This document shows positions 1 through 64,000 of a DNA stretch of 64,000 nucleotides, piece after piece. A model generated the notes under the pieces. It was not told where the DNA came from, did not search any database, and worked only from the letters and a program-made list of their open reading frames with translations. Each line of letters starts with the position of its first letter. Within the stretch, counting starts at the first letter, position 1. A program made the position numbers and the translations under genes. This DNA is from Luteibacter sp. UNCMF331Sha3.1 (GTDB taxonomy: Bacteria > Pseudomonadota > Gammaproteobacteria > Xanthomonadales > Rhodanobacteraceae): assembly GCF_900109915.1 (NCBI RefSeq), contig NZ_FOBU01000001.1, forward strand, positions 492,558 to 556,557. The letters run 5' to 3'.

Positions 1-408
1 TTCGGCTTCGATGTCGGCACGAAGATCGTGGGTGTCGCGGTGGGCAACCGTCTGACGGGCACCGCGCGTGCGCTCGCGGCGATTCCCGTTCGCGACGGCG
101 AGCCCGACTGGCAGGCGCTCGACACGCTGCGCCGCGAATGGCTACCGGCCGAGCTCGTCATCGGGCTTCCCCTAGACAACGAAGGCAAGGAACAACCGAT
201 GACGCGCACGGCACGTCGCTTCGCCCAACGCCTGGGCGAACGTTACGCGCTGCCCGTGGCGTTCGCCGACGAGCGCATGAGTTCCCAGGAAGCCGCCCGG
301 CGCTTCGCCGCGGGCCGCGCCGCCGGCACGCGCAAGCGCTCCGATGCGAAGTCGATCGACGCCGAAGCCGCCGCGGTCATCCTCGAAGGCTACCTGCTTC
401 AGTCATGA
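1..408 (+). CDS. ruvX: RuvX/YqgF, Holliday junction resolvase-like protein (5' end outside window)
   Basis: The reading frame is open from base 1 (FGFDVGTKIVGVAVGN), so the true start lies upstream of the window and the GTG at 28 is only an internal codon. The first visible residues are the RNase H-fold strand of the YqgF family (FDxGxKxxGVAVG, with the metal-binding Asp). Further on are GLPL, and DERMSSQEA near residue 90, which carries the second acidic site of the family. The C-terminal DAEAAAVILEGYL is also typical. The family acts in pre-16S rRNA 5' end processing and was earlier proposed as a Holliday junction resolvase. The gene ends 70 bp before pyrB on the same strand, an order common in gammaproteobacteria. 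Only a few N-terminal codons should be missing. Confidence 0.93.
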   Translation, partial: FGFDVGTKIVGVAVGNRLTGTARALAAIPVRDGEPDWQALDTLRREWLPAELVIGLPLDNEGKEQPMTRTARRFAQRLGERYALPVAFADERMSSQEAARRFAAGRAAGTRKRSDAKSIDAEAAAVILEGYLLQS

Positions 409-478
409 CCGCGCCGCGTTCCGTGTATCGTCTGCACACCGCATCGCCAACCGCCACGCTTATCCGCTTGAGGACGTC

Positions 479-1405
479 ATGTCACAACGCCTGCGCCATC
501 TGACCACCCTCGAGAACCTGCCCCGCGAAGCCGTCGAACGGCTGCTCGACCGCGCCAACAGCATGCGCGAAGCCACCGCGCATGGCACGCGCAAGCTCGA
601 CCTGCTTTCGGGGCGGACGGTGCTCAATCTCTTCTTCGAACCGTCGACGCGCACGCGCACTTCGTTCGAACTCGCCGCGCGCCGCCTGGGCGCCGACGTG
701 ATCAACTTCGACATCGGTTTCTCGTCCACCGCCAAGGGCGAAGAGCTGTTCGACACGCTGCACACGCTCGAGGCGATGCACCTCGACGCGATCGTCGTGC
801 GGCACAAGGAATCGGGCACGCCCGAGTCGCTGGTGAAGCACGCGATGAGCGGCGTCGCGGTGGTCAACGCGGGCGACGGCAACCGCGCGCATCCCACGCA
901 GGGCCTGCTCGACGCGCTGACCATCCGCAACCATCACCCCGATTTCCGCAAGCTGCGCATCGTCATCTGCGGGGACGTGCGGCACTCGCGCGTCGCCCGT
1001 TCCGACGTCCACGCCTTCACCGCGCTCGGCGCGAAGGACATCCGCATCGTCGGTCCGGCCGCGCTGTTGCCGACCGAAGGCGAGCTGTCGAACGTGAGCT
1101 ATCACGAGGATTTCGACGAGGCGATCAAGGGCGCGCACGCCGTCATCATGCTTCGCCTGCAGAAAGAGCGCATGGCGTCGACGGATCTCCCCGACGAAGC
1201 CGCCTACTTCGACCGCTACGGCCTCTGCACCCGCCGCCTGGCGCTCGCGGAAAAGGGCTGCCTCGTCATGCACCCGGGCCCGATCAACCGCGGTATCGAG
1301 ATCGCGCCCGATGTCGCCGACGGTGCGCAGTCGCGCATCCTCGAACAGGTAGGCAACGGCGTGTTCGTGCGGATGGCGGTGCTGGCGGAAGTGATGGGCC
1401 GCTGA
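479..1405 (+). CDS. pyrB: Aspartate carbamoyltransferase catalytic subunit
   Basis: The 308-aa protein catalyses carbamoyl phosphate plus L-aspartate to N-carbamoyl-L-aspartate, the first committed step of pyrimidine synthesis. The carbamoyl-phosphate loop FFEPSTRTRTSFE is present, as are HPTQGLLD in the middle and MHPGPINRG near the C-terminus, all diagnostic of ATCase. The frame is open further upstream (to 344), but the ATG at 479 gives MSQRLRHLTTLENLP, matches the family length, and has a GAGG five bases upstream (470-473). It follows ruvX by 70 bp and is probably co-transcribed with it. No pyrI or pyrC-like partner follows; the next genes are on the other strand. Confidence 0.97.
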   Translation: MSQRLRHLTTLENLPREAVERLLDRANSMREATAHGTRKLDLLSGRTVLNLFFEPSTRTRTSFELAARRLGADVINFDIGFSSTAKGEELFDTLHTLEAMHLDAIVVRHKESGTPESLVKHAMSGVAVVNAGDGNRAHPTQGLLDALTIRNHHPDFRKLRIVICGDVRHSRVARSDVHAFTALGAKDIRIVGPAALLPTEGELSNVSYHEDFDEAIKGAHAVIMLRLQKERMASTDLPDEAAYFDRYGLCTRRLALAEKGCLVMHPGPINRGIEIAPDVADGAQSRILEQVGNGVFVRMAVLAEVMGR

Positions 1406-1433
1406 TCGGCCCCATCACCCTCCTCGGCAGTTC

Positions 1434-1937
1434 TCAGGCGATGATCCGGAACGGCGCCAGCCACAACGCATCCGGCCGCGGACCGGCACCGGCGCGTCCA
1501 CAGTAGTACTCGACGATGCCAATCGGGCCGACCCGCCGCAGATTGACCGTGCGCAGACCGAGTTTCCAGTGCGGCACCCAGCCGGTCTCCGGCGAACCTT
1601 CGATCGGCGCGCCGTCGGACGTCAGGCAATTCAGTTCGTGCTCGGAACCGGATAGATAAGTGAAGGCGACCGCCTGCACCGCCGGCTTGAAGAGCACTCG
1701 CACATACCAGATCCCGGGAGCCGAGAGCCTCATCAGATCGACACCGGGGAAACCGTTGTCGCGATCGAGCCGGACGGGTTCGCTGGCGTAGGCCTCCAGG
1801 TGGATGGCGACGCCTCCACGGGTGGCCTCATAAAGCGTCTGGGCCTCGCCCGTTGGTCGACCGCCGGATCCCGACGCGCGTGCGGCCGTTTCGGCAGCCC
1901 CGTCGACCAGGAACATGTTATCGAATGCTTGGCTCAT
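1434..1937 (-). CDS. Unknown protein with one copy of a repeated ~100-aa domain
   Basis: This gene encodes 167 aa and I do not recognise a named family. The ATG at 1937 is chosen because AAGGAGAG precedes it at good spacing; a longer in-frame ORF (to 1988) lacks such a site. There is no signal peptide or membrane segment. Residues about 50-150 resemble both halves of the neighbouring protein at 2007-3041: a VAIHLE strand, then LMRL, then FKPAVQAVAFTYLSGSEHEL, where P-V-x-x-V-A-x-T-Y and the following H-x-L are shared by all three copies. It runs convergent to pyrB, with 28 bp between stops, and lies 69 bp downstream of its larger relative, so the two probably form a two-gene unit. Function is unknown. 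Confidence 0.7.
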   Translation of the reverse strand: MSQAFDNMFLVDGAAETAARASGSGGRPTGEAQTLYEATRGGVAIHLEAYASEPVRLDRDNGFPGVDLMRLSAPGIWYVRVLFKPAVQAVAFTYLSGSEHELNCLTSDGAPIEGSPETGWVPHWKLGLRTVNLRRVGPIGIVEYYCGRAGAGPRPDALWLAPFRIIA

Positions 1938-2006
1938 GACTATCTCTCCTTGATGATGTGTCGTCCCTTTGCCGGCCCGCGCGGGCACGGCGCTCGTCGT
2001 CAGGCA

Positions 2007-3041
2007 TCACACTCGCCACGGCGACATCGTCCATGGTGGATAGATACCGACCTTTTCCGGTCGTTCGCCTTGTCCGCTGGCCGGCGTGACCGCTATCGAG
2101 GTAAAGAACGCGGCGTCGCCGCGCGCGTTCTCAAAAATGCAGCGCAGGCTGCGTATGCCGACGTCGCCCGCGTTGCGTCGTGCGACGCGAAGGCCGCGGA
2201 GATCGTCGGCGGACACGACTTCGCACTCCGACAACGCCTCGTTCGCGTAGGTCCATTCGAGGCGATGAGGGATGGTGGCGCAGTAGGTCAATGCCACCGC
2301 CGTGACCGGTTCGGCGAACACGACGGCGTAAGACTGCATGCCTTCGCTGACCAGGCGCAGGAATCGCACGTCGTCCGTCGCGGTGGGAAAGTCCGCCTGC
2401 GCGCCCCTGGGTCCCGGCACGTCCACCTGGATGGCCACCCCTGCGCCGCCGCCATCGTAGACGGCCCTCCCCTCGACGATGCTCACCAGCACGTCGTCCC
2501 ATAGATCGAGGCAGATTTTCTCCGCCGCCCATGGCGCCGGCGGCACCCTCCGATGCCGTCGGGCTTCACGCCACTCGCGCCACCGCGCCCTCAAGCGCGA
2601 CGTCGCTCCGTGCCCCGGCAGCTCGAGGCGCGTCAGAAACACCGCGCCCGGCAGCCGCAGGGGGAATTCACACCGGAGCCGTTTGACGCAGAGCTTGCCG
2701 ACGGCCCATCGGGCGACACGGAAGCCGGTCAGCGCTTCGGGGCCGACCTCCTGCGGATGCACGACGTCGTTTTCGTCGGTCCAGTACAGCTGATGCCGGA
2801 CGTCCGCGAAATAGGTCAGCGCGACGTCCGGCACCGGCTCGTCGAACACGAGCTCGAACGCCCACAGGTTCTCGCGCATCAGCCGCATGACCGGCACGGC
2901 GTCGACGGGCGGCGGGAAATCGATCCGGGCCCGCGGATCGCCGATCTCGTCCACCCGAATGGAAAAGCCGGGAGCCCCTTGGTGCGAGGCCTCGCCACCC
3001 GTCACACGGAACAGGGCTGGGTTCCACAACGCGATGTGCAT
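2007..3041 (-). CDS. Unknown protein with two tandem copies of the same domain
   Basis: This gene encodes 344 aa of unrecognised function. The start is the ATG at 3041 (MHIALWNPALF), with AAGGA about 8 bases upstream; the open frame extends to 3134 without a better site. The protein is an internal duplication. Residues about 15-140 contain FDEPVPDVALTYFADVRHQL, and residues about 200-330 contain FAEPVTAVALTYCATIPHRL. Each is followed by a Trp-Thr, an acidic stretch, and then GFRVARW or GLRVARR and LRC-x-F. There is no signal peptide or transmembrane helix, so it is predicted cytoplasmic. An Arg-rich linker separates the halves. The single-domain paralogue follows 69 bp downstream. The upstream side faces a divergently transcribed lipoprotein gene. 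Confidence 0.72.
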   Translation of the reverse strand: MHIALWNPALFRVTGGEASHQGAPGFSIRVDEIGDPRARIDFPPPVDAVPVMRLMRENLWAFELVFDEPVPDVALTYFADVRHQLYWTDENDVVHPQEVGPEALTGFRVARWAVGKLCVKRLRCEFPLRLPGAVFLTRLELPGHGATSRLRARWREWREARRHRRVPPAPWAAEKICLDLWDDVLVSIVEGRAVYDGGGAGVAIQVDVPGPRGAQADFPTATDDVRFLRLVSEGMQSYAVVFAEPVTAVALTYCATIPHRLEWTYANEALSECEVVSADDLRGLRVARRNAGDVGIRSLRCIFENARGDAAFFTSIAVTPASGQGERPEKVGIYPPWTMSPWRV

Positions 3042-3341
3042 GTCGTCGTCCTTGACGATGGGAGAGACGCGCCCGGGCACCTGCTCCACAGGCCTGGCCG
3101 CCCCGGCAAGGCTACCCCGGGACCTACCGCCCACACATCGGCCGATGGTCGTAGTCCGCGAAGGCGGAGTGCCGGGCGAGGAAGACCATGCCTGAGCGCG
3201 CGCGGCGATACGTACCGGATGACGACCACGAAGCCTCCGACAACGCGGTCGCTGCCGGCCCGATCCGACAGGCGGCTCGTCCGCCGCCGGCAGCCACGGC
3301 CGGTCCGATCCGGCATAATGGCCGTTCCAGGGACCAACTCA
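3042..3341. other. Divergent intergenic region, 300 bp
   Basis: This is the spacer between the minus-strand two-domain gene and the plus-strand lipoprotein gene, so it must hold promoters for both. CATAAT at 3314-3319 is a possible -10 box for the lipoprotein gene, but no convincing -35 box accompanies it. The related strings GGCCCGATCCG and GGTCCGATCCGG occur near 3258 and 3302. Small ORFs across it lack ribosome binding sites and family resemblance. I see no RNA gene or mobile element. Confidence 0.4.
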
Positions 3342-5102
3342 ATGGGATACATGATGCGACCGACGAAGCGACTCATCGCGCTCGGCCTCGCCAGCGTGCT
3401 GCTGGCGGCCTGCGGCCACAAGGACAAGGATGCCCCGTTGGCGTTCGTACCGGCGGATACGCCGTACGTGTTCGCCAATCTCGACAAGCTCGACGACGAC
3501 GCCTACGAGGCGATGGTCACCCAGGCGAACAACGAGCTGCCGGGCCAGGTCGCCCAGATGAAGTCGGTCGCCCAGGATCTCGAGACGAAGGGCAATGTGG
3601 AAGGCGCCCGCCTCCTGCGTGCCTTCGCCGCCGAATTCGACGGCAAGACCGCCGAGGCCACGCTGAAGAACCTCGGCCTCGACGTGAAGACGGGGTCGGC
3701 GTTCTACGGCCTGGGCCTCAGCCCGGTCGCGCGCGTCGCACTGGCCGACACGGCCGCCTGGGACGCCTTCGTCGGCCGCCTCGAAACCGCCTACGGCAAG
3801 AAGCTCGACACGGCCGACGCCGGCGGTCAGGCGTATCGCCATGTGACGCTCGGCGACACCGGCGTGCAGCTGATCATCGCCACCGTCGGCAAGCAGGCCG
3901 TGGTCTCGCTGCTGCCGGCCGATGCCGCGCAGCCGACGATCCGCCAGGCGCTCGGCGCCGACCGGCCGGAGAAGAACCTGCAGGACGACGGCCGCCTCGC
4001 GGACCTCGCCAAGGACAAGGGTTACAAGAACTACGCGGTCGGCCAGGTCGACCTCGTTCGCCTGCTGCCGCTCGTCGCGTCGGGCAAGGATCCCCTCTTC
4101 TCCACGTTCCTCAAGCATCAGTCGGCGAAGACGGGCGAGCCCATTCCGCCGCTGCCGGCGAGCTGCGTGCCCGAAGCGAGCCGCGTCGCCGCGCGCGTGC
4201 CGTCGATCAGCTTCGGTTACACGCGCCTCGACATGCACCACCAGGAGCAGCGCGTGGACGTCGCCCTCGCGGACGACGTGACCAAGGCGTTTTCCGGTCT
4301 GAAGGTCGAACTCCCGGGCCTGGGTCAGGAAGCGAAGGGACCGTTCGACGTCAGCATCGCGCTGCCGGTCGAGCAGATCCGCACGTTCTTCACGGCGCAG
4401 GCCGACGCGGTGGCCGCCAAGCCGTTCACCTGCCCCGCCTTCACCAATCTGAACGACAGCTTCGCCAAGCTCGGTTCGACGATGCAGCAGGCGGCGATTC
4501 CGCCGTTCGGCGATATTCGCGGCGTTCGTATCGTGCTCGATTCGTTCAAGCCCGCCGCGGCAGGTCAGCAGATGCCGGCGATCACCGGCCGCGTGCTGCT
4601 CGCTACGCGTAACCCCGCCGGTCTGCTCGCCATGGGCCAGGCCATGCTCGGCGGCGACTTCAAGGTCGCGGGCGACGGCAAGCCCTCCGCCTTGCCGCAG
4701 AACATCACCGCGATGCTCGGCATGCCGGGCTGGGCCGCGATGAACGGCCAGGCGATCGTGGTCGGCGTGGGCGAAGGCGAAGACGGCAGGCTCGATGAAC
4801 TGCTGATGGGCTCGGTCGGCGACGCCGGCCGCGTCAGCCGCTTCCATCTGAACGGCGACATGTATCGCGCCTGGGTCGACGTGATGGCCGACAAGGCGCA
4901 GTCGTTCGCCAGCAACATGGCCGAAGCCGCGGGTGCCGACGGCGCGCCCGACGATCAGCAGGCGCAGGCGGCGGCCGCCGAACGCTCTAAGGCGCAGTTC
5001 GAGGCGATGAAGGCGCAGGCTGCCCGCATCGTCGACGTGTCGGGCGAAGCCCATGTGGACGACAAGGGCCTCGTGATGTCGGGCGCCGTCGAATACAAAT
5101 AA
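3342..5102 (+). CDS. Large exported lipoprotein of unknown function
   Basis: The 586-aa protein begins with a lipoprotein signal peptide: positive MMRPTKR, a hydrophobic stretch, and the lipobox LLAAC with Cys at residue 24. The mature N-terminus is very hydrophilic (GHKDKD), and the first globular residues are FVPADTPYVFANLDKL. No further membrane segment is seen. The C-terminal part has an Ala/Gln-rich helical stretch (about residues 530-560) before GLVMSGAVEYK. Starts at 3342, 3351 or 3354 are all possible; 3342 is preferred because CAGGGA lies 8 bases upstream. The open frame far upstream (to 2553) is incidental. An intrinsic terminator follows 18 bp after the stop, so it is probably monocistronic. 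I do not recognise the family; a periplasmic or outer-membrane-anchored role is inference. Confidence 0.85.
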   Translation: MGYMMRPTKRLIALGLASVLLAACGHKDKDAPLAFVPADTPYVFANLDKLDDDAYEAMVTQANNELPGQVAQMKSVAQDLETKGNVEGARLLRAFAAEFDGKTAEATLKNLGLDVKTGSAFYGLGLSPVARVALADTAAWDAFVGRLETAYGKKLDTADAGGQAYRHVTLGDTGVQLIIATVGKQAVVSLLPADAAQPTIRQALGADRPEKNLQDDGRLADLAKDKGYKNYAVGQVDLVRLLPLVASGKDPLFSTFLKHQSAKTGEPIPPLPASCVPEASRVAARVPSISFGYTRLDMHHQEQRVDVALADDVTKAFSGLKVELPGLGQEAKGPFDVSIALPVEQIRTFFTAQADAVAAKPFTCPAFTNLNDSFAKLGSTMQQAAIPPFGDIRGVRIVLDSFKPAAAGQQMPAITGRVLLATRNPAGLLAMGQAMLGGDFKVAGDGKPSALPQNITAMLGMPGWAAMNGQAIVVGVGEGEDGRLDELLMGSVGDAGRVSRFHLNGDMYRAWVDVMADKAQSFASNMAEAAGADGAPDDQQAQAAAAERSKAQFEAMKAQAARIVDVSGEAHVDDKGLVMSGAVEYK

Positions 5103-5120
5103 GGCATAAGCGCGTACCGG

Positions 5121-5150
5121 AAAAAGGCGCCCATCGTGGCGCCTTTTTCT
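5121..5150 (+). terminator. Intrinsic terminator after the lipoprotein gene
   Basis: A perfect 11-bp inverted repeat, AAAAAGGCGCC (5121-5131) and GGCGCCTTTTT (5138-5148), encloses the 6-base loop CATCGT and is followed by more T. It lies 18 bp past the stop codon. The A-run on the left arm would also allow it to work from the opposite strand. Confidence 0.9.
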
Positions 5151-5328
5151 TTTCCGCCTCGTTCCCGCGCGCGTTCTCCTTCCCGACGTCTTGACGATGC
5201 TGAACGGGCCGGATTTCCACGCACGAATCGTTCACGGATGCGCTGTTTCCATTGGCCCCGCGATCCGGCAGCCACGACGCGTGGCGCCGTCGCCAGACCC
5301 ATTCAGCGCGTAACAAAGGAGTTCGATC

Positions 5329-5700
5329 ATGATCAACGCCAACCTCCGCAAGGCCCTGTTCGCTGCCGCTCTCGTCGCCGGTCTCGGTACGGTGCCGTTC
5401 GCGCAGGCATATGCTCAGGACTCCGCCGCCGCCGCGTCCAAGGGCGATAACCAGACGGTCGCCGGCAAGGCGGACGACACGTGGATCACCACCAAGGTGA
5501 AGAGCGAGTTCGCCGCCAACAAGTCGGTGAAGGCGACCGACATCTCCGTCAGCACCACCGAAGGCGTCGTGACGTTGACGGGTACGGTCGCCACGGCCAA
5601 GGAGAAGAGCCACGCCGAAATGATCGCGAAGAAGATCAAGGGCGTGAAGAGCGTCGACGCCAGCGGCCTGACCGTTTCGGCGGCTGCCGCCGACAAGTAA
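5329..5700 (+). CDS. Secreted BON-domain protein (OsmY-like)
   Basis: The 123-aa protein carries a Sec signal peptide (MINANLRKALFAAALVAGLGTVPFAQAYA, cleavage probably after AYA at about residue 29) and then a single BON domain at about residues 48-117. The domain shows WITTKVKSEFAANKSVKATDISVSTTEG, then VVTLTGTV, then IKGVKSVDASGLTV. BON domains are thought to bind phospholipid or bridge envelope components, and periplasmic one- or two-BON proteins such as OsmY respond to osmotic stress. Only one BON copy is present here, against two in OsmY. AAAGGAG sits 7 bases before the ATG. The gene stands alone, with a terminator directly after it. Confidence 0.9.
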   Translation: MINANLRKALFAAALVAGLGTVPFAQAYAQDSAAAASKGDNQTVAGKADDTWITTKVKSEFAANKSVKATDISVSTTEGVVTLTGTVATAKEKSHAEMIAKKIKGVKSVDASGLTVSAAAADK

Positions 5701-5722
5701 GACGTAGCACGAGCTGGAACCA

Positions 5723-5752
5723 AAAAGGGGAGCCTCACGGCTCCCCTTTTCT
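5723..5752 (+). terminator. Bidirectional intrinsic terminator between BON gene and pilU
   Basis: A perfect 12-bp stem, AAAAGGGGAGCC (5723-5734) and GGCTCCCCTTTT (5739-5750), encloses the loop TCAC. The T-run on the right serves the plus-strand BON gene. The A-run on the left gives a U-run for the convergent pilU transcript, which ends at 5816. Confidence 0.9.
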
Positions 5753-5815
5753 TTGCGTCGTATGTCGGAGCATCATCGAGGCGGAATGCCCGGCGACGCG
5801 AGATGTCCAGAACCG

Positions 5816-6979
5816 TCAGCGATGCAGCATGCCGCCGAACGTGTTCCGGTCGTTGGCCTTGTCGATCTCCACGCCATCCAGACCCTGCGACAGCGTATGC
5901 GCGTCGCCGCCCTGCGCCAGCTTGATGCGCAGACGGACCTCGTTCGAGCTGTCGGCGTGACGTAGCGCGTCCTCGTACGAGATCTCGCCGGCGTGGTACA
6001 GCTCGACGAGACTCTGGTCGAACGTGCGCATACCCAGCTGGTTGGAATCCCGCATCAGTTCCTTGAGCTTGTGGATCTCGCCCTGACGGATGTAATCCTG
6101 CGCGAGCGGCGTGCCGAGCAGCACCTCCACCGCGACGCGACGCGCCTTGCCGTCGGGCGTGGGGATCAGCTGCTGCGCGACGATGCCCTTGAGGTTGAGC
6201 GACAGATCCATGAACAACTGCTGGCGACGGTCTTCCGGAAAGAAGTGCAGGATGCGGTCGAGCGCCTGGTTGGCGTTGTTCGCGTGCAGCGTGCACAGGC
6301 ACAGGTGGCCCGTCTCGGAGAAGTTGATCGCGTGCTCCATCGTCTCGCGCGTGCGTACCTCGCCGATCATGATGACGTCGGGCGCCTGGCGCAGCGTGTT
6401 CTTCAGCGCGTTTTCCCAGCTGTCGGTGTCGATACCGATCTCGCGCTGCGTGATGATGCAGCCCTCGTGCTTGTGCACGTATTCGATCGGGTCCTCGATC
6501 GTGATGATGTGACCCGTGGAATTCTGGTTGCGGTAGCCGATCATCGACGCCAGCGAAGTCGACTTACCGGTGCCCGTGCCGCCGACGAAGATGATGATGC
6601 CGCGCTTGGTCATCGCCAGCTGTTTGATGACGGGCGGCAGCGTCAGTTCTTCGGGTGTCGGGATCTTCGACTCGATCCGACGCAGCACCATGCCGACGCA
6701 GTTGCGCTGGTAGAAACACGATACGCGGAAACGTCCGATGCCCGACGCGCTGATCGCGAACTGGCACTCGTGGGTCTTTTCGAACTCCTCGCGCTGGGCC
6801 GGCGTCATCACGTTCAGCACCATGTCGCGCGACTGCTGCGCGGACAGGGGGCTCTGCGTGATGGGTACCACGCGCCCCTGCACCTTGAGCGACGGCGCCA
6901 CGCCAGCGGTGATGAACAGGTCGGACGCCTGTTTATGCACCATCAGCTTGAGGAAGGAGGTGAAATCGAAGTCGCTCAT
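5816..6979 (-). CDS. pilU: Type IV pilus twitching motility ATPase PilU
   Basis: The 387-aa protein is a GspE/PilT-superfamily hexameric ATPase that helps power pilus retraction at the inner-membrane base of the type IV pilus. It has the N-terminal PilT-like domain (MSDFDFTSFLKLMVHKQASDLFITAG), the Walker A GGTGTGKST, the Asp box ITIEDPIEYVH, Walker B VIMIGEVRTRETME, and the His box HLCLCTLHANNA. Its length and extended C-terminal tail fit PilU rather than PilT. It lies 205 bp downstream of pilT on the same strand, the standard pilTU arrangement. The ATG at 6979 gives the canonical N-terminus. Confidence 0.95.
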   Translation of the reverse strand: MSDFDFTSFLKLMVHKQASDLFITAGVAPSLKVQGRVVPITQSPLSAQQSRDMVLNVMTPAQREEFEKTHECQFAISASGIGRFRVSCFYQRNCVGMVLRRIESKIPTPEELTLPPVIKQLAMTKRGIIIFVGGTGTGKSTSLASMIGYRNQNSTGHIITIEDPIEYVHKHEGCIITQREIGIDTDSWENALKNTLRQAPDVIMIGEVRTRETMEHAINFSETGHLCLCTLHANNANQALDRILHFFPEDRRQQLFMDLSLNLKGIVAQQLIPTPDGKARRVAVEVLLGTPLAQDYIRQGEIHKLKELMRDSNQLGMRTFDQSLVELYHAGEISYEDALRHADSSNEVRLRIKLAQGGDAHTLSQGLDGVEIDKANDRNTFGGMLHR

Positions 6980-7184
6980 GGCCTGTATCCCAATGCCGGA
7001 CCGGGCCGGCGTCCCCTGTGGGGCCGATCATATACCCATGCCTCCTCGGAGGCCGAGACCGCCTTCACACGCGCCGGATGGGCGCCTGCGGATCCGCGTG
7101 AAAGCCCGGGGGCCTGTTGTCACCGCCCTGAAGGCTTCGCGCCTGGGTGGACTCCTGCAAGAAGGCCTCCAGGCGCAGGCCTTC

Positions 7185-8222
7185 CTACCGGAAGCCTTCC
7201 TTGTTCTTCGCGTACATCATGGCTTCCGGACGCGTGATCAGGCCTCGTTTGACCAGGTCGGCGAGGTTCTGGTCCAGCGTCTGCATGCCGTACTGCTGGC
7301 CCGTCTGGATCGACGAGTACATCTGCGCCACCTTGTCCTCGCGGATCAGGTTACGGATGGCGGGGATGCCGACCATGATCTCGTGGGCCGCGGTACGGCC
7401 GCCGCCGACCTTCTTCAGCAGCGACTGCGAGATAACCGCGCGCAGGGACTCCGAGAGCATCGAGCGGACCATCGGCTTCTCGCCGGCGGGGAACACGTCG
7501 ATGATGCGGTCGATCGTCTTCGCGGCGGACGACGTATGCAGCGTGCCGAACACCAGGTGGCCCGTTTCCGCGGCGGTCAGCGCCAGGCGGATGGTCTCGA
7601 GGTCGCGAAGCTCGCCGACGAGGATGTAGTCGGGATCTTCGCGGAGCGCGGAACGCAGGGCTTCGTTGAACCCGTGGGTGTCGCGGTGCACCTCGCGCTG
7701 GTTGACCAGGCACTTCTGCGAGGTGTGGACGAATTCGATCGGATCCTCGACGGTGAGGATGTGGCCGTATTCGTTTTTGTTGATGTGGTCGACCATGGCC
7801 GCCAGCGTCGTCGACTTGCCCGAACCCGTAGGGCCCGTGACGAGGATGAGGCCCTGGGGCTGCTCGATCAGTTCGCGGAAGATGCGGGGGGCGCCCAGGT
7901 CTTCCAGCGTCAGGACCTCCGACGGAATGGTACGGAACACGCCGCCCGCGCCGCGGTTGTGATTGAACGCGTTGACGCGGAAGCGCGCCAGACCGGGAAT
8001 CTCGAACGAGAAGTCGACTTCGAGGAATTCCTCATAGTCGCGCCGCTGCTTGTCCGACATGATGTCGTAGATCAGCGAGTGGACCTGCTTGTGCTCTAGG
8101 GCCGGGATATTGATACGCCGGACGTCGCCGTCGACACGGATCATCGGCGGAAGACCCGCGGAAAGGTGCAGGTCGGAGGCCTTGTTCTTCACGGAGAAGG
8201 CAAGGAGTTCGGCGATATCCAT
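7185..8222 (-). CDS. pilT: Type IV pilus retraction ATPase PilT
   Basis: This 345-aa protein is the main retraction motor of type IV pili, needed for twitching motility and DNA uptake. It starts MDIAELLAFSVKNKASDLHLSAGLPPMIRVDGD, the canonical PilT N-terminus, so the ATG at 8222 (with AAAGGGGA upstream) is chosen over the open extension to 8312. Walker A GPTGSGKST, Asp box LTVEDPIEFVH, Walker B ILVGELRDLETI and His box HLVFGTLHTSSA are intact. The C-terminus contains GLITRPEAMMYAKN, close to the AIRNLIRE element important for retraction. It is divergent from proC and lies just before pilU. Confidence 0.97.
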   Translation of the reverse strand: MDIAELLAFSVKNKASDLHLSAGLPPMIRVDGDVRRINIPALEHKQVHSLIYDIMSDKQRRDYEEFLEVDFSFEIPGLARFRVNAFNHNRGAGGVFRTIPSEVLTLEDLGAPRIFRELIEQPQGLILVTGPTGSGKSTTLAAMVDHINKNEYGHILTVEDPIEFVHTSQKCLVNQREVHRDTHGFNEALRSALREDPDYILVGELRDLETIRLALTAAETGHLVFGTLHTSSAAKTIDRIIDVFPAGEKPMVRSMLSESLRAVISQSLLKKVGGGRTAAHEIMVGIPAIRNLIREDKVAQMYSSIQTGQQYGMQTLDQNLADLVKRGLITRPEAMMYAKNKEGFR

Positions 8223-8338
8223 TGGGGTCCCCTTTCTTGGTGGGCATAGGTAACCATGCCCGGGGGTCGGCGGCAAGGCGCGGCTCCATATATGCTTCGG
8301 CGTTGTGAACATCGTCCGCCTACGGAGCCCCTGAACCC

Positions 8339-9163
8339 ATGAATCGGATCGCCTTCATCGGCGGCGGCAACATGGCATCCGCGTTGATCGCCGGCATGAT
8401 CCGCCACGGTGCCCAGCCGGGTGGTATCGCCGTCGCCGAGCCCCGTGCCGAATCGCTGCACGAGCTGTCCCGCGAGTACGGCGTCGCCACCTACACCGAC
8501 AACCTCGACGCCGCCGAGGGCGCGTCGATCCTCGTTCTCGCCGTGAAGCCGCAGGTGCTGGCCGACGTATGCCGCGACCTGCGTCCCGCCGTGCAGAAAT
8601 ACCGCCCGCTGGTGATCTCGATCGCCGCGGGCATCCGCATCCACCAGATCGAACGCTGGCTGGACGCCGCGCTGCCGGTGGTCCGCTGCATGCCCAACAC
8701 CCCGGCGATGATCGGTGCCGGCGCCACCGCGCTGTTCGCCAACGGGCGGGTCAGTGCGCCCCAACGGGCCGAAGCCCAGCACGTGCTCGATGCCGCGGGC
8801 CTTACCGTCTGGGTGCCGGACGAAGACCAGCTCGACATCGTCACCGCCCTGTCCGGCTCGGGGCCAGCCTATTTCTTCCTCATGGTCGAGGCGCTCGAGA
8901 ACGCGGCGTTCTCGCAGGGGCTTTCCCGCGAGACGGCGCGCGCCCTCGCCGCGCAGACGGCCCTCGGCGCCGGCCGCATGCTGATCGAGAGCGGCGAGAG
9001 CGCGGCGACGCTGCGCGAGCGCGTCACCTCGCCGAACGGCACCACCCAGGCCGCGCTGGACAGCTTCCGGCTCGACCACTTCCCTGCCATCGTGGCGCGC
9101 GCGGTCGATGCCGCACGTCGCCGCGGCGTCGAACTTTCCGAAGACATGGAATCCAGAACGTGA
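8339..9163 (+). CDS. proC: Pyrroline-5-carboxylate reductase
   Basis: The 274-aa enzyme reduces delta-1-pyrroline-5-carboxylate to L-proline with NAD(P)H, the last step of proline synthesis. The N-terminal Rossmann signature IAFIGGGNMASALIAGM, the mid-protein VRCMPNTPAMIGAGATAL, and the C-terminal dimerisation segment SGSGPAYFFLMVEAL plus VTSPNGTTQAAL are all present. An ACGGAG lies upstream of the ATG. It overlaps the next gene, yggT, by 4 bp. The PLP-binding gene yggS, often found between pilT and proC in this group, is absent here; pilT is the direct upstream neighbour. Confidence 0.97.
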   Translation: MNRIAFIGGGNMASALIAGMIRHGAQPGGIAVAEPRAESLHELSREYGVATYTDNLDAAEGASILVLAVKPQVLADVCRDLRPAVQKYRPLVISIAAGIRIHQIERWLDAALPVVRCMPNTPAMIGAGATALFANGRVSAPQRAEAQHVLDAAGLTVWVPDEDQLDIVTALSGSGPAYFFLMVEALENAAFSQGLSRETARALAAQTALGAGRMLIESGESAATLRERVTSPNGTTQAALDSFRLDHFPAIVARAVDAARRRGVELSEDMESRT

Positions 9164-9735
9164 ACTACCTGACCAATGCCGGCGTGCTGATCCTGCAGTT
9201 CGCCTTCGGCGCGCTCGTCACCCTGTTCGTGCTGCGGCTGCTCGCCGAAGCGTGGCGGGCCGACTTCAACAACCCCATCTGCCAGTTCCTCTACCGCTTC
9301 ACCAACCCGGCGGTACGCCCGCTGCGCAAGGTGCTGCGGAACATCCGCCGGGTGAACACCGCCGCGCTGGTGATCATCCTGCTGCTGGAATGCCTGAAGG
9401 TCGTGCTGATCGTCGCGCTCGCCGGCGTCGCGCCGGACGTGCTCGGCGTGATCGTGGCGGCAGTGGCCGAGACGGTCGACTTCTTCCTGCTCACATGGAT
9501 CGTGCTGGTATTCGTGTGGTCGCTGCTGAGCATGCTGTCGACCGATCGCTACCACCCGGTCGCGCGTTTCGTCTCCAGCCTCGCCGAGCCGCTCGTCCGC
9601 CCGCTGCGCGGCCGCATGACACTCGGCGGCCTCGACTTCTCGCCCACCGTCGTGCTGCTCGGCCTGTTCCTCCTCCGCATCCTGGTCGCCCAGCCGCTGT
9701 CGGACTGGGGCACGCGCCTGCTGATGGGCGGCTGA
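9160..9735 (+). CDS. yggT: YggT family integral membrane protein
   Basis: The 191-aa protein starts at GTG 9160, which overlaps the proC stop as GTGA, so the pair is translationally coupled. It has two YGGT repeats. Each holds hydrophobic helices followed by a motif of the form F-x-P-x-x-R-P-L-R: FTNPAVRPLRKVLRNI in the first and LAEPLVRPLRGRMTLGGLDFSP in the second. About four to five transmembrane segments are visible. The family is widely found beside proC, and members have been implicated in osmotic tolerance and membrane protein organisation; the biochemical role is not established. The gene converges on relA, with 59 bp between stops. Confidence 0.9.
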   Translation: MNYLTNAGVLILQFAFGALVTLFVLRLLAEAWRADFNNPICQFLYRFTNPAVRPLRKVLRNIRRVNTAALVIILLLECLKVVLIVALAGVAPDVLGVIVAAVAETVDFFLLTWIVLVFVWSLLSMLSTDRYHPVARFVSSLAEPLVRPLRGRMTLGGLDFSPTVVLLGLFLLRILVAQPLSDWGTRLLMGG

Positions 9736-9794
9736 ACCCCGCTGACCAAGCCTGCTGTGGGGCGCACCTGCGGCGGCACGGGCCGCCCCGGGTG

Positions 9795-11900
9795 TCATCT
9801 GCCGCCGAGCCGCCTTGCGTCCGTCACGTTCGGCAGGGCGCTCAGGCGACCCAGCAGGGTCGACAGCTGCTCGTAATCCTTCACCCGTAGCGTGAAGCGC
9901 ATCTCCACCTCGCCGGTGCGCACCTGCACGCGGCTCGACGACGCCACGATGTGCGGTCCGACGTTGTTGATGGTGGTCGCGACGTCCTTCTGCAGCCCCT
10001 TGCGGTCGTAGCCGCGCAGCTCGACGTCCACTTCGTAATTCTGCACGTCCACCCGGCCCCAGTTGACGTCGATCACGCGGTCGGGGTCGCGGCGGGCGAG
10101 GCGCGCGAGCGACGCGCAGTCCGCGCGATGCACGGACACGCCGCGACCGCGGGTGATGAACCCGCGCACCGGATCGCCGGGCAGCGGCTGGCAGCAGCGC
10201 GCCAGCGTGGTGAGGAGGTTGCCCACCCCCTCGATCGACAGCGCGCCCCTATCGTGTTGCGCGGCGCGCGACGCGACGGGATTGCCGGACTGCGTGATCT
10301 CCGTCTCGGCGGGCTCCTGCAGCGAACGCGCGATCTGACCGAGCGTGACTTCGCCCAGCGCTACCGTCACGTAGAGATCGTCGATGCCCTTCAGGCGGAA
10401 ATGTGTCGCCAGTTTCGCAAGGTCGACGTCGTCCAGCGCGAGGCGACGCAGTTCCTTTTCCAGCGTCGCCTTGCCGGCGAGGATGTTGGCGTCGTGCGCT
10501 TCGCGGCGAAACCACGCGCGCACTTTTTCCTTCGCGCGCGACGTCTGCAGGTAGCCGTGGTGCGACGATAGCCAGTCGCGGCTCGGCTCGGAAAGCTTCG
10601 CCGTGAGGATTTCCACGCGATCGCCGCTGCGTGGCGACGTCGTCAGCGGCACGATGCGGCCGTTCACCTTGGCGCCACGGCAGCGATGCCCGACCTCGGT
10701 ATGGATGTGGTACGCGAAGTCGAGCACGGTGGCGCCCCGCGGCATGTCGATGACTTCGCCCTTCGGCGAAAGCACATACACGCGGTCTTCCATCAGCTCG
10801 GTTTCGAAGCCCGCGGCGAGCTCGCTTTCGTCTTCGCCCCGGGGCTCGAGCAGCTTGCGCATCCAGGCGATCTTCGCCTCGAACTCCGCGTCGGCGCCAC
10901 CGCCTTCCTTGTAGCGCCAGTGCGCGGCGACGCCCAGTTCGTTGGCGCGGTGCATCTCGTGCGTGCGGATCTGCACCTCCAGCGTCTTGCCTTCCGGCCC
11001 GATCACGGCGGTGTGCAGCGACTGGTAGCCGTTACCCTTGGGCCGCGCGACGTAGTCGTCGAACTCGCCGGGAAGATGCGGCCAGAGGCTGTGCACGAGC
11101 CCGAGCGCGGCGTAGCAGTCGGCGACGCTGTCGACGAGGATGCGTACCGCCCGGATGTCGTAGAGATCGGAGAACTCCAGTCCCTTCTTCTTCATCTTCT
11201 TCCAGATGGAGAAGATGTGCTTGGGCCGGCCGGCGAGGTCCGCGCGGATGCCCGCGCCCTCCAGCGTGTCGCGTAGTTCCGCGAGGCTCGATGCGATGAA
11301 GCGCTCGCGGTCCGCACGCCGCTCGTCGAGCAGGCGCGCGATGCGGCGATAGGTGTCGGGTTCGAGATAGCGGAAGGCGAGGTCTTCCAGCTCCCACTTG
11401 AGCTGCCAGATACCGAGGCGGTTCGCGAGCGGGGCATGGATGTCGGACGTCAGCTGCGCGAGCTCGCGTCGCTCGTGGTCCGGCAGCGCCATGGCGGTAC
11501 GCATCGCCGCGAGCTGCCGAGCGAGCAGTACGAACACCACGCGCAGGTCGCGGATGATCGCGAGCAGCAGGCGCCGCAGGCCTTCGGCGCCGCTGCGGCT
11601 GCCGCGCTGGGCGTGGAGATCCCAGACCTTCTCGGCCTCGCCCTGCCCTTCGACCAGCCGGCGCAGCGACGCCGGCCATTGCTTCGCGGCCTCGTCGGCG
11701 GCGCCCGGAAGTCCGCGCGTCAACGCGAACCACAACGCCGACGCGCAGGTTTCGTCATCGCAGCCCAGCAGGCGCAACAGCTCGATGACCGTTTCGCCCT
11801 CGGCGCGCGCGGACAGCGGCAGCGATACGCAGGCGGCGCGCGCGAGCTCCGTCAGCGGCATCGCCTGCGCCTTCGCGTCTGGGGAGCGAACCTCGCTCAT
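9795..11900 (-). CDS. relA: (p)ppGpp synthetase RelA (GTP pyrophosphokinase)
   Basis: The 701-aa protein makes (p)ppGpp from ATP and GTP/GDP when ribosomes stall on uncharged tRNA. In order it has a degenerate hydrolase-like domain lacking the HD motif (residues about 30-180, as in monofunctional RelA rather than SpoT) and a synthetase domain. The synthetase domain carries YDIRAVRILV, RPKGNGYQSLHTAV and LEVQIRTHEMH (about 230-370). A TGS domain follows (VYVLSPKGEVIDMPRGATVLDFAY, about 390-460), then a conserved-Cys region (TTLARCCQPLPGD and ITRGRGVSVHRADC), and a C-terminal ACT/RRM domain. GGAGG lies 8 bases before the ATG. It is 19 bp downstream of hrpA on the same strand and probably shares its transcript. 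Confidence 0.95.
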   Translation of the reverse strand: MSEVRSPDAKAQAMPLTELARAACVSLPLSARAEGETVIELLRLLGCDDETCASALWFALTRGLPGAADEAAKQWPASLRRLVEGQGEAEKVWDLHAQRGSRSGAEGLRRLLLAIIRDLRVVFVLLARQLAAMRTAMALPDHERRELAQLTSDIHAPLANRLGIWQLKWELEDLAFRYLEPDTYRRIARLLDERRADRERFIASSLAELRDTLEGAGIRADLAGRPKHIFSIWKKMKKKGLEFSDLYDIRAVRILVDSVADCYAALGLVHSLWPHLPGEFDDYVARPKGNGYQSLHTAVIGPEGKTLEVQIRTHEMHRANELGVAAHWRYKEGGGADAEFEAKIAWMRKLLEPRGEDESELAAGFETELMEDRVYVLSPKGEVIDMPRGATVLDFAYHIHTEVGHRCRGAKVNGRIVPLTTSPRSGDRVEILTAKLSEPSRDWLSSHHGYLQTSRAKEKVRAWFRREAHDANILAGKATLEKELRRLALDDVDLAKLATHFRLKGIDDLYVTVALGEVTLGQIARSLQEPAETEITQSGNPVASRAAQHDRGALSIEGVGNLLTTLARCCQPLPGDPVRGFITRGRGVSVHRADCASLARLARRDPDRVIDVNWGRVDVQNYEVDVELRGYDRKGLQKDVATTINNVGPHIVASSSRVQVRTGEVEMRFTLRVKDYEQLSTLLGRLSALPNVTDARRLGGR

Positions 11901-11919
11901 CGCCGAGCCTCCGGGTGGT

Positions 11920-14900
11920 TCATCGAGCCGCCGCCTGCGCGACTTCCAGCGCGCGTGCCAGCCGTTTCGCCGACACGGGCTCGGCGGTTTTCAGTTCCTG
12001 GGCGAACAGCGAAACCCGCCATTCCTCGATCAGCCAACGCAGTTCGTCCCACGTCGCATCGTTGAGGCCGGTGCCGCCCGCATTCAGCAGCGCGCGCCAG
12101 TACGGCAGCACCTGCAGCATACGCGACTGGTCGCGCGCGGGATCCTGCCGGAGCCGTTCGCCGCGCAGGCGCATCGCCTTCAGGTAGCGGGGGTAATGGC
12201 CGAGGCGCGCACGCGACAGCTCGCGCAGGAAACCGGGCTGCAGCAGCGCCGCGAGCTGCTCGCGAAGGTCGTCGTAGCTCGCCTTCGCGAGGCCCATCAG
12301 GGGCGGCTCCATCCACGGTTTTAGCTCGGCCTGCGCTTCGATGATCGGCTCGGCCAGCTTTTGCCGCGCCATCGCCGCGCCGAAGAGTTCGCGTCCCAGC
12401 TCGACGCGCAGGGCTTCGAACTGGCCCTGCGTGCGGGCGTCCAGCCGCCGGTCGGCGATCAGGTCGGCGAACCCGCCTTCCACCAGGTCGTCGCGCAGGC
12501 CGTCGACGCTGCCGAGCGGCGCGTATTTCAGCGACAGCGGATTGGCGATCGGCAGCTGGCGGCGCGCCCGCTTGATCTCCGGGGCGAGGGCCTGGCGCAA
12601 CAGGCGCTCGACCCCGCCCAGGTGCGCCTCCGCGGCTTCGTCCGCGCGCTCGAAGACGCGCAGCGCCACCGCCTCGCCGAGATCGACGAGGGCCGGATAC
12701 GCCTTGAGGCCGCCCTCCGAGCGGACCACGTCCGGAATCGCTTCGAAGTCCCACGCCACGATGTCCTCGCGCGTGAGTTCGACGTCGGTCTTGCGCGAGA
12801 ACGCCTCGCGCGCCTTGCCTTCCCATTGCGCGCGTATCGCACCGAGGTCCCGACCGTCCGCCACGGTGCGGCCATTCTCGTCGTGCACCCGGTAGCGCAT
12901 CTGCAGGTGCGCCGGAATCTCCGCACCGTCGAAGGCCGAGGCGTCGATGTCGACACCGGTCGTGCGCTTGAGGAACGCTGCCAGCGCGACCGGCAACGAC
13001 TGGTCGCGCGGCGTCTCCGCCTCGGCGAACGCGCGGGCGAAATCGGGTGCCGGCACGAAATTGCGACGCAGGGCCTTCGGCAACGTGCGGATCAGCTCGG
13101 CGACCTTGTCGGGCAGCAGGCCGCCGACGAGCCAGTCGCCCCGGGCGGCCGGCAGCGCGTTGAGGAACGCCAGCGGCACGTGGATCGTCACGCCGTCGGC
13201 CGGATCGCCGGGCACGAAGCGGTATTCGAGGCGATACGCGTGCTGGCCGATGTCCAGCGACGCGGGAAACGCCTTCGGATCGAGCCCGCTGCCGGTGTCC
13301 ATGACGTCGGCCAGCGTCCAGCGCAGCGCGGCCTGCTCACCCGGCGACGCCTTGCGATACCAGGCGTCCAGCGCACGCGTGTCGGCGATGCTCTCGGGTA
13401 GCTTTCCGTCGAAGAACGCGGCCAGCTCCTCTTCGGAGCGCAGCAGACCGGCGCGGCGTTGCTTCGCCTCGATGTCGTGCGCCTGCTCCAGCACGCGCGC
13501 GTTGGCGCGCACGAAATCGGCGCGGCTGTCGAGATCGGCGCGCACGATGCCTTCGCGCACGAAGATCTCGTGCGCCAGCCGCGGATCCTGGCGCTGGAAC
13601 GTCACGGGGCGACGTTCCACGAGCACCAGGCCGAACAGCGTGACCTGCTCGTAGGCGACCACGGTGCCGCGTTTCCTCGACCAGTGCGGATCGCGCGCGG
13701 TCGCGCGCACGAGGTGTGCCGCCTGGCTCTCGATCCACGCCGGATCGACGCGGGCGTTCATCATCGCCCACACCTTTCCGCCGATATCGAGGATCTGCGA
13801 CGCAAAGATCCACGCCGGTGGCGCTTTCGCCAGCGCCGAACCCGGAAAAACCTGGAAACGACGCTCGCGCGTGCCGCGGAACAGCCCCTTCTCGTCCTTG
13901 TGACCGACCTGCGTCGGCAGGCCTGCGAGCAGGCTGCGGTGGACGGCTTCGAACAGCGCGTCGCCTTCGGGCTTCGTGACTGCCGCCCCCTTGCCCGGCA
14001 CCGACGCCTCCCTGTCGGAGCGCGCCGCGCCGGCATCGCCTGCGCGCTTTCGCGAAAGGCTGCCGCTCGCTGGCCGCGCCCGTGCAGGCGCGGCGGTCGC
14101 ATCCGTCGTGGCGTTCCAGCCGATGTCGCGAATGACCAGCACCAGCTGGCGATGCAGCTCGCGCCATTCGCGCATGCGCATGAAGCTCAGGAAATGCCGC
14201 GAACACCAGTCGCGCAGCTTCGACGAGGTGAGCTCCTCGGCGGCGTCGAGATAAGCCCGCCACAGATTGAGCACCCCGACGAAATCGGATTTCGGATCGG
14301 CGAACTGCGCGTGCGCGGCGTCGGCCTGGCCGCGCGCCTCCGGTGGACGCTCGCGCGGATCCTGGATGCTCAGGAAGGCGACGATGGTCGTGAGTTCCGC
14401 GACGCTGCCGAGACGGTGACCCTCGACCAGCATGCGCGCGAGCTGGACGTCGATCGGCAGCCGGGCGACCGTGCGACCGATGCCGGTCAGGCGACGGTCG
14501 TCGTCGATGGCGCCGATTTCGGCGAGGCGACGGTAACCGTCGGCGACCACGCGCGGATCGGGCGCTTCGAGGAACGGGAAATCCTCGACCTCGCCGAGAT
14601 CCAGCGCGAGCATCCGCAGGATGACGTTGGCGAGCGACGAGCGCAGCAGCTCAGGGTCGGTGAATTCGGGCCGCAGCATGAAATCCGCCTCTTCGTAGAG
14701 GCGATAGCAGATGCCCGGACCCACGCGTCCACAACGGCCCTTGCGCTGGTTCGCGGCCGCCTGCGAAATCGGCTCGATGTGCAGCCGTTCCAGCTGTCCG
14801 CGCTGGCTGTAACGCTTGACGCGCGCCGTTCCGGGGTCGACCACGTACCGGATGCGCGGCACGGTGAGCGACGTCTCGGCGACGTTGGTCGCCAGCACGA

Positions 14901-15936
14901 TGCGCCGTTTCGGACCCGGGCGGAACACGCGGTCCTGCTCGTTCGCCGACAGGCGCGCATACAGCGCCAGCACTTCCGTCTCGCGGTACTGCTTGCGCGA
15001 GAGCAGGAGGTGCGTGTCGCGGATCTCCCGCTCGCCGGGCAGGAACACGAGCACGTCGCCGCGTGGATCCTCGCGCGTGATTTCGTCCATCGCATCGGCG
15101 ATCTGCTGCGCGACGTTGCCCTCCACGCGCTCGCCCGCGGGGCGATAGCGCACCTCGACGGGGAACGTGCGGCCTTCGACCTCCACCACCGGCGCATCGC
15201 CGAAATGCTCGGCGAACCGCCCGGTGTCGATCGTGGCCGAGGTGACGATGATCTTCAGCTCGGGACGGCGCGCCGCGAGACGCTTCAGGTAGCCGAGCAG
15301 GAAGTCGATGTTGAGGCTGCGCTCGTGGGCCTCGTCGATGATGATCGTGTCGTACGCGGACAGCCACGGGTCCGACTGCGTCTCCGCGAGCAGGATGCCG
15401 TCCGTCATGAACTTGATCAGCGCCTGGTCGGACACCTTCTCGCTGAAACGGACCTGGAAGCCGACCTTGTCGCCGATCGGCGTACCGAGCTCCTCGGCCA
15501 CGCGGGTGGCGACCGACCGCGCCGCCAGGCGCCGCGGCTGGGTGCACCCGATCAGGCCGGCTTCGCCCCGACCGGCCGCCAGGCACAGCTTGGGCAGCTG
15601 GGTGGTCTTGCCCGAGCCCGTTTCGCCCGCGAGGACCACGACCTGGTTCTCGCGGATCAGCTTCACGATGTCGTCGGCCCGGGTCGCGATCGGCAGCGAG
15701 GCGTCCACGGCGATGACCGGCTTCGACGCCTTCCGGGCGGCACGGCGCGCCGCGGACACGGCGACCTCGGCGGCCAGGGCGTCCAGCTTTCCGGCGTCGG
15801 CCTTCCGGGAGAGGTTGCGCCAGCGCGCGAGCAGGCGGCCGAAATCGCGGCTGGACACGTCGTCGAGCGCGGCGCGCAGCTCGCGCAGACGCGGATCGGG
15901 CGAGGAGGAACGGGCGGGGGTTGTCGAGGTACTCAT
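11920..15936 (-). CDS. hrpA: ATP-dependent RNA helicase HrpA
   Basis: The 1338-aa DEAH-box helicase has Walker A GETGSGKT at residues 104-111, the DEAH box in [11 protein letters not shown] near residue 200, motif III SATI, and motif [15 protein letters not shown] helicase-associated domain follows, then the long C-terminal DUF3418 region typical of bacterial HrpA (total about 1300 aa). HrpA members act on mRNA and, in E. coli, rescue collided ribosomes. An Arg/Ala-rich low-complexity insert (about residues 620-650, [18 protein letters not shown]) separates the halves. It is divergent from dps, with 120 bp between starts, and lies directly upstream of relA. Codon-shadow ORFs of over 1000 codons on the other strand are not genes. 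Confidence 0.96.
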
Positions 15937-16056
15937 GGGAACGCCAATAATAGCGTGGGCCTATCGACGAGATCGGAACGTTTCATTTCCCGGGCGCTCC
16001 GGCCCTCGTTAAGATTTCAATCAACGAAACGCAAAAAAACCAAGGAGAGTCGTCAC

Positions 16057-16524
16057 ATGGCCATCGATATCGGCATCGCCAAGAAGGATCGCGAATCGGT
16101 CGCGAAGCATCTGTCCAAGCTGCTCGCCGACACCTATTCCCTCTACCTGAAGACCCACAGCTTCCACTGGAACGTGACGGGCCCGCAGTTCAACAGCCTG
16201 CACGCCATGTTCGAGACCCAGTACAACGCCCTCTGGCTGGCCGCCGACGAGGTCGCCGAGCGCATCCGCATCCTCGATATCTTCGCCCCGGGCTCGTACA
16301 GCCAGTTCGGCAAGCTGACGTCCATCAAGGAAGAGACCGGCGTGCCGGAGTGGAAGGACATGGTCGCCCAGCTGGTCGAAGGCCACGAGATCGCCGCCGC
16401 GACGTCGCGCGACACCATCAAGGCCGCGGAGTCCGTGGGCGACGACGGCACCGCCGACATGGTCACGGGCCGCCTGAAGGACCACGAGAAGACGGCCTGG
16501 ATGCTTCGCTCGCTGCTGAAGTAA
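16057..16524 (+). CDS. dps: Dps family DNA-binding ferritin-like protein
   Basis: The 155-aa protein has the Dps ferroxidase signature: [12 protein letters not shown], with His37, then LHAMFETQY (His49), and [13 protein letters not shown] (Asp64, Glu68). These residues form the intersubunit iron site of the dodecamer. Dps oxidises ferrous iron with hydrogen peroxide and protects DNA. The N-terminus ([21 protein letters not shown]) has several Lys/Arg residues that could contact DNA. AAGGAGAG lies 9 bases before the ATG. A TTAAGAT at about 16009-16015 may be its -10 box (weak). The open frame extends far upstream inside hrpA on the other strand, but it has no meaning. A REP-like palindrome follows the gene. 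Confidence 0.95.
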
Positions 16525-16555
16525 GCCGGCGACGCCTCCGGATTACCGCCCCCCC

Positions 16556-16624
16556 TGTGGGAGCGCGCTCGCGCGCGATGGGTGCTTGCCGCTAGCACCC
16601 ATTCGCGCGCAAGCGCGCTCCGAC
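16556..16624. repeat. REP-like palindrome, copy 1
   Basis: An imperfect inverted repeat: outer arms GAGCGCGCTCGCGCGCGA (16561-16578) and its near-complement (16603-16620, 17 of 18 pair), and inner arms TGGGTGCT (16579-16586) and AGCACCCA (16594-16601). It belongs to the family also found at 19485, 45021 and 59790. It lies between dps and the GH17-GT2 gene and could end dps transcription, although there is no U-run. Confidence 0.85.
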
Positions 16625-16783
16625 AAGGCTTTCGATCGGACATCGCACCCGCAGGGCTCACCCCACGCTGAGGCCAGCCTGACCGGATATGCCTTCGTGC
16701 GTTGAGCCATCACGCCCCGTTCGTTAAGCTCCCCCGGTTACCTCATTGATGCCACTCGGGGGCCGACCGGTCCGGGGATTGTT

Positions 16784-19384
16784 TTGAGCGCTGCCACGAA
16801 GACCGAAAGAAGCCACCCGATCCTCGCCGCGCTGATCCTCGCGATCCTCGTCGCGGCCCTGAACGTGGGGCTCTGGTTCGTCGCCAACCTGCCCAACGGT
16901 CCGGACGACTGGCATGGCCCGGTGCCCGGTTTCGCGTTCACCGCGTACCAGCGCTACCAGAACCCGATGAAGGGCGACGTCTCCACGGATCCGGAAATCG
17001 ACAGCGACCTGCGGCTGATCAAGCGGTACTCGCCACGCATCCGCACCTATTCGATGCTGGAGAATCCTCAGGTCATCCGTCTCGCCGAGAAGAACGGGCT
17101 GGACGTGATGGCGGGCGCCCTCATCGACGCTCGCCTCGAGAGCAACGAGCGCGAAATCGAAGCCCTGATTGCCCAGGCGCACCGCTACCCGAAGACGATC
17201 AGCCGGGTGATCGTGGGCAACGAGGTGCTCTTCCGCGGCGATCTCACGCCCGATCAGATGATGTCCTACCTCGACCGCGTCCGCGCGGCCGTGCACCAGC
17301 CGGTATCGATCGCCGAGCCGTTCCACATCTGGCTGCTCTATCCCGAGCTGGCCGACCACGTCGATTTCATCACCGTCCATCTGTTCCCCTACTGGAACGG
17401 TATCGAGGCGCGCGGTGGTGTCGACGATTCGATCGCGAGCTACAAGGCGCTGCGCCAGCAGTTCCCCGGCAAGCATATCGCGATCGGCGAGATCGGCTGG
17501 CCGTCGAACGGCGACCGGTTCAAGTACGCCTATCCGAGCGTCTCGAACGAGGCGATCTTCCTGCGCATGTTCTTCAACAAGGCGAAGGCGAACGGCATCG
17601 ACGACTATTACGTCCTCGAGGCCATCGACCAGCCCTGGAAGGAAAACCTGGGCGAAGGCCGCACCGGCGCCTACTGGGGCATGTTCAACGCCGATCGCCA
17701 GCTGAAGTTCCCCTTCACCGGCCCGGTGACCGAGGACGTGGGCTGGCCGTGGAAGGCGTTCGCCGCGTCCGTGCTGGCGTTCTTCCCCATGCTCTGGTTC
17801 GGCATGCGCTTCAGCCGCTTCAAGCTGACCGGCCGCCTGTTCTTCATGGCGCTGATCCAGCTGGCCTGCGGCCTGATCGTGTGGTCGGCCACCCTGCCCT
17901 TCAATTTCTATCTCAGTCCGTTCGACTGGGCGATGCTGATCCTGCTCTTCCCGGCACAGATCGCGATCCTGGCGATCCTGCTGATCAACGGCTTCGAGTT
18001 CACCGAGGTGCTCTGGCGACGCAGCTGGATTCGCCATGCGGGCATGCTGCCGCCGGATCCCGTCGAGCGGCAGCCGTTCGTGTCGATCCACCTGGCGTGC
18101 CACAACGAGCCGCCGGAGATGGTGCAGATCACGCTCGACTCGCTGGCCGCGCTCGATTACGAGAATTTCGAAGTCCTGGTGCTGGACAACAACACCAAGG
18201 ATCCCGCGGTGTGGAAGCCGGTCGAGGAGTACTGCAAGCAGCTCGGCCCGAAATTCCGCTTCTTCCACCTCGAGCCGTGGCCCGGTTACAAGGCCGGCGC
18301 GCTCAACTTCGGCCTGACCGCGACCGACGAACGCGCCGACGTGGTGGCCGTGATCGACGCCGACTACGTGGTTCGCGAAGACTGGCTCGCCACGCTGACG
18401 GGCTACTTCCACGATCCCAAGGTGGCCGTGGTGCAGTGTCCCCAGGCGCACCGCGATTTCGAGAAGAACCGCTTCCGCCGCATGACCGCATGGGAATACG
18501 ACGGCTTCTTCCGCATCGGCATGCACCATCGCAACGAACGCAACGCCATCATCCAGCACGGCACGATGACCATGGTCCGTCGCTCCGCGCTCGAAGGCAC
18601 CGGCGGGTGGTCGGAGTGGACGATCTGCGAGGACGCCGAGCTCGGCCTGCGGCTGATGCACGCCGGCTACGAGCTGGTGTACGTCGACGAGCTGATGGGC
18701 AAGGGCCTCACGCCCGCCGATTTCAAGGCGTACAAGAGCCAGCGCTACCGCTGGGCGTTCGGTGCGATGCAGATCCTGAAGGGTCGCTGGAGCTGGATGA
18801 CCCGCAAGGGACCGCTCTCCGCCGGCCAGCGCTTCCACTTCCTCACGGGCTGGTTCAGCTGGTTCGCCGATGCGCTGCACTTCGTCTTCACGATGATGGG
18901 CCTGCTATGGACGGCAGGCATGATCTACGCACCGGAATACTTCAACCTTCCGATGCAGCTGTTCCTGATTCCCGTCATCGGCTTCTTCTTCGCCAAGGCG
19001 ATCTTCGGCGTGGTGCTGTATCGCGCGCGCGTCCCGTGCGGTTGGTACGACACCATCATGGCCTCCGTCGCCAGCATGGGCCTGTCGCACGCCATCGCGC
19101 GCGGCATCCTCCACGGCCTGACCCGTGAGAAGACCGCGTTCGTGGTGACGGCGAAGAGCCGTCGCATGGGCGGGAGCAGCTTCGCCGCGTTCGCGCCGGT
19201 GCGTGAAGAAGGTCTCATGGCCATCGCGCTGCTGTGTGCGGTGATCGGCATGGCCCTTCACTACGGAACGAACTACGTCGAGAGCACGTTGTGGATGTTC
19301 ATCCTGGCGGCGCAGTCGATCCCGTACGTATCGGCCCTGGTGGGTGCCTGGATCGCCCACCGCGCGGGTGACGAGGCGGGCTGA
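16784..19384 (+). CDS. GH17-GT2 fusion, membrane beta-glucan synthase/transglucosylase (NdvB-like)
   Basis: The 866-aa protein combines a membrane anchor (residues 12-36), a periplasmic GH17-type glucanase/transglucosidase domain (about 45-310), two further helices, and a family 2 glycosyltransferase (about 420-680) with C-terminal helices. GH17 catalytic residues are intact: GNEV (Glu147) and GEIGWPS (Glu236). The GT2 motifs are intact too: VIDADYVV, ICEDAELG and the QRYRW product-binding motif. The architecture matches Pseudomonas NdvB, which makes periplasmic beta-(1,3)-glucans linked to biofilm antibiotic tolerance. The start is a TTG at 16784 with GGGGA upstream; no ATG or GTG gives a complete first helix. 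The gene is flanked on both sides by REP-like palindromes and looks monocistronic. Confidence 0.9.
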   Translation: MSAATKTERSHPILAALILAILVAALNVGLWFVANLPNGPDDWHGPVPGFAFTAYQRYQNPMKGDVSTDPEIDSDLRLIKRYSPRIRTYSMLENPQVIRLAEKNGLDVMAGALIDARLESNEREIEALIAQAHRYPKTISRVIVGNEVLFRGDLTPDQMMSYLDRVRAAVHQPVSIAEPFHIWLLYPELADHVDFITVHLFPYWNGIEARGGVDDSIASYKALRQQFPGKHIAIGEIGWPSNGDRFKYAYPSVSNEAIFLRMFFNKAKANGIDDYYVLEAIDQPWKENLGEGRTGAYWGMFNADRQLKFPFTGPVTEDVGWPWKAFAASVLAFFPMLWFGMRFSRFKLTGRLFFMALIQLACGLIVWSATLPFNFYLSPFDWAMLILLFPAQIAILAILLINGFEFTEVLWRRSWIRHAGMLPPDPVERQPFVSIHLACHNEPPEMVQITLDSLAALDYENFEVLVLDNNTKDPAVWKPVEEYCKQLGPKFRFFHLEPWPGYKAGALNFGLTATDERADVVAVIDADYVVREDWLATLTGYFHDPKVAVVQCPQAHRDFEKNRFRRMTAWEYDGFFRIGMHHRNERNAIIQHGTMTMVRRSALEGTGGWSEWTICEDAELGLRLMHAGYELVYVDELMGKGLTPADFKAYKSQRYRWAFGAMQILKGRWSWMTRKGPLSAGQRFHFLTGWFSWFADALHFVFTMMGLLWTAGMIYAPEYFNLPMQLFLIPVIGFFFAKAIFGVVLYRARVPCGWYDTIMASVASMGLSHAIARGILHGLTREKTAFVVTAKSRRMGGSSFAAFAPVREEGLMAIALLCAVIGMALHYGTNYVESTLWMFILAAQSIPYVSALVGAWIAHRAGDEAG

Positions 19385-19406
19385 GGCCCTTACTCGTCCT
19401 TCCTCG

Positions 19407-19452
19407 GGGTGCTTGGCGCGAGCACCCATCGCGGCCAAGGCCGCTCCCACAC
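19407..19452. repeat. REP-like element, partial copy
   Basis: The inner stem GGGTGCT (19407-19413) and AGCACCC (19421-19427) is followed by one outer arm, ATCGCGGCCAAGGCCGCTCCCAC, recognisable here by its GCTCCCAC end (19443-19450). The matching left outer arm is missing. Its outer-arm sequence differs from the neighbouring copy 33 bp away. Confidence 0.7.
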
Positions 19453-19484
19453 AAGCCGGCCACGGCAGCCCTGCGGGCCCTGTC

Positions 19485-19552
19485 GTGGGAGCGCGCTCGC
19501 GCGCGATGGGTGCTTGCCGCGGGCACCCATCGCGACCGAGGCTGCTTCCACA
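19485..19552. repeat. REP-like palindrome, copy 2
   Basis: Starts GTGGGAGCGCGCTCGCGC and continues GATGGGTGC, then the inner right arm GCACCCATCGC (19523-19533), and an eroded right outer arm GACCGAGGCTGCTTCCAC. The left arm is identical to copies 1 and 4, while the right arm has diverged, so this copy pairs less well. Confidence 0.8.
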
Positions 19553-19716
19553 CCGTCAGCCGACGCATCAGCCTGACCGGGCGTTCACGTTCGTGTATCG
19601 ACCTCTCACGCGTCGCGCGGTAAGTTACGCCAAGACGTTATGTCAGGGGACGCCGGAGGCCTCCCCGCAAGTGGCCGTGACGCACGGCCTTGGATCTCGA
19701 CCGGAACGGGACGCTC

Positions 19717-21483
19717 ATGCGCCGAACCAGACGCCATGGACTGCTGCTTCTGCCGTGGTTCCTCCTGCCCGCGATCGCTCATGCGGGCATCGTCCTGAAC
19801 GTCGATGGCGTGGATGAAAGCCTCCGGGGCGCCGTCGTCGCGGGCGTCGAGTTGAGCCAGTACACCGCGCGCGACGTCACCGCCGCGCAGGTCCGCCGCC
19901 TTTACGAAAAAGCGCCGGACGAAGTCCAGGCCGCCCTCCGCCCCTACGGTTACTACGAGGCGACAGCCACGGGCGACATGCAGCAGGTGGGCAACGACTG
20001 GCACGTCACGCTGCACGTGCTGCCCGGCGTGCCCGTGAAGGTCACGGCCGTCACGGTCGACATCGACGCCGACGCGGCGAAGGTGCCCGCGGTCCGCCGC
20101 GCCGTGCGCGGCGTGCAGAATCTCAAGGACAAGACGCTCAACGATGGCGTCTACGACGGTGCGCGCGACGCGGTGAGCGGCGCGCTGACCGCCACCGGTT
20201 TCCTCGACGCGCGCCTCGTCACGCGACGCGTCGAGGTGAACCGCGCGGAACACACCGCCGTCGTGAACCTGAAATGGACCGCCGGCGAACGCTATCGCTA
20301 CGGCACGATCCACTTCAAGAATTCGCAGTTCCGCGACGGATTCCTCGACCGCTACGTTCCCTTCAGGCAGGGCGATTACTTCTCGCAGAATCAGCTGCTC
20401 GAACTCCAGCAGGCGCTGAACGGCGCGGACTATTTCGCCGTGGTCAACGTCATTCCGGATACCGACGAAGCGAAGAACGGCACGATCGACATCGACGTGG
20501 AACTCGCGCCGGCCAAGCGCACCATCTACACCGGCGGCCCGTTCTTCGGCACGGATACCGGCGCAGGCCTGCGCGGCGGCATCGAGAAGCGCTGGATCAA
20601 CGACCGCGGCCACAAGTGGAAGAACGAACTGGTGATGGCGCAGCGATTGAAGACCGTGTCCACGCTGTACCAGATACCGATGCCGGGCCCCAACCAGCGC
20701 AGTTTCAACTTCGGTGCGAATTTCCGAGACGCCAACACCGTGACGTCGAAGTCCCGCACGGTGCAGCTCGTGGCCAACGAAACGCGGCTGTGGCACGGAT
20801 GGACCCGCACGATCGGCGTCAACGTGCTCTCGGGCACGTTCACCGTCGGCAAACGCGGTGGCGAGGGCGACAACGCCGAAGGACTCGAGCGCGGTCGCAG
20901 CACCCTGCTCTACCCCGAGGTAACGCTCAGCCGGAAGAAGGGCGACAACCCCACGTTCGTGCGCAACGGCTGGTCGCTGACGCTGACGGGCCGCAGCACC
21001 GCTGGCACGTTGCTTTCCGACGCCAGCTTCTCGCAGGTGATGGGCGACGTGAAATGGATCCGCTCGTTCTGGGGCCAGAATCGCCTGATCCTGCGCGGCA
21101 CGGCAGGCAAGATCTGGACCGACAACTTCAGCGACCTGCCACCGCAGCTGCGATTCTTCGCAGGCGGCGACCGCTCGGTGCGCGGTTACGACTTCGAGAG
21201 CATCGGCCCGCGCAACGCATTCGGCCGTGTGATCGGTGGCGAAGGCCTGCTCGTCGGCAGTACGGAGGTCGAGCACTACTTCACGCGTAACTGGGGCATG
21301 GCGGCGTTCGTCGATGCCGGCAACGCGTTCACCGGCACCAACTACAGCCCGCGCGTGGGCGCCGGTCTCGGCGTGCGCTGGCTGTCCCCCGTGGGCATGA
21401 TCCGCGCCGACATCGGCGTGCCGGTCGGCGACAAGAACGAACACGGCATCCATCTGCATGTCGTCATCGGGCCAGACCTGTGA
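19717..21483 (+). CDS. tamA: Outer membrane translocation and assembly protein TamA
   Basis: The 588-aa Omp85-family protein has a signal peptide (MRRTRRHGLLLLPWFLLPAIAHA, cleaved before GIVLNV). Three POTRA domains follow (about residues 24-270, including YGYYEATATGD and GYRYGTIHF-like strands), then a C-terminal 16-stranded barrel with FFAGGDRSVRGYDFESIGPRN, the conserved RGY loop of the superfamily. It ends with GMIRADIGVPVGDKNEHGIHLHVVIGPDL, a typical barrel end. With inner-membrane TamB it forms the TAM complex, which inserts some outer membrane proteins and helps move lipids to the outer membrane. The ATG at 19717 is preferred over a TTG at 19690 because it gives a clean signal peptide. 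tamB follows 11 bp later. Confidence 0.94.
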   Translation: MRRTRRHGLLLLPWFLLPAIAHAGIVLNVDGVDESLRGAVVAGVELSQYTARDVTAAQVRRLYEKAPDEVQAALRPYGYYEATATGDMQQVGNDWHVTLHVLPGVPVKVTAVTVDIDADAAKVPAVRRAVRGVQNLKDKTLNDGVYDGARDAVSGALTATGFLDARLVTRRVEVNRAEHTAVVNLKWTAGERYRYGTIHFKNSQFRDGFLDRYVPFRQGDYFSQNQLLELQQALNGADYFAVVNVIPDTDEAKNGTIDIDVELAPAKRTIYTGGPFFGTDTGAGLRGGIEKRWINDRGHKWKNELVMAQRLKTVSTLYQIPMPGPNQRSFNFGANFRDANTVTSKSRTVQLVANETRLWHGWTRTIGVNVLSGTFTVGKRGGEGDNAEGLERGRSTLLYPEVTLSRKKGDNPTFVRNGWSLTLTGRSTAGTLLSDASFSQVMGDVKWIRSFWGQNRLILRGTAGKIWTDNFSDLPPQLRFFAGGDRSVRGYDFESIGPRNAFGRVIGGEGLLVGSTEVEHYFTRNWGMAAFVDAGNAFTGTNYSPRVGAGLGVRWLSPVGMIRADIGVPVGDKNEHGIHLHVVIGPDL

Positions 21484-21494
21484 GGAGCGCCGGC

Positions 21495-24400
21495 ATGACA
21501 TGGTTGATCCGCACCGGTGTGGCCATCGCCGTCCTGCTGCTCGTCGTCACGCTCGGCCTGTGGTGGCTCGTGGGGAGTGCATCGGGCCTGCGCTTCGCCC
21601 TCGCCCGCGCCCAGGCGTTCACGGACAACGCGCTCACGGTGGAGAACGCCGCGGGGCGCCTCGCCGGGCCGCTCGACCTCTCCGGTGTGCGCTATCGCGA
21701 CGGCAAGGGGATGGACGTACGCGTCGCGCGCGCGCATGTGGACTTCTCGTTCGGCTCGCTGCTGCGCAAGCGGGCCCACGTGTACGACCTGACCGCCGAT
21801 GGCATCGACGTGGCGCTCGGTCCCAGCGAGCCGGAGCAGACCCCCAGCGAACCGTTCTCGCTCAAGCCGCCGCTCGACATCGTTCTGGACCGGGTCAAGG
21901 TCGGCCATGTGCGCGTGACCCAGGCGGGCAAGCCGGTCTTCGAGTCGAACTCGCTCGACCTCGCGGGCTCCTGGACGGACGCGGGCATCGCGCTGAAGTC
22001 GCTCGCGCTGCGCGCACCGGACGGTCGGGCGGACCTCGGCGGCACGCTCGCGGTGGGCGATGGCTACAAGGGCGATGGCAAGGCCAGCTTCCGCTGGAAG
22101 GTCGGCGACATCGACTATGCCGGCGATGTGGAAGCCCACAGCGACGGTGCGAAGGCCCATACCATCGTGAAGCTCTCCCTGCCCTTCGTGGCGCAGGTGG
22201 ACGCCAACCTCGTGCAGAGCGGGGATTACGCCTGGAATGCTTCGATCGACGCCCCTCGGTTCGATCCGACGCCCTTGCTCGGCGAGGGCACCCTGACGTC
22301 GCTCGGGCTCGCCCTCAAGGGCAGTGGCGACCGTTACAGCGCGGATCTCACCGGCGACGTCGACCTCAACGATTATCGCGTACGCCTGACGCCCATCAAG
22401 GCCGCCTTCGATCACGAGTACAAGCGGCTGACCCTCGACGAACTCACGATTGGTTCGCCGCAGGTCAAGGGCACGCTCACGGCGAAGGGGACCGTCGAGA
22501 TCGCCGCACAGCCCGTCGCCGCCGACCTCGCGCTGCGCTGGAAGGAGGTTCTCGTGCCCGCGAACGTCGCCGGACAGGATCTCGCCACCGCGGGCCAGCT
22601 TCGCTTCAAGGGGAGCGCCGATGCATACCATGCCGACGGCGACGTCGACATCGGCCCGCCAGGCAACATCGGCAAGTTCACGCTCGATGTCGACGGCACG
22701 CCCGATGTCGTGACGCTCCGTTCGGTGAAGCTCGCACAGCCGAAGGGCAGCCTCGCTGCCAGCGGCACGCTCACGTTGCAGCCCGCGCTCGCGTGGAAAC
22801 TCGACGTCAAGGGCGATCGCTTCGACCCCGGCCAGCTCTTCGCCGAATGGCCCGGCGCACTCGATCTCGACCTCGGCACCGAAGGCCACATGGATCGCGA
22901 CGAGCCGCTCGGCACACTCGCTGTGCGCAAACTGGAGGGCACGCTGCGCAAGCGCCCCCTGCGCGGCAACGGCGAACTCACACTGAAGCCGAAGCAGGTC
23001 GTCAACGGCCAGCTCGATCTCGCGTCCGGCAGCAGCACGATCCGTCTCGACGCGCGCGGCGACACGGCGAACGACGCCACGCTGAAGCTCGCGATCGCCT
23101 CGCTCGGCGACTGGCTGCCCGACGCGGGCGGACGGGTCGCAGGCGATATCACCGCCAAAGGCAACGTGCCGAAGCTGGCGGTCACCGCGGCCCTGCGCGG
23201 AAGCGCCATCGTCTACGGCGGCCAGAAGATCGACACCCTCACCATCGATGCCGACATCCCCGACGTCACGACGCCCGGCGGCAAGGCCGACATCGTCGGC
23301 ACCAACCTCGTGAGCGGCGGGCTCGTGTTCGGCAGCGTCGCGATCGTCGCCAACGGCACCGAGGCTCGTCACCAGCTGAGCATCGACGCGAAAGGGCGGC
23401 CCCTCGCCGCCAACCTGAAGCTCTCCGGGACGATGAAGGACGGCGCCTGGAACGGCACGCTGTCGTCGCTCGACATCGACTACCAGGGCATTCCGCCGTG
23501 GCGGCTGCAGAATCCCAGCCAGCTCGCATGGAAGGACGGGGCAGCCAGCATGAGCGATCTCTGCCTCACGGCGGGCGATCCCCTCCTCTGCGTCGCCGCG
23601 AAGCAGGACAAGGGAGGCAACCTCGATGCCACCTATCGCCTGCGCCGCGTTCCGATCGCGCTGCTGATGACGGCCGCCGAAGCCTCCAACAGCCCGATGC
23701 GCGCGGAAGGCATCCTGGAAGGCGACGGCAGCATCCGTCGCACGGCCGCGGGCGCGCTGTCGGGGCAGGCCAGCATCACCTCGGCGCACGGCTCGGTCGC
23801 TTACGCGGACCGCATGGACCAGCCGCTGCTCGTCTACGACAACCTGTCGGCCAACGCGCAGCTGACCCCGGACAACCAGCGGATCACACTGCACGCCTCG
23901 CTGAACGACGGCGGCACGCTCGACGGCAACGTCTCCGTCAGCGGTGCACGGCAGGCCCTGGGCGGAAACATCGCGCTGCACCTGAAGAACCTGTCGCTCA
24001 TCGAGTTGTTCACCGCCGAACTCGCCGAGGTCAAGGGTGCGCTCGACGCAAACTTCAACCTGGGCGGCACGGTGGCTGCTCCCGCGATCACAGGACAGGC
24101 GATCGTCGGTGGTTTCGCGGCGGAGGTGCCGAGCGCCGGTCTCAAGCTGAAGGACGGGCGTATCAGCATCGATACCACCGATGCGAAGAACTACCTCGTC
24201 GACGGCAGCATTCGTTCCGGCGAAGGCACGCTTTCGATCAAGGGCAACGCCGCGCTCGGCGAGGGAGCGCAGATGCGCCTCGGCATCGAAGGCTCGAAGT
24301 TCACGGCGGTCGACATTCCGGCTGCGAAGGCGGTGATCTCGCCGAACCTCACCATCGTGCAGGACGCCAAGGGCATGAACGTCGGCGGCAAGCTCAACGT

Positions 24401-25241
24401 CGACATGGCCGACGTCAACGTCGAACGCCTGCCCGGCGCCGGCGCGACGAAGGCATCGCCCGATGTCGTGGTGGTAGACGACAAGGAACGCGAAGCCGCC
24501 GAAGCATCCGCCCCGATCACCGCGGACATCCGCGTCGACCTCGGCAACAAGGTTCACCTCGTCGGCTTCGGCATCGACGGCCGCATCACCGGCCAGCTCG
24601 ACGTGCGCGAACGCCCCGGCCGCGCCACGACCGGCCAGGGCCAGATCGGCGTCGACGGTACCTACAAGGCGTACGGCCAGGACCTCCGTATCGAGCAGGG
24701 CCAGTTGCTGTTCGCCAGCACGCCCATCGATAACCCTGGCATCAACATCCGCGCGGCGCGCACGCTCAACCCGAACGCCACCATCGACGACGGCCAGAAA
24801 GTCGGTCTCTACGTATCGGGCACCGCCCGCCGACCGATCCTCACCGTGTTCTCCAACCCGGTGATGGAACAGTCCGACGCCCTCTCCTACCTCGTCACGG
24901 GCAAGCCGCTCTCGCAGGTCAAGGGCGGCGAAGGAAACATGGTCGGAGCCGCGGCGCAGGCACTCGGCTCGGCTGCCGGCGATCTTCTCGCTAAGAGCGT
25001 GGGCAGCAAGATCGGCGTGGACGACATCGGCGTCAGCAACAACGACGCCCTCGGCGGCACCTCGGCCTTCACGGTCGGCAAGTACCTCTCGCCGAGGCTA
25101 TATCTCAGCTACGGCGTCGGCCTGTTCGACCCAGGCCAGGTCATCACCCTGCGCTACCTCCTCAGCCACCGCTGGAACTTCGAAGCGCAGAACGCAACGG
25201 ACTTCAGTCGAGCGAGTCTGAATTATCGGCTGGAGCGTTGA
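21495..25241 (+). CDS. tamB: Translocation and assembly module protein TamB (AsmA-like bridge)
   Basis: The 1248-aa protein has one N-terminal signal anchor (MTWLIRTGVAIAVLLLVVTLGLWWLVG) and is otherwise a long beta-rich periplasmic protein with repeated short strands. It ends in the TamB domain (DUF490), including LDVRERPGRATTGQGQI, DNPGINIRAAR, TLNPNATIDDGQKVGLYVSGTARRP and the terminal SRASLNYRLER. The family spans the periplasm as a hydrophobic groove and partners TamA at the outer membrane. GAGGAG overlaps the tamA stop (21482-21487) and sits 7 bases before the ATG, so coupling to tamA is likely. Its length is usual for the family (about 1250). An opposite-strand ORF of more than 1000 codons here is a shadow. 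Confidence 0.94.
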   Translation: MTWLIRTGVAIAVLLLVVTLGLWWLVGSASGLRFALARAQAFTDNALTVENAAGRLAGPLDLSGVRYRDGKGMDVRVARAHVDFSFGSLLRKRAHVYDLTADGIDVALGPSEPEQTPSEPFSLKPPLDIVLDRVKVGHVRVTQAGKPVFESNSLDLAGSWTDAGIALKSLALRAPDGRADLGGTLAVGDGYKGDGKASFRWKVGDIDYAGDVEAHSDGAKAHTIVKLSLPFVAQVDANLVQSGDYAWNASIDAPRFDPTPLLGEGTLTSLGLALKGSGDRYSADLTGDVDLNDYRVRLTPIKAAFDHEYKRLTLDELTIGSPQVKGTLTAKGTVEIAAQPVAADLALRWKEVLVPANVAGQDLATAGQLRFKGSADAYHADGDVDIGPPGNIGKFTLDVDGTPDVVTLRSVKLAQPKGSLAASGTLTLQPALAWKLDVKGDRFDPGQLFAEWPGALDLDLGTEGHMDRDEPLGTLAVRKLEGTLRKRPLRGNGELTLKPKQVVNGQLDLASGSSTIRLDARGDTANDATLKLAIASLGDWLPDAGGRVAGDITAKGNVPKLAVTAALRGSAIVYGGQKIDTLTIDADIPDVTTPGGKADIVGTNLVSGGLVFGSVAIVANGTEARHQLSIDAKGRPLAANLKLSGTMKDGAWNGTLSSLDIDYQGIPPWRLQNPSQLAWKDGAASMSDLCLTAGDPLLCVAAKQDKGGNLDATYRLRRVPIALLMTAAEASNSPMRAEGILEGDGSIRRTAAGALSGQASITSAHGSVAYADRMDQPLLVYDNLSANAQLTPDNQRITLHASLNDGGTLDGNVSVSGARQALGGNIALHLKNLSLIELFTAELAEVKGALDANFNLGGTVAAPAITGQAIVGGFAAEVPSAGLKLKDGRISIDTTDAKNYLVDGSIRSGEGTLSIKGNAALGEGAQMRLGIEGSKFTAVDIPAAKAVISPNLTIVQDAKGMNVGGKLNVDMADVNVERLPGAGATKASPDVVVVDDKEREAAEASAPITADIRVDLGNKVHLVGFGIDGRITGQLDVRERPGRATTGQGQIGVDGTYKAYGQDLRIEQGQLLFASTPIDNPGINIRAARTLNPNATIDDGQKVGLYVSGTARRPILTVFSNPVMEQSDALSYLVTGKPLSQVKGGEGNMVGAAAQALGSAAGDLLAKSVGSKIGVDDIGVSNNDALGGTSAFTVGKYLSPRLYLSYGVGLFDPGQVITLRYLLSHRWNFEAQNATDFSRASLNYRLER

Positions 25242-25247
25242 CCCGCG

Positions 25248-25282
25248 CACCGGGTGCCCGGATGTACGTTCGGTGCCCGGTG
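25248..25282. terminator. Hairpin between convergent tamB and peptidase genes
   Basis: CACCGGG (25248-25254) pairs with CCCGGTG (25276-25282), and the stem can extend inward by four pairs including two G-U. There is no U-run on either side, so termination activity is only suggested by its position 6 bp past tamB and 10 bp from the convergent stop. Confidence 0.4.
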
Positions 25283-25292
25283 ACTCACGATG

Positions 25293-26525
25293 CTACGGAC
25301 GACCGGTCCGGGTCGTATCCACCGTAGCCGCCTGAAGGGACGCTTTCTCGTCATAAGGCGTCGTGTCGACGATGAAAAATTCGAAGTTGTCCGCGTTCCT
25401 GACGGCCAGTGAACGATTTTCCTTTGCTAACTTTTCCGCAGCCGAACGTCCGTAGACGTAGTCTTCCGTACCCTTCATCCCATCGTCGAAATGGGAGAGT
25501 TCGTGAATGACCGTACCCATGCGTGACGAAGGGAGGCCCATCTCCGGTAGCTCGAAGAACGGGTCGCAGAAATGAACCACGTAAGTGGTTTCGACCTCGG
25601 CCCAGGCAGGCGTCGTCGGTGGGTACCCAGGGCAACCACATCTTGGCTGAAGCTTTTTCGCGGCGCCGCCTACAAGTCGGGCGAATACTTCCCATGGCCG
25701 CTCGTACGCGAGTCCATTGTCACTAGCCGAGAAACCCTCCTCATGGAGACTGGGCTCTGATCCGCTGTGCGCCCCAAGCCACCGTTCGTACCGTGGATGA
25801 GGAACGAAGACGAATTGCGAACCGCCAGCCCCATCGTCCCGGCGCTCGTACCGTGCCGACATATAGCTATCCGTCTTCCACAGTGCATCGAACGCCCTGG
25901 ACTTAGCCGCGCGGATTACGCCTTTCTGCGGCTCGCTACAGTCATCGTCGGTCACCGAAGCGACGGGTTGGACGGGCCCGTCTATGTAAATGGTGGTGAC
26001 GTTCGATCGGGTGTTCTTCTGCTCGTTGTGACGAAAGGCCTCGTACTGCTCGCGCGTCACCACGTCCCGGTCGGGTTCCCTGTCCAGGGGCAAGACATAT
26101 TTTACCGAGAACGCGCCTCCCAAGCCGTAGTCGTATTCCACACGGAGATCCACGTCGGCCTCGCGGCGGTCGCCAGGATGCATGACGATGAACTGGTTCG
26201 CCAGGATTCGCCCCGTATTGACCCACCGGCCTCGGTACCGCACTTCGTTGCCGAAGGCATCTTTCACCTGGAAAAGCCGCTTGGCAAGTCGTCCTGCCGA
26301 TTGAACGAAGGGCGTGTCCCATTCGTAGATCGCGACGTCCCGGTCGCCTTCGTTGACCATTTCGACATGAACGATCGACGATTTGAGAGGATCGCTCAGC
26401 CCCGGGGTGGATAACGTCACGCGCAAGCGCTCCTCGGCAAGTGCGCAGGATGAAAAAGCCAGCGCTCCGGCCATCAGGGGATAGGCGATAGCGGCGACCG
26501 ACCATCGGAATCGATATGCGTGCAT
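25293..26525 (-). CDS. Secreted M35-type (aspzincin) metalloendopeptidase
   Basis: The 410-aa protein has a signal peptide (MHAYRFRWSVAAIAYPLMAGALAFSSCALA, cleaved before EERLRV). Next comes an immunoglobulin-like N-terminal domain (about 31-190), then a C-terminal catalytic domain with HELSH at residues 341-345 and GTEDYVYG at 352-359. HExxH plus GTxDxxYG is the aspzincin signature: two His ligands, the catalytic Glu342, and Asp355 as third zinc ligand, as in deuterolysins and peptidyl-Lys metallopeptidases (M35). Cysteines (DDCSEP, RCGCPGY, HFCDP) could form disulphides. The ATG at 26525 has AGGAG 6 bases upstream; the frame open to 26636 lacks a signal peptide start. A shorter paralogue of the N-terminal domain lies 169 bp upstream on the same strand. 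Confidence 0.88.
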   Translation of the reverse strand: MHAYRFRWSVAAIAYPLMAGALAFSSCALAEERLRVTLSTPGLSDPLKSSIVHVEMVNEGDRDVAIYEWDTPFVQSAGRLAKRLFQVKDAFGNEVRYRGRWVNTGRILANQFIVMHPGDRREADVDLRVEYDYGLGGAFSVKYVLPLDREPDRDVVTREQYEAFRHNEQKNTRSNVTTIYIDGPVQPVASVTDDDCSEPQKGVIRAAKSRAFDALWKTDSYMSARYERRDDGAGGSQFVFVPHPRYERWLGAHSGSEPSLHEEGFSASDNGLAYERPWEVFARLVGGAAKKLQPRCGCPGYPPTTPAWAEVETTYVVHFCDPFFELPEMGLPSSRMGTVIHELSHFDDGMKGTEDYVYGRSAAEKLAKENRSLAVRNADNFEFFIVDTTPYDEKASLQAATVDTTRTGRP

Positions 26526-26694
26526 GTCTGGCTCCTGCCTTTGAAGGCGCAGCAGGCTATGCATCCCGCGTACCGCCGGATATGGAACTTTTCTGAGTTT
26601 GGATCGATTCGGTTCGAATTGTGATCCGGTTGGCAAAAGCCCGACATGGTTCCGACGTGACTCGCGGGCCGGCGGCGTGGAAGGAAATACCCGC

Positions 26695-27234
26695 TCACTT
26701 CACCGCGGAAATGGCGGCGATCGAAAGGACGTTGCTTTCGACGCTCTCGCTGGGCACGTTTTCAGGCTCGCCGTATTCGTCCAGGGCGGGAATCCGGTCC
26801 AGTACCTCGATACCGGACTGCACGTTCACGTTCACGTTCACGTTCACGTTCACGGTCGCGGTCGCGGTCGTGGGCAACGCGTACTCGCGCGACAGGTCGA
26901 TGTCCGCGCTGATGCTCTCCCCACTCGGTATTCGCGTGTAGCTCGCAGGACCCGGGCTACGGATCAGAACGGAGCGTCCGGTATAGGCCACGTCGTTCCC
27001 GGACGCGTCCGTTACATGGATCCAGCGACCGGTGGTGCGGCCGTCGGGTAGTGCGAAGACCGAATGATAAGCAAGAATGTAGGCGTCGGCGGGCCCGAAG
27101 TTGGTCGCCACCAGACGTATTCCATTCGGCGTTCCGTTTGGCGATATCGACAGTTCGACATGCGGCACGGAGGCGAATGCCGTCGTCAGGCCCGACATGG
27201 ATAACGCAAATCCCAGCAGCTTTTTTCTGCTCAT
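26695..27234 (-). CDS. Secreted N-terminal-domain paralogue of the M35 peptidase, with VN repeat
   Basis: The 179-aa protein has a short signal peptide (MSRKKLLGFALSMSGLTTAFA) and then one domain resembling residues about 31-190 of the neighbouring peptidase. WIHVTDASGNDVAYTGR, the downstream IPSGESISADIDLSREY and the same strand order are shared (the peptidase has VKDAFGNEVRYRGR and HPGDRREADVDLRVEY). No HExxH or catalytic domain follows. Near residue 130 the chain contains five consecutive Val-Asn pairs encoded by a GTGAAC hexamer array. The start is the ATG at 27234 (or GTG 27237), with no strong ribosome binding site. It could be an inhibitor or chaperone of the peptidase, or a gene-duplication remnant; this is inference. 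Confidence 0.65.
   Translation of the reverse strand: MSRKKLLGFALSMSGLTTAFASVPHVELSISPNGTPNGIRLVATNFGPADAYILAYHSVFALPDGRTTGRWIHVTDASGNDVAYTGRSVLIRSPGPASYTRIPSGESISADIDLSREYALPTTATATVNVNVNVNVNVQSGIEVLDRIPALDEYGEPENVPSESVESNVLSIAAISAVK
26821..26870. repeat. Hexanucleotide tandem repeat inside the M35 paralogue
   Basis: On the plus strand CACGTT is repeated five times perfectly (26821-26850) with a further CAC, followed by almost three copies of a second hexamer GGTCGC (26854-26870). Read on the coding strand this is (ACCGCG)n then (GTGAAC)5, giving Thr-Ala and Val-Asn runs. Unit length 6 keeps the frame, so slippage would change protein length, not switch the gene off. Confidence 0.9.
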
Positions 27235-27455
27235 CACTCGATGCCGTTAGCGTCGCACCCTGCGACAGTCGAACGGTAATCAAGAGTGGCAGTGCCCGGG
27301 AATACGGCGAATCTGAAAACGCGGCCGAGGTGACGCTCTCCCGTAACACGATTTTCGACATCGCTACTCGCCCGAGAGCGATCGGGTCGCGCACCCCCTT
27401 CCCCTCCATCCGAAGGCGCGCCATCATCGGCGAAGGGCCAAGGGGGAGTTATCGC

Positions 27456-28094
27456 ATGTCGCACGCTCAGGAACAGCAGCTGGAACGGCTGACGTTTTTC
27501 TCGGATGCGGTGTTCGCCATCGCGATCACGTTGCTGGTGATCGAGATCCATGTACCTCATCCGGTCGACGCGTCGGATGGGGCATGGGCCCACGCGCTGC
27601 TGGAACTGGTGCCGCACTTCATCGGATTCGTGCTGAGCTTCTTCGTCGTGGGGGCGTTGTGGGTGGCTCATCATCGCGTCTTCGGCCTGCTGCGCCGCTA
27701 CGATCCAGGGATCGTGTGGCCGAACCTGCTCCTGCTCATGGCCGTGGCCTTCATGCCGTTCTCGTCGTCGCTGATGAGTACGCACCCTACCGAACGCGTG
27801 CCGGAATGGTTCTACGCCGGAAACCTGCTGGTGGCCGGATTGCTGCAGCATTGGCTGTTCCGGCGCGCGCTGAAGGCCCCGTTCCTGCGCGAAGACGTCG
27901 AGGAGGAAACCGTCGCGACGACCTTGCGCCGGACCCTCGCCCTTCCGCTGATGGCGACGATCGCCGCCCTGCTCGCCATCCGCTGGCCGGGGCCGAGCAA
28001 TCTTCCGCTGATGCTGATGCCGTTGGCGGTCCGGTGGTTTGCACGGACGGCCAGGCGTCGCCCGGTGAAACCCGTTCCCGATCAGGCGACGTGA
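27456..28094 (+). CDS. TMEM175-family (DUF1211) potassium channel-like protein
   Basis: The 212-aa membrane protein begins RLTFFSDAVFAIAITLLVIEI, the FSD-containing first-helix signature of bacterial TMEM175 channels, in which this helix lines the pore. About six hydrophobic segments follow, the number in one TMEM175 repeat; bacterial members assemble as tetramers. Other family features are VGALWVAHHRVF and LLLLMAVAFMPFSSSLM. The ATG at 27456 has AGGGGGAG upstream; the longer open frame to 27051 is not needed. A basic tail (RTARRRPVKP) ends the protein. It stands alone between minus-strand genes. Ion selectivity cannot be read from sequence. Confidence 0.85.
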   Translation: MSHAQEQQLERLTFFSDAVFAIAITLLVIEIHVPHPVDASDGAWAHALLELVPHFIGFVLSFFVVGALWVAHHRVFGLLRRYDPGIVWPNLLLLMAVAFMPFSSSLMSTHPTERVPEWFYAGNLLVAGLLQHWLFRRALKAPFLREDVEEETVATTLRRTLALPLMATIAALLAIRWPGPSNLPLMLMPLAVRWFARTARRRPVKPVPDQAT

Positions 28095-28125
28095 CCTCGA
28101 GCGGTCGCCCGCCCGGCGGCCGCTT

Positions 28126-28686
28126 CTACAGATGCGTGTTTCCGATGGCCCGGAGCACCTCGGGCGTGAAGCGCGGATCGTCGGGTGCGAGACCCGGGCC
28201 GAGGCGCGCGGTGATTTCCTGCAGCACCCAGCCGTTCCCATCGGGGTCGCTGAAGGAAAGGTAGGAACCGTAGCTGCGACGCTGCGGATTGGGGCCAGTC
28301 GCGATCTTCAGGCGATCCACGTGGTGGAACACGCCGCCCTCGTCGTGAAACGGACCGAAGACCTCGACGCCTCGTGACGACAGGTCCTCCCGGGCCGCCT
28401 CGATGTCGGGGACGATAAGATGCACGGCCTGCGTCGATCCGGGCGCGGCGTTCGTAATCCCGCGGCCGATCATGATCGAGCAGTCCGAATCCGGCGGCGT
28501 GAACTGGATGACGCGATAGCCATCCTCGCCGGCGAAATCGATGTCGAGTCGCCAGCCGAGTCGCGCGTAGAACCGCTTCGATACGTCCGGATCCGCCACC
28601 GGCAGCACGACGATTTCGATACGCATACTTGTTCCGGGCGCCGGCGCGACCGCCGGTGATTCGTTCGATGCGGTGCGCTCGCTCAT
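28126..28686 (-). CDS. VOC superfamily (glyoxalase/bleomycin resistance fold) protein
   Basis: The 186-aa protein shows a single-chain pair of beta-alpha-beta-beta-beta modules: IEIVVLPVADPDVSKRFYARLGWRLDIDF, then VHLIVPDIEAAREDLSSRGVEVFGPF and YLSFSDPDGNGWVLQEI. The last is the standard C-terminal VOC strand with its metal-ligand Glu position. About 20 N-terminal residues (SERTASNESPAVAPAPGTS) are a disordered extension before the fold. A GGAGAGGGAC lies just upstream of the ATG. Substrate is not predictable; members include dioxygenases, lyases and drug-binding proteins. It converges on the TMEM175-like gene and is separated by 148 bp from the last gene of the chemotaxis operon. Confidence 0.85.
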   Translation of the reverse strand: MSERTASNESPAVAPAPGTSMRIEIVVLPVADPDVSKRFYARLGWRLDIDFAGEDGYRVIQFTPPDSDCSIMIGRGITNAAPGSTQAVHLIVPDIEAAREDLSSRGVEVFGPFHDEGGVFHHVDRLKIATGPNPQRRSYGSYLSFSDPDGNGWVLQEITARLGPGLAPDDPRFTPEVLRAIGNTHL

Positions 28687-28834
28687 GTCCCTCTCCGGCG
28701 GAAAGTCGTCAGACCCGACCGCCGACGCTACGCCGTCATGCGCAGGATGTCGCTAAACTTTGGCGTGGAAAGGCGGTCGACGCACACCGACGCGAGCGCT
28801 GCGGCCAAACGGGGTCACGCATGCGCAAGTGGAC

Positions 28835-29242
28835 TCAGCGGGGCGAATGCAGCCGGTGGAGCAATTCGGCTTCCGTCAGCGAGATACCGCAGGTATCGGC
28901 GATGTCCTGCGGGCTGGCACCCTGTCGCGCGAGGCGTTGCGCTAGCGCGAGGGCGCGATCGTTCGTGGCGCCAGCGTCGCCGGCGACGCTGACCGTCGGC
29001 GTGCGGCGCACCTGATCTTCGATGTCGCCCAGGCGATGATCGAGGCGACGCAGCATGCCGGCGAGGGCTTCGGTGGACATCGCCACCTCGGAGGCCGGCG
29101 TCTCGTCTTCGGCCGGGGGCTGCGCGACCGGCTCGGCGCGCGGAGCCGGCGCGGCGCGGCTCATCCGCCGGAAGACCAACAGCAGGCCGACCAGGTTCAG
29201 GACCGCGAGGGCGATCAGCACATATCCGATGGCGGCGTTCAT
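28835..29242 (-). CDS. DUF2802 membrane-anchored protein at end of chemotaxis operon
   Basis: The 135-aa protein has one N-terminal transmembrane helix (AAIGYVLIALAVLNLVGLLLVF), a Pro/Ala-rich linker, a short coiled coil (EALAGMLRRLDHRLGDIEDQVRR), and a C-terminal helix-turn-helix-like DUF2802 segment (ALALAQRLARQGASPQDIADTCGISLTEAELLHRLH). DUF2802 genes are regularly found next to cheW in gammaproteobacterial flagellar clusters, and the function is unknown. It lies 83 bp after cheW on the same strand and is the last gene of the island. A frame-shifted ORF at 28815-29273 is the shadow; this frame has the sensible protein features. Confidence 0.8.
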   Translation of the reverse strand: MNAAIGYVLIALAVLNLVGLLLVFRRMSRAAPAPRAEPVAQPPAEDETPASEVAMSTEALAGMLRRLDHRLGDIEDQVRRTPTVSVAGDAGATNDRALALAQRLARQGASPQDIADTCGISLTEAELLHRLHSPR

Positions 29243-29325
29243 GCAGGTGGCACTCCGTGGGTTCGCGGCACACGGTAACGTAATGGGCGAGATTTTCGAA
29301 GGGTAGCCGTACCCTGCGACGAGAC

Positions 29326-29766
29326 TCAGGCGCGGCAGAGCTTCGGGACGTCGACGAGCGCGATGAACCCGTCGTCGCGCGTGATGACGCCGCTGACCGG
29401 ATCGTCGCGTCGTTCGGCGCGTCCGGGCGGCGGAGGCGCGACGTCGTCGGGCTCGAAAGTGAGCATGTCGCCGATCACGTCGATGCGCATGCCGACCACC
29501 GTGCCGGCATCGTCGAACACGATGACGCGATGGGCGTCTTCCGCGCCGTTCTCCTGGGCGCCCTCGAGCCCGAAGCGGCGCCGGCCGTCGAGCACGGGCA
29601 CGATCTGGCCACGGAGGTTGACGATACCGAGCACGTCGTCCGGTGCACCCGGCACCGGTGTGATGTCGCCGGGCTTGATCACTTCGCGCACGCTCGCGAG
29701 GGACACCGCGTAGCGCTGCCCTTTCAGCGAGAAGCCCAGCCAGGCGCCGCGTTGGATGTCGGTCAC
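29326..29766 (-). CDS. cheW: Chemotaxis coupling protein CheW
   Basis: The 146-aa protein links chemoreceptors to the CheA kinase. It shows the CheW core: WLGFSLKGQRYAVSLASVREVI, then LGIVNLRGQIVPVLDGRRRFG, VIVFDDAGTVVGMRIDVIGDML and FIALVDVPKL. The start is GTG 29766, overlapping the previous stop as GTGA, with AAGGAA 8 bases upstream; an ATG at 29790 is an alternative that would add 8 residues. It is the second of two adjacent CheW-domain genes. A Pro/Arg-rich insert (APPPPGRAERRDD) lies in the loop before the last strands. Confidence 0.93.
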   Translation of the reverse strand: MTDIQRGAWLGFSLKGQRYAVSLASVREVIKPGDITPVPGAPDDVLGIVNLRGQIVPVLDGRRRFGLEGAQENGAEDAHRVIVFDDAGTVVGMRIDVIGDMLTFEPDDVAPPPPGRAERRDDPVSGVITRDDGFIALVDVPKLCRA

Positions 29767-30331
29767 GGACCCAGTTCCTTTTCCAGCCATTGGACGAGCG
29801 CCGTGGTACCGACCACGCCGCATTTCGGTTCGAGTGACATGCCGGCGAGCCACGGGCGCGTCGCGGCGCCGTGACGCCACTGGATCGCCTCGGGGGACAG
29901 CTCCACGGGTTCTTCGTCGACGACGCAGGCGAGTGCCCAGACGCGGTCGCGCAGGATCACCAGTGTCGATACGGGAGCGCCCCCCATGTCGGGCGACAGC
30001 ACCGCGGCAAGGTCGGCCACGCGGGCTTCGCCGCTGGGATGCCGCCAGCGACCCAGGCAGATCGGGTTGTTCGAACTGGGCGGCGACAACGGCGGCATCG
30101 GCAGGAGATGCGTCACGTCCGCCATCGGCACCGCGAGCTTGACGCCCGCCGCGACGCAGAGAAGGTATCGGGCATCGGCCGAGGTGGTGCTGCCTTCGTC
30201 GGCGGCGTTGCGCCACGGATCGATCGCCACCACCCGCACGTCGGCCACCTCGGCCTGCGCGACGGCCACGGGCGTCAGCATCTCGGCGAGATAGTCGGCG
30301 ACGATCTGCTCGGCGTCCTGCATCGCGCGCA

Positions 30332-30335
<4 letters not shown>
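29763..30335 (-). CDS. CheW-domain protein (divergent second coupling protein)
   Basis: The 190-aa protein begins with an amphipathic helix (MMRAMQDAEQIVADYLAEMLTP), a variable linker, and then a divergent CheW domain (about 70-185: ARYLLCVAAGVKLAVPMADVTHLLPM, then GRWRHPSGEARVADLAAVLSP, VWALACVVDEEPVELSP and a C-terminal amphipathic helix). It overlaps parA as ATGA and cheW as GTGA. An equivalent CheW-like gene next to parA and cheW exists in Pseudomonas and Vibrio, where in Vibrio the ParP protein with a CheW-like domain places chemosensory arrays with ParC. A similar array-localisation role is a reasonable inference given the ParA neighbour. Confidence 0.8.
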
Positions 30336-31119
<784 letters not shown>

Positions 31120-31120
<1 letters not shown>

Positions 31121-32022
31121 CAGTGCGCTCCCTCGGCGACGCGGTCGGCGTCGCTGTAGAACCGGGCCGGCGCCGCCTTGTCGCTCATCACCACGATCAG
31201 CACACGGCGATTACGATTGCGCCCCTCGTCCGTGTCGTTGTTGGTGGTGGGACGGAACTCGCCCCAGCCGATGATGCCGACGCGGTGCGGATCCACGCCC
31301 GTCGTCGTGATCAGTCGCGCGACCGTGGCCGCACGCGCGGCCGACAACTCCCAGTTCGACGGGAACAGCGTCGTGGCGATCGGCGTGTTGTCCGTGTAGC
31401 CCTCGATACGCATCGCGTTCGGGAACGGCGCGAGAATCCCCGCGAGCTTGCGCAGCACGTCTTCCGCCGCGGGCTGGAGTTTCGCCACGCCTACGGGGAA
31501 GAGGATATCGGTGCGCACTTCGATCTCGAGCCAGTCCTGCGTCTGCCGCACACTGACCATGCTCTTGTCGATGAGCGGCTTCATCGCCCGCTTCACTTCG
31601 TCGGAGATCTGACTGAGGCTGGCACTTTCCGTCTTGCCTACCGTCGTGTTGGCGGCGGTGGCGGTGTTGATGCTGGCGGCTTCCTGGCGTTCCGTGGCCG
31701 CCCCTTCGTGGCCGGGCAGCGGCAGATTGCGCGGCGGGATCGGAACGTCGATCTTCGCGATCGGCGCGGCCGTCGGGGCGCGCGACTGGTTCGGAAGCGG
31801 CACCTGCGCCGCCGGCGTGGCGTCGCGGATTGGCTCGATCACCTTGCCCGTACCGTTGAAGGCCTCATTGATCGACTGGGCCATCACGCGGAACTTCGTT
31901 TCGTTCACGGCGGACACGGCGTACATCACCACGAACAGAGCGAGCAGCAACGTGATCAGATCGCCGTAGGGAATCGCCCAGCGCTCGTGATTGATGTGTT
32001 CTTCGTGGTGACGGCGCTTCAC
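31120..32022 (-). CDS. motD: Flagellar stator protein MotD (MotB family)
   Basis: The 300-aa protein has a short basic cytoplasmic tail (KRRHHEEHINHERW) and one transmembrane helix with the proton-binding Asp (AIPYGDLITLLLALFVVMYAVS). A Pro/Ala-rich periplasmic linker follows, then a C-terminal OmpA-like peptidoglycan-binding domain (MRIEGYTDNTPIATTLFPSNWELSAARAATVARLI and GWGEFRPTTNNDTDEGRNRNRRV). It pairs with MotC to form an ion-driven stator. It starts at GTG 32022, overlapping motC as GTGA. The MotD rather than MotB label comes from the neighbours (motC, parA, cheW) as in Pseudomonas. Confidence 0.92.
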
Positions 32023-32759
32023 GAGAGGAACCCCTGGAGCTTGCTCTCGATGTGTCGCGGGTTGTCGCCCTGCGCGATGGAGACGAGTCCCTCGACGAGG
32101 ATTTCGCGCATCTGCGAACGCCGGCGCGCGAGGCCCTTGAGGCGCGAGGCCATCGGTAGCGCGAGCAGATTCGCCAGCCCGATGCCGTAGATCGTGGCGA
32201 CGAACGCCGCCGCGATGCCGTGGCCGAGCTTGCTCGGCTCGGCGAGGTTCTGCATGACGGACATCAGGCCCATGACGGCACCGATGATGCCCATCGTCGG
32301 CGAGTACGCGCCAGCGTTTTCGAAGACCTTGGCGGCCTCGATGTCCGTGTGCTCCCGCGCGAAAACTTCGACCTCGAGCACCGATCGCATCGCGTCGGGC
32401 TCCGTGCCGTCGACGAGCAGCTGCAGCCCTTTGCGGATGAAGGGATCGGCTTCGCGCTCGATGGCCGGTTCGAGACCGAGCAGGCCGGTACGCCGGGAAA
32501 TTTCGCTCCAGCCGACGATGCGGCTGACGAGGTTCTCGGATTCGATGTCCGGTGGGCGATAGACCCACGGCAGCATGCTCCACGCGCGCTTGAGCACGGC
32601 GCCGGGCGTCTGCACGAGCAGGGCCGCGAACGTACCGAGGAAGACGATCACGAACGCGGCCGGGTTCCAGAGGGCATCGAGGCTCGAGCCCTTGAGGATG
32701 GTGCCGACGATGATGACCACGAAGGCCAGGATCGTCCCGACGACGCTCACGATATCCAT
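32019..32759 (-). CDS. motC: Flagellar stator protein MotC (MotA family)
   Basis: The 246-aa protein is the ion-channel partner of MotD. Four transmembrane segments are visible: two at the N-terminus (DIVSVVGTILAFVVIIVGTIL and FVIVFLGTFAALLVQ) and two later (SPTMGIIGAVMGLMSVMQNL and HGIAAAFVATIYGIGLANLLALPMA). The conserved cytoplasmic loop between them (IRKGLQLLVDGTEPDAMRSVLEVEV) contacts the FliG torque helix. The shared MotA signature GAYSPTMGIIGAVMGL is intact. It begins one base after the cheA stop, so translation is likely coupled. Confidence 0.94.
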   Translation of the reverse strand: MDIVSVVGTILAFVVIIVGTILKGSSLDALWNPAAFVIVFLGTFAALLVQTPGAVLKRAWSMLPWVYRPPDIESENLVSRIVGWSEISRRTGLLGLEPAIEREADPFIRKGLQLLVDGTEPDAMRSVLEVEVFAREHTDIEAAKVFENAGAYSPTMGIIGAVMGLMSVMQNLAEPSKLGHGIAAAFVATIYGIGLANLLALPMASRLKGLARRRSQMREILVEGLVSIAQGDNPRHIESKLQGFLS

Positions 32760-32760
32760 A

Positions 32761-34815
32761 TCAGACAGCCATCCTCAGTGTCGGCAGCACCTGGCCGCCG
32801 TCGTCGGCCAGGCCGGCGAGATCGAGTACGAGCGCGATGCGTCCGTCGCCCGTGATGGTGGCACCCGCGATGCCCGGCACGTCCTTGAGGAAAGGGCCGA
32901 GCGGCTTGGCCATGACGTCTTCGCGGCCGATCACCTCGTCGACGAGACAGCCGAGCGTCTGGTGCCCGATCTGCACCACCACGACGTGCCCGCCCCTGCC
33001 TGCCCCGCCCGCCCAGCGACCGAGGTCGGCGAGCGGCAGCGCACGCTGGCGATGGGCCGCGACGGTGCGTCCGTCGAGCTCCTGGATCTGGCCCGGCACG
33101 AGTTCGAACACTTCGGCCACGTTCGACATGGGCAGTGAAAGCAGACGCGAGCCGACGCGCACCATCAGCACGCGGAGGATCGCGAGGGTCAGCGGCACCG
33201 AGAGACGGACGGTGCTTCCATGTCCCACGCGCGAATCGATCGACAGTGTGCCGCCAAGCTCGACGATCTTGGTCTTGACCACGTCCATGCCGACGCCACG
33301 ACCGGAAATGTCGGAGACCTGGCTGGCCGTGGAGAAGCCCGGACGGAACACGATCTCGTAGCACTCGCGCTCGTCGAGGCGAGCGGCCTGCTCTTCATCG
33401 AGCAAGCCCTTTTCCACGGCCTTGCGACGCAGGACCTCGGGGTCCATCCCCTTGCCGTCGTCGGTGACGGTAATGACGATGCGGTCGCCGAACTGTCCGG
33501 CCGCGAGGCGAACGGTGCCGTTACGCGATTTGCCTGCGCGCTCCCGCGCCTCGGGCATCTCGATGCCGTGGTCGACCGCGTTGCGCAGCAGGTGCACGAG
33601 CGGATCGGCCAGCGCCTCCACCACCGTGCGGTCGATGTCGGTGTCCTCGCCCTCGGTGACGAGCTCGATTTCCTTGCCCAGCTGCCGCGCGAGGTCGCGC
33701 ACGATGCGCGGGAATCGCGAGAACAGCTTGCCGACGGGCTGCATGCGCATGCGCAGCACGGCGTTCTGGAGGTCTTCCGCCACGCGCTCGAGTTCGCCGA
33801 TCGCGCGTTCCATCGGATCGTTGGTGCCGCGCGGCGCGAGGTTGGCGAGACGGTTACGGACGAGCACGAGCTCGCCCGCGGCGTCGACCAGTCCATCCAG
33901 GCGGTGGGTGTCGACGCGGACCGTGGTGTCGGCTGCGGCGGTGGCGCGCTTTTCGGTGGGTTTGGCGGGTTTCGGCGCAGACGCCGCTTCGGCGTGCGGG
34001 ACCGGGACGACCGGCGTCGCAGCCAGGTCCCCTCCTGCGGGCGCGCCCGCAGCCGGCACGGCGGCCGCGATAGAAGCCGGTGCGACGGCGCCGGGGGCGG
34101 CCGTGCCGTGGAGGCTGTCGAGCAGCGCTTCGAATTCGTCGTCGCTGATCGCGTTCGGATCGGCGGGAGGCGGCGGCGCGCTCACTACCACTGCAGGCGC
34201 GATGTCCGCCGCTTCGGTGCCGGGCGCGCCGGTGCCGTAGAGCGAATCGAGAAGGGCTTCGAATTCGTCGTCGGAGATGGTGCCCGACGATGCGGGCGCC
34301 GGCGCGCGATCGCTGCGCGCCGCGTCGAGCATCGCTTCGAACTCGTCCTCGATCGGATCGTGCGGTGCCGCCGACGGCTGCGCGGGCGCGGTGACGGGGA
34401 CCGCCAGCGCGACGGGCGCGGCGGAGGCCGCGCGACCCGGAATCAGCAGACGGTCGAGCAGCGAGCGCGGCGCCGGCTCGATCGGGACGGCGCCGTCCGC
34501 GGCGCGCATCATGTCGTTGAGCAGGTCGAGCGACTCCAGCAGCGCGTCCATGAAGCCGGCATCGAGCACGATCGCACCGTTGCGGGCCTCGTTGAGGAGG
34601 TCCTCGGCGCGATGGCACAGCTCGACCATCGGGTTCAGGCCAAGAAAGCCCGCCCCGCCCTTGACGGTATGGAACGCACGGAAGACCGCGTTCAGCAGCT
34701 CGACGTCGCCCGGCGACGACTCGAGGTCCACGAGCTGTTCGCCCAGGCTCTCGAGCAGTTCGCGCGCTTCGATCAGGAAGACGTTGAGAAGCTCGTTGTC
34801 CAGCTCGACGCTCAC
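32761..34815 (-). CDS. cheA: Chemotaxis histidine kinase CheA, P2 replaced by a repeat-bearing linker
   Basis: The 684-aa kinase autophosphorylates and passes phosphate to CheY. Domain order: a single Hpt domain with phospho-His49 (AFHTVKGGAGFLG), a 200-residue Pro/Ala-rich linker, the dimerisation helices (VRVDTHRLDGLVDAAGELVLVRNRL), an HATPase domain (LVHLLRNAVDHGIE, DDGKGMDPE and GRGVGMDVV), and a C-terminal CheW domain. I do not see a folded P2 domain. Instead the linker holds three related motifs at about 155-165, 180-193 and 223-236 (TISDDEFEALLDSLYG and relatives) that resemble the CheY-binding ends of FliM and CheZ. The start is GTG 34815, five bases after the cheZ stop. cheB does not follow; motC does. 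Confidence 0.95.
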   Translation of the reverse strand: MSVELDNELLNVFLIEARELLESLGEQLVDLESSPGDVELLNAVFRAFHTVKGGAGFLGLNPMVELCHRAEDLLNEARNGAIVLDAGFMDALLESLDLLNDMMRAADGAVPIEPAPRSLLDRLLIPGRAASAAPVALAVPVTAPAQPSAAPHDPIEDEFEAMLDAARSDRAPAPASSGTISDDEFEALLDSLYGTGAPGTEAADIAPAVVVSAPPPPADPNAISDDEFEALLDSLHGTAAPGAVAPASIAAAVPAAGAPAGGDLAATPVVPVPHAEAASAPKPAKPTEKRATAAADTTVRVDTHRLDGLVDAAGELVLVRNRLANLAPRGTNDPMERAIGELERVAEDLQNAVLRMRMQPVGKLFSRFPRIVRDLARQLGKEIELVTEGEDTDIDRTVVEALADPLVHLLRNAVDHGIEMPEARERAGKSRNGTVRLAAGQFGDRIVITVTDDGKGMDPEVLRRKAVEKGLLDEEQAARLDERECYEIVFRPGFSTASQVSDISGRGVGMDVVKTKIVELGGTLSIDSRVGHGSTVRLSVPLTLAILRVLMVRVGSRLLSLPMSNVAEVFELVPGQIQELDGRTVAAHRQRALPLADLGRWAGGAGRGGHVVVVQIGHQTLGCLVDEVIGREDVMAKPLGPFLKDVPGIAGATITGDGRIALVLDLAGLADDGGQVLPTLRMAV

Positions 34816-34820
34816 GGTGC

Positions 34821-35468
34821 TCAGAAGCCGAATTCGCTGAGCAGGCGATCCACTTCGTCCTGGCTCACCTTGTCGGCCGCCGGTGCCGCGCCGCCGGCGA
34901 GCGAGCCCGTCAGCCGCACCAGTTCGACCAGGGACGATTCCACCTTGGCCATGAACGCCTCCACCTGCGCGACGCGCTGGCCCGAGAGGTCCTGCCACGA
35001 CTGCGCCTCGACCATTTCGCCGAAGCCGATGTCGCAGCTCTGCGCGAAGTCGCCGACGCGCACGGCGAGCGACGTCGCGTGGGTCGCGAACGCGGGGTCG
35101 GCATGATCGAGCACCAGCACCTCGTCGGCCTGGCGCGCGAGCGCCTGCGCCTGCGGGCGCAGCTTTTCGCTGAAATCGAGCGTGCGATGCGCGGCCTGCG
35201 AGCTCATTTCGAGCACGTCGCGGAGGTGCTTGCGCGCGTCGCTCATGTTGCCCGGCACGCCATCGGTGGAAATGTCGGCGGCCAGGCGGCGGGCGGACTC
35301 GTGCAGGTCGCGCGCGAGGTGGCCGAGCGCCATGAACAGGTGCTGTTCGCGCGTGCGCAGCAGGTTGTCGAGCGCCTTCTCGAAGGCGACGCTGTCGTCG
35401 GCGTCGAGCAACTCGCGCAGTTCGGGAGCCACGTCGTGGCCGCTGGAGAGCATCGTGTTCATCGTCAT
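34821..35468 (-). CDS. cheZ: CheY-P phosphatase CheZ
   Basis: The 215-aa, mostly helical protein accelerates dephosphorylation of CheY-P. The catalytic helix motif AQSWQDLSGQRVAQVEAFM corresponds to the QDLTGQ region of E. coli CheZ that inserts a Gln into the CheY active site. The C-terminal KVSQDEVDRLLSEFGF matches the CheY-binding tail of E. coli CheZ. A Gly/Ala/Pro linker (GSLAGGAAPAADK) separates them. It is two bases upstream of the cheA unit and two bases after cheY. CheZ is limited to beta- and gammaproteobacteria with this flagellar type. Confidence 0.94.
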   Translation of the reverse strand: MTMNTMLSSGHDVAPELRELLDADDSVAFEKALDNLLRTREQHLFMALGHLARDLHESARRLAADISTDGVPGNMSDARKHLRDVLEMSSQAAHRTLDFSEKLRPQAQALARQADEVLVLDHADPAFATHATSLAVRVGDFAQSCDIGFGEMVEAQSWQDLSGQRVAQVEAFMAKVESSLVELVRLTGSLAGGAAPAADKVSQDEVDRLLSEFGF

Positions 35469-35470
35469 CC

Positions 35471-35860
35471 TTAGCCGGCAGCCGCGGCGAGCCGCTCGAA
35501 GATCTTGTCCAGTTTTTCCTTCAGCGTGACTGCCGTGAACGGCTTGACCACGTAGCCGTTCACGCCACTCTGCGCGGCGGCGATGATCTGGTCGCGGTTG
35601 TTCTCGGCCGTGACCATCAGCACCGGCATCGACTTCAGACCGGCGTCGGCGCGGATGGCGCGCAGCAGGTCGATGCCCGTCATGTTGGGCATGTTCCAGT
35701 CGGTGACCACGAGGTCGAAGGGTTGCGCACGCAGCATCGCGAGCGCCGCGTTGCCGTCTTCCGCCTCCTGGATCAGGGTGTTGGTGAAGCCGAGCTCCAC
35801 CAGCAGGTTCCTGACGATGCGTCGCATGGTGGAGAAATCGTCCACCACGAGGATCTTCAT
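35471..35860 (-). CDS. cheY: Chemotaxis response regulator CheY
   Basis: The 129-aa single-domain receiver has Asp7/Asp8 (VVDDFS), phospho-acceptor Asp54 (VVTDWNMP), Thr84 (LMVTAENN) and Lys106 (VVKPFTA). Phospho-CheY binds FliM to switch motor direction. [14 protein letters not shown] near the start and the N-terminal ATG at 35860 match the family; the longer open frame to 35968 is discarded. The ribosome binding site is poor (GGACAAGAAC before the ATG). It follows fliA by 38 bp and leads the cheYZA-motCD unit. Confidence 0.96.
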
Positions 35861-35898
35861 GTTCTTGTCCAAAACTCGTCTCCGCCTTGCTGCAGCGT

Positions 35899-36630
35899 TT
35901 ATTGCTTTTCTTTCCAACCCGACATGCGTGCGCGGAGGCGGATCAGGGCCTGGCCGTGGATCTGGCACACCCGCGATTCGCTCACACCCAGCACCGCACC
36001 GATTTCCTTCAGGTTGAGCTCTTCATCGTAGTACAGCGACATGACCAGCTTCTCGCGCTCGGGCAGTCCGTCGATGGACTGCGCCAGCGCGTCGCGCAGG
36101 CCCGCCTGTTCGAACAGGCCTTCCGGACCCGCGGCGTCCGGGTCGACCACGTCGATCGCCGAACCCTCGTCGCCTTCCGGCGCCGTCAGGCTCAGCAACC
36201 GCGCGCTCGCCGCGTCGGCCAGGATCTGGTTGTATTCCATCGCGTCGATACCGAGCCGCTTCATCACTTCCATGGCATCGGCGTCGCCGCCCGTTTCGTT
36301 CTCGATCTGCCTCGTTACCTCCGCCACCTCGCGCAACTTCCGGTGGACGGAGCGCGGGGTCCAGTCCGTCTTGCGCAGTTCGTCCAGCATGGCGCCACGA
36401 ATGCGGATGCCCGCATAGGTCTCGAAGCTGGCCGCGCGAGTCGGCGAGTAATTTCTTGCGGCCTCCAGCAAGCCGATCATCCCGGCCTGCATGAGGTCGT
36501 TCGCATCCACGCTCGGCGGCAGCCTGCCCATCAGGTGATAGGCGATGCGGCGCACCAGCGGCGCGTGTGTTCGTACCAGTTGATCCGGAGGAATCCGTGT
36601 GATCTCAAGGTATTCGGTCGCGACGCTCAC
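35899..36630 (-). CDS. fliA: Flagellar sigma factor sigma-28 (FliA)
   Basis: The 243-aa sigma factor directs late flagellar and chemotaxis promoters. Region 2 is [36 protein letters not shown] with [19 protein letters not shown]. Region 3 follows ([11 protein letters not shown]), and region 4 ends with [28 protein letters not shown], a helix-turn-helix that reads the -35 box. The GTG start at 36630 overlaps fleN as GTGA. Its predicted target, a TAAA-N15-GCCGATAA promoter, is present before fliC in this window. No anti-sigma factor flgM is in the window. Confidence 0.96.
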
Positions 36631-37502
36631 AGTGGCAGCCCTCCCCCCATGTGGGACCGCTCGGCGAAAAAGCCGATGCGGCCCTGTACCCGGGGCTCGG
36701 GTTCACCCCATGTATCGACCGACCTGGCCAGATTCTTGAATCCGACCGCGGATCGGCTGCTCGGCCACGCGTCGACCACCGCCGACTGGCGGCGAATGGC
36801 CTGGCGCAGGTATTCGTCGTGCGGGACCATGCCCATGAAATCGAGCGACACGTCGAGGAAGCGGTTGGTCACCCGCGACAGCTTCTCGAACAGCTGCCGG
36901 CCTTCCTGTGCGTGGCGCACCATGTTGGCGACGATGCGGAAGCGGTTGACCCCGAACTCGCGGCTCATCACCTTGATCAGCGCGTAGGCGTCCGTCAGCG
37001 AGGCCGGTTCGTCGCAGACCACCACGACGACTTCGTCGGACGCGGCGGCGAACATCGAGACGCTGTCCGAGATGCCGGCCGCGGTGTCGACGATGAGGTA
37101 TTCCGGCGGCAGCGTGTATTCGTCGAACGCGCGGATGACCGCCGCGTGCTCGATGTTGGGCAGCTGCGCCATGCGGCGTGCACCCGAGGTGGCCGGGATG
37201 ACCTTCAGGCCGTGAGCGGCCGAGAGGACCAGGTCTTCGATCGCGCACTCGCCCTCGAGCATGTGGCCGAGGTGGCGGGTGGGCTGGAGGCCGAGCAGTA
37301 CGTCGATGTTCGCCATGGCGAGGTCGGCGTCGAGCAGCAGGACGTCGCGTCCGCCCATGGCGAGCGCCATGCCGAGATTCACCGCCACCGTGGTCTTGCC
37401 CACGCCGCCCTTGCCGCCCGCGATGGCGATGCTGCGGGTGGGCCGACGGTCGGCGAGCCAGTTGAGTCCGGCGGCCTGGGTGGTATCGACGTGTGTGCTC
37501 AT
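36627..37502 (-). CDS. fleN: Flagellar number regulator FleN (FlhG), MinD-like ATPase
   Basis: The 291-aa ATPase has the deviant Walker A SIAIAGGKGGVGKTTVAVNLG, switch I LLLDADLAMANIDVLLGL and Walker B YLIVDTAAGISDSVSMF. Near the N-terminus, AAGLNWLA carries the short helix resembling the DQAxxLR FlhF-activating motif (weak here). FleN/FlhG works with FlhF to set flagellar number and inhibits FleQ in Pseudomonas. The ATG at 37502 has no clear ribosome binding site; an in-frame GTG lies 12 bases upstream (37514). It lies 53 bp after flhF and overlaps fliA. Confidence 0.94.
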   Translation of the reverse strand: MSTHVDTTQAAGLNWLADRRPTRSIAIAGGKGGVGKTTVAVNLGMALAMGGRDVLLLDADLAMANIDVLLGLQPTRHLGHMLEGECAIEDLVLSAAHGLKVIPATSGARRMAQLPNIEHAAVIRAFDEYTLPPEYLIVDTAAGISDSVSMFAAASDEVVVVVCDEPASLTDAYALIKVMSREFGVNRFRIVANMVRHAQEGRQLFEKLSRVTNRFLDVSLDFMGMVPHDEYLRQAIRRQSAVVDAWPSSRSAVGFKNLARSVDTWGEPEPRVQGRIGFFAERSHMGGGLPL

Positions 37503-37555
37503 GGAGGAAGTCACTGCCGTAAGAGGGGTCTGGTTCGTGTGGAGGGAAGGCGCGT

Positions 37556-38887
37556 TCACGCCAGGACCGGCGTGGCGATGCCGAAGCGCTCGGCGAGGAT
37601 GGCGTCGTCGGGCTCCTCGGTGCGCTGCTTCAGCAGCTGCGCCGCGAGGCAGACCAGCTTGCGGGCGTCGGCCGAGGCGATGTCCTCGGGAACGCGCTGG
37701 CCGTCCGTGGTGTAGTCGAGCGGCAGGCCGTGGCGGATGACCGCCGAGAGCGCGCCGCCGATCAGCGGCGCCTCGTCCAGCTTGGTGAGGATCGCGCTCT
37801 GCGGCGCCAGGGGTGCGTAGGCGCGGATGGCGTTGTCGATCGCCTGCGACTGCGCGTTGGCGGCGAGCACAAGACAGACGCGGACGTCGGAGGTCGCGCG
37901 CAAGGTCTCGAACTGCTCCTGCAGTTTCGGGTCGTTGCCGGCCAGCCCCGCGGTGTCGACGAGCACCGTGTGGCGGCCGCGCAGCTGCAGCAGCACGTTG
38001 CGCAGGCTGACGGCGTCGTGCGCGTTGAACACGCGCACGCCGAGGAGGCGGCCGTAGTGCTCCAGCTGCGCGCCGGCGCCGATGCGGTACTGGTCGGCGC
38101 TGATCAGCGCGACGTTGGACGCCCCGTGCCGAAGGACCGCGCGCGCGGCGAGCTTGGCGATGGTGGTGGTCTTGCCCACGCCCGTCGTGCCGACGAGCGC
38201 GGTGACGCCGCCACCGACGGTGTCGAAGTTGCGACCGCTGGTGCGGATGTTGCGCGACAGGATGCCCAGCGGCAGGTAGCGCGCCTGTTCGGCCGTCATG
38301 CCGGGCGGCAGCTCGGCGCACAGCGCGCGGGCCACGTCGCCGTCGATGCCCAGACGGGTCATCTCGCGCAGCACGCGGGCGCGCAGCGGCTGGTCGCGGT
38401 CCATCTGGTTCCAGGCCAGTGTCGAGAGCTGCACTTCCAGCATCTCGCGCAGGTTGTTGATCTCGGCACGCACGCCGTTCACGGCGGCGTCGTTGTTCGG
38501 CGACACGGTCGCTGCGCGGACCACGTCGGCGACGCTCGCGGCGAGCGCGGCGCTGGACTGGCGCTGCGGCGCGGCGGTCGCCGGAGGGGCGGTCTTCGCC
38601 GCGCGCTCCACGGCGGCGGCCGTGGCGGCGCGGGCCTGATCGATGCGCGCGGCACGCTCGAGGTCGTCGCGCTGGGCACGGATCGGCGCGTCTTCGCGGC
38701 GGGCCGGCGCTTCGACGCCGAAGCCGGCTTCGCGCACCAGGGCTTCGTCGTAATCGAGGGCGGCGATGATTTCGATGCCGTCGTCCATGCGACGCGTCGA
38801 CAGGATCACCGCGTCGGGACCCTGCTCGTCACGGACCTGGCGCATCGCCTGGCGCATGTCGGGAGCAACGAATCGTTTGATTTTCAT
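37556..38887 (-). CDS. flhF: Flagellar placement GTPase FlhF (SRP-type)
   Basis: The 443-aa protein has a basic N-domain start (MKIKRFVAPDMRQAMRQVRDE), a disordered Ala-rich B region (about 65-130), an N-domain helix bundle, and an SRP-family G domain. The G domain has G1 ALVGTTGVGKTTTIAKLAA, then ISADQYRIGA, VLVDTAGLAGND and AILTKLDEAPLIGGALS. FlhF marks the pole for flagellum assembly; in this group that implies polar flagella. The closest family members have 400-500 aa. It is separated from flhA by 93 bp that hold a GC-rich hairpin (CGCCCG at 38952 with CGGGCG at 38964) but no obvious sigma-54 site. Confidence 0.95.
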   Translation of the reverse strand: MKIKRFVAPDMRQAMRQVRDEQGPDAVILSTRRMDDGIEIIAALDYDEALVREAGFGVEAPARREDAPIRAQRDDLERAARIDQARAATAAAVERAAKTAPPATAAPQRQSSAALAASVADVVRAATVSPNNDAAVNGVRAEINNLREMLEVQLSTLAWNQMDRDQPLRARVLREMTRLGIDGDVARALCAELPPGMTAEQARYLPLGILSRNIRTSGRNFDTVGGGVTALVGTTGVGKTTTIAKLAARAVLRHGASNVALISADQYRIGAGAQLEHYGRLLGVRVFNAHDAVSLRNVLLQLRGRHTVLVDTAGLAGNDPKLQEQFETLRATSDVRVCLVLAANAQSQAIDNAIRAYAPLAPQSAILTKLDEAPLIGGALSAVIRHGLPLDYTTDGQRVPEDIASADARKLVCLAAQLLKQRTEEPDDAILAERFGIATPVLA

Positions 38888-38980
38888 GCCTTCGATCCTG
38901 TCTTCGTCCGGGCGCCCTCTTCCGGGACACCACCATGTTCGTCCGGTCCGACGCCCGATTCTCCGGGCGGCGTCTCACTC

Positions 38981-41095
38981 TTATCGTCCGAGGGCCGTCA
39001 CCAGCTTGACGCGCCGGTTGTCCGGAACCTCGTTGTAGGCGAGTACATGCAGGTTCTGGGCCACATGGCGCACGAAGCGCGAAAGCCATGGGCGAAGCGC
39101 CGGGGAAACCAGCAGCACGGCCGGTTCGCCCGCCGCTTCCTGCCGCCGTGCGGCCTCGGCCACCGACTGTTGCAGCCGGTCGGCGAGACCCGGCTCCACG
39201 GCCGCGCCCGCCGGACCACCGCCCTGCAGCGACTGCAGGAGGATCTGCTCGAGATCCGGCGCCAAAGTAATGACAGGGACCTCGCTGCCGAGGCCCGCGA
39301 TCTCCTGCACGATCTGGCGACCGAGCGTGACGCGCACGGCGGCGGCGAGGACGCCCGGGTCCTGGCTCTGGCCCGCGTGCTCCGCCAGCGATTCGACGAT
39401 GCCGCGGAAATTGCGGATGGGCACGCGCTCGGCGAGCAGGTTCTGCAGCACCTTGACCACCGCGCCCAGCGACAGGCGCTTCGGCACGAGGTCTTCCACG
39501 AGCTTCGGCGTCTGCTGCGCGAGACGGTCCAGCAGCTGCTGCACGTCCTGATGGCCGATGAGTTCGTGCGCGTGGTTCTGCAGGATGTGGGAGAGGTGCG
39601 TGGCGATCACGGTCGCCGGATCGACGACGGTGTACCCGAGCGTCTGCGCATGCTCGCGCAGGCCGGGCTCGATCCAGACCGCGTCGAGCCCGAAGGCCGG
39701 GTCGCGCGTGGCGATGCCGTTGATCGTGCCGTGCACGCGGCCCGGGTCGATCGCGAGCATGCGCTCGGTATGGATTTCCGCCTCGCCCATCGGCACGCCC
39801 ATCAGCGAGATGCGGTAGCCGTGCGGCACCAGATCGAGGTTGTCGCGGATGTGCACCGAGGGCACCAGGAAGCCGAGCTCCTGCGACAGCTTGCGGCGCA
39901 CCGACTTGATGCGCGCCATCAGCTCGCCGCCCTGCGCCTTGTCCACGAGCGGGATCAGGCGGTAGCCGACTTCGAGGCCGATGGTGTCGACCTGCGCGAC
40001 GTCTTCCCACGACAGCTCGAGGCGTTCGGCCGGCGGCGCCGACTCCAGCGCGAGCTCGGTGCCGGGCGCGCCCGCCCCCGCCCCGGTGGCGATGCCGGCG
40101 GCGTCGTCGAGCTGCTTGCGATGCAGCTTCCACGCGCCGAAGCCCGTGATGCCGGCGAGGATCAGGAACGGGAGGTTCGGCATGCCCGGGATGAGGCCCA
40201 TGGTGCCGAGCACGGCCGCCGCGACGCCGAGCGCCTTGGGCTGGCCGAACAGCTGACCCATGACGTGCTTGCCCATCTCCTGCGACTTCGACACGCGCGT
40301 GACGATCACGGCGGTGGCGATGGAAAGCATCAGGCCCGGCACCTGGGCGACCAGGCCGTCGCCGATGGTCAACAGCGTGTAGGTGCGCGCGGCTTCGCCG
40401 GCCGACAGACCGTGCTGCAGCATGCCGATGAAGAAGCCGCCGATGATGTTGATCGCCAGGATCAGGATGCCGGCCGTGGCGTCGCCGCGGACGAACTTCG
40501 ACGCACCGTCCATCGAGCCGTAGAAGTCGGCTTCCTCGCGGACTTCCTGGCGACGCTCACGCGCCTGCTCCTGTGTCAACAAACCGGCGTTGAGATCGGC
40601 GTCGATCGCCATCTGCTTGCCGGGCATGGCGTCGAGGGTGAACCGGGCCGTGACCTCCGAGACGCGCGTGGCGCCCTTGGTCACCACCACGAAGTTGATG
40701 ATGGTGAGGATCGCGAAGACGACGAAGCCGACGGCGAAGTTGCCGCCGATGACGAACTCGCCGAACGCCTCGATCACCTTGCCGGCCGCGCCCGGGCCGT
40801 TGTGGCCGTGCAGCAGGACGACGCGGGTCGACGCGATGTTCAGCGCCAGGCGCAGCAACGTGGCGAACAGCACCACCGTCGGGAACGACGCCAGCTCAAG
40901 CGGCCGCATCACGTACATCGTGGCCAGCAGGATCACCAGCGACAGCGCGATGTTGAAGGTGAACAGCAGGTCGAGCATGAACGGCGGCAGGGGCAGCATC
41001 ATCATGCCGAGCATGATCAGCATCGCCACCGGCGCCGCGACGCCGCGGCGGCCGATCTGGCGGAACGTGCCCATGAAGCTGGTGGAGGCTGCCAT
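38981..41095 (-). CDS. flhA: Flagellar export gate protein FlhA
   Basis: The 704-aa protein has eight N-terminal transmembrane helices beginning after SFMGTFRQIGRRG, and the conserved FHIPEP-family segment MYVMRPLELASFPTVVLFATLLRLALNIASTRVVL. A cytoplasmic loop is next (ARFTLDAMPGKQMAIDADLNAGLLTQEQARERR), then a four-subdomain C-terminal export platform (from about 360). It forms the nonameric ring of the export gate. The start is ATG 41095, two bases after the flhB stop. A plus-strand ORF spanning the gene (37730-41116) is a codon shadow. Confidence 0.97.
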   Translation of the reverse strand: MAASTSFMGTFRQIGRRGVAAPVAMLIMLGMMMLPLPPFMLDLLFTFNIALSLVILLATMYVMRPLELASFPTVVLFATLLRLALNIASTRVVLLHGHNGPGAAGKVIEAFGEFVIGGNFAVGFVVFAILTIINFVVVTKGATRVSEVTARFTLDAMPGKQMAIDADLNAGLLTQEQARERRQEVREEADFYGSMDGASKFVRGDATAGILILAINIIGGFFIGMLQHGLSAGEAARTYTLLTIGDGLVAQVPGLMLSIATAVIVTRVSKSQEMGKHVMGQLFGQPKALGVAAAVLGTMGLIPGMPNLPFLILAGITGFGAWKLHRKQLDDAAGIATGAGAGAPGTELALESAPPAERLELSWEDVAQVDTIGLEVGYRLIPLVDKAQGGELMARIKSVRRKLSQELGFLVPSVHIRDNLDLVPHGYRISLMGVPMGEAEIHTERMLAIDPGRVHGTINGIATRDPAFGLDAVWIEPGLREHAQTLGYTVVDPATVIATHLSHILQNHAHELIGHQDVQQLLDRLAQQTPKLVEDLVPKRLSLGAVVKVLQNLLAERVPIRNFRGIVESLAEHAGQSQDPGVLAAAVRVTLGRQIVQEIAGLGSEVPVITLAPDLEQILLQSLQGGGPAGAAVEPGLADRLQQSVAEAARRQEAAGEPAVLLVSPALRPWLSRFVRHVAQNLHVLAYNEVPDNRRVKLVTALGR

Positions 41096-41097
41096 CG

Positions 41098-42240
41098 TCA
41101 GTTATCCATTCTGTAGGGACCCATGAGGTCCGGGTCGATCTCCTGCCGCGGCAGGTCGGGCGGCAGGTCGCCCATGGCGATCGCCTGCTTCAGCCGGAAC
41201 ACGTAGGCCAGGATCTGGGCCACCGCGACGTACAACGCCGAGGGGATTTCGCGTCCGATTTCCGTCGTGTGATACAAGGCGCGTGCCAACGGAGCCGATT
41301 CCACGACGGGAACCTTCGCGCCACCCGCCACATCGCGGATCTGCTGGGCGATCACGTCCATGCCCTTGGCCACCACGCGGGGCGCTCCCATGCGGTTCTC
41401 GTCGTATTTCAGGGCCACGGCGAAGTGGGTCGGATTGGTCACGATCACGTCGGCCGTCGGCACGTCTTCCATCATCCGGCGGCGGGCCATCTGGTGCTGC
41501 ATCTGACGAATTTTTGACTTCAGCTCGGGACTGCCCTCGTTTTCCTTGTGCTCGTCCTTCACCTCCTGCTTCGACATCTTCATCTTCTTGGTGAAGCTGA
41601 ATTTCTGCCACGGCGCGTCGACCAGGGCGATGGCCCCGAGGGCGCAGGCGAAGATCATCGAGGCATGGCCGAAGATGCCGAACGCCTTGGCGATACCGTC
41701 GCTGACCGGGCCGGTACCCACCGTGTACATCTCCCGGGTGGATCGCATCAGGAACCACGCGAGGGCGCCCCCGATCAACAGCAGCTTGAGCACCGACTTG
41801 CCGAGTTCGACGAGCCCGTTGACCGACACGAGGCGCGAGAAACCCTTGATGGGATCGAGCCGGTCGAACTTGGGAATCAGCGCCTGGCCGGAGAAGTTCA
41901 GGCCACCCATGAGCGCCGGCGCGGCGATGGCGGCCACCATGGTCGCGGCGAACACGGGGCCGAGCAGCTTCAGGCCTTCGAGCGCGGCCGTCATCAGCGC
42001 GCGATAGATGCCGTTCGCGGCGAACAGGTCGTCGCGCCCGTAGTGCAGGCCCACGCGCATGATGTTCGCCGCGTGCACGGCCATCTGGTCGCGCGACGCG
42101 ATCAGGGCGAAGACGCCGGAGAGCACGACGATGGCGGTCGACAGATCGCGCGAGCGCGGAAGGTCGCCCTTCTCGCGCGCTTCGCGAAGGCGTTTTTCAC
42201 TAGGGGCTTCGGTCTTGTCTTCCTTATCGGTCTCGCTCAT
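41098..42240 (-). CDS. flhB: Flagellar export switch protein FlhB
   Basis: The 380-aa protein has a charged N-terminus (MSETDKEDKTEAPSEKRLREAREKGDLPRS), four transmembrane helices, and a cytoplasmic domain with the self-cleavage motif NPTH (VIVTNPTHFAVALKY). Cleavage between Asn and Pro switches export from rod/hook to filament substrates. Its partner in the switch, FliK, is encoded in the same island. It starts at ATG 42240, five bases after fliR. The C-terminus is unusually acidic (PRQEIDPDLMGPYRMDN). Confidence 0.96.
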   Translation of the reverse strand: MSETDKEDKTEAPSEKRLREAREKGDLPRSRDLSTAIVVLSGVFALIASRDQMAVHAANIMRVGLHYGRDDLFAANGIYRALMTAALEGLKLLGPVFAATMVAAIAAPALMGGLNFSGQALIPKFDRLDPIKGFSRLVSVNGLVELGKSVLKLLLIGGALAWFLMRSTREMYTVGTGPVSDGIAKAFGIFGHASMIFACALGAIALVDAPWQKFSFTKKMKMSKQEVKDEHKENEGSPELKSKIRQMQHQMARRRMMEDVPTADVIVTNPTHFAVALKYDENRMGAPRVVAKGMDVIAQQIRDVAGGAKVPVVESAPLARALYHTTEIGREIPSALYVAVAQILAYVFRLKQAIAMGDLPPDLPRQEIDPDLMGPYRMDN

Positions 42241-42245
42241 GGCGG

Positions 42246-43013
42246 CTACCTCCCGATAAGCTGACGCATGGTGTTCCACGCGTCGGTCTGCAGCGAATCG
42301 AACGCGCCCGGGAGGGCGCGCAGCGCGAGCCAGACGGCCAGCAGGCCGAGGCAGATCGTGATGGGAAAGCCCACCGCGAACAGGTTCATGGAGGGTGCCG
42401 AGCGACTGATCGCGCCGAAGCCAAGGTTGACCACGAGCGTGGCCGTCAGTGCGGGCAGCGCCACGCGGACGGCACCGGCGAACAGGTGGCCGGCGAATTC
42501 GAGCACGCCCCATACGCCGTTGGCGCCGATGCCCTGCTGTCCCACCGGCAACGTCCGGAAGCTGTCGGCGAGCAGCGAAATCAGCTGCAGATGGCCGTTC
42601 ATCACGAGGAACAGCAAGGTCACCAGCATCATGTAGAACTGGCTGAGCACGGACACCGTGCCGCCGATGCCCGGGTTGATCGTCTCGGCGAAACCGAGGC
42701 TCATCGCCTGCGACACGATCTGACCGCCGAACGACACCGCCTCGAACACCAGCTTGAGGACGAAGCCGAGGGCCGCGCCCACGAGCACCTGCTGCGCGAG
42801 CGTGCCGATACCCTGCGCCGACAGCGGGCGGATATCGAGGGGCGCCAGCGGCGCGAGCGCCATCGTCAGAAGCAGCGCCAGGCCCACGCGGATGCGTGCG
42901 GGGATCGTCGTCGCTCCCAGCACGGGCGCGACGAGAAGCAGGCCGGAGATGCGGGCCAGTGCCCAGCACGCGCCACCGACCCACCCTTCGAGCTGGGCGA
43001 GGTCGATCGGCAT
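42246..43013 (-). CDS. fliR: Flagellar export protein FliR
   Basis: This 255-aa membrane protein of the export gate (FliP5Q4R1 complex) has about six hydrophobic helices and the family segment FVLKLVFEAVSFGGQIVSQAMSLGFAETINPGIG, followed by FYMMLVTLLFLVMNGHLQLI. The ATG at 43013 overlaps the fliQ stop as TGATG; the open frame to 43082 is not used. It is followed by flhB after five bases. Confidence 0.95.
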   Translation of the reverse strand: MPIDLAQLEGWVGGACWALARISGLLLVAPVLGATTIPARIRVGLALLLTMALAPLAPLDIRPLSAQGIGTLAQQVLVGAALGFVLKLVFEAVSFGGQIVSQAMSLGFAETINPGIGGTVSVLSQFYMMLVTLLFLVMNGHLQLISLLADSFRTLPVGQQGIGANGVWGVLEFAGHLFAGAVRVALPALTATLVVNLGFGAISRSAPSMNLFAVGFPITICLGLLAVWLALRALPGAFDSLQTDAWNTMRQLIGR

Positions 43014-43282
43014 CAACGGACCGCCTGGGGCAGGTTCTCGATCAGCGTGCGGGTGAACTGCACCAGCGTGCGCAGCATCCACGGGCCGGCGATGATCATC
43101 ACCAGCGCCATGGAGATGAGCTTCGGGATGAAGCTCAGCGTCTGCTCGTTGATCTGCGTCGCCGCCTGGATCATGCCGATGAGCAAGCCGACCGCGAGCG
43201 CGGTGAGCAGCAGCGGCGCGCCGATCAGCATCGCGATATGCAGTGCCTGCTGGCCGAAGCCGATGACCGACTCGGGCGTCAC
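43013..43282 (-). CDS. fliQ: Flagellar export protein FliQ
   Basis: This 89-aa, two-helix membrane protein contributes four copies to the export gate. The sequence [55 protein letters not shown] shown in part here covers both helices and the conserved [11 protein letters not shown] turn. It starts at GTG 43282, overlapping the fliP stop as GTGA, and ends overlapping fliR. The much longer open frame in this register (to 44317) is a shadow of fliP and fliO. Confidence 0.95.
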
Positions 43283-44028
43283 TGGAAGAAACTCCCCGCG
43301 AGCGTGCCCAGCAGGAGCGTCCACCCGTCCACGAGCACGAAGAGCATGATCTTGAACGGCAGCGAGATGATCATCGGCGAGACCATCATCATGCCCATCG
43401 ACATCAGGACGGACGCGACGACGAGGTCGATGATGAGGAACGGGATGAAGAGCAGGAAGCCCATCTGGAACGCGGTCTTCAGCTCGCTCGTGACGAAGGC
43501 GGGCAAGGCCACGCGGTACGGCACGGCGTCCTTGTTGGCATAGGGCTGCTCGCCGGCCAGCTTCGTGAAGAGCTGCAGGTCCGGCTCGCGCGTCTGTTCC
43601 AGCATGAAATGGCGGAACGGGCCGGCGGCCAGCGGCAGGGCGTCCTGCACGCTCATCTGGCCGTCCATGTACGGCTTGATGCCGGCGTCGTACGCCTTGT
43701 TCATCACCGGCGTCATGACGAACAGCGTCAGGAAGAGCGAGAGGCCGAGGATCACCTGGTTGGGCGGCGTGCTGTTGGTGCCGAGCGCCTGGCGCAGGAA
43801 ACCGAGCACGATGATGATGCGCGTGAACGAGGTCATCATCAGCAGGATGGCCGGCAGCGCGGTCAGCGCCGTCATCAGCGCCAGCATCTGGATCGACAGC
43901 GACCACGTCTGGCCGCCGTTGGCGGCCGGCTGCACATTGAGCAGCTGGATGCCCGGCGGATCGGCCGCGAAGGCCGGGAACGGCACGAGCAGGAGCATCA
44001 GGACGACGAGCCAGGGCCAGCGCTTCAT
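43279..44028 (-). CDS. fliP: Flagellar export protein FliP
   Basis: The 249-aa protein has a cleavable signal peptide ([21 protein letters not shown]) and four membrane helices. Family motifs include [41 protein letters not shown] and the C-terminal [26 protein letters not shown]. FliP forms the pentameric core of the export gate. The ATG at 44028 overlaps fliO as ATGA and is chosen over a GTG at 44040 that would add MEAP. Confidence 0.96.
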
Positions 44029-44450
44029 GGGCGCTTCCACTGGGAGAGCACGTCGCGGAAGCCACGAGCGACGGGCGCGGTGGCCGAAGGCGCCGCGTCG
44101 TCCTGCACGGGCGTTTCCAGCACGTGCAGCGTACGCAGGCCGCCGGTCGGCGAGGCGCCGACGAGGATCTGCGTACCGCCGACTTCGAGCAGCATGACCT
44201 TTTCCTTGATGCCCACGGGCATCGATTCGACGACGCGGATCTTTCGGCCGCCCGGACGCACACGCGCCTGGGCACGGCGGCTGATCCAGCCGACGAAGAA
44301 GATAAGCGCCACGACACCGGCCAGGCTGATCGTGACGCGGAGGAGTTCCGCGCCCGAATCGACCGCCGGGGCGGCGGCCGGAGCCGCCATCAGGGCGCAG
44401 GGAAGGAAGCCGCCGGCGAGGGCGGCGACGGCACGACGCACGCGGCTCAC
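44025..44450 (-). CDS. fliO: Flagellar protein FliO
   Basis: The 141-aa protein has an N-terminal signal-like segment, one main transmembrane helix ([24 protein letters not shown]), and a small cytoplasmic beta domain ([42 protein letters not shown]), typical of FliO. FliO stabilises FliP during gate assembly. The start is GTG 44450, overlapping fliN as GTGA. Confidence 0.92.
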
Positions 44451-44782
44451 CGCAGCTTGCGGACGCGCTCGGCCGGACTGATCACGTCGGTCAGCCGGAT
44501 GCCGAACTTCTCGTTGATGACGACGACTTCGCCGTGGGCGACGAGCGTGCCGTTCACGAACACATCGAGCGGCTCGCCGGCCGCGCGGTCGAGTTCGACC
44601 ACCGAACCCTGGTTGAGCTGGAGCAGGTTGCGGATGCTGATCTTCGTACGACCGACTTCCATCGCCATGGTGACCGGGACGTCGAGGATGACGTCGAGGT
44701 TCACTTCGTTGCCGAGGCCGATGGACGAGGCCAGCGAGGCATCGCTGGTGTCGATATCTTCGAGGGTGGTGGGTTCGTTCAT
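44447..44782 (-). CDS. fliN: Flagellar motor switch protein FliN
   Basis: The 111-aa C-ring protein has an acidic N-terminal tail and one SpoA domain ([52 protein letters not shown] in essence, ending [19 protein letters not shown]). The start at ATG 44782 matches the family; the open frame to 44920 would run through the promoter region. Unlike in many genomes, fliN is not joined to fliM. A 317-bp gap with a perfect palindrome and a sigma-54 site lies between, so fliNOPQR-flhBA appears to be its own transcription unit. Confidence 0.95.
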
Positions 44783-44824
44783 GTCCGTTCCAGTGAGAGA
44801 CGTTGCCGGGTGCAGGCTATGTGA

Positions 44825-44840
44825 AGCAAGCGGCGTGCCA
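44825..44840 (-). promoter_or_regulatory. Sigma-54 promoter for fliN
   Basis: Minus strand TGGCACGCCGCTTGCT, an exact match to TGGCAC-N5-TTGC(A/T). The -12 element lies about 43 bases before the fliN ATG. RpoN plus FleQ is the expected regulator, encoded about 9 kb upstream in the same island. Confidence 0.85.
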
Positions 44841-45020
44841 CGGGAACCGGGGGTCGAACGGAGGGCGAAAATGGCGTCGCGTCGGGCTTGCGGAACTGAG
44901 GAAGGCGTCGCATAAGGCATGTGACGCAGTGCGACAGTCAGAAACCTGACGCTCGACGGCAGTTAGTCACCAAGACGGGCAATTGACAGTCGAGCATTCC
45001 CACTGTCCGGTCAAAACAAA

Positions 45021-45089
45021 GGTGGGAGCCAGCCTGCTGGCGATGGGTGCTTGCGGCAAGCACCCATCGCCAGCAGGCTGGCTCCCACC
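45021..45089. repeat. REP-like palindrome, copy 3, perfect 34-bp arms
   Basis: The arms 45021-45054 and 45056-45089 are exact reverse complements around a single central base. The ends are GGTGGGAGCC and GGCTCCCACC, and the inner part is GCGATGGGTGCTTGC. The outer arm is CAGCCTGCTGG rather than the CGCGCTCGCGC of the other copies, with the opposite arm changed to match. It sits 11 bp past the fliM stop. Confidence 0.95.
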
Positions 45090-45099
45090 AGAGCGAACT

Positions 45100-46116
45100 T
45101 CAGACCGGCTCGGCGAGCGGCTGGATGGCCGGGGCGGCCTGGCGCGGCGCACTGCGCCGGAGCAGCGAATCGAACTGAACGGCCTTGTTGCCGTTGAAGT
45201 TCGCCATGCGCCCGCGGAAGATGGGCACGTCTTCGGCAAAGATCGTCGCCGTCTCCGGCAGGCTGATCGGAATGACATCGCCCTTGCGCAGGTGCAGGAA
45301 GTCGCCGATGGTCAGGCGGGCTTCCGCGAGCATCGAGGTGATCTCGACCTCGGCGTCGAGGATTTCCTCGTGCAGGTTCTGGATCCAGCGATCGTCGCGC
45401 TCGGCGCGGTCGCTCTGCACGCCCGCGTCGAGCAGTTCGCGGATGGGCTCGACCATCGAGTACGGCAGGGTCAGGTGCACTTCGCCGCCACCGCCGTCCA
45501 GCTCGATGTGGAAGCGCGACACCACGACGGTTTCCGTCGGACTGACGATGTTCGCGAACTGCGGATTGATCTCCGAATTCATGAACTCGAACTGCATCCG
45601 GAGCACCGGGGCCCAGGCTTCGGCCATCGCCGTGAAGGCTTCCTGCAGCACGATCTGGATGACGCGGTTCTCGGTCGGCGTGAAGTCGCGGCCCTCGATA
45701 CGCGCGTGGTACCGGCCGTCGCCCCCGAAGAAGTTGTCGATGACGGTGAAGACCAGACGCGGCTCGAACACCATCAGGGCGGTGCCGCGCAGCGGCTTGA
45801 TGCGAATGAGGTTGAGGTTGCTCGGCACGGCCAGCGAGTGGACGTACTCGTTGAACTTGGTCATCTTCACGCCGAGGACCGACACCTCGCACGACTTGCG
45901 CAACACGTTGAACAGGTTGGCGCGGAAATAGCGCGCGAAACGGTCGTTGACCATTTCCAGCGTCGGCAGACGGCCGCGAACGATGCGGTCCTGCTGGGTG
46001 AAGTCGTAATCCTGGATGCCACCGGGCGGCGGCAGCTCGAGTTCGGTCTCGACCGCGCCACCTTCCACGCCGGCGAGCAGCGCGTCGATCTCTTCCTGGG
46101 TGAGGATGTCGCTCAT
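45100..46116 (-). CDS. fliM: Flagellar motor switch protein FliM
   Basis: The 338-aa C-ring protein begins with the CheY-P-binding segment ILTQEEIDALLAGVEG, a flexible linker, then a CheC-like middle domain (about 45-230, containing the GGxG region FFGGDGRYHARIEGR) and a C-terminal SpoA domain (about 255-325). The ATG at 46116 is the canonical start; the open frame to 46173 overlaps fliL. It follows fliL by 16 bp under the shared sigma-54 promoter. Confidence 0.97.
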   Translation of the reverse strand: MSDILTQEEIDALLAGVEGGAVETELELPPPGGIQDYDFTQQDRIVRGRLPTLEMVNDRFARYFRANLFNVLRKSCEVSVLGVKMTKFNEYVHSLAVPSNLNLIRIKPLRGTALMVFEPRLVFTVIDNFFGGDGRYHARIEGRDFTPTENRVIQIVLQEAFTAMAEAWAPVLRMQFEFMNSEINPQFANIVSPTETVVVSRFHIELDGGGGEVHLTLPYSMVEPIRELLDAGVQSDRAERDDRWIQNLHEEILDAEVEITSMLAEARLTIGDFLHLRKGDVIPISLPETATIFAEDVPIFRGRMANFNGNKAVQFDSLLRRSAPRQAAPAIQPLAEPV

Positions 46117-46132
46117 GGCCGGAGGTGTCCCG

Positions 46133-46621
46133 TCACTGCATGATGAAGCTGGTGAAGTAGACCGCGTCGACACCGGGCCGACCGATCTTTTCCTTCAGCA
46201 CGCGCTGGATCTCCGCCAGCGCGGCGGCCTGGAGCTTCTGCTTACCCTTGACGTCGGACAGGCTCTTCACGTCCTGCGCCGAGAACAGCATCAGCAGGGC
46301 GTTGCGGATTTCGGGATCGGCTTCCTTCGCCGCGACGATCGCTTCCGGATCGTGCGACATGACGTTCACGCCCACCTGGAGGAACCGCAGCGCGGTATCG
46401 TCCTGGAAGTTGACGACGAACGCCGGGTCCAGCTGGAGGTAGACGGCAGGCTTGGACTTCGTGGCCTCGGCGGCATTCTCGCCCGGCTTGTGGCCGCCTT
46501 TCATCATGAACCAGCCACCCGCGCCGCCTGCCGCGAGGACCACGAGCGCGCCGATCAGGAGCAGTTTGCCCTTCTTCTTTTTCGGTGCGCCTTCGACGGC
46601 TTCTTTCGGTGCTGCGGCCAT
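46133..46621 (-). CDS. fliL: Flagellar basal body-associated protein FliL
   Basis: The 162-aa protein has a Lys-rich cytoplasmic N-terminus (APKKKKGK after an acidic stretch), one transmembrane helix (LLLIGALVVLAAGGAGGWFMM), and a periplasmic stomatin-like FliL domain (AVYLQLDPAFVVNFQDDTALRFLQVGVNVMSHDPEAI in part) ending LKEKIGRPGVDAVYFTSFIMQ. It rings and supports stators. It is the first gene behind the sigma-54 site at 46685-46700. Confidence 0.93.
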   Translation of the reverse strand: MAAAPKEAVEGAPKKKKGKLLLIGALVVLAAGGAGGWFMMKGGHKPGENAAEATKSKPAVYLQLDPAFVVNFQDDTALRFLQVGVNVMSHDPEAIVAAKEADPEIRNALLMLFSAQDVKSLSDVKGKQKLQAAALAEIQRVLKEKIGRPGVDAVYFTSFIMQ

Positions 46622-46684
46622 GCGTGGAAAACCTCGTGATCTGATGCGTTGGGTACGTTGGCCGGAAGGCCTTGCACCATAGTG

Positions 46685-46700
46685 TGCAATCGGCGTGCCA
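46685..46700 (-). promoter_or_regulatory. Sigma-54 promoter for fliLM
   Basis: Minus strand TGGCACGCCGATTGCA, an exact -24/-12 match. It lies 64 bp before the fliL start in the 190-bp gap after fliK. P. aeruginosa fliL is likewise RpoN/FleQ-dependent. Confidence 0.9.
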
Positions 46701-46811
46701 GTCGCGCTAACGCTTTAAACGCCTGAATTCGTGGGTCTGAACGGGAATGCGACTAGTCGAAATATCGTCACCCGTCGAAACCTTGACGCCGTGAATCCCT
46801 TTGCAGGAGCG

Positions 46812-47900
46812 TCAGGCGACTTCGTCGACCAGACCGCGCGGCGAAACCCGCGTCGTCGCGACGACGTCTTGCGGGTCGCCCGGCGATCCACTGTCATGAC
46901 TCCCCGCCGGCCCCTGCCCCGTACCACCCTGCCCGGCCTGGCCCTGTCCGACATCCGCCTGCCCGAGCGAAAGCCCGTGGTGGGCGAGCATCGTGTCCAG
47001 ATGCGACAGCGTCTGCTGCACGGCGTGCACGGCCGCGGGATGCTGCGCGATGATCGCCACGTTCACCTTGCCGCCGTCGAGGTTCACGCGCACGTCCATG
47101 CTGCCGAGCTCCTCGGGATGCAGCTTGATGCGCGCTTCCTTGATCTGTCCGGCGCCCATCCACGCGATCTGGTCGCCCAGTTCCTGCGCGAACTGCGGCG
47201 ACATGGCCGCCTGGGTCGCCTGCACCTGCACGAGGGTCTCGACGCCATGCGTCGGAGCCTGACCGTGGGCGAGCGGCATCGGACTCGTGCTTGCGGGATC
47301 CAGCGACGCGGTGGCGTCGTCCTTCGCCGGCGTGGCCTGACCGGCCTGCGCCGAAAGCAAGGCGCTGAAGGGAACGTTCGCCACGGCCATCGCCGGAGTG
47401 GCCGCAGCTGCCGGATCGCCCGACACCGCCGACGACGGCACGAGCGTCGCTTCCCCGGGCTTCGTGGCGCCACCCGGCAGCAGGCTCGCAAGTGCGGATC
47501 CCACGTTCGCCACACCGGCGAGGGGCGCCGTCGCAGCCTCCTTCGCCGCGCCCAGCACCCGGGTGGCGGCCTCGGTCACTTTCGGCGGCACGCCGATCAG
47601 CGAGAGCATCGTAGCGGCGATCAATGCGTCGTCGGCGTCCGTCGCGTCGTCCTTCTTCTCCGCGCCCTTCGCGTCGCCTGTCGCTTGCTTCGCCGCCGGC
47701 GCTTTCGCGGGCGCCGAAGACTTGTCCGCGGCGGCCGTGTTCGACGACGTCCGTTGGGGCTGGCGCGCGTCGGCATGCGCGGCATCCAGGGCCGCGTCGA
47801 AACGCTTCGCCGGTGAAGCGTCGTCCTGCGGGCGCGGGGACGCCTGCGTCGGCGATGCGGCGGCGCGGGCGGTCTGGAGAGCGAGCGTGGCGTTGTTCAT
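46812..47900 (-). CDS. fliK: Flagellar hook-length control protein FliK
   Basis: The 362-aa protein has a long Ala/Pro-rich disordered N-terminal part that acts as a ruler. A globular C-terminal substrate-switch domain follows (about 235-320): IKLHPEELGSMDVRVNLDGG, then KVNVAIIAQHPAAVHAVQQTLSHLDTMLAHHGLSL, the Flg_hook signature. A Gly/Gln-rich tail (GQGQAGQGGTGQGPAG) and a charged end follow. It is 43 bp after fliJ and likely the last gene of the fliE operon, since fliL has its own promoter. Low-complexity composition makes distant homologue matching depend on the C-terminus. Confidence 0.9.
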   Translation of the reverse strand: MNNATLALQTARAAASPTQASPRPQDDASPAKRFDAALDAAHADARQPQRTSSNTAAADKSSAPAKAPAAKQATGDAKGAEKKDDATDADDALIAATMLSLIGVPPKVTEAATRVLGAAKEAATAPLAGVANVGSALASLLPGGATKPGEATLVPSSAVSGDPAAAATPAMAVANVPFSALLSAQAGQATPAKDDATASLDPASTSPMPLAHGQAPTHGVETLVQVQATQAAMSPQFAQELGDQIAWMGAGQIKEARIKLHPEELGSMDVRVNLDGGKVNVAIIAQHPAAVHAVQQTLSHLDTMLAHHGLSLGQADVGQGQAGQGGTGQGPAGSHDSGSPGDPQDVVATTRVSPRGLVDEVA

Positions 47901-47943
47901 GCGGGTGATCCGGTCGTTTCGTTCGGTGTCGGACGGAGGCTCG

Positions 47944-48378
47944 TCAGCCCTCGCCCCTCGGCGCGCGGCGATACTGCGAGCGCTCGTCGGCCTGTTCCTG
48001 TTCGCGGCGGTCCTGCGACTTGCGTTCCTGGTCGCGGTATTTCGTGGTGACGGAGTCGAGCGCCTTCGCGCGGCCGCGCGCGGCCGTCCAGTCCTGCCGG
48101 GCGCGCTCCAGCGCCTGTTCGCGACGCTGCACTTCGCTCATCTGCTGCACGATCGCCATGTCGATCTTCTGCAGGAACTGCTGGCGATTCAGCAACGCGG
48201 CGACGCCGATGCCATTCGGCATCGACGCGTATTCATTGCGATAGCGTCGCAGCTCGGACAACTGATGTTCGCCCTCCGCCAGTGCGCGCTGGTGATTCGC
48301 GAGGGCGAGAGTCGCCTTCTCGGCGCGCTCGGCGGCGAGGTCGACGACGGGCTGAAGCCGGTCGGCGCGCGACGACAT
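47944..48378 (-). CDS. fliJ: Flagellar export chaperone/stalk protein FliJ
   Basis: The 144-aa protein is almost entirely a charged coiled coil (RLQPVVDLAAERAEKATLALANHQRALAEGEHQLSEL at the start, and EVQRREQALERARQDWTAARGR later). FliJ fills the FliI ATPase ring like a rotor stalk and contacts FlhA. It starts one base inside the fliI stop (TGATG). The very basic C-terminus (RREQEQADERSQYRRAPRGEG) is low complexity. Confidence 0.9.
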   Translation of the reverse strand: MSSRADRLQPVVDLAAERAEKATLALANHQRALAEGEHQLSELRRYRNEYASMPNGIGVAALLNRQQFLQKIDMAIVQQMSEVQRREQALERARQDWTAARGRAKALDSVTTKYRDQERKSQDRREQEQADERSQYRRAPRGEG

Positions 48379-49739
48379 CAGACGGCCTGCGCCGCTTCGA
48401 CGAGCCCGGCTTCGGCATCGGCGAGGTTCACGGGCGTGTCGGTTTCCTGCTGGAGGAAGGCCGAGAGGCGCGGATAGAGCGCGATGGCCTCGTCGGTGCG
48501 CGGATCGCTGCCCTTCTGGTACGCGCCGACGGCGATCAGGTCGCGCTGCTGGCGATACGCGGAGTACACCTGGCGGAAACGCTGCGCCGAGCGCATGTGG
48601 TCTTTCGTCACCACCGCCGGCATGACGCGGCTGATGGACGCCTCGATGTCGATCGCCGGGTAGTGGCCCGCTTCGGCCATGTCGCGCGACAGCACGATGT
48701 GGCCGTCGAGAATCGCGCGCGCCGAGTCGGCGATCGGGTCATGACGGTAATCGTCGCCTTCGGTCAGCACGGTGTAGAACGCCGTGATCGAGCCACGGCC
48801 TTCGGCATCGTTGCCCGCGCGCTCGACCAGCGCGGGCAGCATCGCGAACACGGACGGTGGATAGCCCTTGGTCGCCGGGGGCTCGCCGATCGCGAGCGCG
48901 ATCTCGCGCTGCGCCTGCGCGTAACGGGTGAGCGAATCCATGAGCAGCAGCACGCGCTTGCCCTGGTCGCGAAAATGTTCGGCGACGGCCGTCGCGACCT
49001 GCGCACCGCGCAGCCGCGACAGCGGCGGCGCATCGGCGGGCGCGGCGATGACAACCGCGCGACGACGGCCTTCCTCGCCCAGCGTATGGTCGACGAATTC
49101 CTTCACTTCGCGACCGCGCTCGCCGATCAGCCCGACCACGACGACGTCCGCGTCGGTGAACCGGGTCATCATGCCCATCAGCGTGGATTTGCCCACGCCG
49201 GAACCGGCGAACAGGCCGATACGCTGGCCGCGCCCGACGGTGAGCAGCGCATTGATCGCGCGCACGCCAGTGTCGAGCGGCGTGTCGATCGGCTGGCGCA
49301 GCATCGGGTTGATGGGATCGCGACGCAGCGGGACGCGTTCCCGCGCGAGCAGCGGTCCCTGACCGTCGAGCGGCGCGCCGTCGGGACCGATCACGCGGCC
49401 GAGCAGCGAATCGCCGACGGGAATGCCGGAGACCGCGGCGACGGGCGTGACGCGCGCATTGGGCAGCACGCCGTGCATTTCGCCGGTCGGCATCAGCAGC
49501 AGGCGTCCATCGGAAAATCCGACGACCTCGGTCTCCAACTGTTTGCCGTCCGCGCCGGCCACCATGCAGCGCGCGCCGACGGGCGCCTCGCAGCCAACGG
49601 CTTCGAGCGTCAGGCCGACGACGCGGCGGAGCTTGCCTTCCGCCTGCAGCGGGCGAACGTGCTCGGCGCCGGCGCGCTGCGCGGCGAGGGCCTCGCGCCA
49701 GCGCGCGTTGCGCTCGGCGACGTGCCGCTCGGCGCTCAC
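48378..49739 (-). CDS. fliI: Flagellum-specific ATPase FliI
   Basis: The 453-aa ATPase is the F1-beta-like hexameric motor of flagellar export. It has Walker [10 protein letters not shown] (residues 178-186), [15 protein letters not shown], Walker [27 protein letters not shown] (D in LLMDS), and [15 protein letters not shown]. The GTG start at 49739 overlaps fliH as GTGA and gives the family length. The open frame to 50597 lies over fliH and is not part of the gene. Confidence 0.96.
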
Positions 49740-50395
49740 GGTGTGCCGGCCTCGCCGGCGTCGGACTCGCCCTGACCCTGGAGCACGCTGTCGATCACGG
49801 CGTTCAGCCGTGTGCGCACGCGCGCGTCGAGACGGGAATGCTCGCTCTCCAGCCGCACGTCGCCACGCTCGAGCGCGGCGTCGTCGACGATGGTGCCTTC
49901 GTGATCGACCGACGACCGGTGCTCGCGAACGAGCGCAGCGTCGGCCGGATGCATGTGAATTTTCAGGTGACGGGAACCGGCAGGCAGCACGTCGACCGCC
50001 TGGCGCACCACTTCGACCATCATCTCGGGACGCGTCGCGATGTCGTAGCCAAGCACCCGCTCGGCGATCACGGTCGCCAGCTGTGCGAGGTCGCCCGCGA
50101 CATCGTCGTCGAGTGCCGCGAACGGACGCTCGACGGCGGCGATCAGCGCATCGAGACGCGCGACCTGCGCCGCGAGTTCGCGCTTCGCCATCGCCCTGCC
50201 TTCGGCCAGCCCCGCGTTGAAGCCTTCTTCGCGCGCCTGTCGCTCGATGGCCTCGATCTCGGCCACCGTCGGCCGATGCGGACCCTCGTCCTGAGCGCCA
50301 CCGACGTCCGGCGCGTCGACCGCGCCCACGACCGGCAGCTCCCAGCGTTCGAACTGCGCGACGCTTTCGCGGGAAAGGATCGAGGTGAGGCTCAT
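49736..50395 (-). CDS. fliH: Flagellar export regulator FliH
   Basis: The 219-aa protein has an N-terminal FliN-binding stretch with Trp ([16 protein letters not shown]) and a central coiled coil with small residues ([29 protein letters not shown], containing the Gly-x3-Gly-like repeats typical of FliH). A C-terminal domain resembling V/F-type stator subunits follows ([39 protein letters not shown] in part). It inhibits and anchors FliI. It starts one base inside the fliG stop (TGATG). Confidence 0.92.
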
Positions 50396-51408
50396 CAGAC
50401 GAATTCTTCCCCGCCACCGGCGAGATTGATCTGGCCCGCGTCAGCGAGACGACGCGCGGTCGCCAGGACTTCCTTCTGCGCCGCATCCACCTCGGAGAGA
50501 CGGACGGGACCCTTGACCTCGAGGTCGTCGCGCAGCATGTCGGCCGCGCGCTTCGACATGTTCGAGAAGATCTTCTCGCGAATGGCGACCTCCGCACCCT
50601 TGAGCGCGGTGATGAGTCGTGCCGACGGCACCTCCCGCAGCAGCGTCTGCATGCTGCGGTCGTCGAGTTCGGCGAGATCGTCGAACACGAACATCAGTTC
50701 CTCGATGCGCTCGCCCAGACTCGAGTCGATGCCACGGATCGATGCCATGAGCTCGGCTTCGCGCGCCGTCTCCATCGCATTGAGGATGTCCGCGGCGGCC
50801 TTCAGGCCACCGACGCTCGCCGACTTCAGCTTGTTGGAATTGCCGGAGAACTGGCGCTCCATGATTTCGTCGAGCTCGTTGAGCGCGTGCGGCTGCACGC
50901 CGTCGAGCGTCGCGATGCGCATCACCACGTCGCTGCGCGTGCGCGCCGGCAGGTAGCCGATCACTTCCGCGGCCTGGTCGGATTCGAGGTGCGCCATCAC
51001 CAGCGCGATGATCTGCGGATGTTCCTGCCCGATCATCTCGGCGATCGCGCGGCTCTCCATCCACTTCAGCGATTCCAGGCCCTTGCTGCTGCGGCCGAGG
51101 AGAATGCGGTCGATGAGACCACCGGCCTTGTTCTCGCCCAGCGCGTTGACCAGGATGCGGCGGATGTAGTCCTCGGTGCCGACGCCGATGGAGGTGTGCT
51201 GCCCCACGTCTTCCTGCAGGCGCGTCAGTACGACGTCGACCTGCTCCTTGGTGACGTTCTTCAGCGCGGCCATCGCCGTACCCACGGCCTGCACGTCGCG
51301 TGCGCCGAGGTGCTTCAGGATCGATGCCGCGTCTTCCTCACCGAGCGTGAGGAGAAGGATCGCGGCCCGCTGCGCGCCCGTCAGGGCCTCTTTCTGCTCA
51401 GCCGCCAT
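50395..51408 (-). CDS. fliG: Flagellar motor switch protein FliG
   Basis: The 337-aa C-ring protein has an N domain that binds FliF ([26 protein letters not shown]) and a middle domain including an EHPQxxAL motif ([28 protein letters not shown]). The C-terminal torque helix contains the charged residues that meet MotC ([20 protein letters not shown]). The ATG at 51408 overlaps the last 11 bp of fliF. All three domains appear complete. Confidence 0.97.
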
Positions 51409-53107
51409 CGTCGGACACCCAGCTCTTCACCACCTGCGCCACCTGCTTCGGGTTTTCGGCGGCCATGCGCTTGGCGAGGCCCACCTTCTGTTCGTAGGCC
51501 AGCAGCGCGGGCGAACCGAGCTGTGCCTGGGACGTGGTACTGACGCGATCGGGCGTCATGTCGTCGTCGTCGACCATCACCGACACGGTGGGCATCGGGC
51601 CGGCCAGCGCGACGTTGTTCATCGCCAGCGGCGCCGGCTTCAGCAAGCCCTTCAGGATGGGACGCAGCACGAAGAAGCCGACGATCAGCGCGATCATTAC
51701 GCCGAGGCCCTGCTTGATCAGATCCAGCATGCCCGGGCGCTCCCAGAACGGCATGCTCTGCGGCGCCTCCTCGGCGACGTTGCCGTGGAACGGCTCGTTG
51801 ATGACGCTGACGCTGTCGCCACGCTCGGCGCTGAAACCGACGGCGTTCTTGGTCAGTTCCGTCAGGCGCGTCAGTTCTTCCGGCGTGAACGGCACGCTCT
51901 TCGTCTTGCCGTCCTTGTCCGGCATCTGCTTGTTGTCGACGACCACGGCCACCGAGAGCCGCGCGACCTTGCCGGCCGGATCGGTCACGTGACTGACCGT
52001 GCGGTCGAGCTCGTAATTGCGCGTGGCGCTCTGGGTCTGCTGCGTCGGCGTCTGCGCGGTCTGCGTGCTCGCGGCCTGCGCGCCCGGCTTGGCCCCGGCG
52101 GCGGGATTCGCGGCAGTGGCGTTGGCGCCGGTGTTCGGCGGCTGGTTGCTCAGGGCTCCCGGCACGCCGCCGTTGGTCGCGGGTTCGGTGCGGGTGTCGC
52201 TGTTGGTCTGCTCGCTGCGAAGCGCAGGGTTGTCGTGGTTGAAGGTCTCGCTCGCCTTTTCGGTCTGCGAGAAGTCGAGATCGGCGAACACCTGGGCGCG
52301 CACCTTGCCGGCGCCGACGAGGGGAGTAAGAAGATCTTCGACGCGCTGCGTGTAGGTGGCTTCGATGCGATTCGAAAGGCGCAGGCGGCTGTCGCCGATC
52401 GCGGAGGCACTGTCGGGATCGCTCACGGTCAGGAGGTTGCCACCCTGGTCGATCACCGACACCTGACGCGTGTCGAGATCCGGCACGCTGGCCGCCACGA
52501 GATGCACGATCGCGGCGACCTGACCCTGATCGAGCTGGCGCCCCGGGTAGAGCGTGACGACGACCGACGCGCTCGCCGGCTTGTTGTCGCGGATGAAGGC
52601 CGACGGCTTGGGCAGTGCCAGATGCACACGCGCGGCGCGCACGGATTGCAGGCCCGCGATGGTGCCCGAAAGGTCGTTCTCGAGCATCGACTGATAGTGC
52701 GTACGCTCGGCCATGTCGCTCATGCCGAACGGCGAATCCGTCGCCGCGACGGCACTCGCGGCACTGCCCTGCGGCAGACCCTGCCCGGCGAGCTTCAGGC
52801 GGACGCCGGCGACGTCGGCGGCGGGCACGAAGATCGAGCTGCCGTCGGAGCTGAGCGTATAGGGGGTGTTGCCGGCCTGCAGCGCCTGCGTGACCGCGGC
52901 GGCGTCCTTCTGCTCGAGGCCGCCGTAGAGCAGACCGTAATTCGGCGCGCGCGACCAGAGCACGGCGGCGATACCGATCGCGACGGCGCCAGCGATGCCG
53001 GCCAGCATGAAGAGCTGCCGGGCGGCCGGCGTCTGCGCCAGCGACTTCAGCGAGTCCATGCGCTTAGCCGTGTTGCTATCCGTGGTGGCTACGCCGTTAT
53101 CTGCCAT
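51398..53107 (-). CDS. fliF: Flagellar MS-ring protein FliF
   Basis: The 569-aa protein has two transmembrane helices (LFMLAGIAGAVAIGIAAVLW near residue 40 and MLDLIKQGLGVMIALIVGFFVL near 450) that bracket the periplasmic ring-building domains (YLLYGGLEQKDAAAVTQAL-type YscJ domain and LENDLSGTIAGLQSVRAARVHLALPKPSAF). An Ala/Thr/Gln-rich low-complexity loop (about 305-345) is typical of FliF. The C-terminal tail, ending [20 protein letters not shown], binds FliG, and its coding sequence overlaps the fliG start by 11 bp. Confidence 0.97.
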   Translation of the reverse strand: MADNGVATTDSNTAKRMDSLKSLAQTPAARQLFMLAGIAGAVAIGIAAVLWSRAPNYGLLYGGLEQKDAAAVTQALQAGNTPYTLSSDGSSIFVPAADVAGVRLKLAGQGLPQGSAASAVAATDSPFGMSDMAERTHYQSMLENDLSGTIAGLQSVRAARVHLALPKPSAFIRDNKPASASVVVTLYPGRQLDQGQVAAIVHLVAASVPDLDTRQVSVIDQGGNLLTVSDPDSASAIGDSRLRLSNRIEATYTQRVEDLLTPLVGAGKVRAQVFADLDFSQTEKASETFNHDNPALRSEQTNSDTRTEPATNGGVPGALSNQPPNTGANATAANPAAGAKPGAQAASTQTAQTPTQQTQSATRNYELDRTVSHVTDPAGKVARLSVAVVVDNKQMPDKDGKTKSVPFTPEELTRLTELTKNAVGFSAERGDSVSVINEPFHGNVAEEAPQSMPFWERPGMLDLIKQGLGVMIALIVGFFVLRPILKGLLKPAPLAMNNVALAGPMPTVSVMVDDDDMTPDRVSTTSQAQLGSPALLAYEQKVGLAKRMAAENPKQVAQVVKSWVSDDGG

Positions 53108-53144
53108 GGTTCGGTTCGAATCCTGTCGTTGAGCGCGATGTCGA

Positions 53145-53474
53145 TCAGATCGACATGTTCATGATTTCTTTGTACGCGTCGACCATCTTGTTGCGCACCT
53201 CGGTCATGGCGCGGAACGAGAGATCGGCCTTCTGGCCCTGGATCATCACCTGCGCCAGATCGATGCCCGGATCGCCGCGTTCGAATGCCATCGCCATGTC
53301 CTTGGCCTTGCCCTGTTGCTGCGCGACGCCTTCGATCGACTGCTTGAGGAGATCGCCGAACGCGCCCTTCTGCACTTGTCCCGCTTCGCCGACGCCGCGC
53401 ATGGCGGGCATCTCGGTCTGCGCGCTGATGCGGCGCATCTGAAGCAGGAGGCTGTTGACGTCGATCGTGGTCAT
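53145..53474 (-). CDS. fliE: Flagellar MS-ring/rod junction protein FliE
   Basis: The 109-aa protein shows the FliE C-terminal signature DLAQVMIQGQKADLSFRAMTEVRNKMVDAYKEIMNMSI and an amphipathic N-terminus (IDVNSLLLQMRRIS). FliE joins the MS ring to the proximal rod and is the first rod-type substrate. It starts the fliEFGHIJK unit, 40 bases after a sigma-54-like site, and sits directly downstream of fleQ. No fleSR two-component pair lies between, unlike in Pseudomonas. Confidence 0.94.
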   Translation of the reverse strand: MTTIDVNSLLLQMRRISAQTEMPAMRGVGEAGQVQKGAFGDLLKQSIEGVAQQQGKAKDMAMAFERGDPGIDLAQVMIQGQKADLSFRAMTEVRNKMVDAYKEIMNMSI

Positions 53475-53513
53475 GACGGTTTTCCAACGCGGAATCGGGT
53501 TTGCGTCACCCGA

Positions 53514-53529
53514 TGCACGACCTGTGCCA
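53514..53529 (-). promoter_or_regulatory. Sigma-54 promoter for the fliE operon
   Basis: Minus strand TGGCACAGGTCGTGCA: a perfect -24 half and a -12 half with one mismatch (GTGC for TTGC), the invariant GG and GC at correct spacing. It lies 40 bp before fliE in the 67-bp gap after fleQ. Confidence 0.75.
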
Positions 53530-53541
53530 ACCGCAGGCTCG

Positions 53542-54957
53542 TCAGCCCGCCTGCACCGTTTCCGACAGGCCGTACTTGCGCAGCTTCTCGACCAGCGTGG
53601 TGCGCTGGACGCGGAGCAGCTTGGCCGCGTGGGCCACCACGCCGTTGGCGGAGCCGAGGGCCTGGCGGATCAGGCCGATCTCGATGCCGGCGAGGTGGTC
53701 CTTCAGATCGAGTCCGCCCTGCGGCAGCACCGACGGATCGCCTTCGCCCACGAACGCGAACGACTCGGTGACCTCGGGCTCGGCTTCCATCATCGCGATC
53801 AGCGCCGCGCCGGAGACTTCTTCGACCGGCAGCGCGCCGCGGTATTTTTCCGGCAGGTCGGCGGCACGGACTTCGCCGTGCGGCATGAGGATCGCCATGC
53901 GCTCGACCAGGTTAGACAGCTCGCGCACGTTGCCCGGCCAGCCGTAGCGGCAGAGGGCACCGACCGCGCTCGGCGCGAAGCGCACCGACGACAGACCGCG
54001 CTGCACGAGGCGGTGATTGAATTCCGACACCAGCGCCGGCAGGTCTTCGAGGCGCTGGCGCAGGGGCGGCATTTCCAGCGGGAACACGCTGAGGCGGTAG
54101 AAGAGGTCTTCGCGGAAGCTGCCGCGTTCGATGGCGCCTTCCAGGTCGCGGTGCGTCGCCGCGATGATGCGCACGTCGCAACGCTGCGGACGATTGCCGC
54201 CGACACGTTCGAACACGCGCTCCTGCAGCACTCGCAGCAGCTTCACCTGCATCGGCAGGCTCATGTCGCCGATTTCGTCGAGGAACAGGGTGCCGCCCTC
54301 GGCCATCTCGAAGCGACCCTTGCGGGTGCTGATGGCGCCGGTGAAGGCCCCCTTTTCATGACCGAACAGCTCGCTTTCGAGCAGCTCGGCGGGGATCGCG
54401 CCGCAGTTGATGGCGACGAACGGCTTGTCGCGGCGCGGCGAGCAATCGTGGATGGTGCGGGCGACGAGCTCCTTGCCGCTGCCGGACTCGCCGAGCACGA
54501 GCACGCTCGAATCGAACGGCGCCACCTGGCGGATCAGGGCGTTCACCCGCTGCATCGGGCCGGACTGGCCGACGAAGCGGCGGCTCGACGGGACTGGCTC
54601 GACACGCGACTGGAGCGCCCGCAGGGCCTCGGAGAGGCGCTCGTAACGCAGCGGCATGTCGATCAGTTCGACATTGTTGCTGCGCGTATCGTCGGCGATC
54701 AGCGAGGTGGCCAGCGGCGAATCCGCGGCGACGAGCATCGGCAGGTTGCGACCGCCGCGACCCAGTGCCGAGAGGTGACCTTCCAGCTCGTTCTCGTCGT
54801 CGACCGTGCCGACGTAGACACCGCGCCAGCCTTCGACCTCGCCCATGGGGTTCCGGCCCGCGATGACCGGACGGTAGCCGAGGAAGGCCAGCGCCGAGAC
54901 AACGCTTTCAGCGCGGGAGGCGTCGGATTCGACGACGAGAAAGTGGGAAGACTTCAC
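53542..54957 (-). CDS. fleQ: Flagellar master activator FleQ (sigma-54-dependent)
   Basis: The 471-aa protein has an N-terminal atypical receiver (FleQ) domain (1-115, lacking a clear phospho-Asp arrangement) and an AAA+ domain with Walker A GESGSGKE (156-163), the sigma-54 contact loop GAFTGA (203-208), Walker B GGTLFLDEIGDM, and the Arg finger region FREDLFYRL. A Fis-type helix-turn-helix sits near the C-terminus (GVVAHAAKLLRVQRTTLVEKLRKYGL). In Pseudomonas FleQ also binds c-di-GMP. The start is GTG 54957; the leader contains a possible weak sigma-54 site and a cluster of palindromes. Confidence 0.94.
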   Translation of the reverse strand: MKSSHFLVVESDASRAESVVSALAFLGYRPVIAGRNPMGEVEGWRGVYVGTVDDENELEGHLSALGRGGRNLPMLVAADSPLATSLIADDTRSNNVELIDMPLRYERLSEALRALQSRVEPVPSSRRFVGQSGPMQRVNALIRQVAPFDSSVLVLGESGSGKELVARTIHDCSPRRDKPFVAINCGAIPAELLESELFGHEKGAFTGAISTRKGRFEMAEGGTLFLDEIGDMSLPMQVKLLRVLQERVFERVGGNRPQRCDVRIIAATHRDLEGAIERGSFREDLFYRLSVFPLEMPPLRQRLEDLPALVSEFNHRLVQRGLSSVRFAPSAVGALCRYGWPGNVRELSNLVERMAILMPHGEVRAADLPEKYRGALPVEEVSGAALIAMMEAEPEVTESFAFVGEGDPSVLPQGGLDLKDHLAGIEIGLIRQALGSANGVVAHAAKLLRVQRTTLVEKLRKYGLSETVQAG

Positions 54958-55244
54958 CTTGGCATACCTCGCATCATGCGTTTATCGATGTGCCGTCCGG
55001 GATCCGCGATGGATTCCCGCCGGCTTCGTGCCAAGGTATCAATCAAGGAGCGTGCCAACGTCGGAATACCGGCGCGAAAAGGCGGAAATCTACGTCGCGC
55101 CGCGACGTAACGCAGGCGCGGGCGCGGCCCACACCGTGAGGGCGAGCGCGAAGGTGAAGGTTCAGGGCGTCAAGCGTGACGACAGGCGTCACGAATGTGA
55201 CGCGGGACGCCACGCGACGTTCCTACGTCACGTGACGTAAAAGG
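54958..55244. other. fleQ upstream region, 287 bp
   Basis: The gap between the PilZ gene and fleQ is the longest regulatory region of the island apart from the fliN and fliC leaders. It contains the GTGAC/GTCAC cluster at 55168-55248 and, closer to fleQ, TGGCACGCTCCTTGA (minus strand, 55057-55043), a near match to -24/-12 with TTGA for TTGC. No gene is apparent. Confidence 0.6.
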
Positions 55245-55248
55245 TCAC
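55168..55248. promoter_or_regulatory. Cluster of GTGAC/GTCAC palindromes upstream of fleQ
   Basis: It contains CGTGACG and CGTCACG facing each other across 5 bases (55175-55193), a further GTGACG at 55198-55203, the perfect 16-bp palindrome TACGTCACGTGACGTA (55224-55239), and GGTCAC at 55243-55248. The right end overlaps the PilZ stop codon. This looks like a set of operator half-sites for a dimeric regulator acting on fleQ; the protein is unknown. Confidence 0.55.
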
Positions 55249-55826
55249 ATGGTCTCGGACGCGCCTTCCGACGGCCGAAAATGCGCACGCGCCTCGGCGA
55301 TCTGGCGACGATGCTGGCGGAAGACGAGACGCTCGATGCCGTCACGAACGGCCTCGGTCAGCCCCTCGAAGGCGATGAAGCCCTTGCCATCCGAGGGGCC
55401 TGCCGTGCGGACACCCGGCAATTCGAGCGGCAGGGCGCGGCAGACGTCGAAGTGGATCTTGAGCAGAACGGGCTGGCCCACGGCCGGCAGACCACTCCAG
55501 GGCAGGACGGCACCGGCCGCATTGAAACGGAGAGCGACGCGGGGTGGGAGGCCCGCCTGGGGCAGCAGCAGGCGATTCACGATCTCCATCAGGACGTTGA
55601 GCTTGGCGTCGAGCCGGGCCACTTCCTGGGTGAGGGCGTTGTCGTCCTCGGCGGTATCGCTGCGGCGGTCCATCAGGGCGGAGACCGCGACCAGCACACT
55701 GGCGTTACGGTCGTTGATCAGGGCGAGGGCCGAGGGGTCGGGGCGTGCAACAGTGTCGCAGGTCGCGTGGAATACCGCGTCCCAGGCCACCCTGTCGGAA
55801 AAAGCGGTCCAGCCCTCGTCGCTCAT
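55245..55826 (-). CDS. PilZ-type protein of the flagellar cluster (degenerate c-di-GMP motif)
   Basis: The 193-aa protein has a helical N-terminal part (about 1-90) and a PilZ-like beta domain (about 92-170: RVALRFNAAGAVLPW, VLLKIHFDVCRALPLELPG, GKGFIAFEGLTEAVRDGIERLVFRQHRRQIAEA). The N-terminal RxxxR motif of canonical PilZ domains is not visible, and the DxSxxG segment is reduced to FNAAG, so direct c-di-GMP binding is doubtful. Genes of this type sit between fliT and fleQ in Xanthomonas. It follows fliT by 24 bp. Confidence 0.75.
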   Translation of the reverse strand: MSDEGWTAFSDRVAWDAVFHATCDTVARPDPSALALINDRNASVLVAVSALMDRRSDTAEDDNALTQEVARLDAKLNVLMEIVNRLLLPQAGLPPRVALRFNAAGAVLPWSGLPAVGQPVLLKIHFDVCRALPLELPGVRTAGPSDGKGFIAFEGLTEAVRDGIERLVFRQHRRQIAEARAHFRPSEGASETM

Positions 55827-55850
55827 ACGCCCTGCCCCCGCGAGATACCG

Positions 55851-56144
55851 TCAGAACGAACTATACGCGGCCACGGCGCGACGCACGCGACGCGACGCCT
55901 CCCAGGCGACCGCGGCTTCGTCGCGGGCCACGGAAACGAGATCCTTGATCAGCCCGTCGAGCAGCATGATGGACTTCAGCGACTCCAGGGTCTCCGGCGC
56001 CGGGCGCATCGTACCGGTGTGCAGCACCGGGTCGCGCTCGGCCTCGAGCTCCGCCAGGTCTTCCCAGCGGGAGTCGCTGGCCGCGGCGTGCATGGATTCC
56101 GTCAGGGCCAGCGCGCGCGGGAGGTCGCACCAGACGTCGGTCAT
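55851..56144 (-). CDS. fliT: FliT-like flagellar export chaperone
   Basis: This small helical protein of 97 aa (MTDVWCDLPRALALTESMHAAASDSRWEDLAELEAERDPVLHTG at the N-terminus) overlaps the fliS stop as ATGA. The W-x-x-L-x-x-L-E-x-x-R-D core (RWEDLAELEAERD) is the FliT hallmark for helix alpha-2. FliT binds the FliD cap protein and blocks premature assembly; FliD is encoded two genes upstream. Assignment rests on this motif, length and position. Confidence 0.8.
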   Translation of the reverse strand: MTDVWCDLPRALALTESMHAAASDSRWEDLAELEAERDPVLHTGTMRPAPETLESLKSIMLLDGLIKDLVSVARDEAAVAWEASRRVRRAVAAYSSF

Positions 56145-56557
56145 GCGCCGGCTCCGGCCACCTGTCGTGCTTCGACCGGAATCGCCACCCAGCTCTCGCG
56201 CACCTGACCGAGCAGGCGGGTGACTTCGTCGAGGGCGTCGGCGTCGTTGTGCAGGTTGGCGTGCAGCAGGCGGCGGCTCATGTAATCGTAGAGGCCGTCG
56301 AGCTGGGCGACCAGGGGCGTGTCGACGTCGTGGTTCAGCCCCGACTGCAGGGCACCGACGATCTCGATGGCCCGGGAGATCGCCTCGCCCTTGGACGCGA
56401 CGTTGCCGGTGGCGATGCACGCCTGCGCCAGGCGGATGCGCTCGAGCGCGCCGTCCATGAGCATGGTGACGAGACCATGCGGGTCGGCCGTTTCGAGGCC
56501 GCCCTGCGTGCGGATCTGCTGATAGGCGCCTGCGCCCTGGGAATATCCGAGTGCCAT
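56141..56557 (-). CDS. fliS: Flagellin export chaperone FliS
   Basis: The 138-aa four-helix protein has the FliS signatures YQQIRTQGGLETADPHGLVTMLMDGALERIRLA, then KGEAISRAIEIVGALQSGLN and LDGLYDYMSRRLLHANLHND. FliS binds the flagellin C-terminus in the cytoplasm until export. It starts 12 bp after fliD, with GGGAC near the ATG. Confidence 0.95.
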   Translation of the reverse strand: MALGYSQGAGAYQQIRTQGGLETADPHGLVTMLMDGALERIRLAQACIATGNVASKGEAISRAIEIVGALQSGLNHDVDTPLVAQLDGLYDYMSRRLLHANLHNDADALDEVTRLLGQVRESWVAIPVEARQVAGAGA

Positions 56558-56569
56558 GTCTGTGTCCCG

Positions 56570-57937
56570 TTACTTGCTCGCCGTCAGGGCGTCGAACTGC
56601 TGCTGGAGGTAACTGCTGGTGCCGGCGAGCTTGGTCATCATCGCGTCGAGGGCCGCGTACTGCTTCGTCAGACGGTCGCCGTAGTCCTTCATCTTGACCT
56701 CGAAGGCATCCATGTCCTTCTGGATATCCTTGGTCTTCTGCTGCAGATTGGCCGACCGTTGCGTCAGGATCCCGTCCTTCGCCGTCCAGCCCGTGATCAG
56801 CTTGTCGAGCTTCGGCGCGAGGCCGTTGTCGCCACTGAGCAGGTTCTGCACGTCCTTCGGGCTGTTCGCCAGCACCTTGGTGAGCTTGGTGCTGTCGAGT
56901 TTCAGCGTGCCGTCGGTCTGGAAGGCCACGCCGAGGTCGCTCAGCGAGCGTGCGCCCACGGCGTTTCCGGTGGACTGCGAACCCAGCAGCGTACCGATCT
57001 GGCTCTTGATCGAGTTGACGGTGGCATCGCCGATGAGAGCACCGACCTGCTGGTTCTGTTCGTCGTACTTCGTGAGCTGCTTGTACGTGGAGATGAACGC
57101 GTTGTATGAGGTGACCAGCGAGTTCAGGGCGGTGTTGACCGCGCTTGGGTCGTTGACGATGGTCAGGACGGTGGGTGTGTCCGCCGGCGTGACGGTCGTC
57201 AGCGACAGCGTGACCCCGTCGATCGCGGAAGTCGCCGTGTTCGAGGCGCTGGTGGCCCTCACGTCGTCGACGTAGAACACCGCATCCTGAGCCGGCGTCT
57301 GCGCGGTATCCGTCGCCGGATCGAAGTCGAGCCGCGCCAGATTGCCGTCGCCGCCGCTGGTCTTCACCGTGAAGGCGTTGTCCTTGCCCGTCGAGACCGA
57401 GGTGAGGACGAGGTGCGCACCATCCGTACCCGTCACGATGCTGGCCGTGACGCCGGGATTGTCCTTCGCCTTGTTGATGGCGTCGCGTACGCTCTCGAGG
57501 GAGTTCGCGTCCGCCGTGACGTCGAGGCTCATCGACTTGTCGCCGATCGAGATCGTGACGTTGCCCGTGCCGATCGGCAGTTTGCTGCTCGCGAACGCCG
57601 TCGACGTGGTCTTCTGCGCGGCGGCGAGGGCCTCGACACGGATCTTGTACGTGTTGGGTTGCGCCGTGGCATCGACGGTGGCCGTCAACGCCTTGCTTTC
57701 GCCGACGCTGACTTTCTGCGTCTTGAACGCCGTGCCGTCGGTCAGCGCCTTGATCGCGCTCTGCAGGCTCGTCAGCGACGAGGTGAAATTGCCGACGGCC
57801 GAAATCTGGGTGGTGTTCGCCTGTTTGACGTCGGCGAACTTCTCGTCCTGCGCCTTGCGCTTGTTGGCGACGAGATTGGTAACGATCGACGCGACGTCGA
57901 TCGAGCTGGATCCGATGCTAACTGGGCTGGTCGCCAT
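56570..57937 (-). CDS. fliD: Flagellar filament cap protein FliD (HAP2)
   Basis: The 455-aa cap protein has the FliD_N domain (SIDVASIVTNLVANKRKAQDEKFADVKQANTTQISAVGNFTSSLTSLQSAI in part), then a flagellin_IN motif, and the FliD_C region (LNSLVTSYNAFISTYKQLTKYDEQNQQVGALIGDATVNSIKSQI in part) with a C-terminal coiled coil ending LQQQFDALTASK. It pairs with the FliT and FliS chaperones downstream. AGGAG is well spaced before ATG 57937. A sigma-54-like site precedes it, which fits RpoN-dependent fliD in Pseudomonas. Confidence 0.95.
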   Translation of the reverse strand: MATSPVSIGSSSIDVASIVTNLVANKRKAQDEKFADVKQANTTQISAVGNFTSSLTSLQSAIKALTDGTAFKTQKVSVGESKALTATVDATAQPNTYKIRVEALAAAQKTTSTAFASSKLPIGTGNVTISIGDKSMSLDVTADANSLESVRDAINKAKDNPGVTASIVTGTDGAHLVLTSVSTGKDNAFTVKTSGGDGNLARLDFDPATDTAQTPAQDAVFYVDDVRATSASNTATSAIDGVTLSLTTVTPADTPTVLTIVNDPSAVNTALNSLVTSYNAFISTYKQLTKYDEQNQQVGALIGDATVNSIKSQIGTLLGSQSTGNAVGARSLSDLGVAFQTDGTLKLDSTKLTKVLANSPKDVQNLLSGDNGLAPKLDKLITGWTAKDGILTQRSANLQQKTKDIQKDMDAFEVKMKDYGDRLTKQYAALDAMMTKLAGTSSYLQQQFDALTASK

Positions 57938-57984
57938 GAAGCTCTCCTGGGGGACGCCTCACTGCCCTGGGCGCCAATTTGTCG

Positions 57985-58014
57985 ACGGCTGGCCCCCTTG
58001 CGAGAGCCAGCCGT
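57985..58014 (-). terminator. Hairpin in the fliC-fliD gap
   Basis: ACGGCTGGC (57985-57993) pairs exactly with GCCAGCCGT (58006-58014). A second, smaller hairpin, GCCCCGG with CCGGGGC, lies at 58040-58057. Neither has a U-run on the minus strand, so they may weaken rather than stop read-through from fliC. Confidence 0.45.
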
Positions 58015-58022
58015 GACAATTA

Positions 58023-58038
58023 AGCAATTACCCTGCCA
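58023..58038 (-). promoter_or_regulatory. Sigma-54-like promoter for fliD
   Basis: Minus strand TGGCAGGGTAATTGCT: TGGCAG-N5-TTGCT, one mismatch (G for C at position 6), the invariant GG and GC present. The -12 element lies about 87 bases before fliD. Confidence 0.65.
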
Positions 58039-58075
58039 AGCCCCGGTCACCCGGGGCCGGGCCAAGCCCATCCTG

Positions 58076-59509
58076 TTACTGGAGGAGCTTCTGGACGATC
58101 TGCTGGCTCTGGTTCGCCTGGGCGAGGACCGAGACGCCGGCCTGCTGCAGGATCTGAGCCGAGGACATGTTCGCCGTTTCCTGAGCGAAGTCGGCGTCGG
58201 TGATGGCCGACTTCGACGAGGTCAGGTTCTGCGAGATGTTCTGCAGGTTCGAGATCGTGGACTCGAAGCGGTTCTGCACCGCGCCGAGGTCCGAGCGGAG
58301 GCTCGAGATCGACTGGAGGGCGGCGTCGACGCGGTTGATCGTCTCGTTGGCGCCATCGACCGACTTGATGCTGGAATCGGCGAGCGTGCTGGCGCTGACG
58401 CCCGTGGTGCCGGCGGTGAAGCCGAGCTTGGTGACGGCGGGGCTGGTGGCGCCGGCGGTCACGGTGAGCGACTGCGACGAGGTCATCTTCAGCGAGCCGT
58501 CGGTGGCGACGTACGCGCTGACGCCTTCACCGGTGTGCGCGTTGATCGCGTCGGCGACGTCCTGCGTGCTCTTGAACGTGCCCGTGATGTCGAACGACTT
58601 GCCACCGCCGACCGAGATCGACATGTCGCCAGCGGCGAGCGTGACAGGCTTGTAAGCATCGGCGACCTTCGTGGAGTCCGTACCGGCCGTCGGGGTACCC
58701 GCCGTGCCGACGGCGACGGTCTGGGCGAAGCCGAGTGCCGTGGCACCCGCGCCGCCGATCACGATGGCGTCGGTCGTCGACGCGTTCGAGAACTTCAGTT
58801 CGCCCGAGGTCGCGTCGACCGAGGCGAAGCCCGCGCCGGCCTTGTCATTGATGGCCTTGGCCAGGTCGGCGGCGGAGGTGTACGTGCCAGCGGCGACGTT
58901 GACGGCGGTAGCGGTGCCGACCTTGATCGTGATGTCGCCAGCAGCAACCTTGACGCCGCCCAGACCCGTCGGGGTGGCGCTGACCGAAGCGAGCTGGCCG
59001 ACCTGGTTGGCCTTCATGCCCTTGTCGAGGCCGACGGTGATGACTTCACCGACGTTCGCGCCGACCTGGAAGCTGAGCTGCTTGGCCGAACCGTCGAGGA
59101 CCTTCATGCCGTTGAAGTTGGTCTGCGTGGCGATACGCGTGACTTCCGACAGACGCTGCTGCACTTCGGCGTCCAGCGCTTCGCGGTCGCTCGGGGAGTT
59201 GGAAGCGTTGGTCGACTGCACGGCCAGCTCGCGGATGCGCTGCAGGTTGTTCGTGACTTCGTCGAGGGCCGACTCGGTGGTCTGCGAGAGCGAGATACCG
59301 TCGTTGGCGTTCTGCACGGCGCGGTTGAGGCCGTTGATCTGCGTGGTGAAGCGGGTCGAAATGGCGAGGCCGGCGGCGTCGTCCTTCGCGCTGTTGATGC
59401 GGTTACCCGACGAGAGACGGGCAATGGCCGACGACAGCTTCGTCTGCGACGTGCTCAGGTTACGCTGAGCATTCAGCGACATGATGTTGGTGTTGATGGT
59501 CAGAGCCAT
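58076..59509 (-). CDS. fliC: Flagellin FliC
   Basis: The 477-aa protein has the conserved D0/D1 N-terminal part (LTINTNIMSLNAQRNLSTSQ, LSSGNRINSAKDDAAGLAIS) and the C-terminal part (ITDADFAQETANMSSAQILQQAG, ending QSQQIVQKLLQ). The central variable part (about 185-345) holds two tandem flagellin_IN-like repeats (GDITIKVG and GDMSISVG halves). AAGGA precedes the ATG at 7 bases. It is transcribed from the sigma-28 site at 59708-59734, with a leader of about 190 bases. A single flagellin gene is present here. Confidence 0.97.
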   Translation of the reverse strand: MALTINTNIMSLNAQRNLSTSQTKLSSAIARLSSGNRINSAKDDAAGLAISTRFTTQINGLNRAVQNANDGISLSQTTESALDEVTNNLQRIRELAVQSTNASNSPSDREALDAEVQQRLSEVTRIATQTNFNGMKVLDGSAKQLSFQVGANVGEVITVGLDKGMKANQVGQLASVSATPTGLGGVKVAAGDITIKVGTATAVNVAAGTYTSAADLAKAINDKAGAGFASVDATSGELKFSNASTTDAIVIGGAGATALGFAQTVAVGTAGTPTAGTDSTKVADAYKPVTLAAGDMSISVGGGKSFDITGTFKSTQDVADAINAHTGEGVSAYVATDGSLKMTSSQSLTVTAGATSPAVTKLGFTAGTTGVSASTLADSSIKSVDGANETINRVDAALQSISSLRSDLGAVQNRFESTISNLQNISQNLTSSKSAITDADFAQETANMSSAQILQQAGVSVLAQANQSQQIVQKLLQ

Positions 59510-59707
59510 GGGATTGATCCTTGGTAAGCGGAACCGAAATGCCGGATTGATATGCGGCGTAGTCCGGCGGGGTTCCGTTAGGAAAGCCTTCCGCCTCAGA
59601 GAGGTTTACGGCACGCCGGGAAGAAACTTGAGGACTTTTTGCAACTGTCAACAACTTCCTGATCAGCGCGCCGTCCCGGAGCCCGTGCCGGCCGCTGTCA
59701 GGGATTC

Positions 59708-59734
59708 TTATCGGCACCATGCGCGCCGGGTTTA
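59708..59734 (-). promoter_or_regulatory. Sigma-28 (FliA) promoter of fliC
   Basis: Minus strand TAAA (59734-59731), exactly 15 bases, then GCCGATAA (59715-59708): a full match to the FliA consensus TAAA-N15-GCCGATAA. Transcription should begin near 59701. Confidence 0.93.
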
Positions 59735-59789
59735 GCGCTTTTCCGTCGGAAAGATGGCGCGGTTTCGGAAATCTTTCTTGCAAACCGTC

Positions 59790-59858
59790 TGTGGGAGCGC
59801 GCTCGCGCGCGGTGGGTACTTGCCGCGAGCACCCATCGCGCGCGAGCGCGCTCCCACC
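59790..59858. repeat. REP-like palindrome, copy 4
   Basis: GTGGGAGCGCGCTCGCGC (from 59791) pairs with GCGCGAGCGCGCTCCCAC (to 59857). The inner arms are GGTGGGTACT and AGCACCCATC, with two mismatches. It lies between the sigma-28 promoter and the flgL terminator, outside the fliC transcript. Confidence 0.9.
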
Positions 59859-59885
59859 CAAGAGCTGGCTTCTGGAAGCGGGCAC

Positions 59886-59913
59886 AAAAAAAGGCGGCCC
59901 GGAGGCCGCCTTT
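59886..59913 (-). terminator. Intrinsic terminator after flgL
   Basis: The stem AAAGGCGGCC/GGCCGCCTTT (59890-59899 with 59904-59913) has the loop CGGA, and the plus-strand A-run at 59886-59892 gives a seven-base U-run on the minus transcript. It lies 33 bp after the flgL stop. Confidence 0.92.
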
Positions 59914-59946
59914 GAACACGCGATGGATGTGCGTGGAGACTCGTCG

Positions 59947-61143
59947 TTATTTGAGATAGTTGAACAGCGTCAGGTTCTGCATCTTCACGAAGGCCTGCTG
60001 GGCGGCATTCAATGCGGCCGACTGCTGCGAGAACGTGCTCGCGGCGCTCGCGTAATCGAGTTCGGTGAGGTTCGACAGCGTCGACTGATACTGCAGTTTC
60101 ACGTCGGCGCCGATCTCCGTCTGCTGATCGAGCGTGTTCATGCGGGCGCCGATCTTCGTACGTGTATTGAGGAAGCTCGTGGACGCCTGATCGAGATTCA
60201 GCAGCTGCGCGTTGACCTTGTTGTTCATCGGCGCACCACCGCCAGGCGCTTCGAACGCGTTGATGATTCCGGCGATGCTCGAGAAGACGTCCTGCGACGA
60301 CGACGGGCCGACCGCGAACGTGTCCCCCAGGGCCGGCTTGCCGGTGATGTTGAGCTGCGCGCCCTTGAAGTTGATGGTGCCCGTCTCGCCGGTGTACGTG
60401 CCGGTGGAGATCGGCGGCGCCGTCGGGTTCGCCGCGTCGCGGATCTCGTAATCCGTGGGCGACGTGAACGTGATCGTATAGTTACCGCCATCCCATGCGG
60501 ACGCGTCGGTCACCGACGTCGCACCCACGACGGCGGACCCGGTATTCGCCGCACCGGCCGACGTCACGAACGTGCCGTTGCCGCCGCGGATCGCCATGAA
60601 GACGTCCGCTCCGCTATCACCCGTCGCCACCTGGAGCCCAGCGGCGGCCGCGACCATCCGCTGTGTCTGGTCGCCGCCATAGGTGACGGTCATGCCGTCG
60701 ATCGTGAACGGCTGCGTCGTGGTGCGGCTGCCGGCAAAAATGTACTCGCCCTGCCCGTCCTTCGCGTTGGCGAGCGCGACGAGCTGTTTCAGCGTCTGGC
60801 GTAGTTCGGTGGCGATGGACTGCCGCGACTCGTCGGTCTGCGTGCCGTTCATGCCCTCGAGCGTGATGGAGCGGATCCGGTCGAGGATATCGCCGGCGGA
60901 CGAGAGCGCCTGCTCCTCGTTCGAAAGGCGTGTCGTCGCCGACTGGATGTTGCGCGTGTACTGGTCGTTCTGCGCGCTGGCCGAGCTGGTATCGACGGCG
61001 CGCGCCGCCGCGGCGGGGTTGTCCGACGGCGACTGGATCGCCTTGCCGTTGCCCAGTGCGAGCTGCGTCTGCGACAGCTGGTACTGCCGGTCGAGCATCG
61101 TGTTGACGGCCTGCTGCTGACCCCAGGACGTGGAAATACGCAT
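59947..61143 (-). CDS. flgL: Hook-filament junction protein FlgL (HAP3)
   Basis: The 398-aa protein resembles flagellin at both ends (MRISTSWGQQQAVNTMLDRQYQLSQTQLALGNGKAIQSPSDNPAAAARAVD at the N-terminus, in essence, and AALNAAQQAFVKMQNLTLFNYLK at the C-terminus). It joins FlgK to the first flagellin. The middle (about 195-285) carries a module (YTITFTSPTDYEI, LNITGKPALGDTFAVGPS) also seen in FlgK. It starts two bases after flgK. Confidence 0.95.
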   Translation of the reverse strand: MRISTSWGQQQAVNTMLDRQYQLSQTQLALGNGKAIQSPSDNPAAAARAVDTSSASAQNDQYTRNIQSATTRLSNEEQALSSAGDILDRIRSITLEGMNGTQTDESRQSIATELRQTLKQLVALANAKDGQGEYIFAGSRTTTQPFTIDGMTVTYGGDQTQRMVAAAAGLQVATGDSGADVFMAIRGGNGTFVTSAGAANTGSAVVGATSVTDASAWDGGNYTITFTSPTDYEIRDAANPTAPPISTGTYTGETGTINFKGAQLNITGKPALGDTFAVGPSSSQDVFSSIAGIINAFEAPGGGAPMNNKVNAQLLNLDQASTSFLNTRTKIGARMNTLDQQTEIGADVKLQYQSTLSNLTELDYASAASTFSQQSAALNAAQQAFVKMQNLTLFNYLK

Positions 61144-61145
61144 GA

Positions 61146-63020
61146 TCAGCCTCGCACCGCGCTCATGAGCGAATCGAAGATGGTGTTGGCGGCATTGATC
61201 ACCTGCGCCGACGCCGCATAGGCCTGCTGGAACCGCAGCAGATTGGAGGCTTCTTCGTCCATGTTCACTCCCGAGAGACTCTGCTGCGAGGCCATGGCCT
61301 GGTTGAGGATGCTCTGCTGTGCGTCGAGCGCCGTGTTCGCCTGCGCGCCCGCCGTGCCGACCTGCGCGATCAGCTGGCTGTACGACTTGCCGACGGTCGT
61401 GATGCCGTTGTCGAGCACGCCCTTGTTGGCGACATCGGCCAGCGCGAGCGCGTTGCCGTTGTCGCCGCTGGCCGAACCCGCCGGCTTCACGGTAAACGTA
61501 TCGTTAGCGGCGGGGATACCCGAAAGCTTTAGCGTCCACCCGTTGCCCGTGATCGTGTCCCCGTCGGCATAGGTCTGCGGCGGACCGCCATCCACGGTGT
61601 ACGTGGTGGGTGAGGTAAAGACGATGTTGACCGGCTTGTTGAAGTCGGGATCCGCGGTATCCGTGATCTTCAGGTTGCCCAGCGTCGCCTTGCCCGTGTT
61701 GCCCGCGGCCTTGGTGGCGGCGAGCGGACCGGACGCGGCGATCTTGCTCGTGTCGCTGACCGCCACGCTGATCGTGGAGGCCGCATTCCGCGTGGGCTGG
61801 ATCTGGAAACTGTCGCCCGTCTGCGGCGTGCCGGACGGCACGGTGATGGCGAGGCCGTCGATCAGGATCGGGTCGCCCGCGGCGCCCGTGCCGGTCGACG
61901 GCACGGTGACGCCGGCCGTCGTGGTCACGTTCCACTTGGTGCCGTCGAACCGCATGATGTAGTCGGCCGCGCCGAGCTTGCCGACATCGGTCACCTTGGC
62001 GGAGACCGCGGCGGTGCCCTTGTTCGACGAGCTGTTCAGCACCGCCGGATCGGCGATGTCGAAGAATTTGCCACCCGCGTCGCCATTGAGGTCGATGCCT
62101 TGCGCGTGCTGCTTGTTGAATGCGTCGGTCATCGCGATCGCGGCGCGGCCGAGCTGATTTCGTGCCGGGTCGAGCACGTTCGTGCGGAAGTCGAAGGTCG
62201 CGCCGAGCGAGCCGGAGCCGAGCTGCCCGCTGATCACCGAACCCGAGGGCCCGACCACTTCGAGACGCGACGAATCGTACTGGTTGAATGCCGTCGCGAG
62301 CTTCGTCGCGTCGGTACCGTTGACGAGCGGCTGGCCGTTGCCCACCGAGACGGTGACCATGTTTCCGCTGCCCTGGCTGACGTTGACGCCAACGATCTGC
62401 GACAGCTGGGAGATCGCCTGATCGCGTGCGTCGAGCAGGTCGTTGGGCACCGCGCCGCCGACCGACGCACGCTGGATCTCGCCGTTGAGGTCCGCGATGC
62501 TCTTCGCCAGGCTGTTGATCTTGTCGACGGAGTTGCTGATCTCCTGGTTGGTCTGGGTGTCGATCTGCTGGAACTGCGACGACAGCGACCGGAAAGTCGA
62601 CACCAGCGTGCTGGCCTTGCCGATCAGCGCCTGGCGGCTCGCGGTATCCACCGGTGCGTTCGCGACGTCGCTGACCGCGCCGAAGAAGCCGTCGAGCGCG
62701 CTCTGCAGATTGGCCGAGCCACTGACCGCGTTGTTGGTCGCCGCCGTCAGGCCGGCGTACTGCAACGCACGGCTCTGCCCGGAGTTGGCCGACCACACCG
62801 TCTGCGTAAGGAACTGGCTGTAGGCGCGCTGGACGCTGACCGCGTCGGCGCCCTGCCCTACGTAGAAGCCGCCGTTGAACTGCGGCGAGCGGGCGTTGAA
62901 CGTCGTCGTCTGCCGCGTGTAACCCGCGGTGTTGACGTTGCTGATGTTGTGCCCGACGGTCGAAAGACCTACTTGCGAGGCAAGCAGGCCCGAGATTCCG
63001 GTGGAGAGCAGGTCGGCCAT
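61146..63020 (-). CDS. flgK: Hook-filament junction protein FlgK (HAP1)
   Basis: The 624-aa protein has the FlgK N-terminus (LLSTGISGLLASQVGLSTVGHNISNVNTAGYTRQ in part), a helical domain with DLLDARDQAISQLSQIVGV, and the C-terminus (SGVNMDEEASNLLRFQQAYAASAQVINAANTIFDSLMSAVRG in part). It caps the hook and links it to FlgL. The middle is expanded by two or three Thr/Asp/Gly-rich beta modules (about 335-520), one nearly the same as the FlgL module. AAGGA lies 8 bases before the ATG. Confidence 0.96.
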   Translation of the reverse strand: MADLLSTGISGLLASQVGLSTVGHNISNVNTAGYTRQTTTFNARSPQFNGGFYVGQGADAVSVQRAYSQFLTQTVWSANSGQSRALQYAGLTAATNNAVSGSANLQSALDGFFGAVSDVANAPVDTASRQALIGKASTLVSTFRSLSSQFQQIDTQTNQEISNSVDKINSLAKSIADLNGEIQRASVGGAVPNDLLDARDQAISQLSQIVGVNVSQGSGNMVTVSVGNGQPLVNGTDATKLATAFNQYDSSRLEVVGPSGSVISGQLGSGSLGATFDFRTNVLDPARNQLGRAAIAMTDAFNKQHAQGIDLNGDAGGKFFDIADPAVLNSSSNKGTAAVSAKVTDVGKLGAADYIMRFDGTKWNVTTTAGVTVPSTGTGAAGDPILIDGLAITVPSGTPQTGDSFQIQPTRNAASTISVAVSDTSKIAASGPLAATKAAGNTGKATLGNLKITDTADPDFNKPVNIVFTSPTTYTVDGGPPQTYADGDTITGNGWTLKLSGIPAANDTFTVKPAGSASGDNGNALALADVANKGVLDNGITTVGKSYSQLIAQVGTAGAQANTALDAQQSILNQAMASQQSLSGVNMDEEASNLLRFQQAYAASAQVINAANTIFDSLMSAVRG

Positions 63021-63055
63021 CGTCGTTGTCCTTTCGTGTACCCGGCGGTCGTTGG

Positions 63056-64000
63056 TCAGAGCGCTTCGGCGAGTCGTTCGATCGCCGCGAGCGCCTGCTT
63101 CATGACCGGTCCATTGGCGATATCGGTGAGCTTCTTCGCATAGCTGGGATCGGTGGCGTAACCGCCCTTCACCAGCGCGTGCGCGAAGCCGGCCACGTCG
63201 TCGCCGCGCCCGACGGCGGCGGCGTAACGCGGGCTGCTGGAAACCATGTCGGCGTAATCCTGGAAGGACTCGGACGGCGAATCGTAGGCGCGGAAGCTGT
63301 CCTTCTTGCGTACCGCCACGCCACCTTCGTATTCGAGGGTCGGCACGTTGACGCGCTTGCCGTCCCAGCTGCTGCCGGCCTTGATACCGAACATGTTGAA
63401 GCTCGTGGTGCTGCCCTGCTGGGGCATGTGCTTGCCCCAGCCGGTTTCTAGCGCGGCCTGCGCCAGCAGCGCGCGCACGGACACGCCGAGCTTCTTCGCC
63501 GCTTCGATGGCGTGCGGCGCGAGCTTCTGCACGAATTCTTCCGGACTGGACACCGTGAGCTTGCCGACCGCGCCCGCCACGGCGTTGGCACCGTCGCCGA
63601 CAGCGCGTCCGGCCCGGCCGAACATGCGCTCGAGCGAGTCCATGAGGCCGCTTTCCTGATCCGAGGGCGAAGACACCACGGCGGCCGTGCTTGCGTCGCC
63701 AGTGACGCCCGCGAAGAGGTCGGCGGACGCATCGCCTTTCGGCGTGCCGCCCCCCAGCTGGCGGATGAGCATGTCGGCGATGCCGATGCCCTTGCCCTGC
63801 GACAGGGTCAGCGACAGCTGGTGATCGAACATGTCGCGGTACGCCGTGCCGGCCTGCGAGCCCATGATGTCGTCGCCCATGGCGGCGCTGGCGTCGCGCA
63901 TGGACTTCAGCATCATCTGGGTGAAGATCGATTCGAACTGCTTCGCGACGACCGGGAGCGCCGTCTTCGAGTCCTGCTGCGCGGCCGAACGCAGGCCGGC
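63056..64000 (-). CDS. flgJ: Peptidoglycan hydrolase and rod chaperone FlgJ (5' end outside window)
   Basis: The frame is open to the window end (AGLRSAAQQDSKTALPVV continues upstream of the Met at 63916), so 314 codons are present and only a few are missing. The N-terminal rod-capping domain is visible: AKQFESIFTQMMLKSMRDA, GTAYRDMFDHQLSLTLS, IADMLIRQL. The C-terminal glucosaminidase domain starts near SPEEFVQKLAPHAIEAAKKLGV and has LAQAALETGWGKHMP, which holds the catalytic Glu, then SFNMFGIKAG and ALVKGGYATDPSYAKKL. FlgJ opens the cell wall for rod passage. flgK follows 35 bp downstream. Confidence 0.95.
   Translation of the reverse strand, partial: AGLRSAAQQDSKTALPVVAKQFESIFTQMMLKSMRDASAAMGDDIMGSQAGTAYRDMFDHQLSLTLSQGKGIGIADMLIRQLGGGTPKGDASADLFAGVTGDASTAAVVSSPSDQESGLMDSLERMFGRAGRAVGDGANAVAGAVGKLTVSSPEEFVQKLAPHAIEAAKKLGVSVRALLAQAALETGWGKHMPQQGSTTSFNMFGIKAGSSWDGKRVNVPTLEYEGGVAVRKKDSFRAYDSPSESFQDYADMVSSSPRYAAAVGRGDDVAGFAHALVKGGYATDPSYAKKLTDIANGPVMKQALAAIERLAEAL

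Follow-up and report, generated by a model that had tools for sequence, protein, structure and literature searches.

According to Berry, Andrianova and Zhulin (2023), approximately 52% of CheA proteins (i.e., about half) are without P2, and linkers are unstructured in AlphaFold models (available parts of PMC10542144); how such CheA proteins select CheY is the question addressed here. A docking peptide proposal was not found in the same parts of that report (PMC10542144), and the words "motif," "FliM," and "disordered" are absent from its main text (PMC10782961). Full-text searches of an open-licence library listed no paper on linker peptides of the kind described below.

P2 (PF07194, PF09078) is a single folded domain located between P1 and P3, where it presumably holds CheY close to P1. 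The CheA motifs described here share this location and this presumed role, but they are short repeated helices in a disordered linker. The LID of Vibrio CheA, for which Ringgaard (2014) is reportedly the source paper, resembles them in that it occupies this linker in CheA proteins of the same class. The CheY-binding peptides at the N termini of FliM and FliY and at the C terminus of CheZ likewise show a polar N-cap, acidic residues, and a flexible arm ending in a hydrophobic-[DE]-x-L-L helix; unlike these peptides, the CheA motifs are internal, occur in 1 to 4 repeats, and continue as D-x-[LMI]-[HY]-G, with Phe in place of the Ile or Val of FliM and the Val of CheZ. A CheY-binding motif has also been ascribed to FliY of B. 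subtilis (PMC8809382).

The window (i.e., the whole stretch of 64,000 nucleotides analysed here, from Luteibacter sp. UNCMF331Sha3.1) contains a cluster of the type fliA-cheY-cheZ-cheA-mot-parC-parP-cheW, which was also found at other loci (Table 1). Our analysis suggests that repeated peptides in the CheA linker may perform CheY docking in this bacterium and in many of its gammaproteobacterial relatives.

Table 1. Chemotaxis features of the window (positions are those of the window)
Feature	Positions	Strand	Description	Basis
cheA	32761..34815	-	684 aa; P1-linker-P3-P4-P5, P2 not found	Pfam, alignments A1 and A2
CheA linker	33928..34494	-	residues 108-296; Ala 27%, Pro 15%	
CheA motif 1 (weaker)	34312..34353	-	IEDEFEAMLDAARS, residues 155-168	predicted helix 154-168
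CheA motif 2	34234..34275	-	SDDEFEALLDSLYG, residues 181-194	predicted helix 182-193
CheA motif 3	34105..34146	-	SDDEFEALLDSLHG, residues 224-237	predicted helix 225-235
cheZ	34821..35468	-	C-terminal SQDEVDRLLSEFGF at 34824-34865	PF04344
cheY	35471..35860	-	129 aa	PF00072, NF007901
fliM	45100..46116	-	N-terminal TQEEIDALLAG at 46069-46101	PF02154, TIGR01397
ParC candidate	30332..31120	-	ParA-like ATPase	PF13614
ParP candidate	29763..30335	-	CheW-like; WR...RPWLAGM signature	PF01584 below cut-off

Acidic-LL peptides in the CheA linker

Window CheA has the Pfam domains Hpt, H-kinase_dim, HATPase_c, and CheW, and all three of its motifs sit in the Pro/Ala-rich linker. The first-pass annotation had described similar acidic-LL peptides at the start of FliM, at the end of CheZ, and at three sites in this linker; all five lie where it had placed them. 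We built a matrix from 8 distinct FliM N-termini and 38 distinct CheZ tails only (those of the window included). The top three segments of the CheA linker were the three motifs, with scores of 8.9, 8.9, and 0.5 (next segment, -1.8). Among 20,000 linker shuffles, the best score was equalled in 0.4%, the second in none, and the third in 0.2%. On the basis of the matrix and the predicted helices, motifs 2 and 3 match the FliM/CheZ-type pattern of an [ST]-x-[DEQ]-[DEQ]-hydrophobic-[DE]-x-L-L helix, while motif 1 is degenerate (I for S/T, M-L for L-L). The CheA consensus, [ST][DE][DE]EF[DE]xLLDx[LMI][HY]G, is longer than the FliM motif and, as judged by eye, nearest to the CheZ peptide; enteric CheZ has LLDSL.

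The simpler pattern [DE][DE]-hydrophobic-[DE]-x-[LF][LF], picked post hoc with the motifs already known, occurred 32 times on both strands of the genome (reversed pattern, 20), and four of the 32 occurrences were FliM, CheZ, and CheA (twice), all inside 12 kb. Regarding solved structures, the best match of the FliM N-terminus was 4iga_B (E 0.59), a FliM peptide of the T. maritima type, present as a separate chain in what we take to be a CheY complex. The CheA peptide had no relative at E < 0.5, and the CheZ tail had no useful relative in this structure set, which covers chains of at least 20 residues.

Among 23 CheA proteins of one genus, dN/dS was 0.083, 0.063, and 0.067 for motifs 1, 2, and 3, respectively, compared with 0.062 for P1, 0.070 for P3-P5, and 0.335 for the linker outside the motifs, and no indels occurred within the motifs. 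The constraint on the motifs thus matches that on the catalytic core and is far stronger than that on the remaining linker. Chance resemblance was rejected on the basis of the genome pattern scan, the matrix shuffles, and dN/dS. In 13 CheA proteins (alignment A1), runs of (nearly) invariant residues between residues 135 and 299 were present only in the motifs, and E184, F185, L188, L189, D190, and G194 of motif 2 were invariant in all 13. The AlphaFold2 model of window CheA shows a disordered linker (pLDDT mostly under 50 outside the motifs) except for three short helices (pLDDT 67 to 80), which coincide with the motifs.

Such helices might serve the kinase itself, through intramolecular or array contacts (P4, P5, or CheW) or as a SHOCT-like module, and the invariant F, L, and D residues would fit any docking helix; weak SHOCT matches were obtained in 25 of the 43 CheA proteins of alignment A2. 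However, SHOCT reached 17 bits in window CheA (cut-off, 27), the modelled helices are short and lie between low-confidence linker stretches, and a copy number of 1 to 4 is unlike a fixed structural contact. We give this reading only a very slight probability. KH_5 was also below the cut-off in window CheA, and GemA matched only in other CheA rows.

P2 and the linker motifs across CheA proteins

A P2 domain recognisable by profile search had been named beforehand as the finding that would refute replacement of P2 by the linker copies; it was searched for and not found. Neither PF07194 nor PF09078 was detected in window CheA at E values up to 1. Both models also match nothing in this genome, including the P2-like stretch of its second CheA, so the Pfam test alone is weak. 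In alignment A2, PF09078 matched 1 of the 43 CheA proteins, and PF07194 was absent from the families listed for them (25 out of 32). That Pfam had overlooked P2 was a real risk, which we set aside after three further analyses. A P2 profile made from the second CheA and its kin, which counts as P2 on the basis of an HHalign match to enteric P2 (Prob 58.7) and our own reading, and which misses P2-looking rows from Chromobacterium (L134) and Firmicutes, found no P2 in window CheA. In HHalign comparisons, Prob did not exceed 0.9 for any of four linker sets and reached 58.7 (local) and 86.4 (global) for the F7/enteric control pair; the sensitivity was limited, as other P2-like pairs scored only 0.1 to 4.0. 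The AlphaFold2 model of window CheA contained no folded domain between P1 and P3. These analyses agree with the earlier reading of this CheA as one without a folded P2.

The second CheA contains a P2-like domain, and the motif is absent from it. Motif and P2-type CheA likewise occur as separate proteins in Dyella (L063), Stenotrophomonas (L093), and two further genomes (G048 and G084). We compared linker motifs with P2 across CheA proteins. Removal of 4 duplicates and 3 frames that lack P1 from 230 CheA-like frames left 223 rows, which comprised 155 with the motif (154 distinct, since L192 repeats the window's own CheA in truncated form), 29 that match the P2 profile (19 of them profile seeds and 4 weak), none with both, and 39 with neither. 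At E < 0.05, the profile matched 0 of the 155 motif rows and 29 of the 68 other rows. Each motif CheA had 1 to 4 copies. As a copy counter, the FliM/CheZ matrix proved poor at a score of 4 (it also fired on the P2-matching rows L138, L209, and L127 and missed F6 motifs), and copies were therefore counted with a CheA-derived matrix, the threshold being set from shuffled linkers.

In a FastTree phylogeny computed without 18 near rows (L005-L022), 134 rows, all with the motif, formed one clade (local support, 99), at a split picked as the best fit to the motif. Window CheA clusters in this clade with CheA proteins of Vibrio, Pseudomonas, and Shewanella. The motif was present in the four Shewanella loci of the survey, and a Vibrio CheA (L076) had three motifs and was without P2 by eye and by profile. 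Judged by PMC7184735, PMC7534058, and general background, clusters of the window type are class F6, and we take the motif clade to be this class; its rows were collected by likeness to window CheA, and the stretches L199-L278 were hand-picked as a subset of the matches. Because the motif is distributed as one clade plus three outliers, its exclusion of P2 rests on few independent events.

Other linker peptides were observed as well, i.e., DWxxL[HY]xx[VL][TS] in nine betaproteobacterial CheA proteins with short linkers and EVEAEI[EQ]RL[LI] in four Campylobacterota CheA proteins.

ParC, ParP, and the linker

The LID, a ParP-binding linker region in Vibrio (PMC5706961, PMC7534058), overlaps the position of the motifs and was not raised by the first-pass annotation. 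The motifs could themselves be a LID; they would then contact ParP through its CheW-like AIF domain and thereby fix the receptor array to the pole, as in Vibrio. The two papers report the LID between P2 and P3, bound to ParP-AIF, and only together with ParC/ParP (PMC5706961, PMC7534058). Consistent with this identity, the motifs hold the only (nearly) invariant runs of the linker, and ParC and ParP candidates are present in the window, the former with 47 to 57% identity to matches in 12 control genomes with motif CheA and the latter alignable with ParP candidates from other clusters (alignment A3). Furthermore, among loci for which 5.5 kb or more of downstream sequence was available, a same-strand ParA gene was present in 48 of 61 motif loci and in 0 of 33 motif-less loci, which belong to other CheA classes.

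However, ParA was absent from the available stretch in 13 of the 61 motif loci, and 9 of the 13 genomes concerned had no ParA above 39% identity to that of the window. Six of these nine had no ParP match or a CheW-like match only (G070, G250, G332 [L094], G333 [L090], G334 [L109], and G335 [L104]); in the remaining three, a full-length ParP match was clear in G237 and weak in G081 and G228. While the LID is reported only with ParC and ParP, and with ParP as partner, these six genomes had 1 to 3 motifs and neither a ParC nor a ParP match at the thresholds used (E 1e-15 and 0.001; some genomes are drafts or MAGs), and the partner proposed here is CheY. Because of these six genomes, it is unlikely that the motifs serve ParP binding alone, and we regard their identity with the LID as rather unlikely.

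Candidate docking of CheY

The first-pass annotation had proposed that the linker copies replace P2 as CheY docks. The absence of P2, the constraint on each copy, and the mutual exclusion of motif and P2 support the replacement; CheY as the partner, its face, and the exchange outlined below are what we infer from resemblance to FliM and CheZ. We consider it fairly probable that window CheA, as a member of class F6, docks its response regulator via linear peptides and without a folded P2. Each copy would form an N-capped amphipathic helix, [ST]-[DE]-[DE]-E-F-[DE]-x-L-L-D, on a disordered Pro/Ala tether that connects P1 (the phospho-histidine domain) with P3 (the dimerisation domain). Given its likeness to the N terminus of FliM and the C terminus of CheZ, the helix would be expected on the alpha4-beta5-alpha5 face of CheY. 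The peptides would hold CheY near P1, and several copies per chain, doubled in the dimer, would raise its local concentration. As motor, phosphatase, and kinase would share one surface, each CheY could have only one holder at a time, and phosphorylated CheY would have to leave the kinase before reaching the motor or the phosphatase. One point against this reading is that a kinase dock should prefer unphosphorylated CheY, whereas FliM peptides favour phosphorylated CheY approximately 20-fold (PMC7355467).

The motifs might preferentially dock receivers other than CheY (such as those of CheB or CheV), or bind several receivers one after another, given that classical P2 is reported to dock both CheY and CheB (PMC10542144) and that V. 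cholerae has four CheV proteins (PMC7534058). Their likeness is to FliM and CheZ, however, which are both CheY partners, and the motifs are kept although a motA-like gene directly follows cheA in the window, with no cheB between them; this reading appears quite improbable. In favour of CheY itself, CheY3 and CheA3 of Shewanella oneidensis have been used as a positive two-hybrid pair (PMC7666153), although this proves nothing about the linker because P1 alone can bind CheY; the motif-bearing Shewanella loci of our survey are from other species.

If CheY docking by the peptides is correct, it would answer the choice of CheY for Vibrio, Pseudomonas, Shewanella, and Lysobacterales relatives: the array would copy the CheY handle of motor and phosphatase, and all three would compete directly. 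The CheY changes that have been published for the "P2 face" would take on a new meaning (PMC7184735), and studies treating the F6 linker as P2 or LID may have touched a CheY dock. More tentatively, and with some doubt, P2-less CheA proteins may in general dock CheY by clade-specific arrays of linear peptides (E-F-E-x-L-L in F6, DWxxL[HY]xx[VL][TS] in betaproteobacteria, and EVEAEI[EQ]RL[LI] in Campylobacterota), with kinase, phosphatase, and motor competing for one CheY face, in F6 via one recognition code.

The pairs of CheY residue 91 and CheZ tail (K-D, 94; N-R, 25; K-E, 7; K-A, 3; plus single cases) gave a strong-looking covariation, which we set aside because N-R occurs in two families and may be one event. 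Numbered by eye after what we take to be the E. coli sequence, window CheY has N91, R92, Q94, V103, Y106, V108, F111, K117, and K119. There is no clean P2 group for CheY, because a motif CheA is also present at the loci of all four P2-labelled CheY rows. All nine cheY-cheZ loci of CheA rows with neither motif nor P2 have N94 and A103 and are without K117, so these residues are no clean marker of a switch between peptide and P2. In favour of CheY docking, among the CheY proteins adjoining CheZ in motif loci (counted by locus, not by species), Q94 was present in 124 of 124, V103 in 122, and K117 in 115, and Y106, F111, and K119 were present in all 124.

Acidic peptides in the flagellar and chemotaxis cluster

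Flagellar and chemotaxis genes cluster on the minus strand of the window. They include fliM, a gene for a sigma factor with FliA domains, cheY, cheZ, cheA, motA-like and motB-like genes, a gene for a ParA-like ATPase, a gene whose CheW-like product bears a ParP signature, and cheW. The frames lying between fliM and the gene for the sigma factor resemble flagellar genes (by reading only). The motA-like gene directly follows cheA, with no cheB in between. The first-pass annotation had placed acidic-LL peptides at the FliM start, the CheZ end, and three CheA linker sites, and all were present on reading the sequences. CheA (684 residues) has the Pfam domains Hpt, H-kinase_dim, HATPase_c, and CheW and a linker (residues 108 to 296) composed 27% of Ala and 15% of Pro.

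Positions of the peptides and of the genes discussed
Feature	Position	Strand	Sequence
cheA	32761-34815	-	
cheA with the following motA-like gene	32019-34815	-	
Motif 1	CheA 155-168	-	IEDEFEAMLDAARS
Motif 2	CheA 181-194	-	SDDEFEALLDSLYG
Motif 3	CheA 224-237	-	SDDEFEALLDSLHG
FliM N-terminal start		-	MSDILTQEEIDALLAG
CheZ C-terminal end (tail)	34824-34865	-	SQDEVDRLLSEFGF
cheY	35471-35860	-	
Second CheA of this genome (L001)	G000:C7:640343-641599		
Third CheA of this genome	G000:C10:479746-480771		

A score matrix built from FliM N-termini and CheZ tails alone ranked the three CheA motifs as the top windows of the linker; of 20,000 linker shuffles, 0.4% reached the best score, none the second, and 0.2% the third. 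The pattern [DE][DE]-hydrophobic-[DE]-x-[LF][LF] occurred at 32 sites in the 4.1-Mb genome (reversed pattern, 20), including FliM, CheZ, and two sites in CheA. Among 23 CheA from one genus, including the window CheA, dN/dS was 0.083, 0.063, and 0.067 for motifs 1 to 3, 0.070 for the catalytic core, 0.062 for P1, and 0.335 for the remaining linker, and no indels occurred within the motifs. By this measure, the motifs resemble the catalytic core and differ from the remaining linker. In an alignment of 13 CheA from many families (the other 12 being 48 to 70% identical to the window CheA), residues E184, F185, L188, L189, D190, and G194 of motif 2 were invariant, and the linker outside the motifs was gap-rich. 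The weaker first copy recurs in many motif-bearing CheA.

Judged by sequence, the linker motif is probably a CheY handle like those of FliM and CheZ, present in several copies on the kinase. The motifs would hold CheY near P1, substituting for P2, and CheY would be bound by only one of the kinase, the motor, and the phosphatase at a time. FliM has an approximately 20-fold higher affinity for phospho-CheY than for the unphosphorylated form (PMC7355467); by analogy, such a preference would be the wrong direction for a kinase dock. In CheA, this preference may be altered by the Phe and by the D-x-[LMI]-[HY]-G extension. We found no paper on these CheA peptides by title or abstract start in the open-licence full text, a collection outside which most subscription journals fall, and the motif letters as a full-text query gave no match there. 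The peptide type is already known; its place in CheA is new, it is repeated there, and the function proposed for it is to replace a domain.

Motif and P2 across CheA

Pfam gave no P2 match in the window CheA. This is a weak test here, because neither P2 model matches anything in this genome, though its second CheA (L001, F7-like) has a stretch that reads as P2-like. A P2 profile built from 19 linkers of the L001 kind matched 25 of 223 CheA at E<1e-4 (including the 19 seeds) and 4 weakly. The motif was present in 155 CheA (one copy in 10, two in 37, three in 95, and four in 13), one of them a truncated repeat of the window CheA (L192). None of the 29 profile-matching CheA had the motif and none of the 155 matched the profile. 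Neither was present in 39 CheA, some of which the profile probably missed (e.g., Chromobacterium L134 and Firmicutes).

When 60 motif linkers were compared, profile against profile, with four other linker sets, the probabilities were ≤0.9, whereas the F7-like and enteric control sets were linked at 58.7 (local) and 86.4 (global). Other P2-like sets were linked at only 0.1 to 4.0, and the method is therefore not very sensitive. The AlphaFold2 model (43 sequences; mean pLDDT, 80.5; pTM, 0.59) showed, in order, P1, a linker that is largely disordered apart from three short helices, and P3-P5. The predicted helices (residues 154 to 168, 182 to 193, and 225 to 235; ten-residue pLDDT, 67 to 80) coincide exactly with the motifs. 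The earlier claim that this CheA has no folded P2 held by Pfam, our P2 profile, profile-profile comparison, and AlphaFold2.

In a FastTree phylogeny of 205 CheA cores, for which the program warned of long branches (Acidithiobacillus L104 among them), the split picked as the best fit to the motif had 134 rows on one side (counting L192), all with the motif (local support, 99). These include CheA of Vibrio, Photobacterium, Shewanella, Pseudomonas, Marinobacter, Dyella, and Stenotrophomonas, and the clade is taken to be class F6. Motif rows outside it were L104 and those of genomes G207 and G210. Five genomes (this one and those of L063, L093, G048, and G084) encoded two separate kinds of CheA, one with the motif but no P2 and the other P2-like but lacking the motif. 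A record titled Klebsiella pneumoniae MAG (L074), probably mislabelled or a mixed bin, contains a two-motif CheA of the F6 type (47% identity to the window CheA). The third CheA of this genome, in an open frame of 2205 aa about 12 kb outside the window, is very long, and we take it to be ChpA-like.

ParC, ParP, and the CheY surface

The motifs may alternatively belong to the LID, the CheA linker region that binds ParP in Vibrio and is said to be found exclusively alongside ParC and ParP (PMC5706961, PMC7534058). The Vibrio CheA compared here carries the motif three times and does not match P2, and the LID may therefore include at least one motif. Where at least 5.5 kb of downstream sequence was available, a ParA gene followed in 48 of 61 motif loci versus 0 of 33 loci without the motif. 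However, it was missing from this stretch in 13 of the 61 (cheA-motA spacing was approximately 1 kb in 5 of these). In 9 of the 13 genomes, ParA identity to the window ParC candidate was ≤39%, a level that paralogues elsewhere also show (12 control genomes reached 47 to 57%). ParP alignment gave CheW-like matches only, or none, in six of these nine genomes, a weak full-length match in two (G081 and G228), and a clear match in one (G237). Within the thresholds used, and with drafts and MAGs among the genomes, the motifs outlast ParC and ParP.

In the 124 motif loci where cheY and cheZ are neighbours, CheY had Q94 in 124, V103 in 122, and K117 in 115, with Y106, F111, and K119 in all; the counts in 16 further motif loci with cheY placed otherwise were 14 (Q94), 16 (V103), and 11 (K117). 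Among motif loci with a CheZ tail, every one of the 63 families had Q94. Ortega and others describe R92K, Q94N, V103A, and K117E as changes that arose when F6-type CheY switched to serving an F7 CheA, the first three mapped onto the P2 face (PMC7184735). Since F6 CheA lacks P2 here, CheY may previously have used that face to engage the peptide array. The nine cheY-cheZ loci with neither motif nor P2 match, betaproteobacterial according to their record titles, all had N94 and A103 and no K117, which counts against a clean partner-switch story. There was no clean P2 group for CheY, because the few P2-labelled CheY rows lie in loci that also contain a motif CheA. In the window, position 7 of the CheZ tail is Arg and CheY residue 91 is Asn; most other loci have Asp and Lys (K-D, 94 loci; N-R, 25). 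As N-R is confined to two families, it is perhaps one joint change.

Other candidate linker peptides

Nine short-linker betaproteobacterial CheA (L103, L105, L107, L108, L112, L114, L125, L139, and the second CheA of L134), without P2 by profile and without the F6 motif, each carry one [DE]Wxx L[HY]xx[VL][TS] peptide in the linker, possibly another docking peptide. It was absent from all rows outside the 39 with neither motif nor P2 match, from 44,600 shuffles, and from Tibeticola L122 of the same class. In Campylobacterota, EVEAEI[EQ]RL[LI] was missing from one CheA linker (L092) and present in four (L095, L097, L099, and L130), and it is repeated in Sulfuricurvum.
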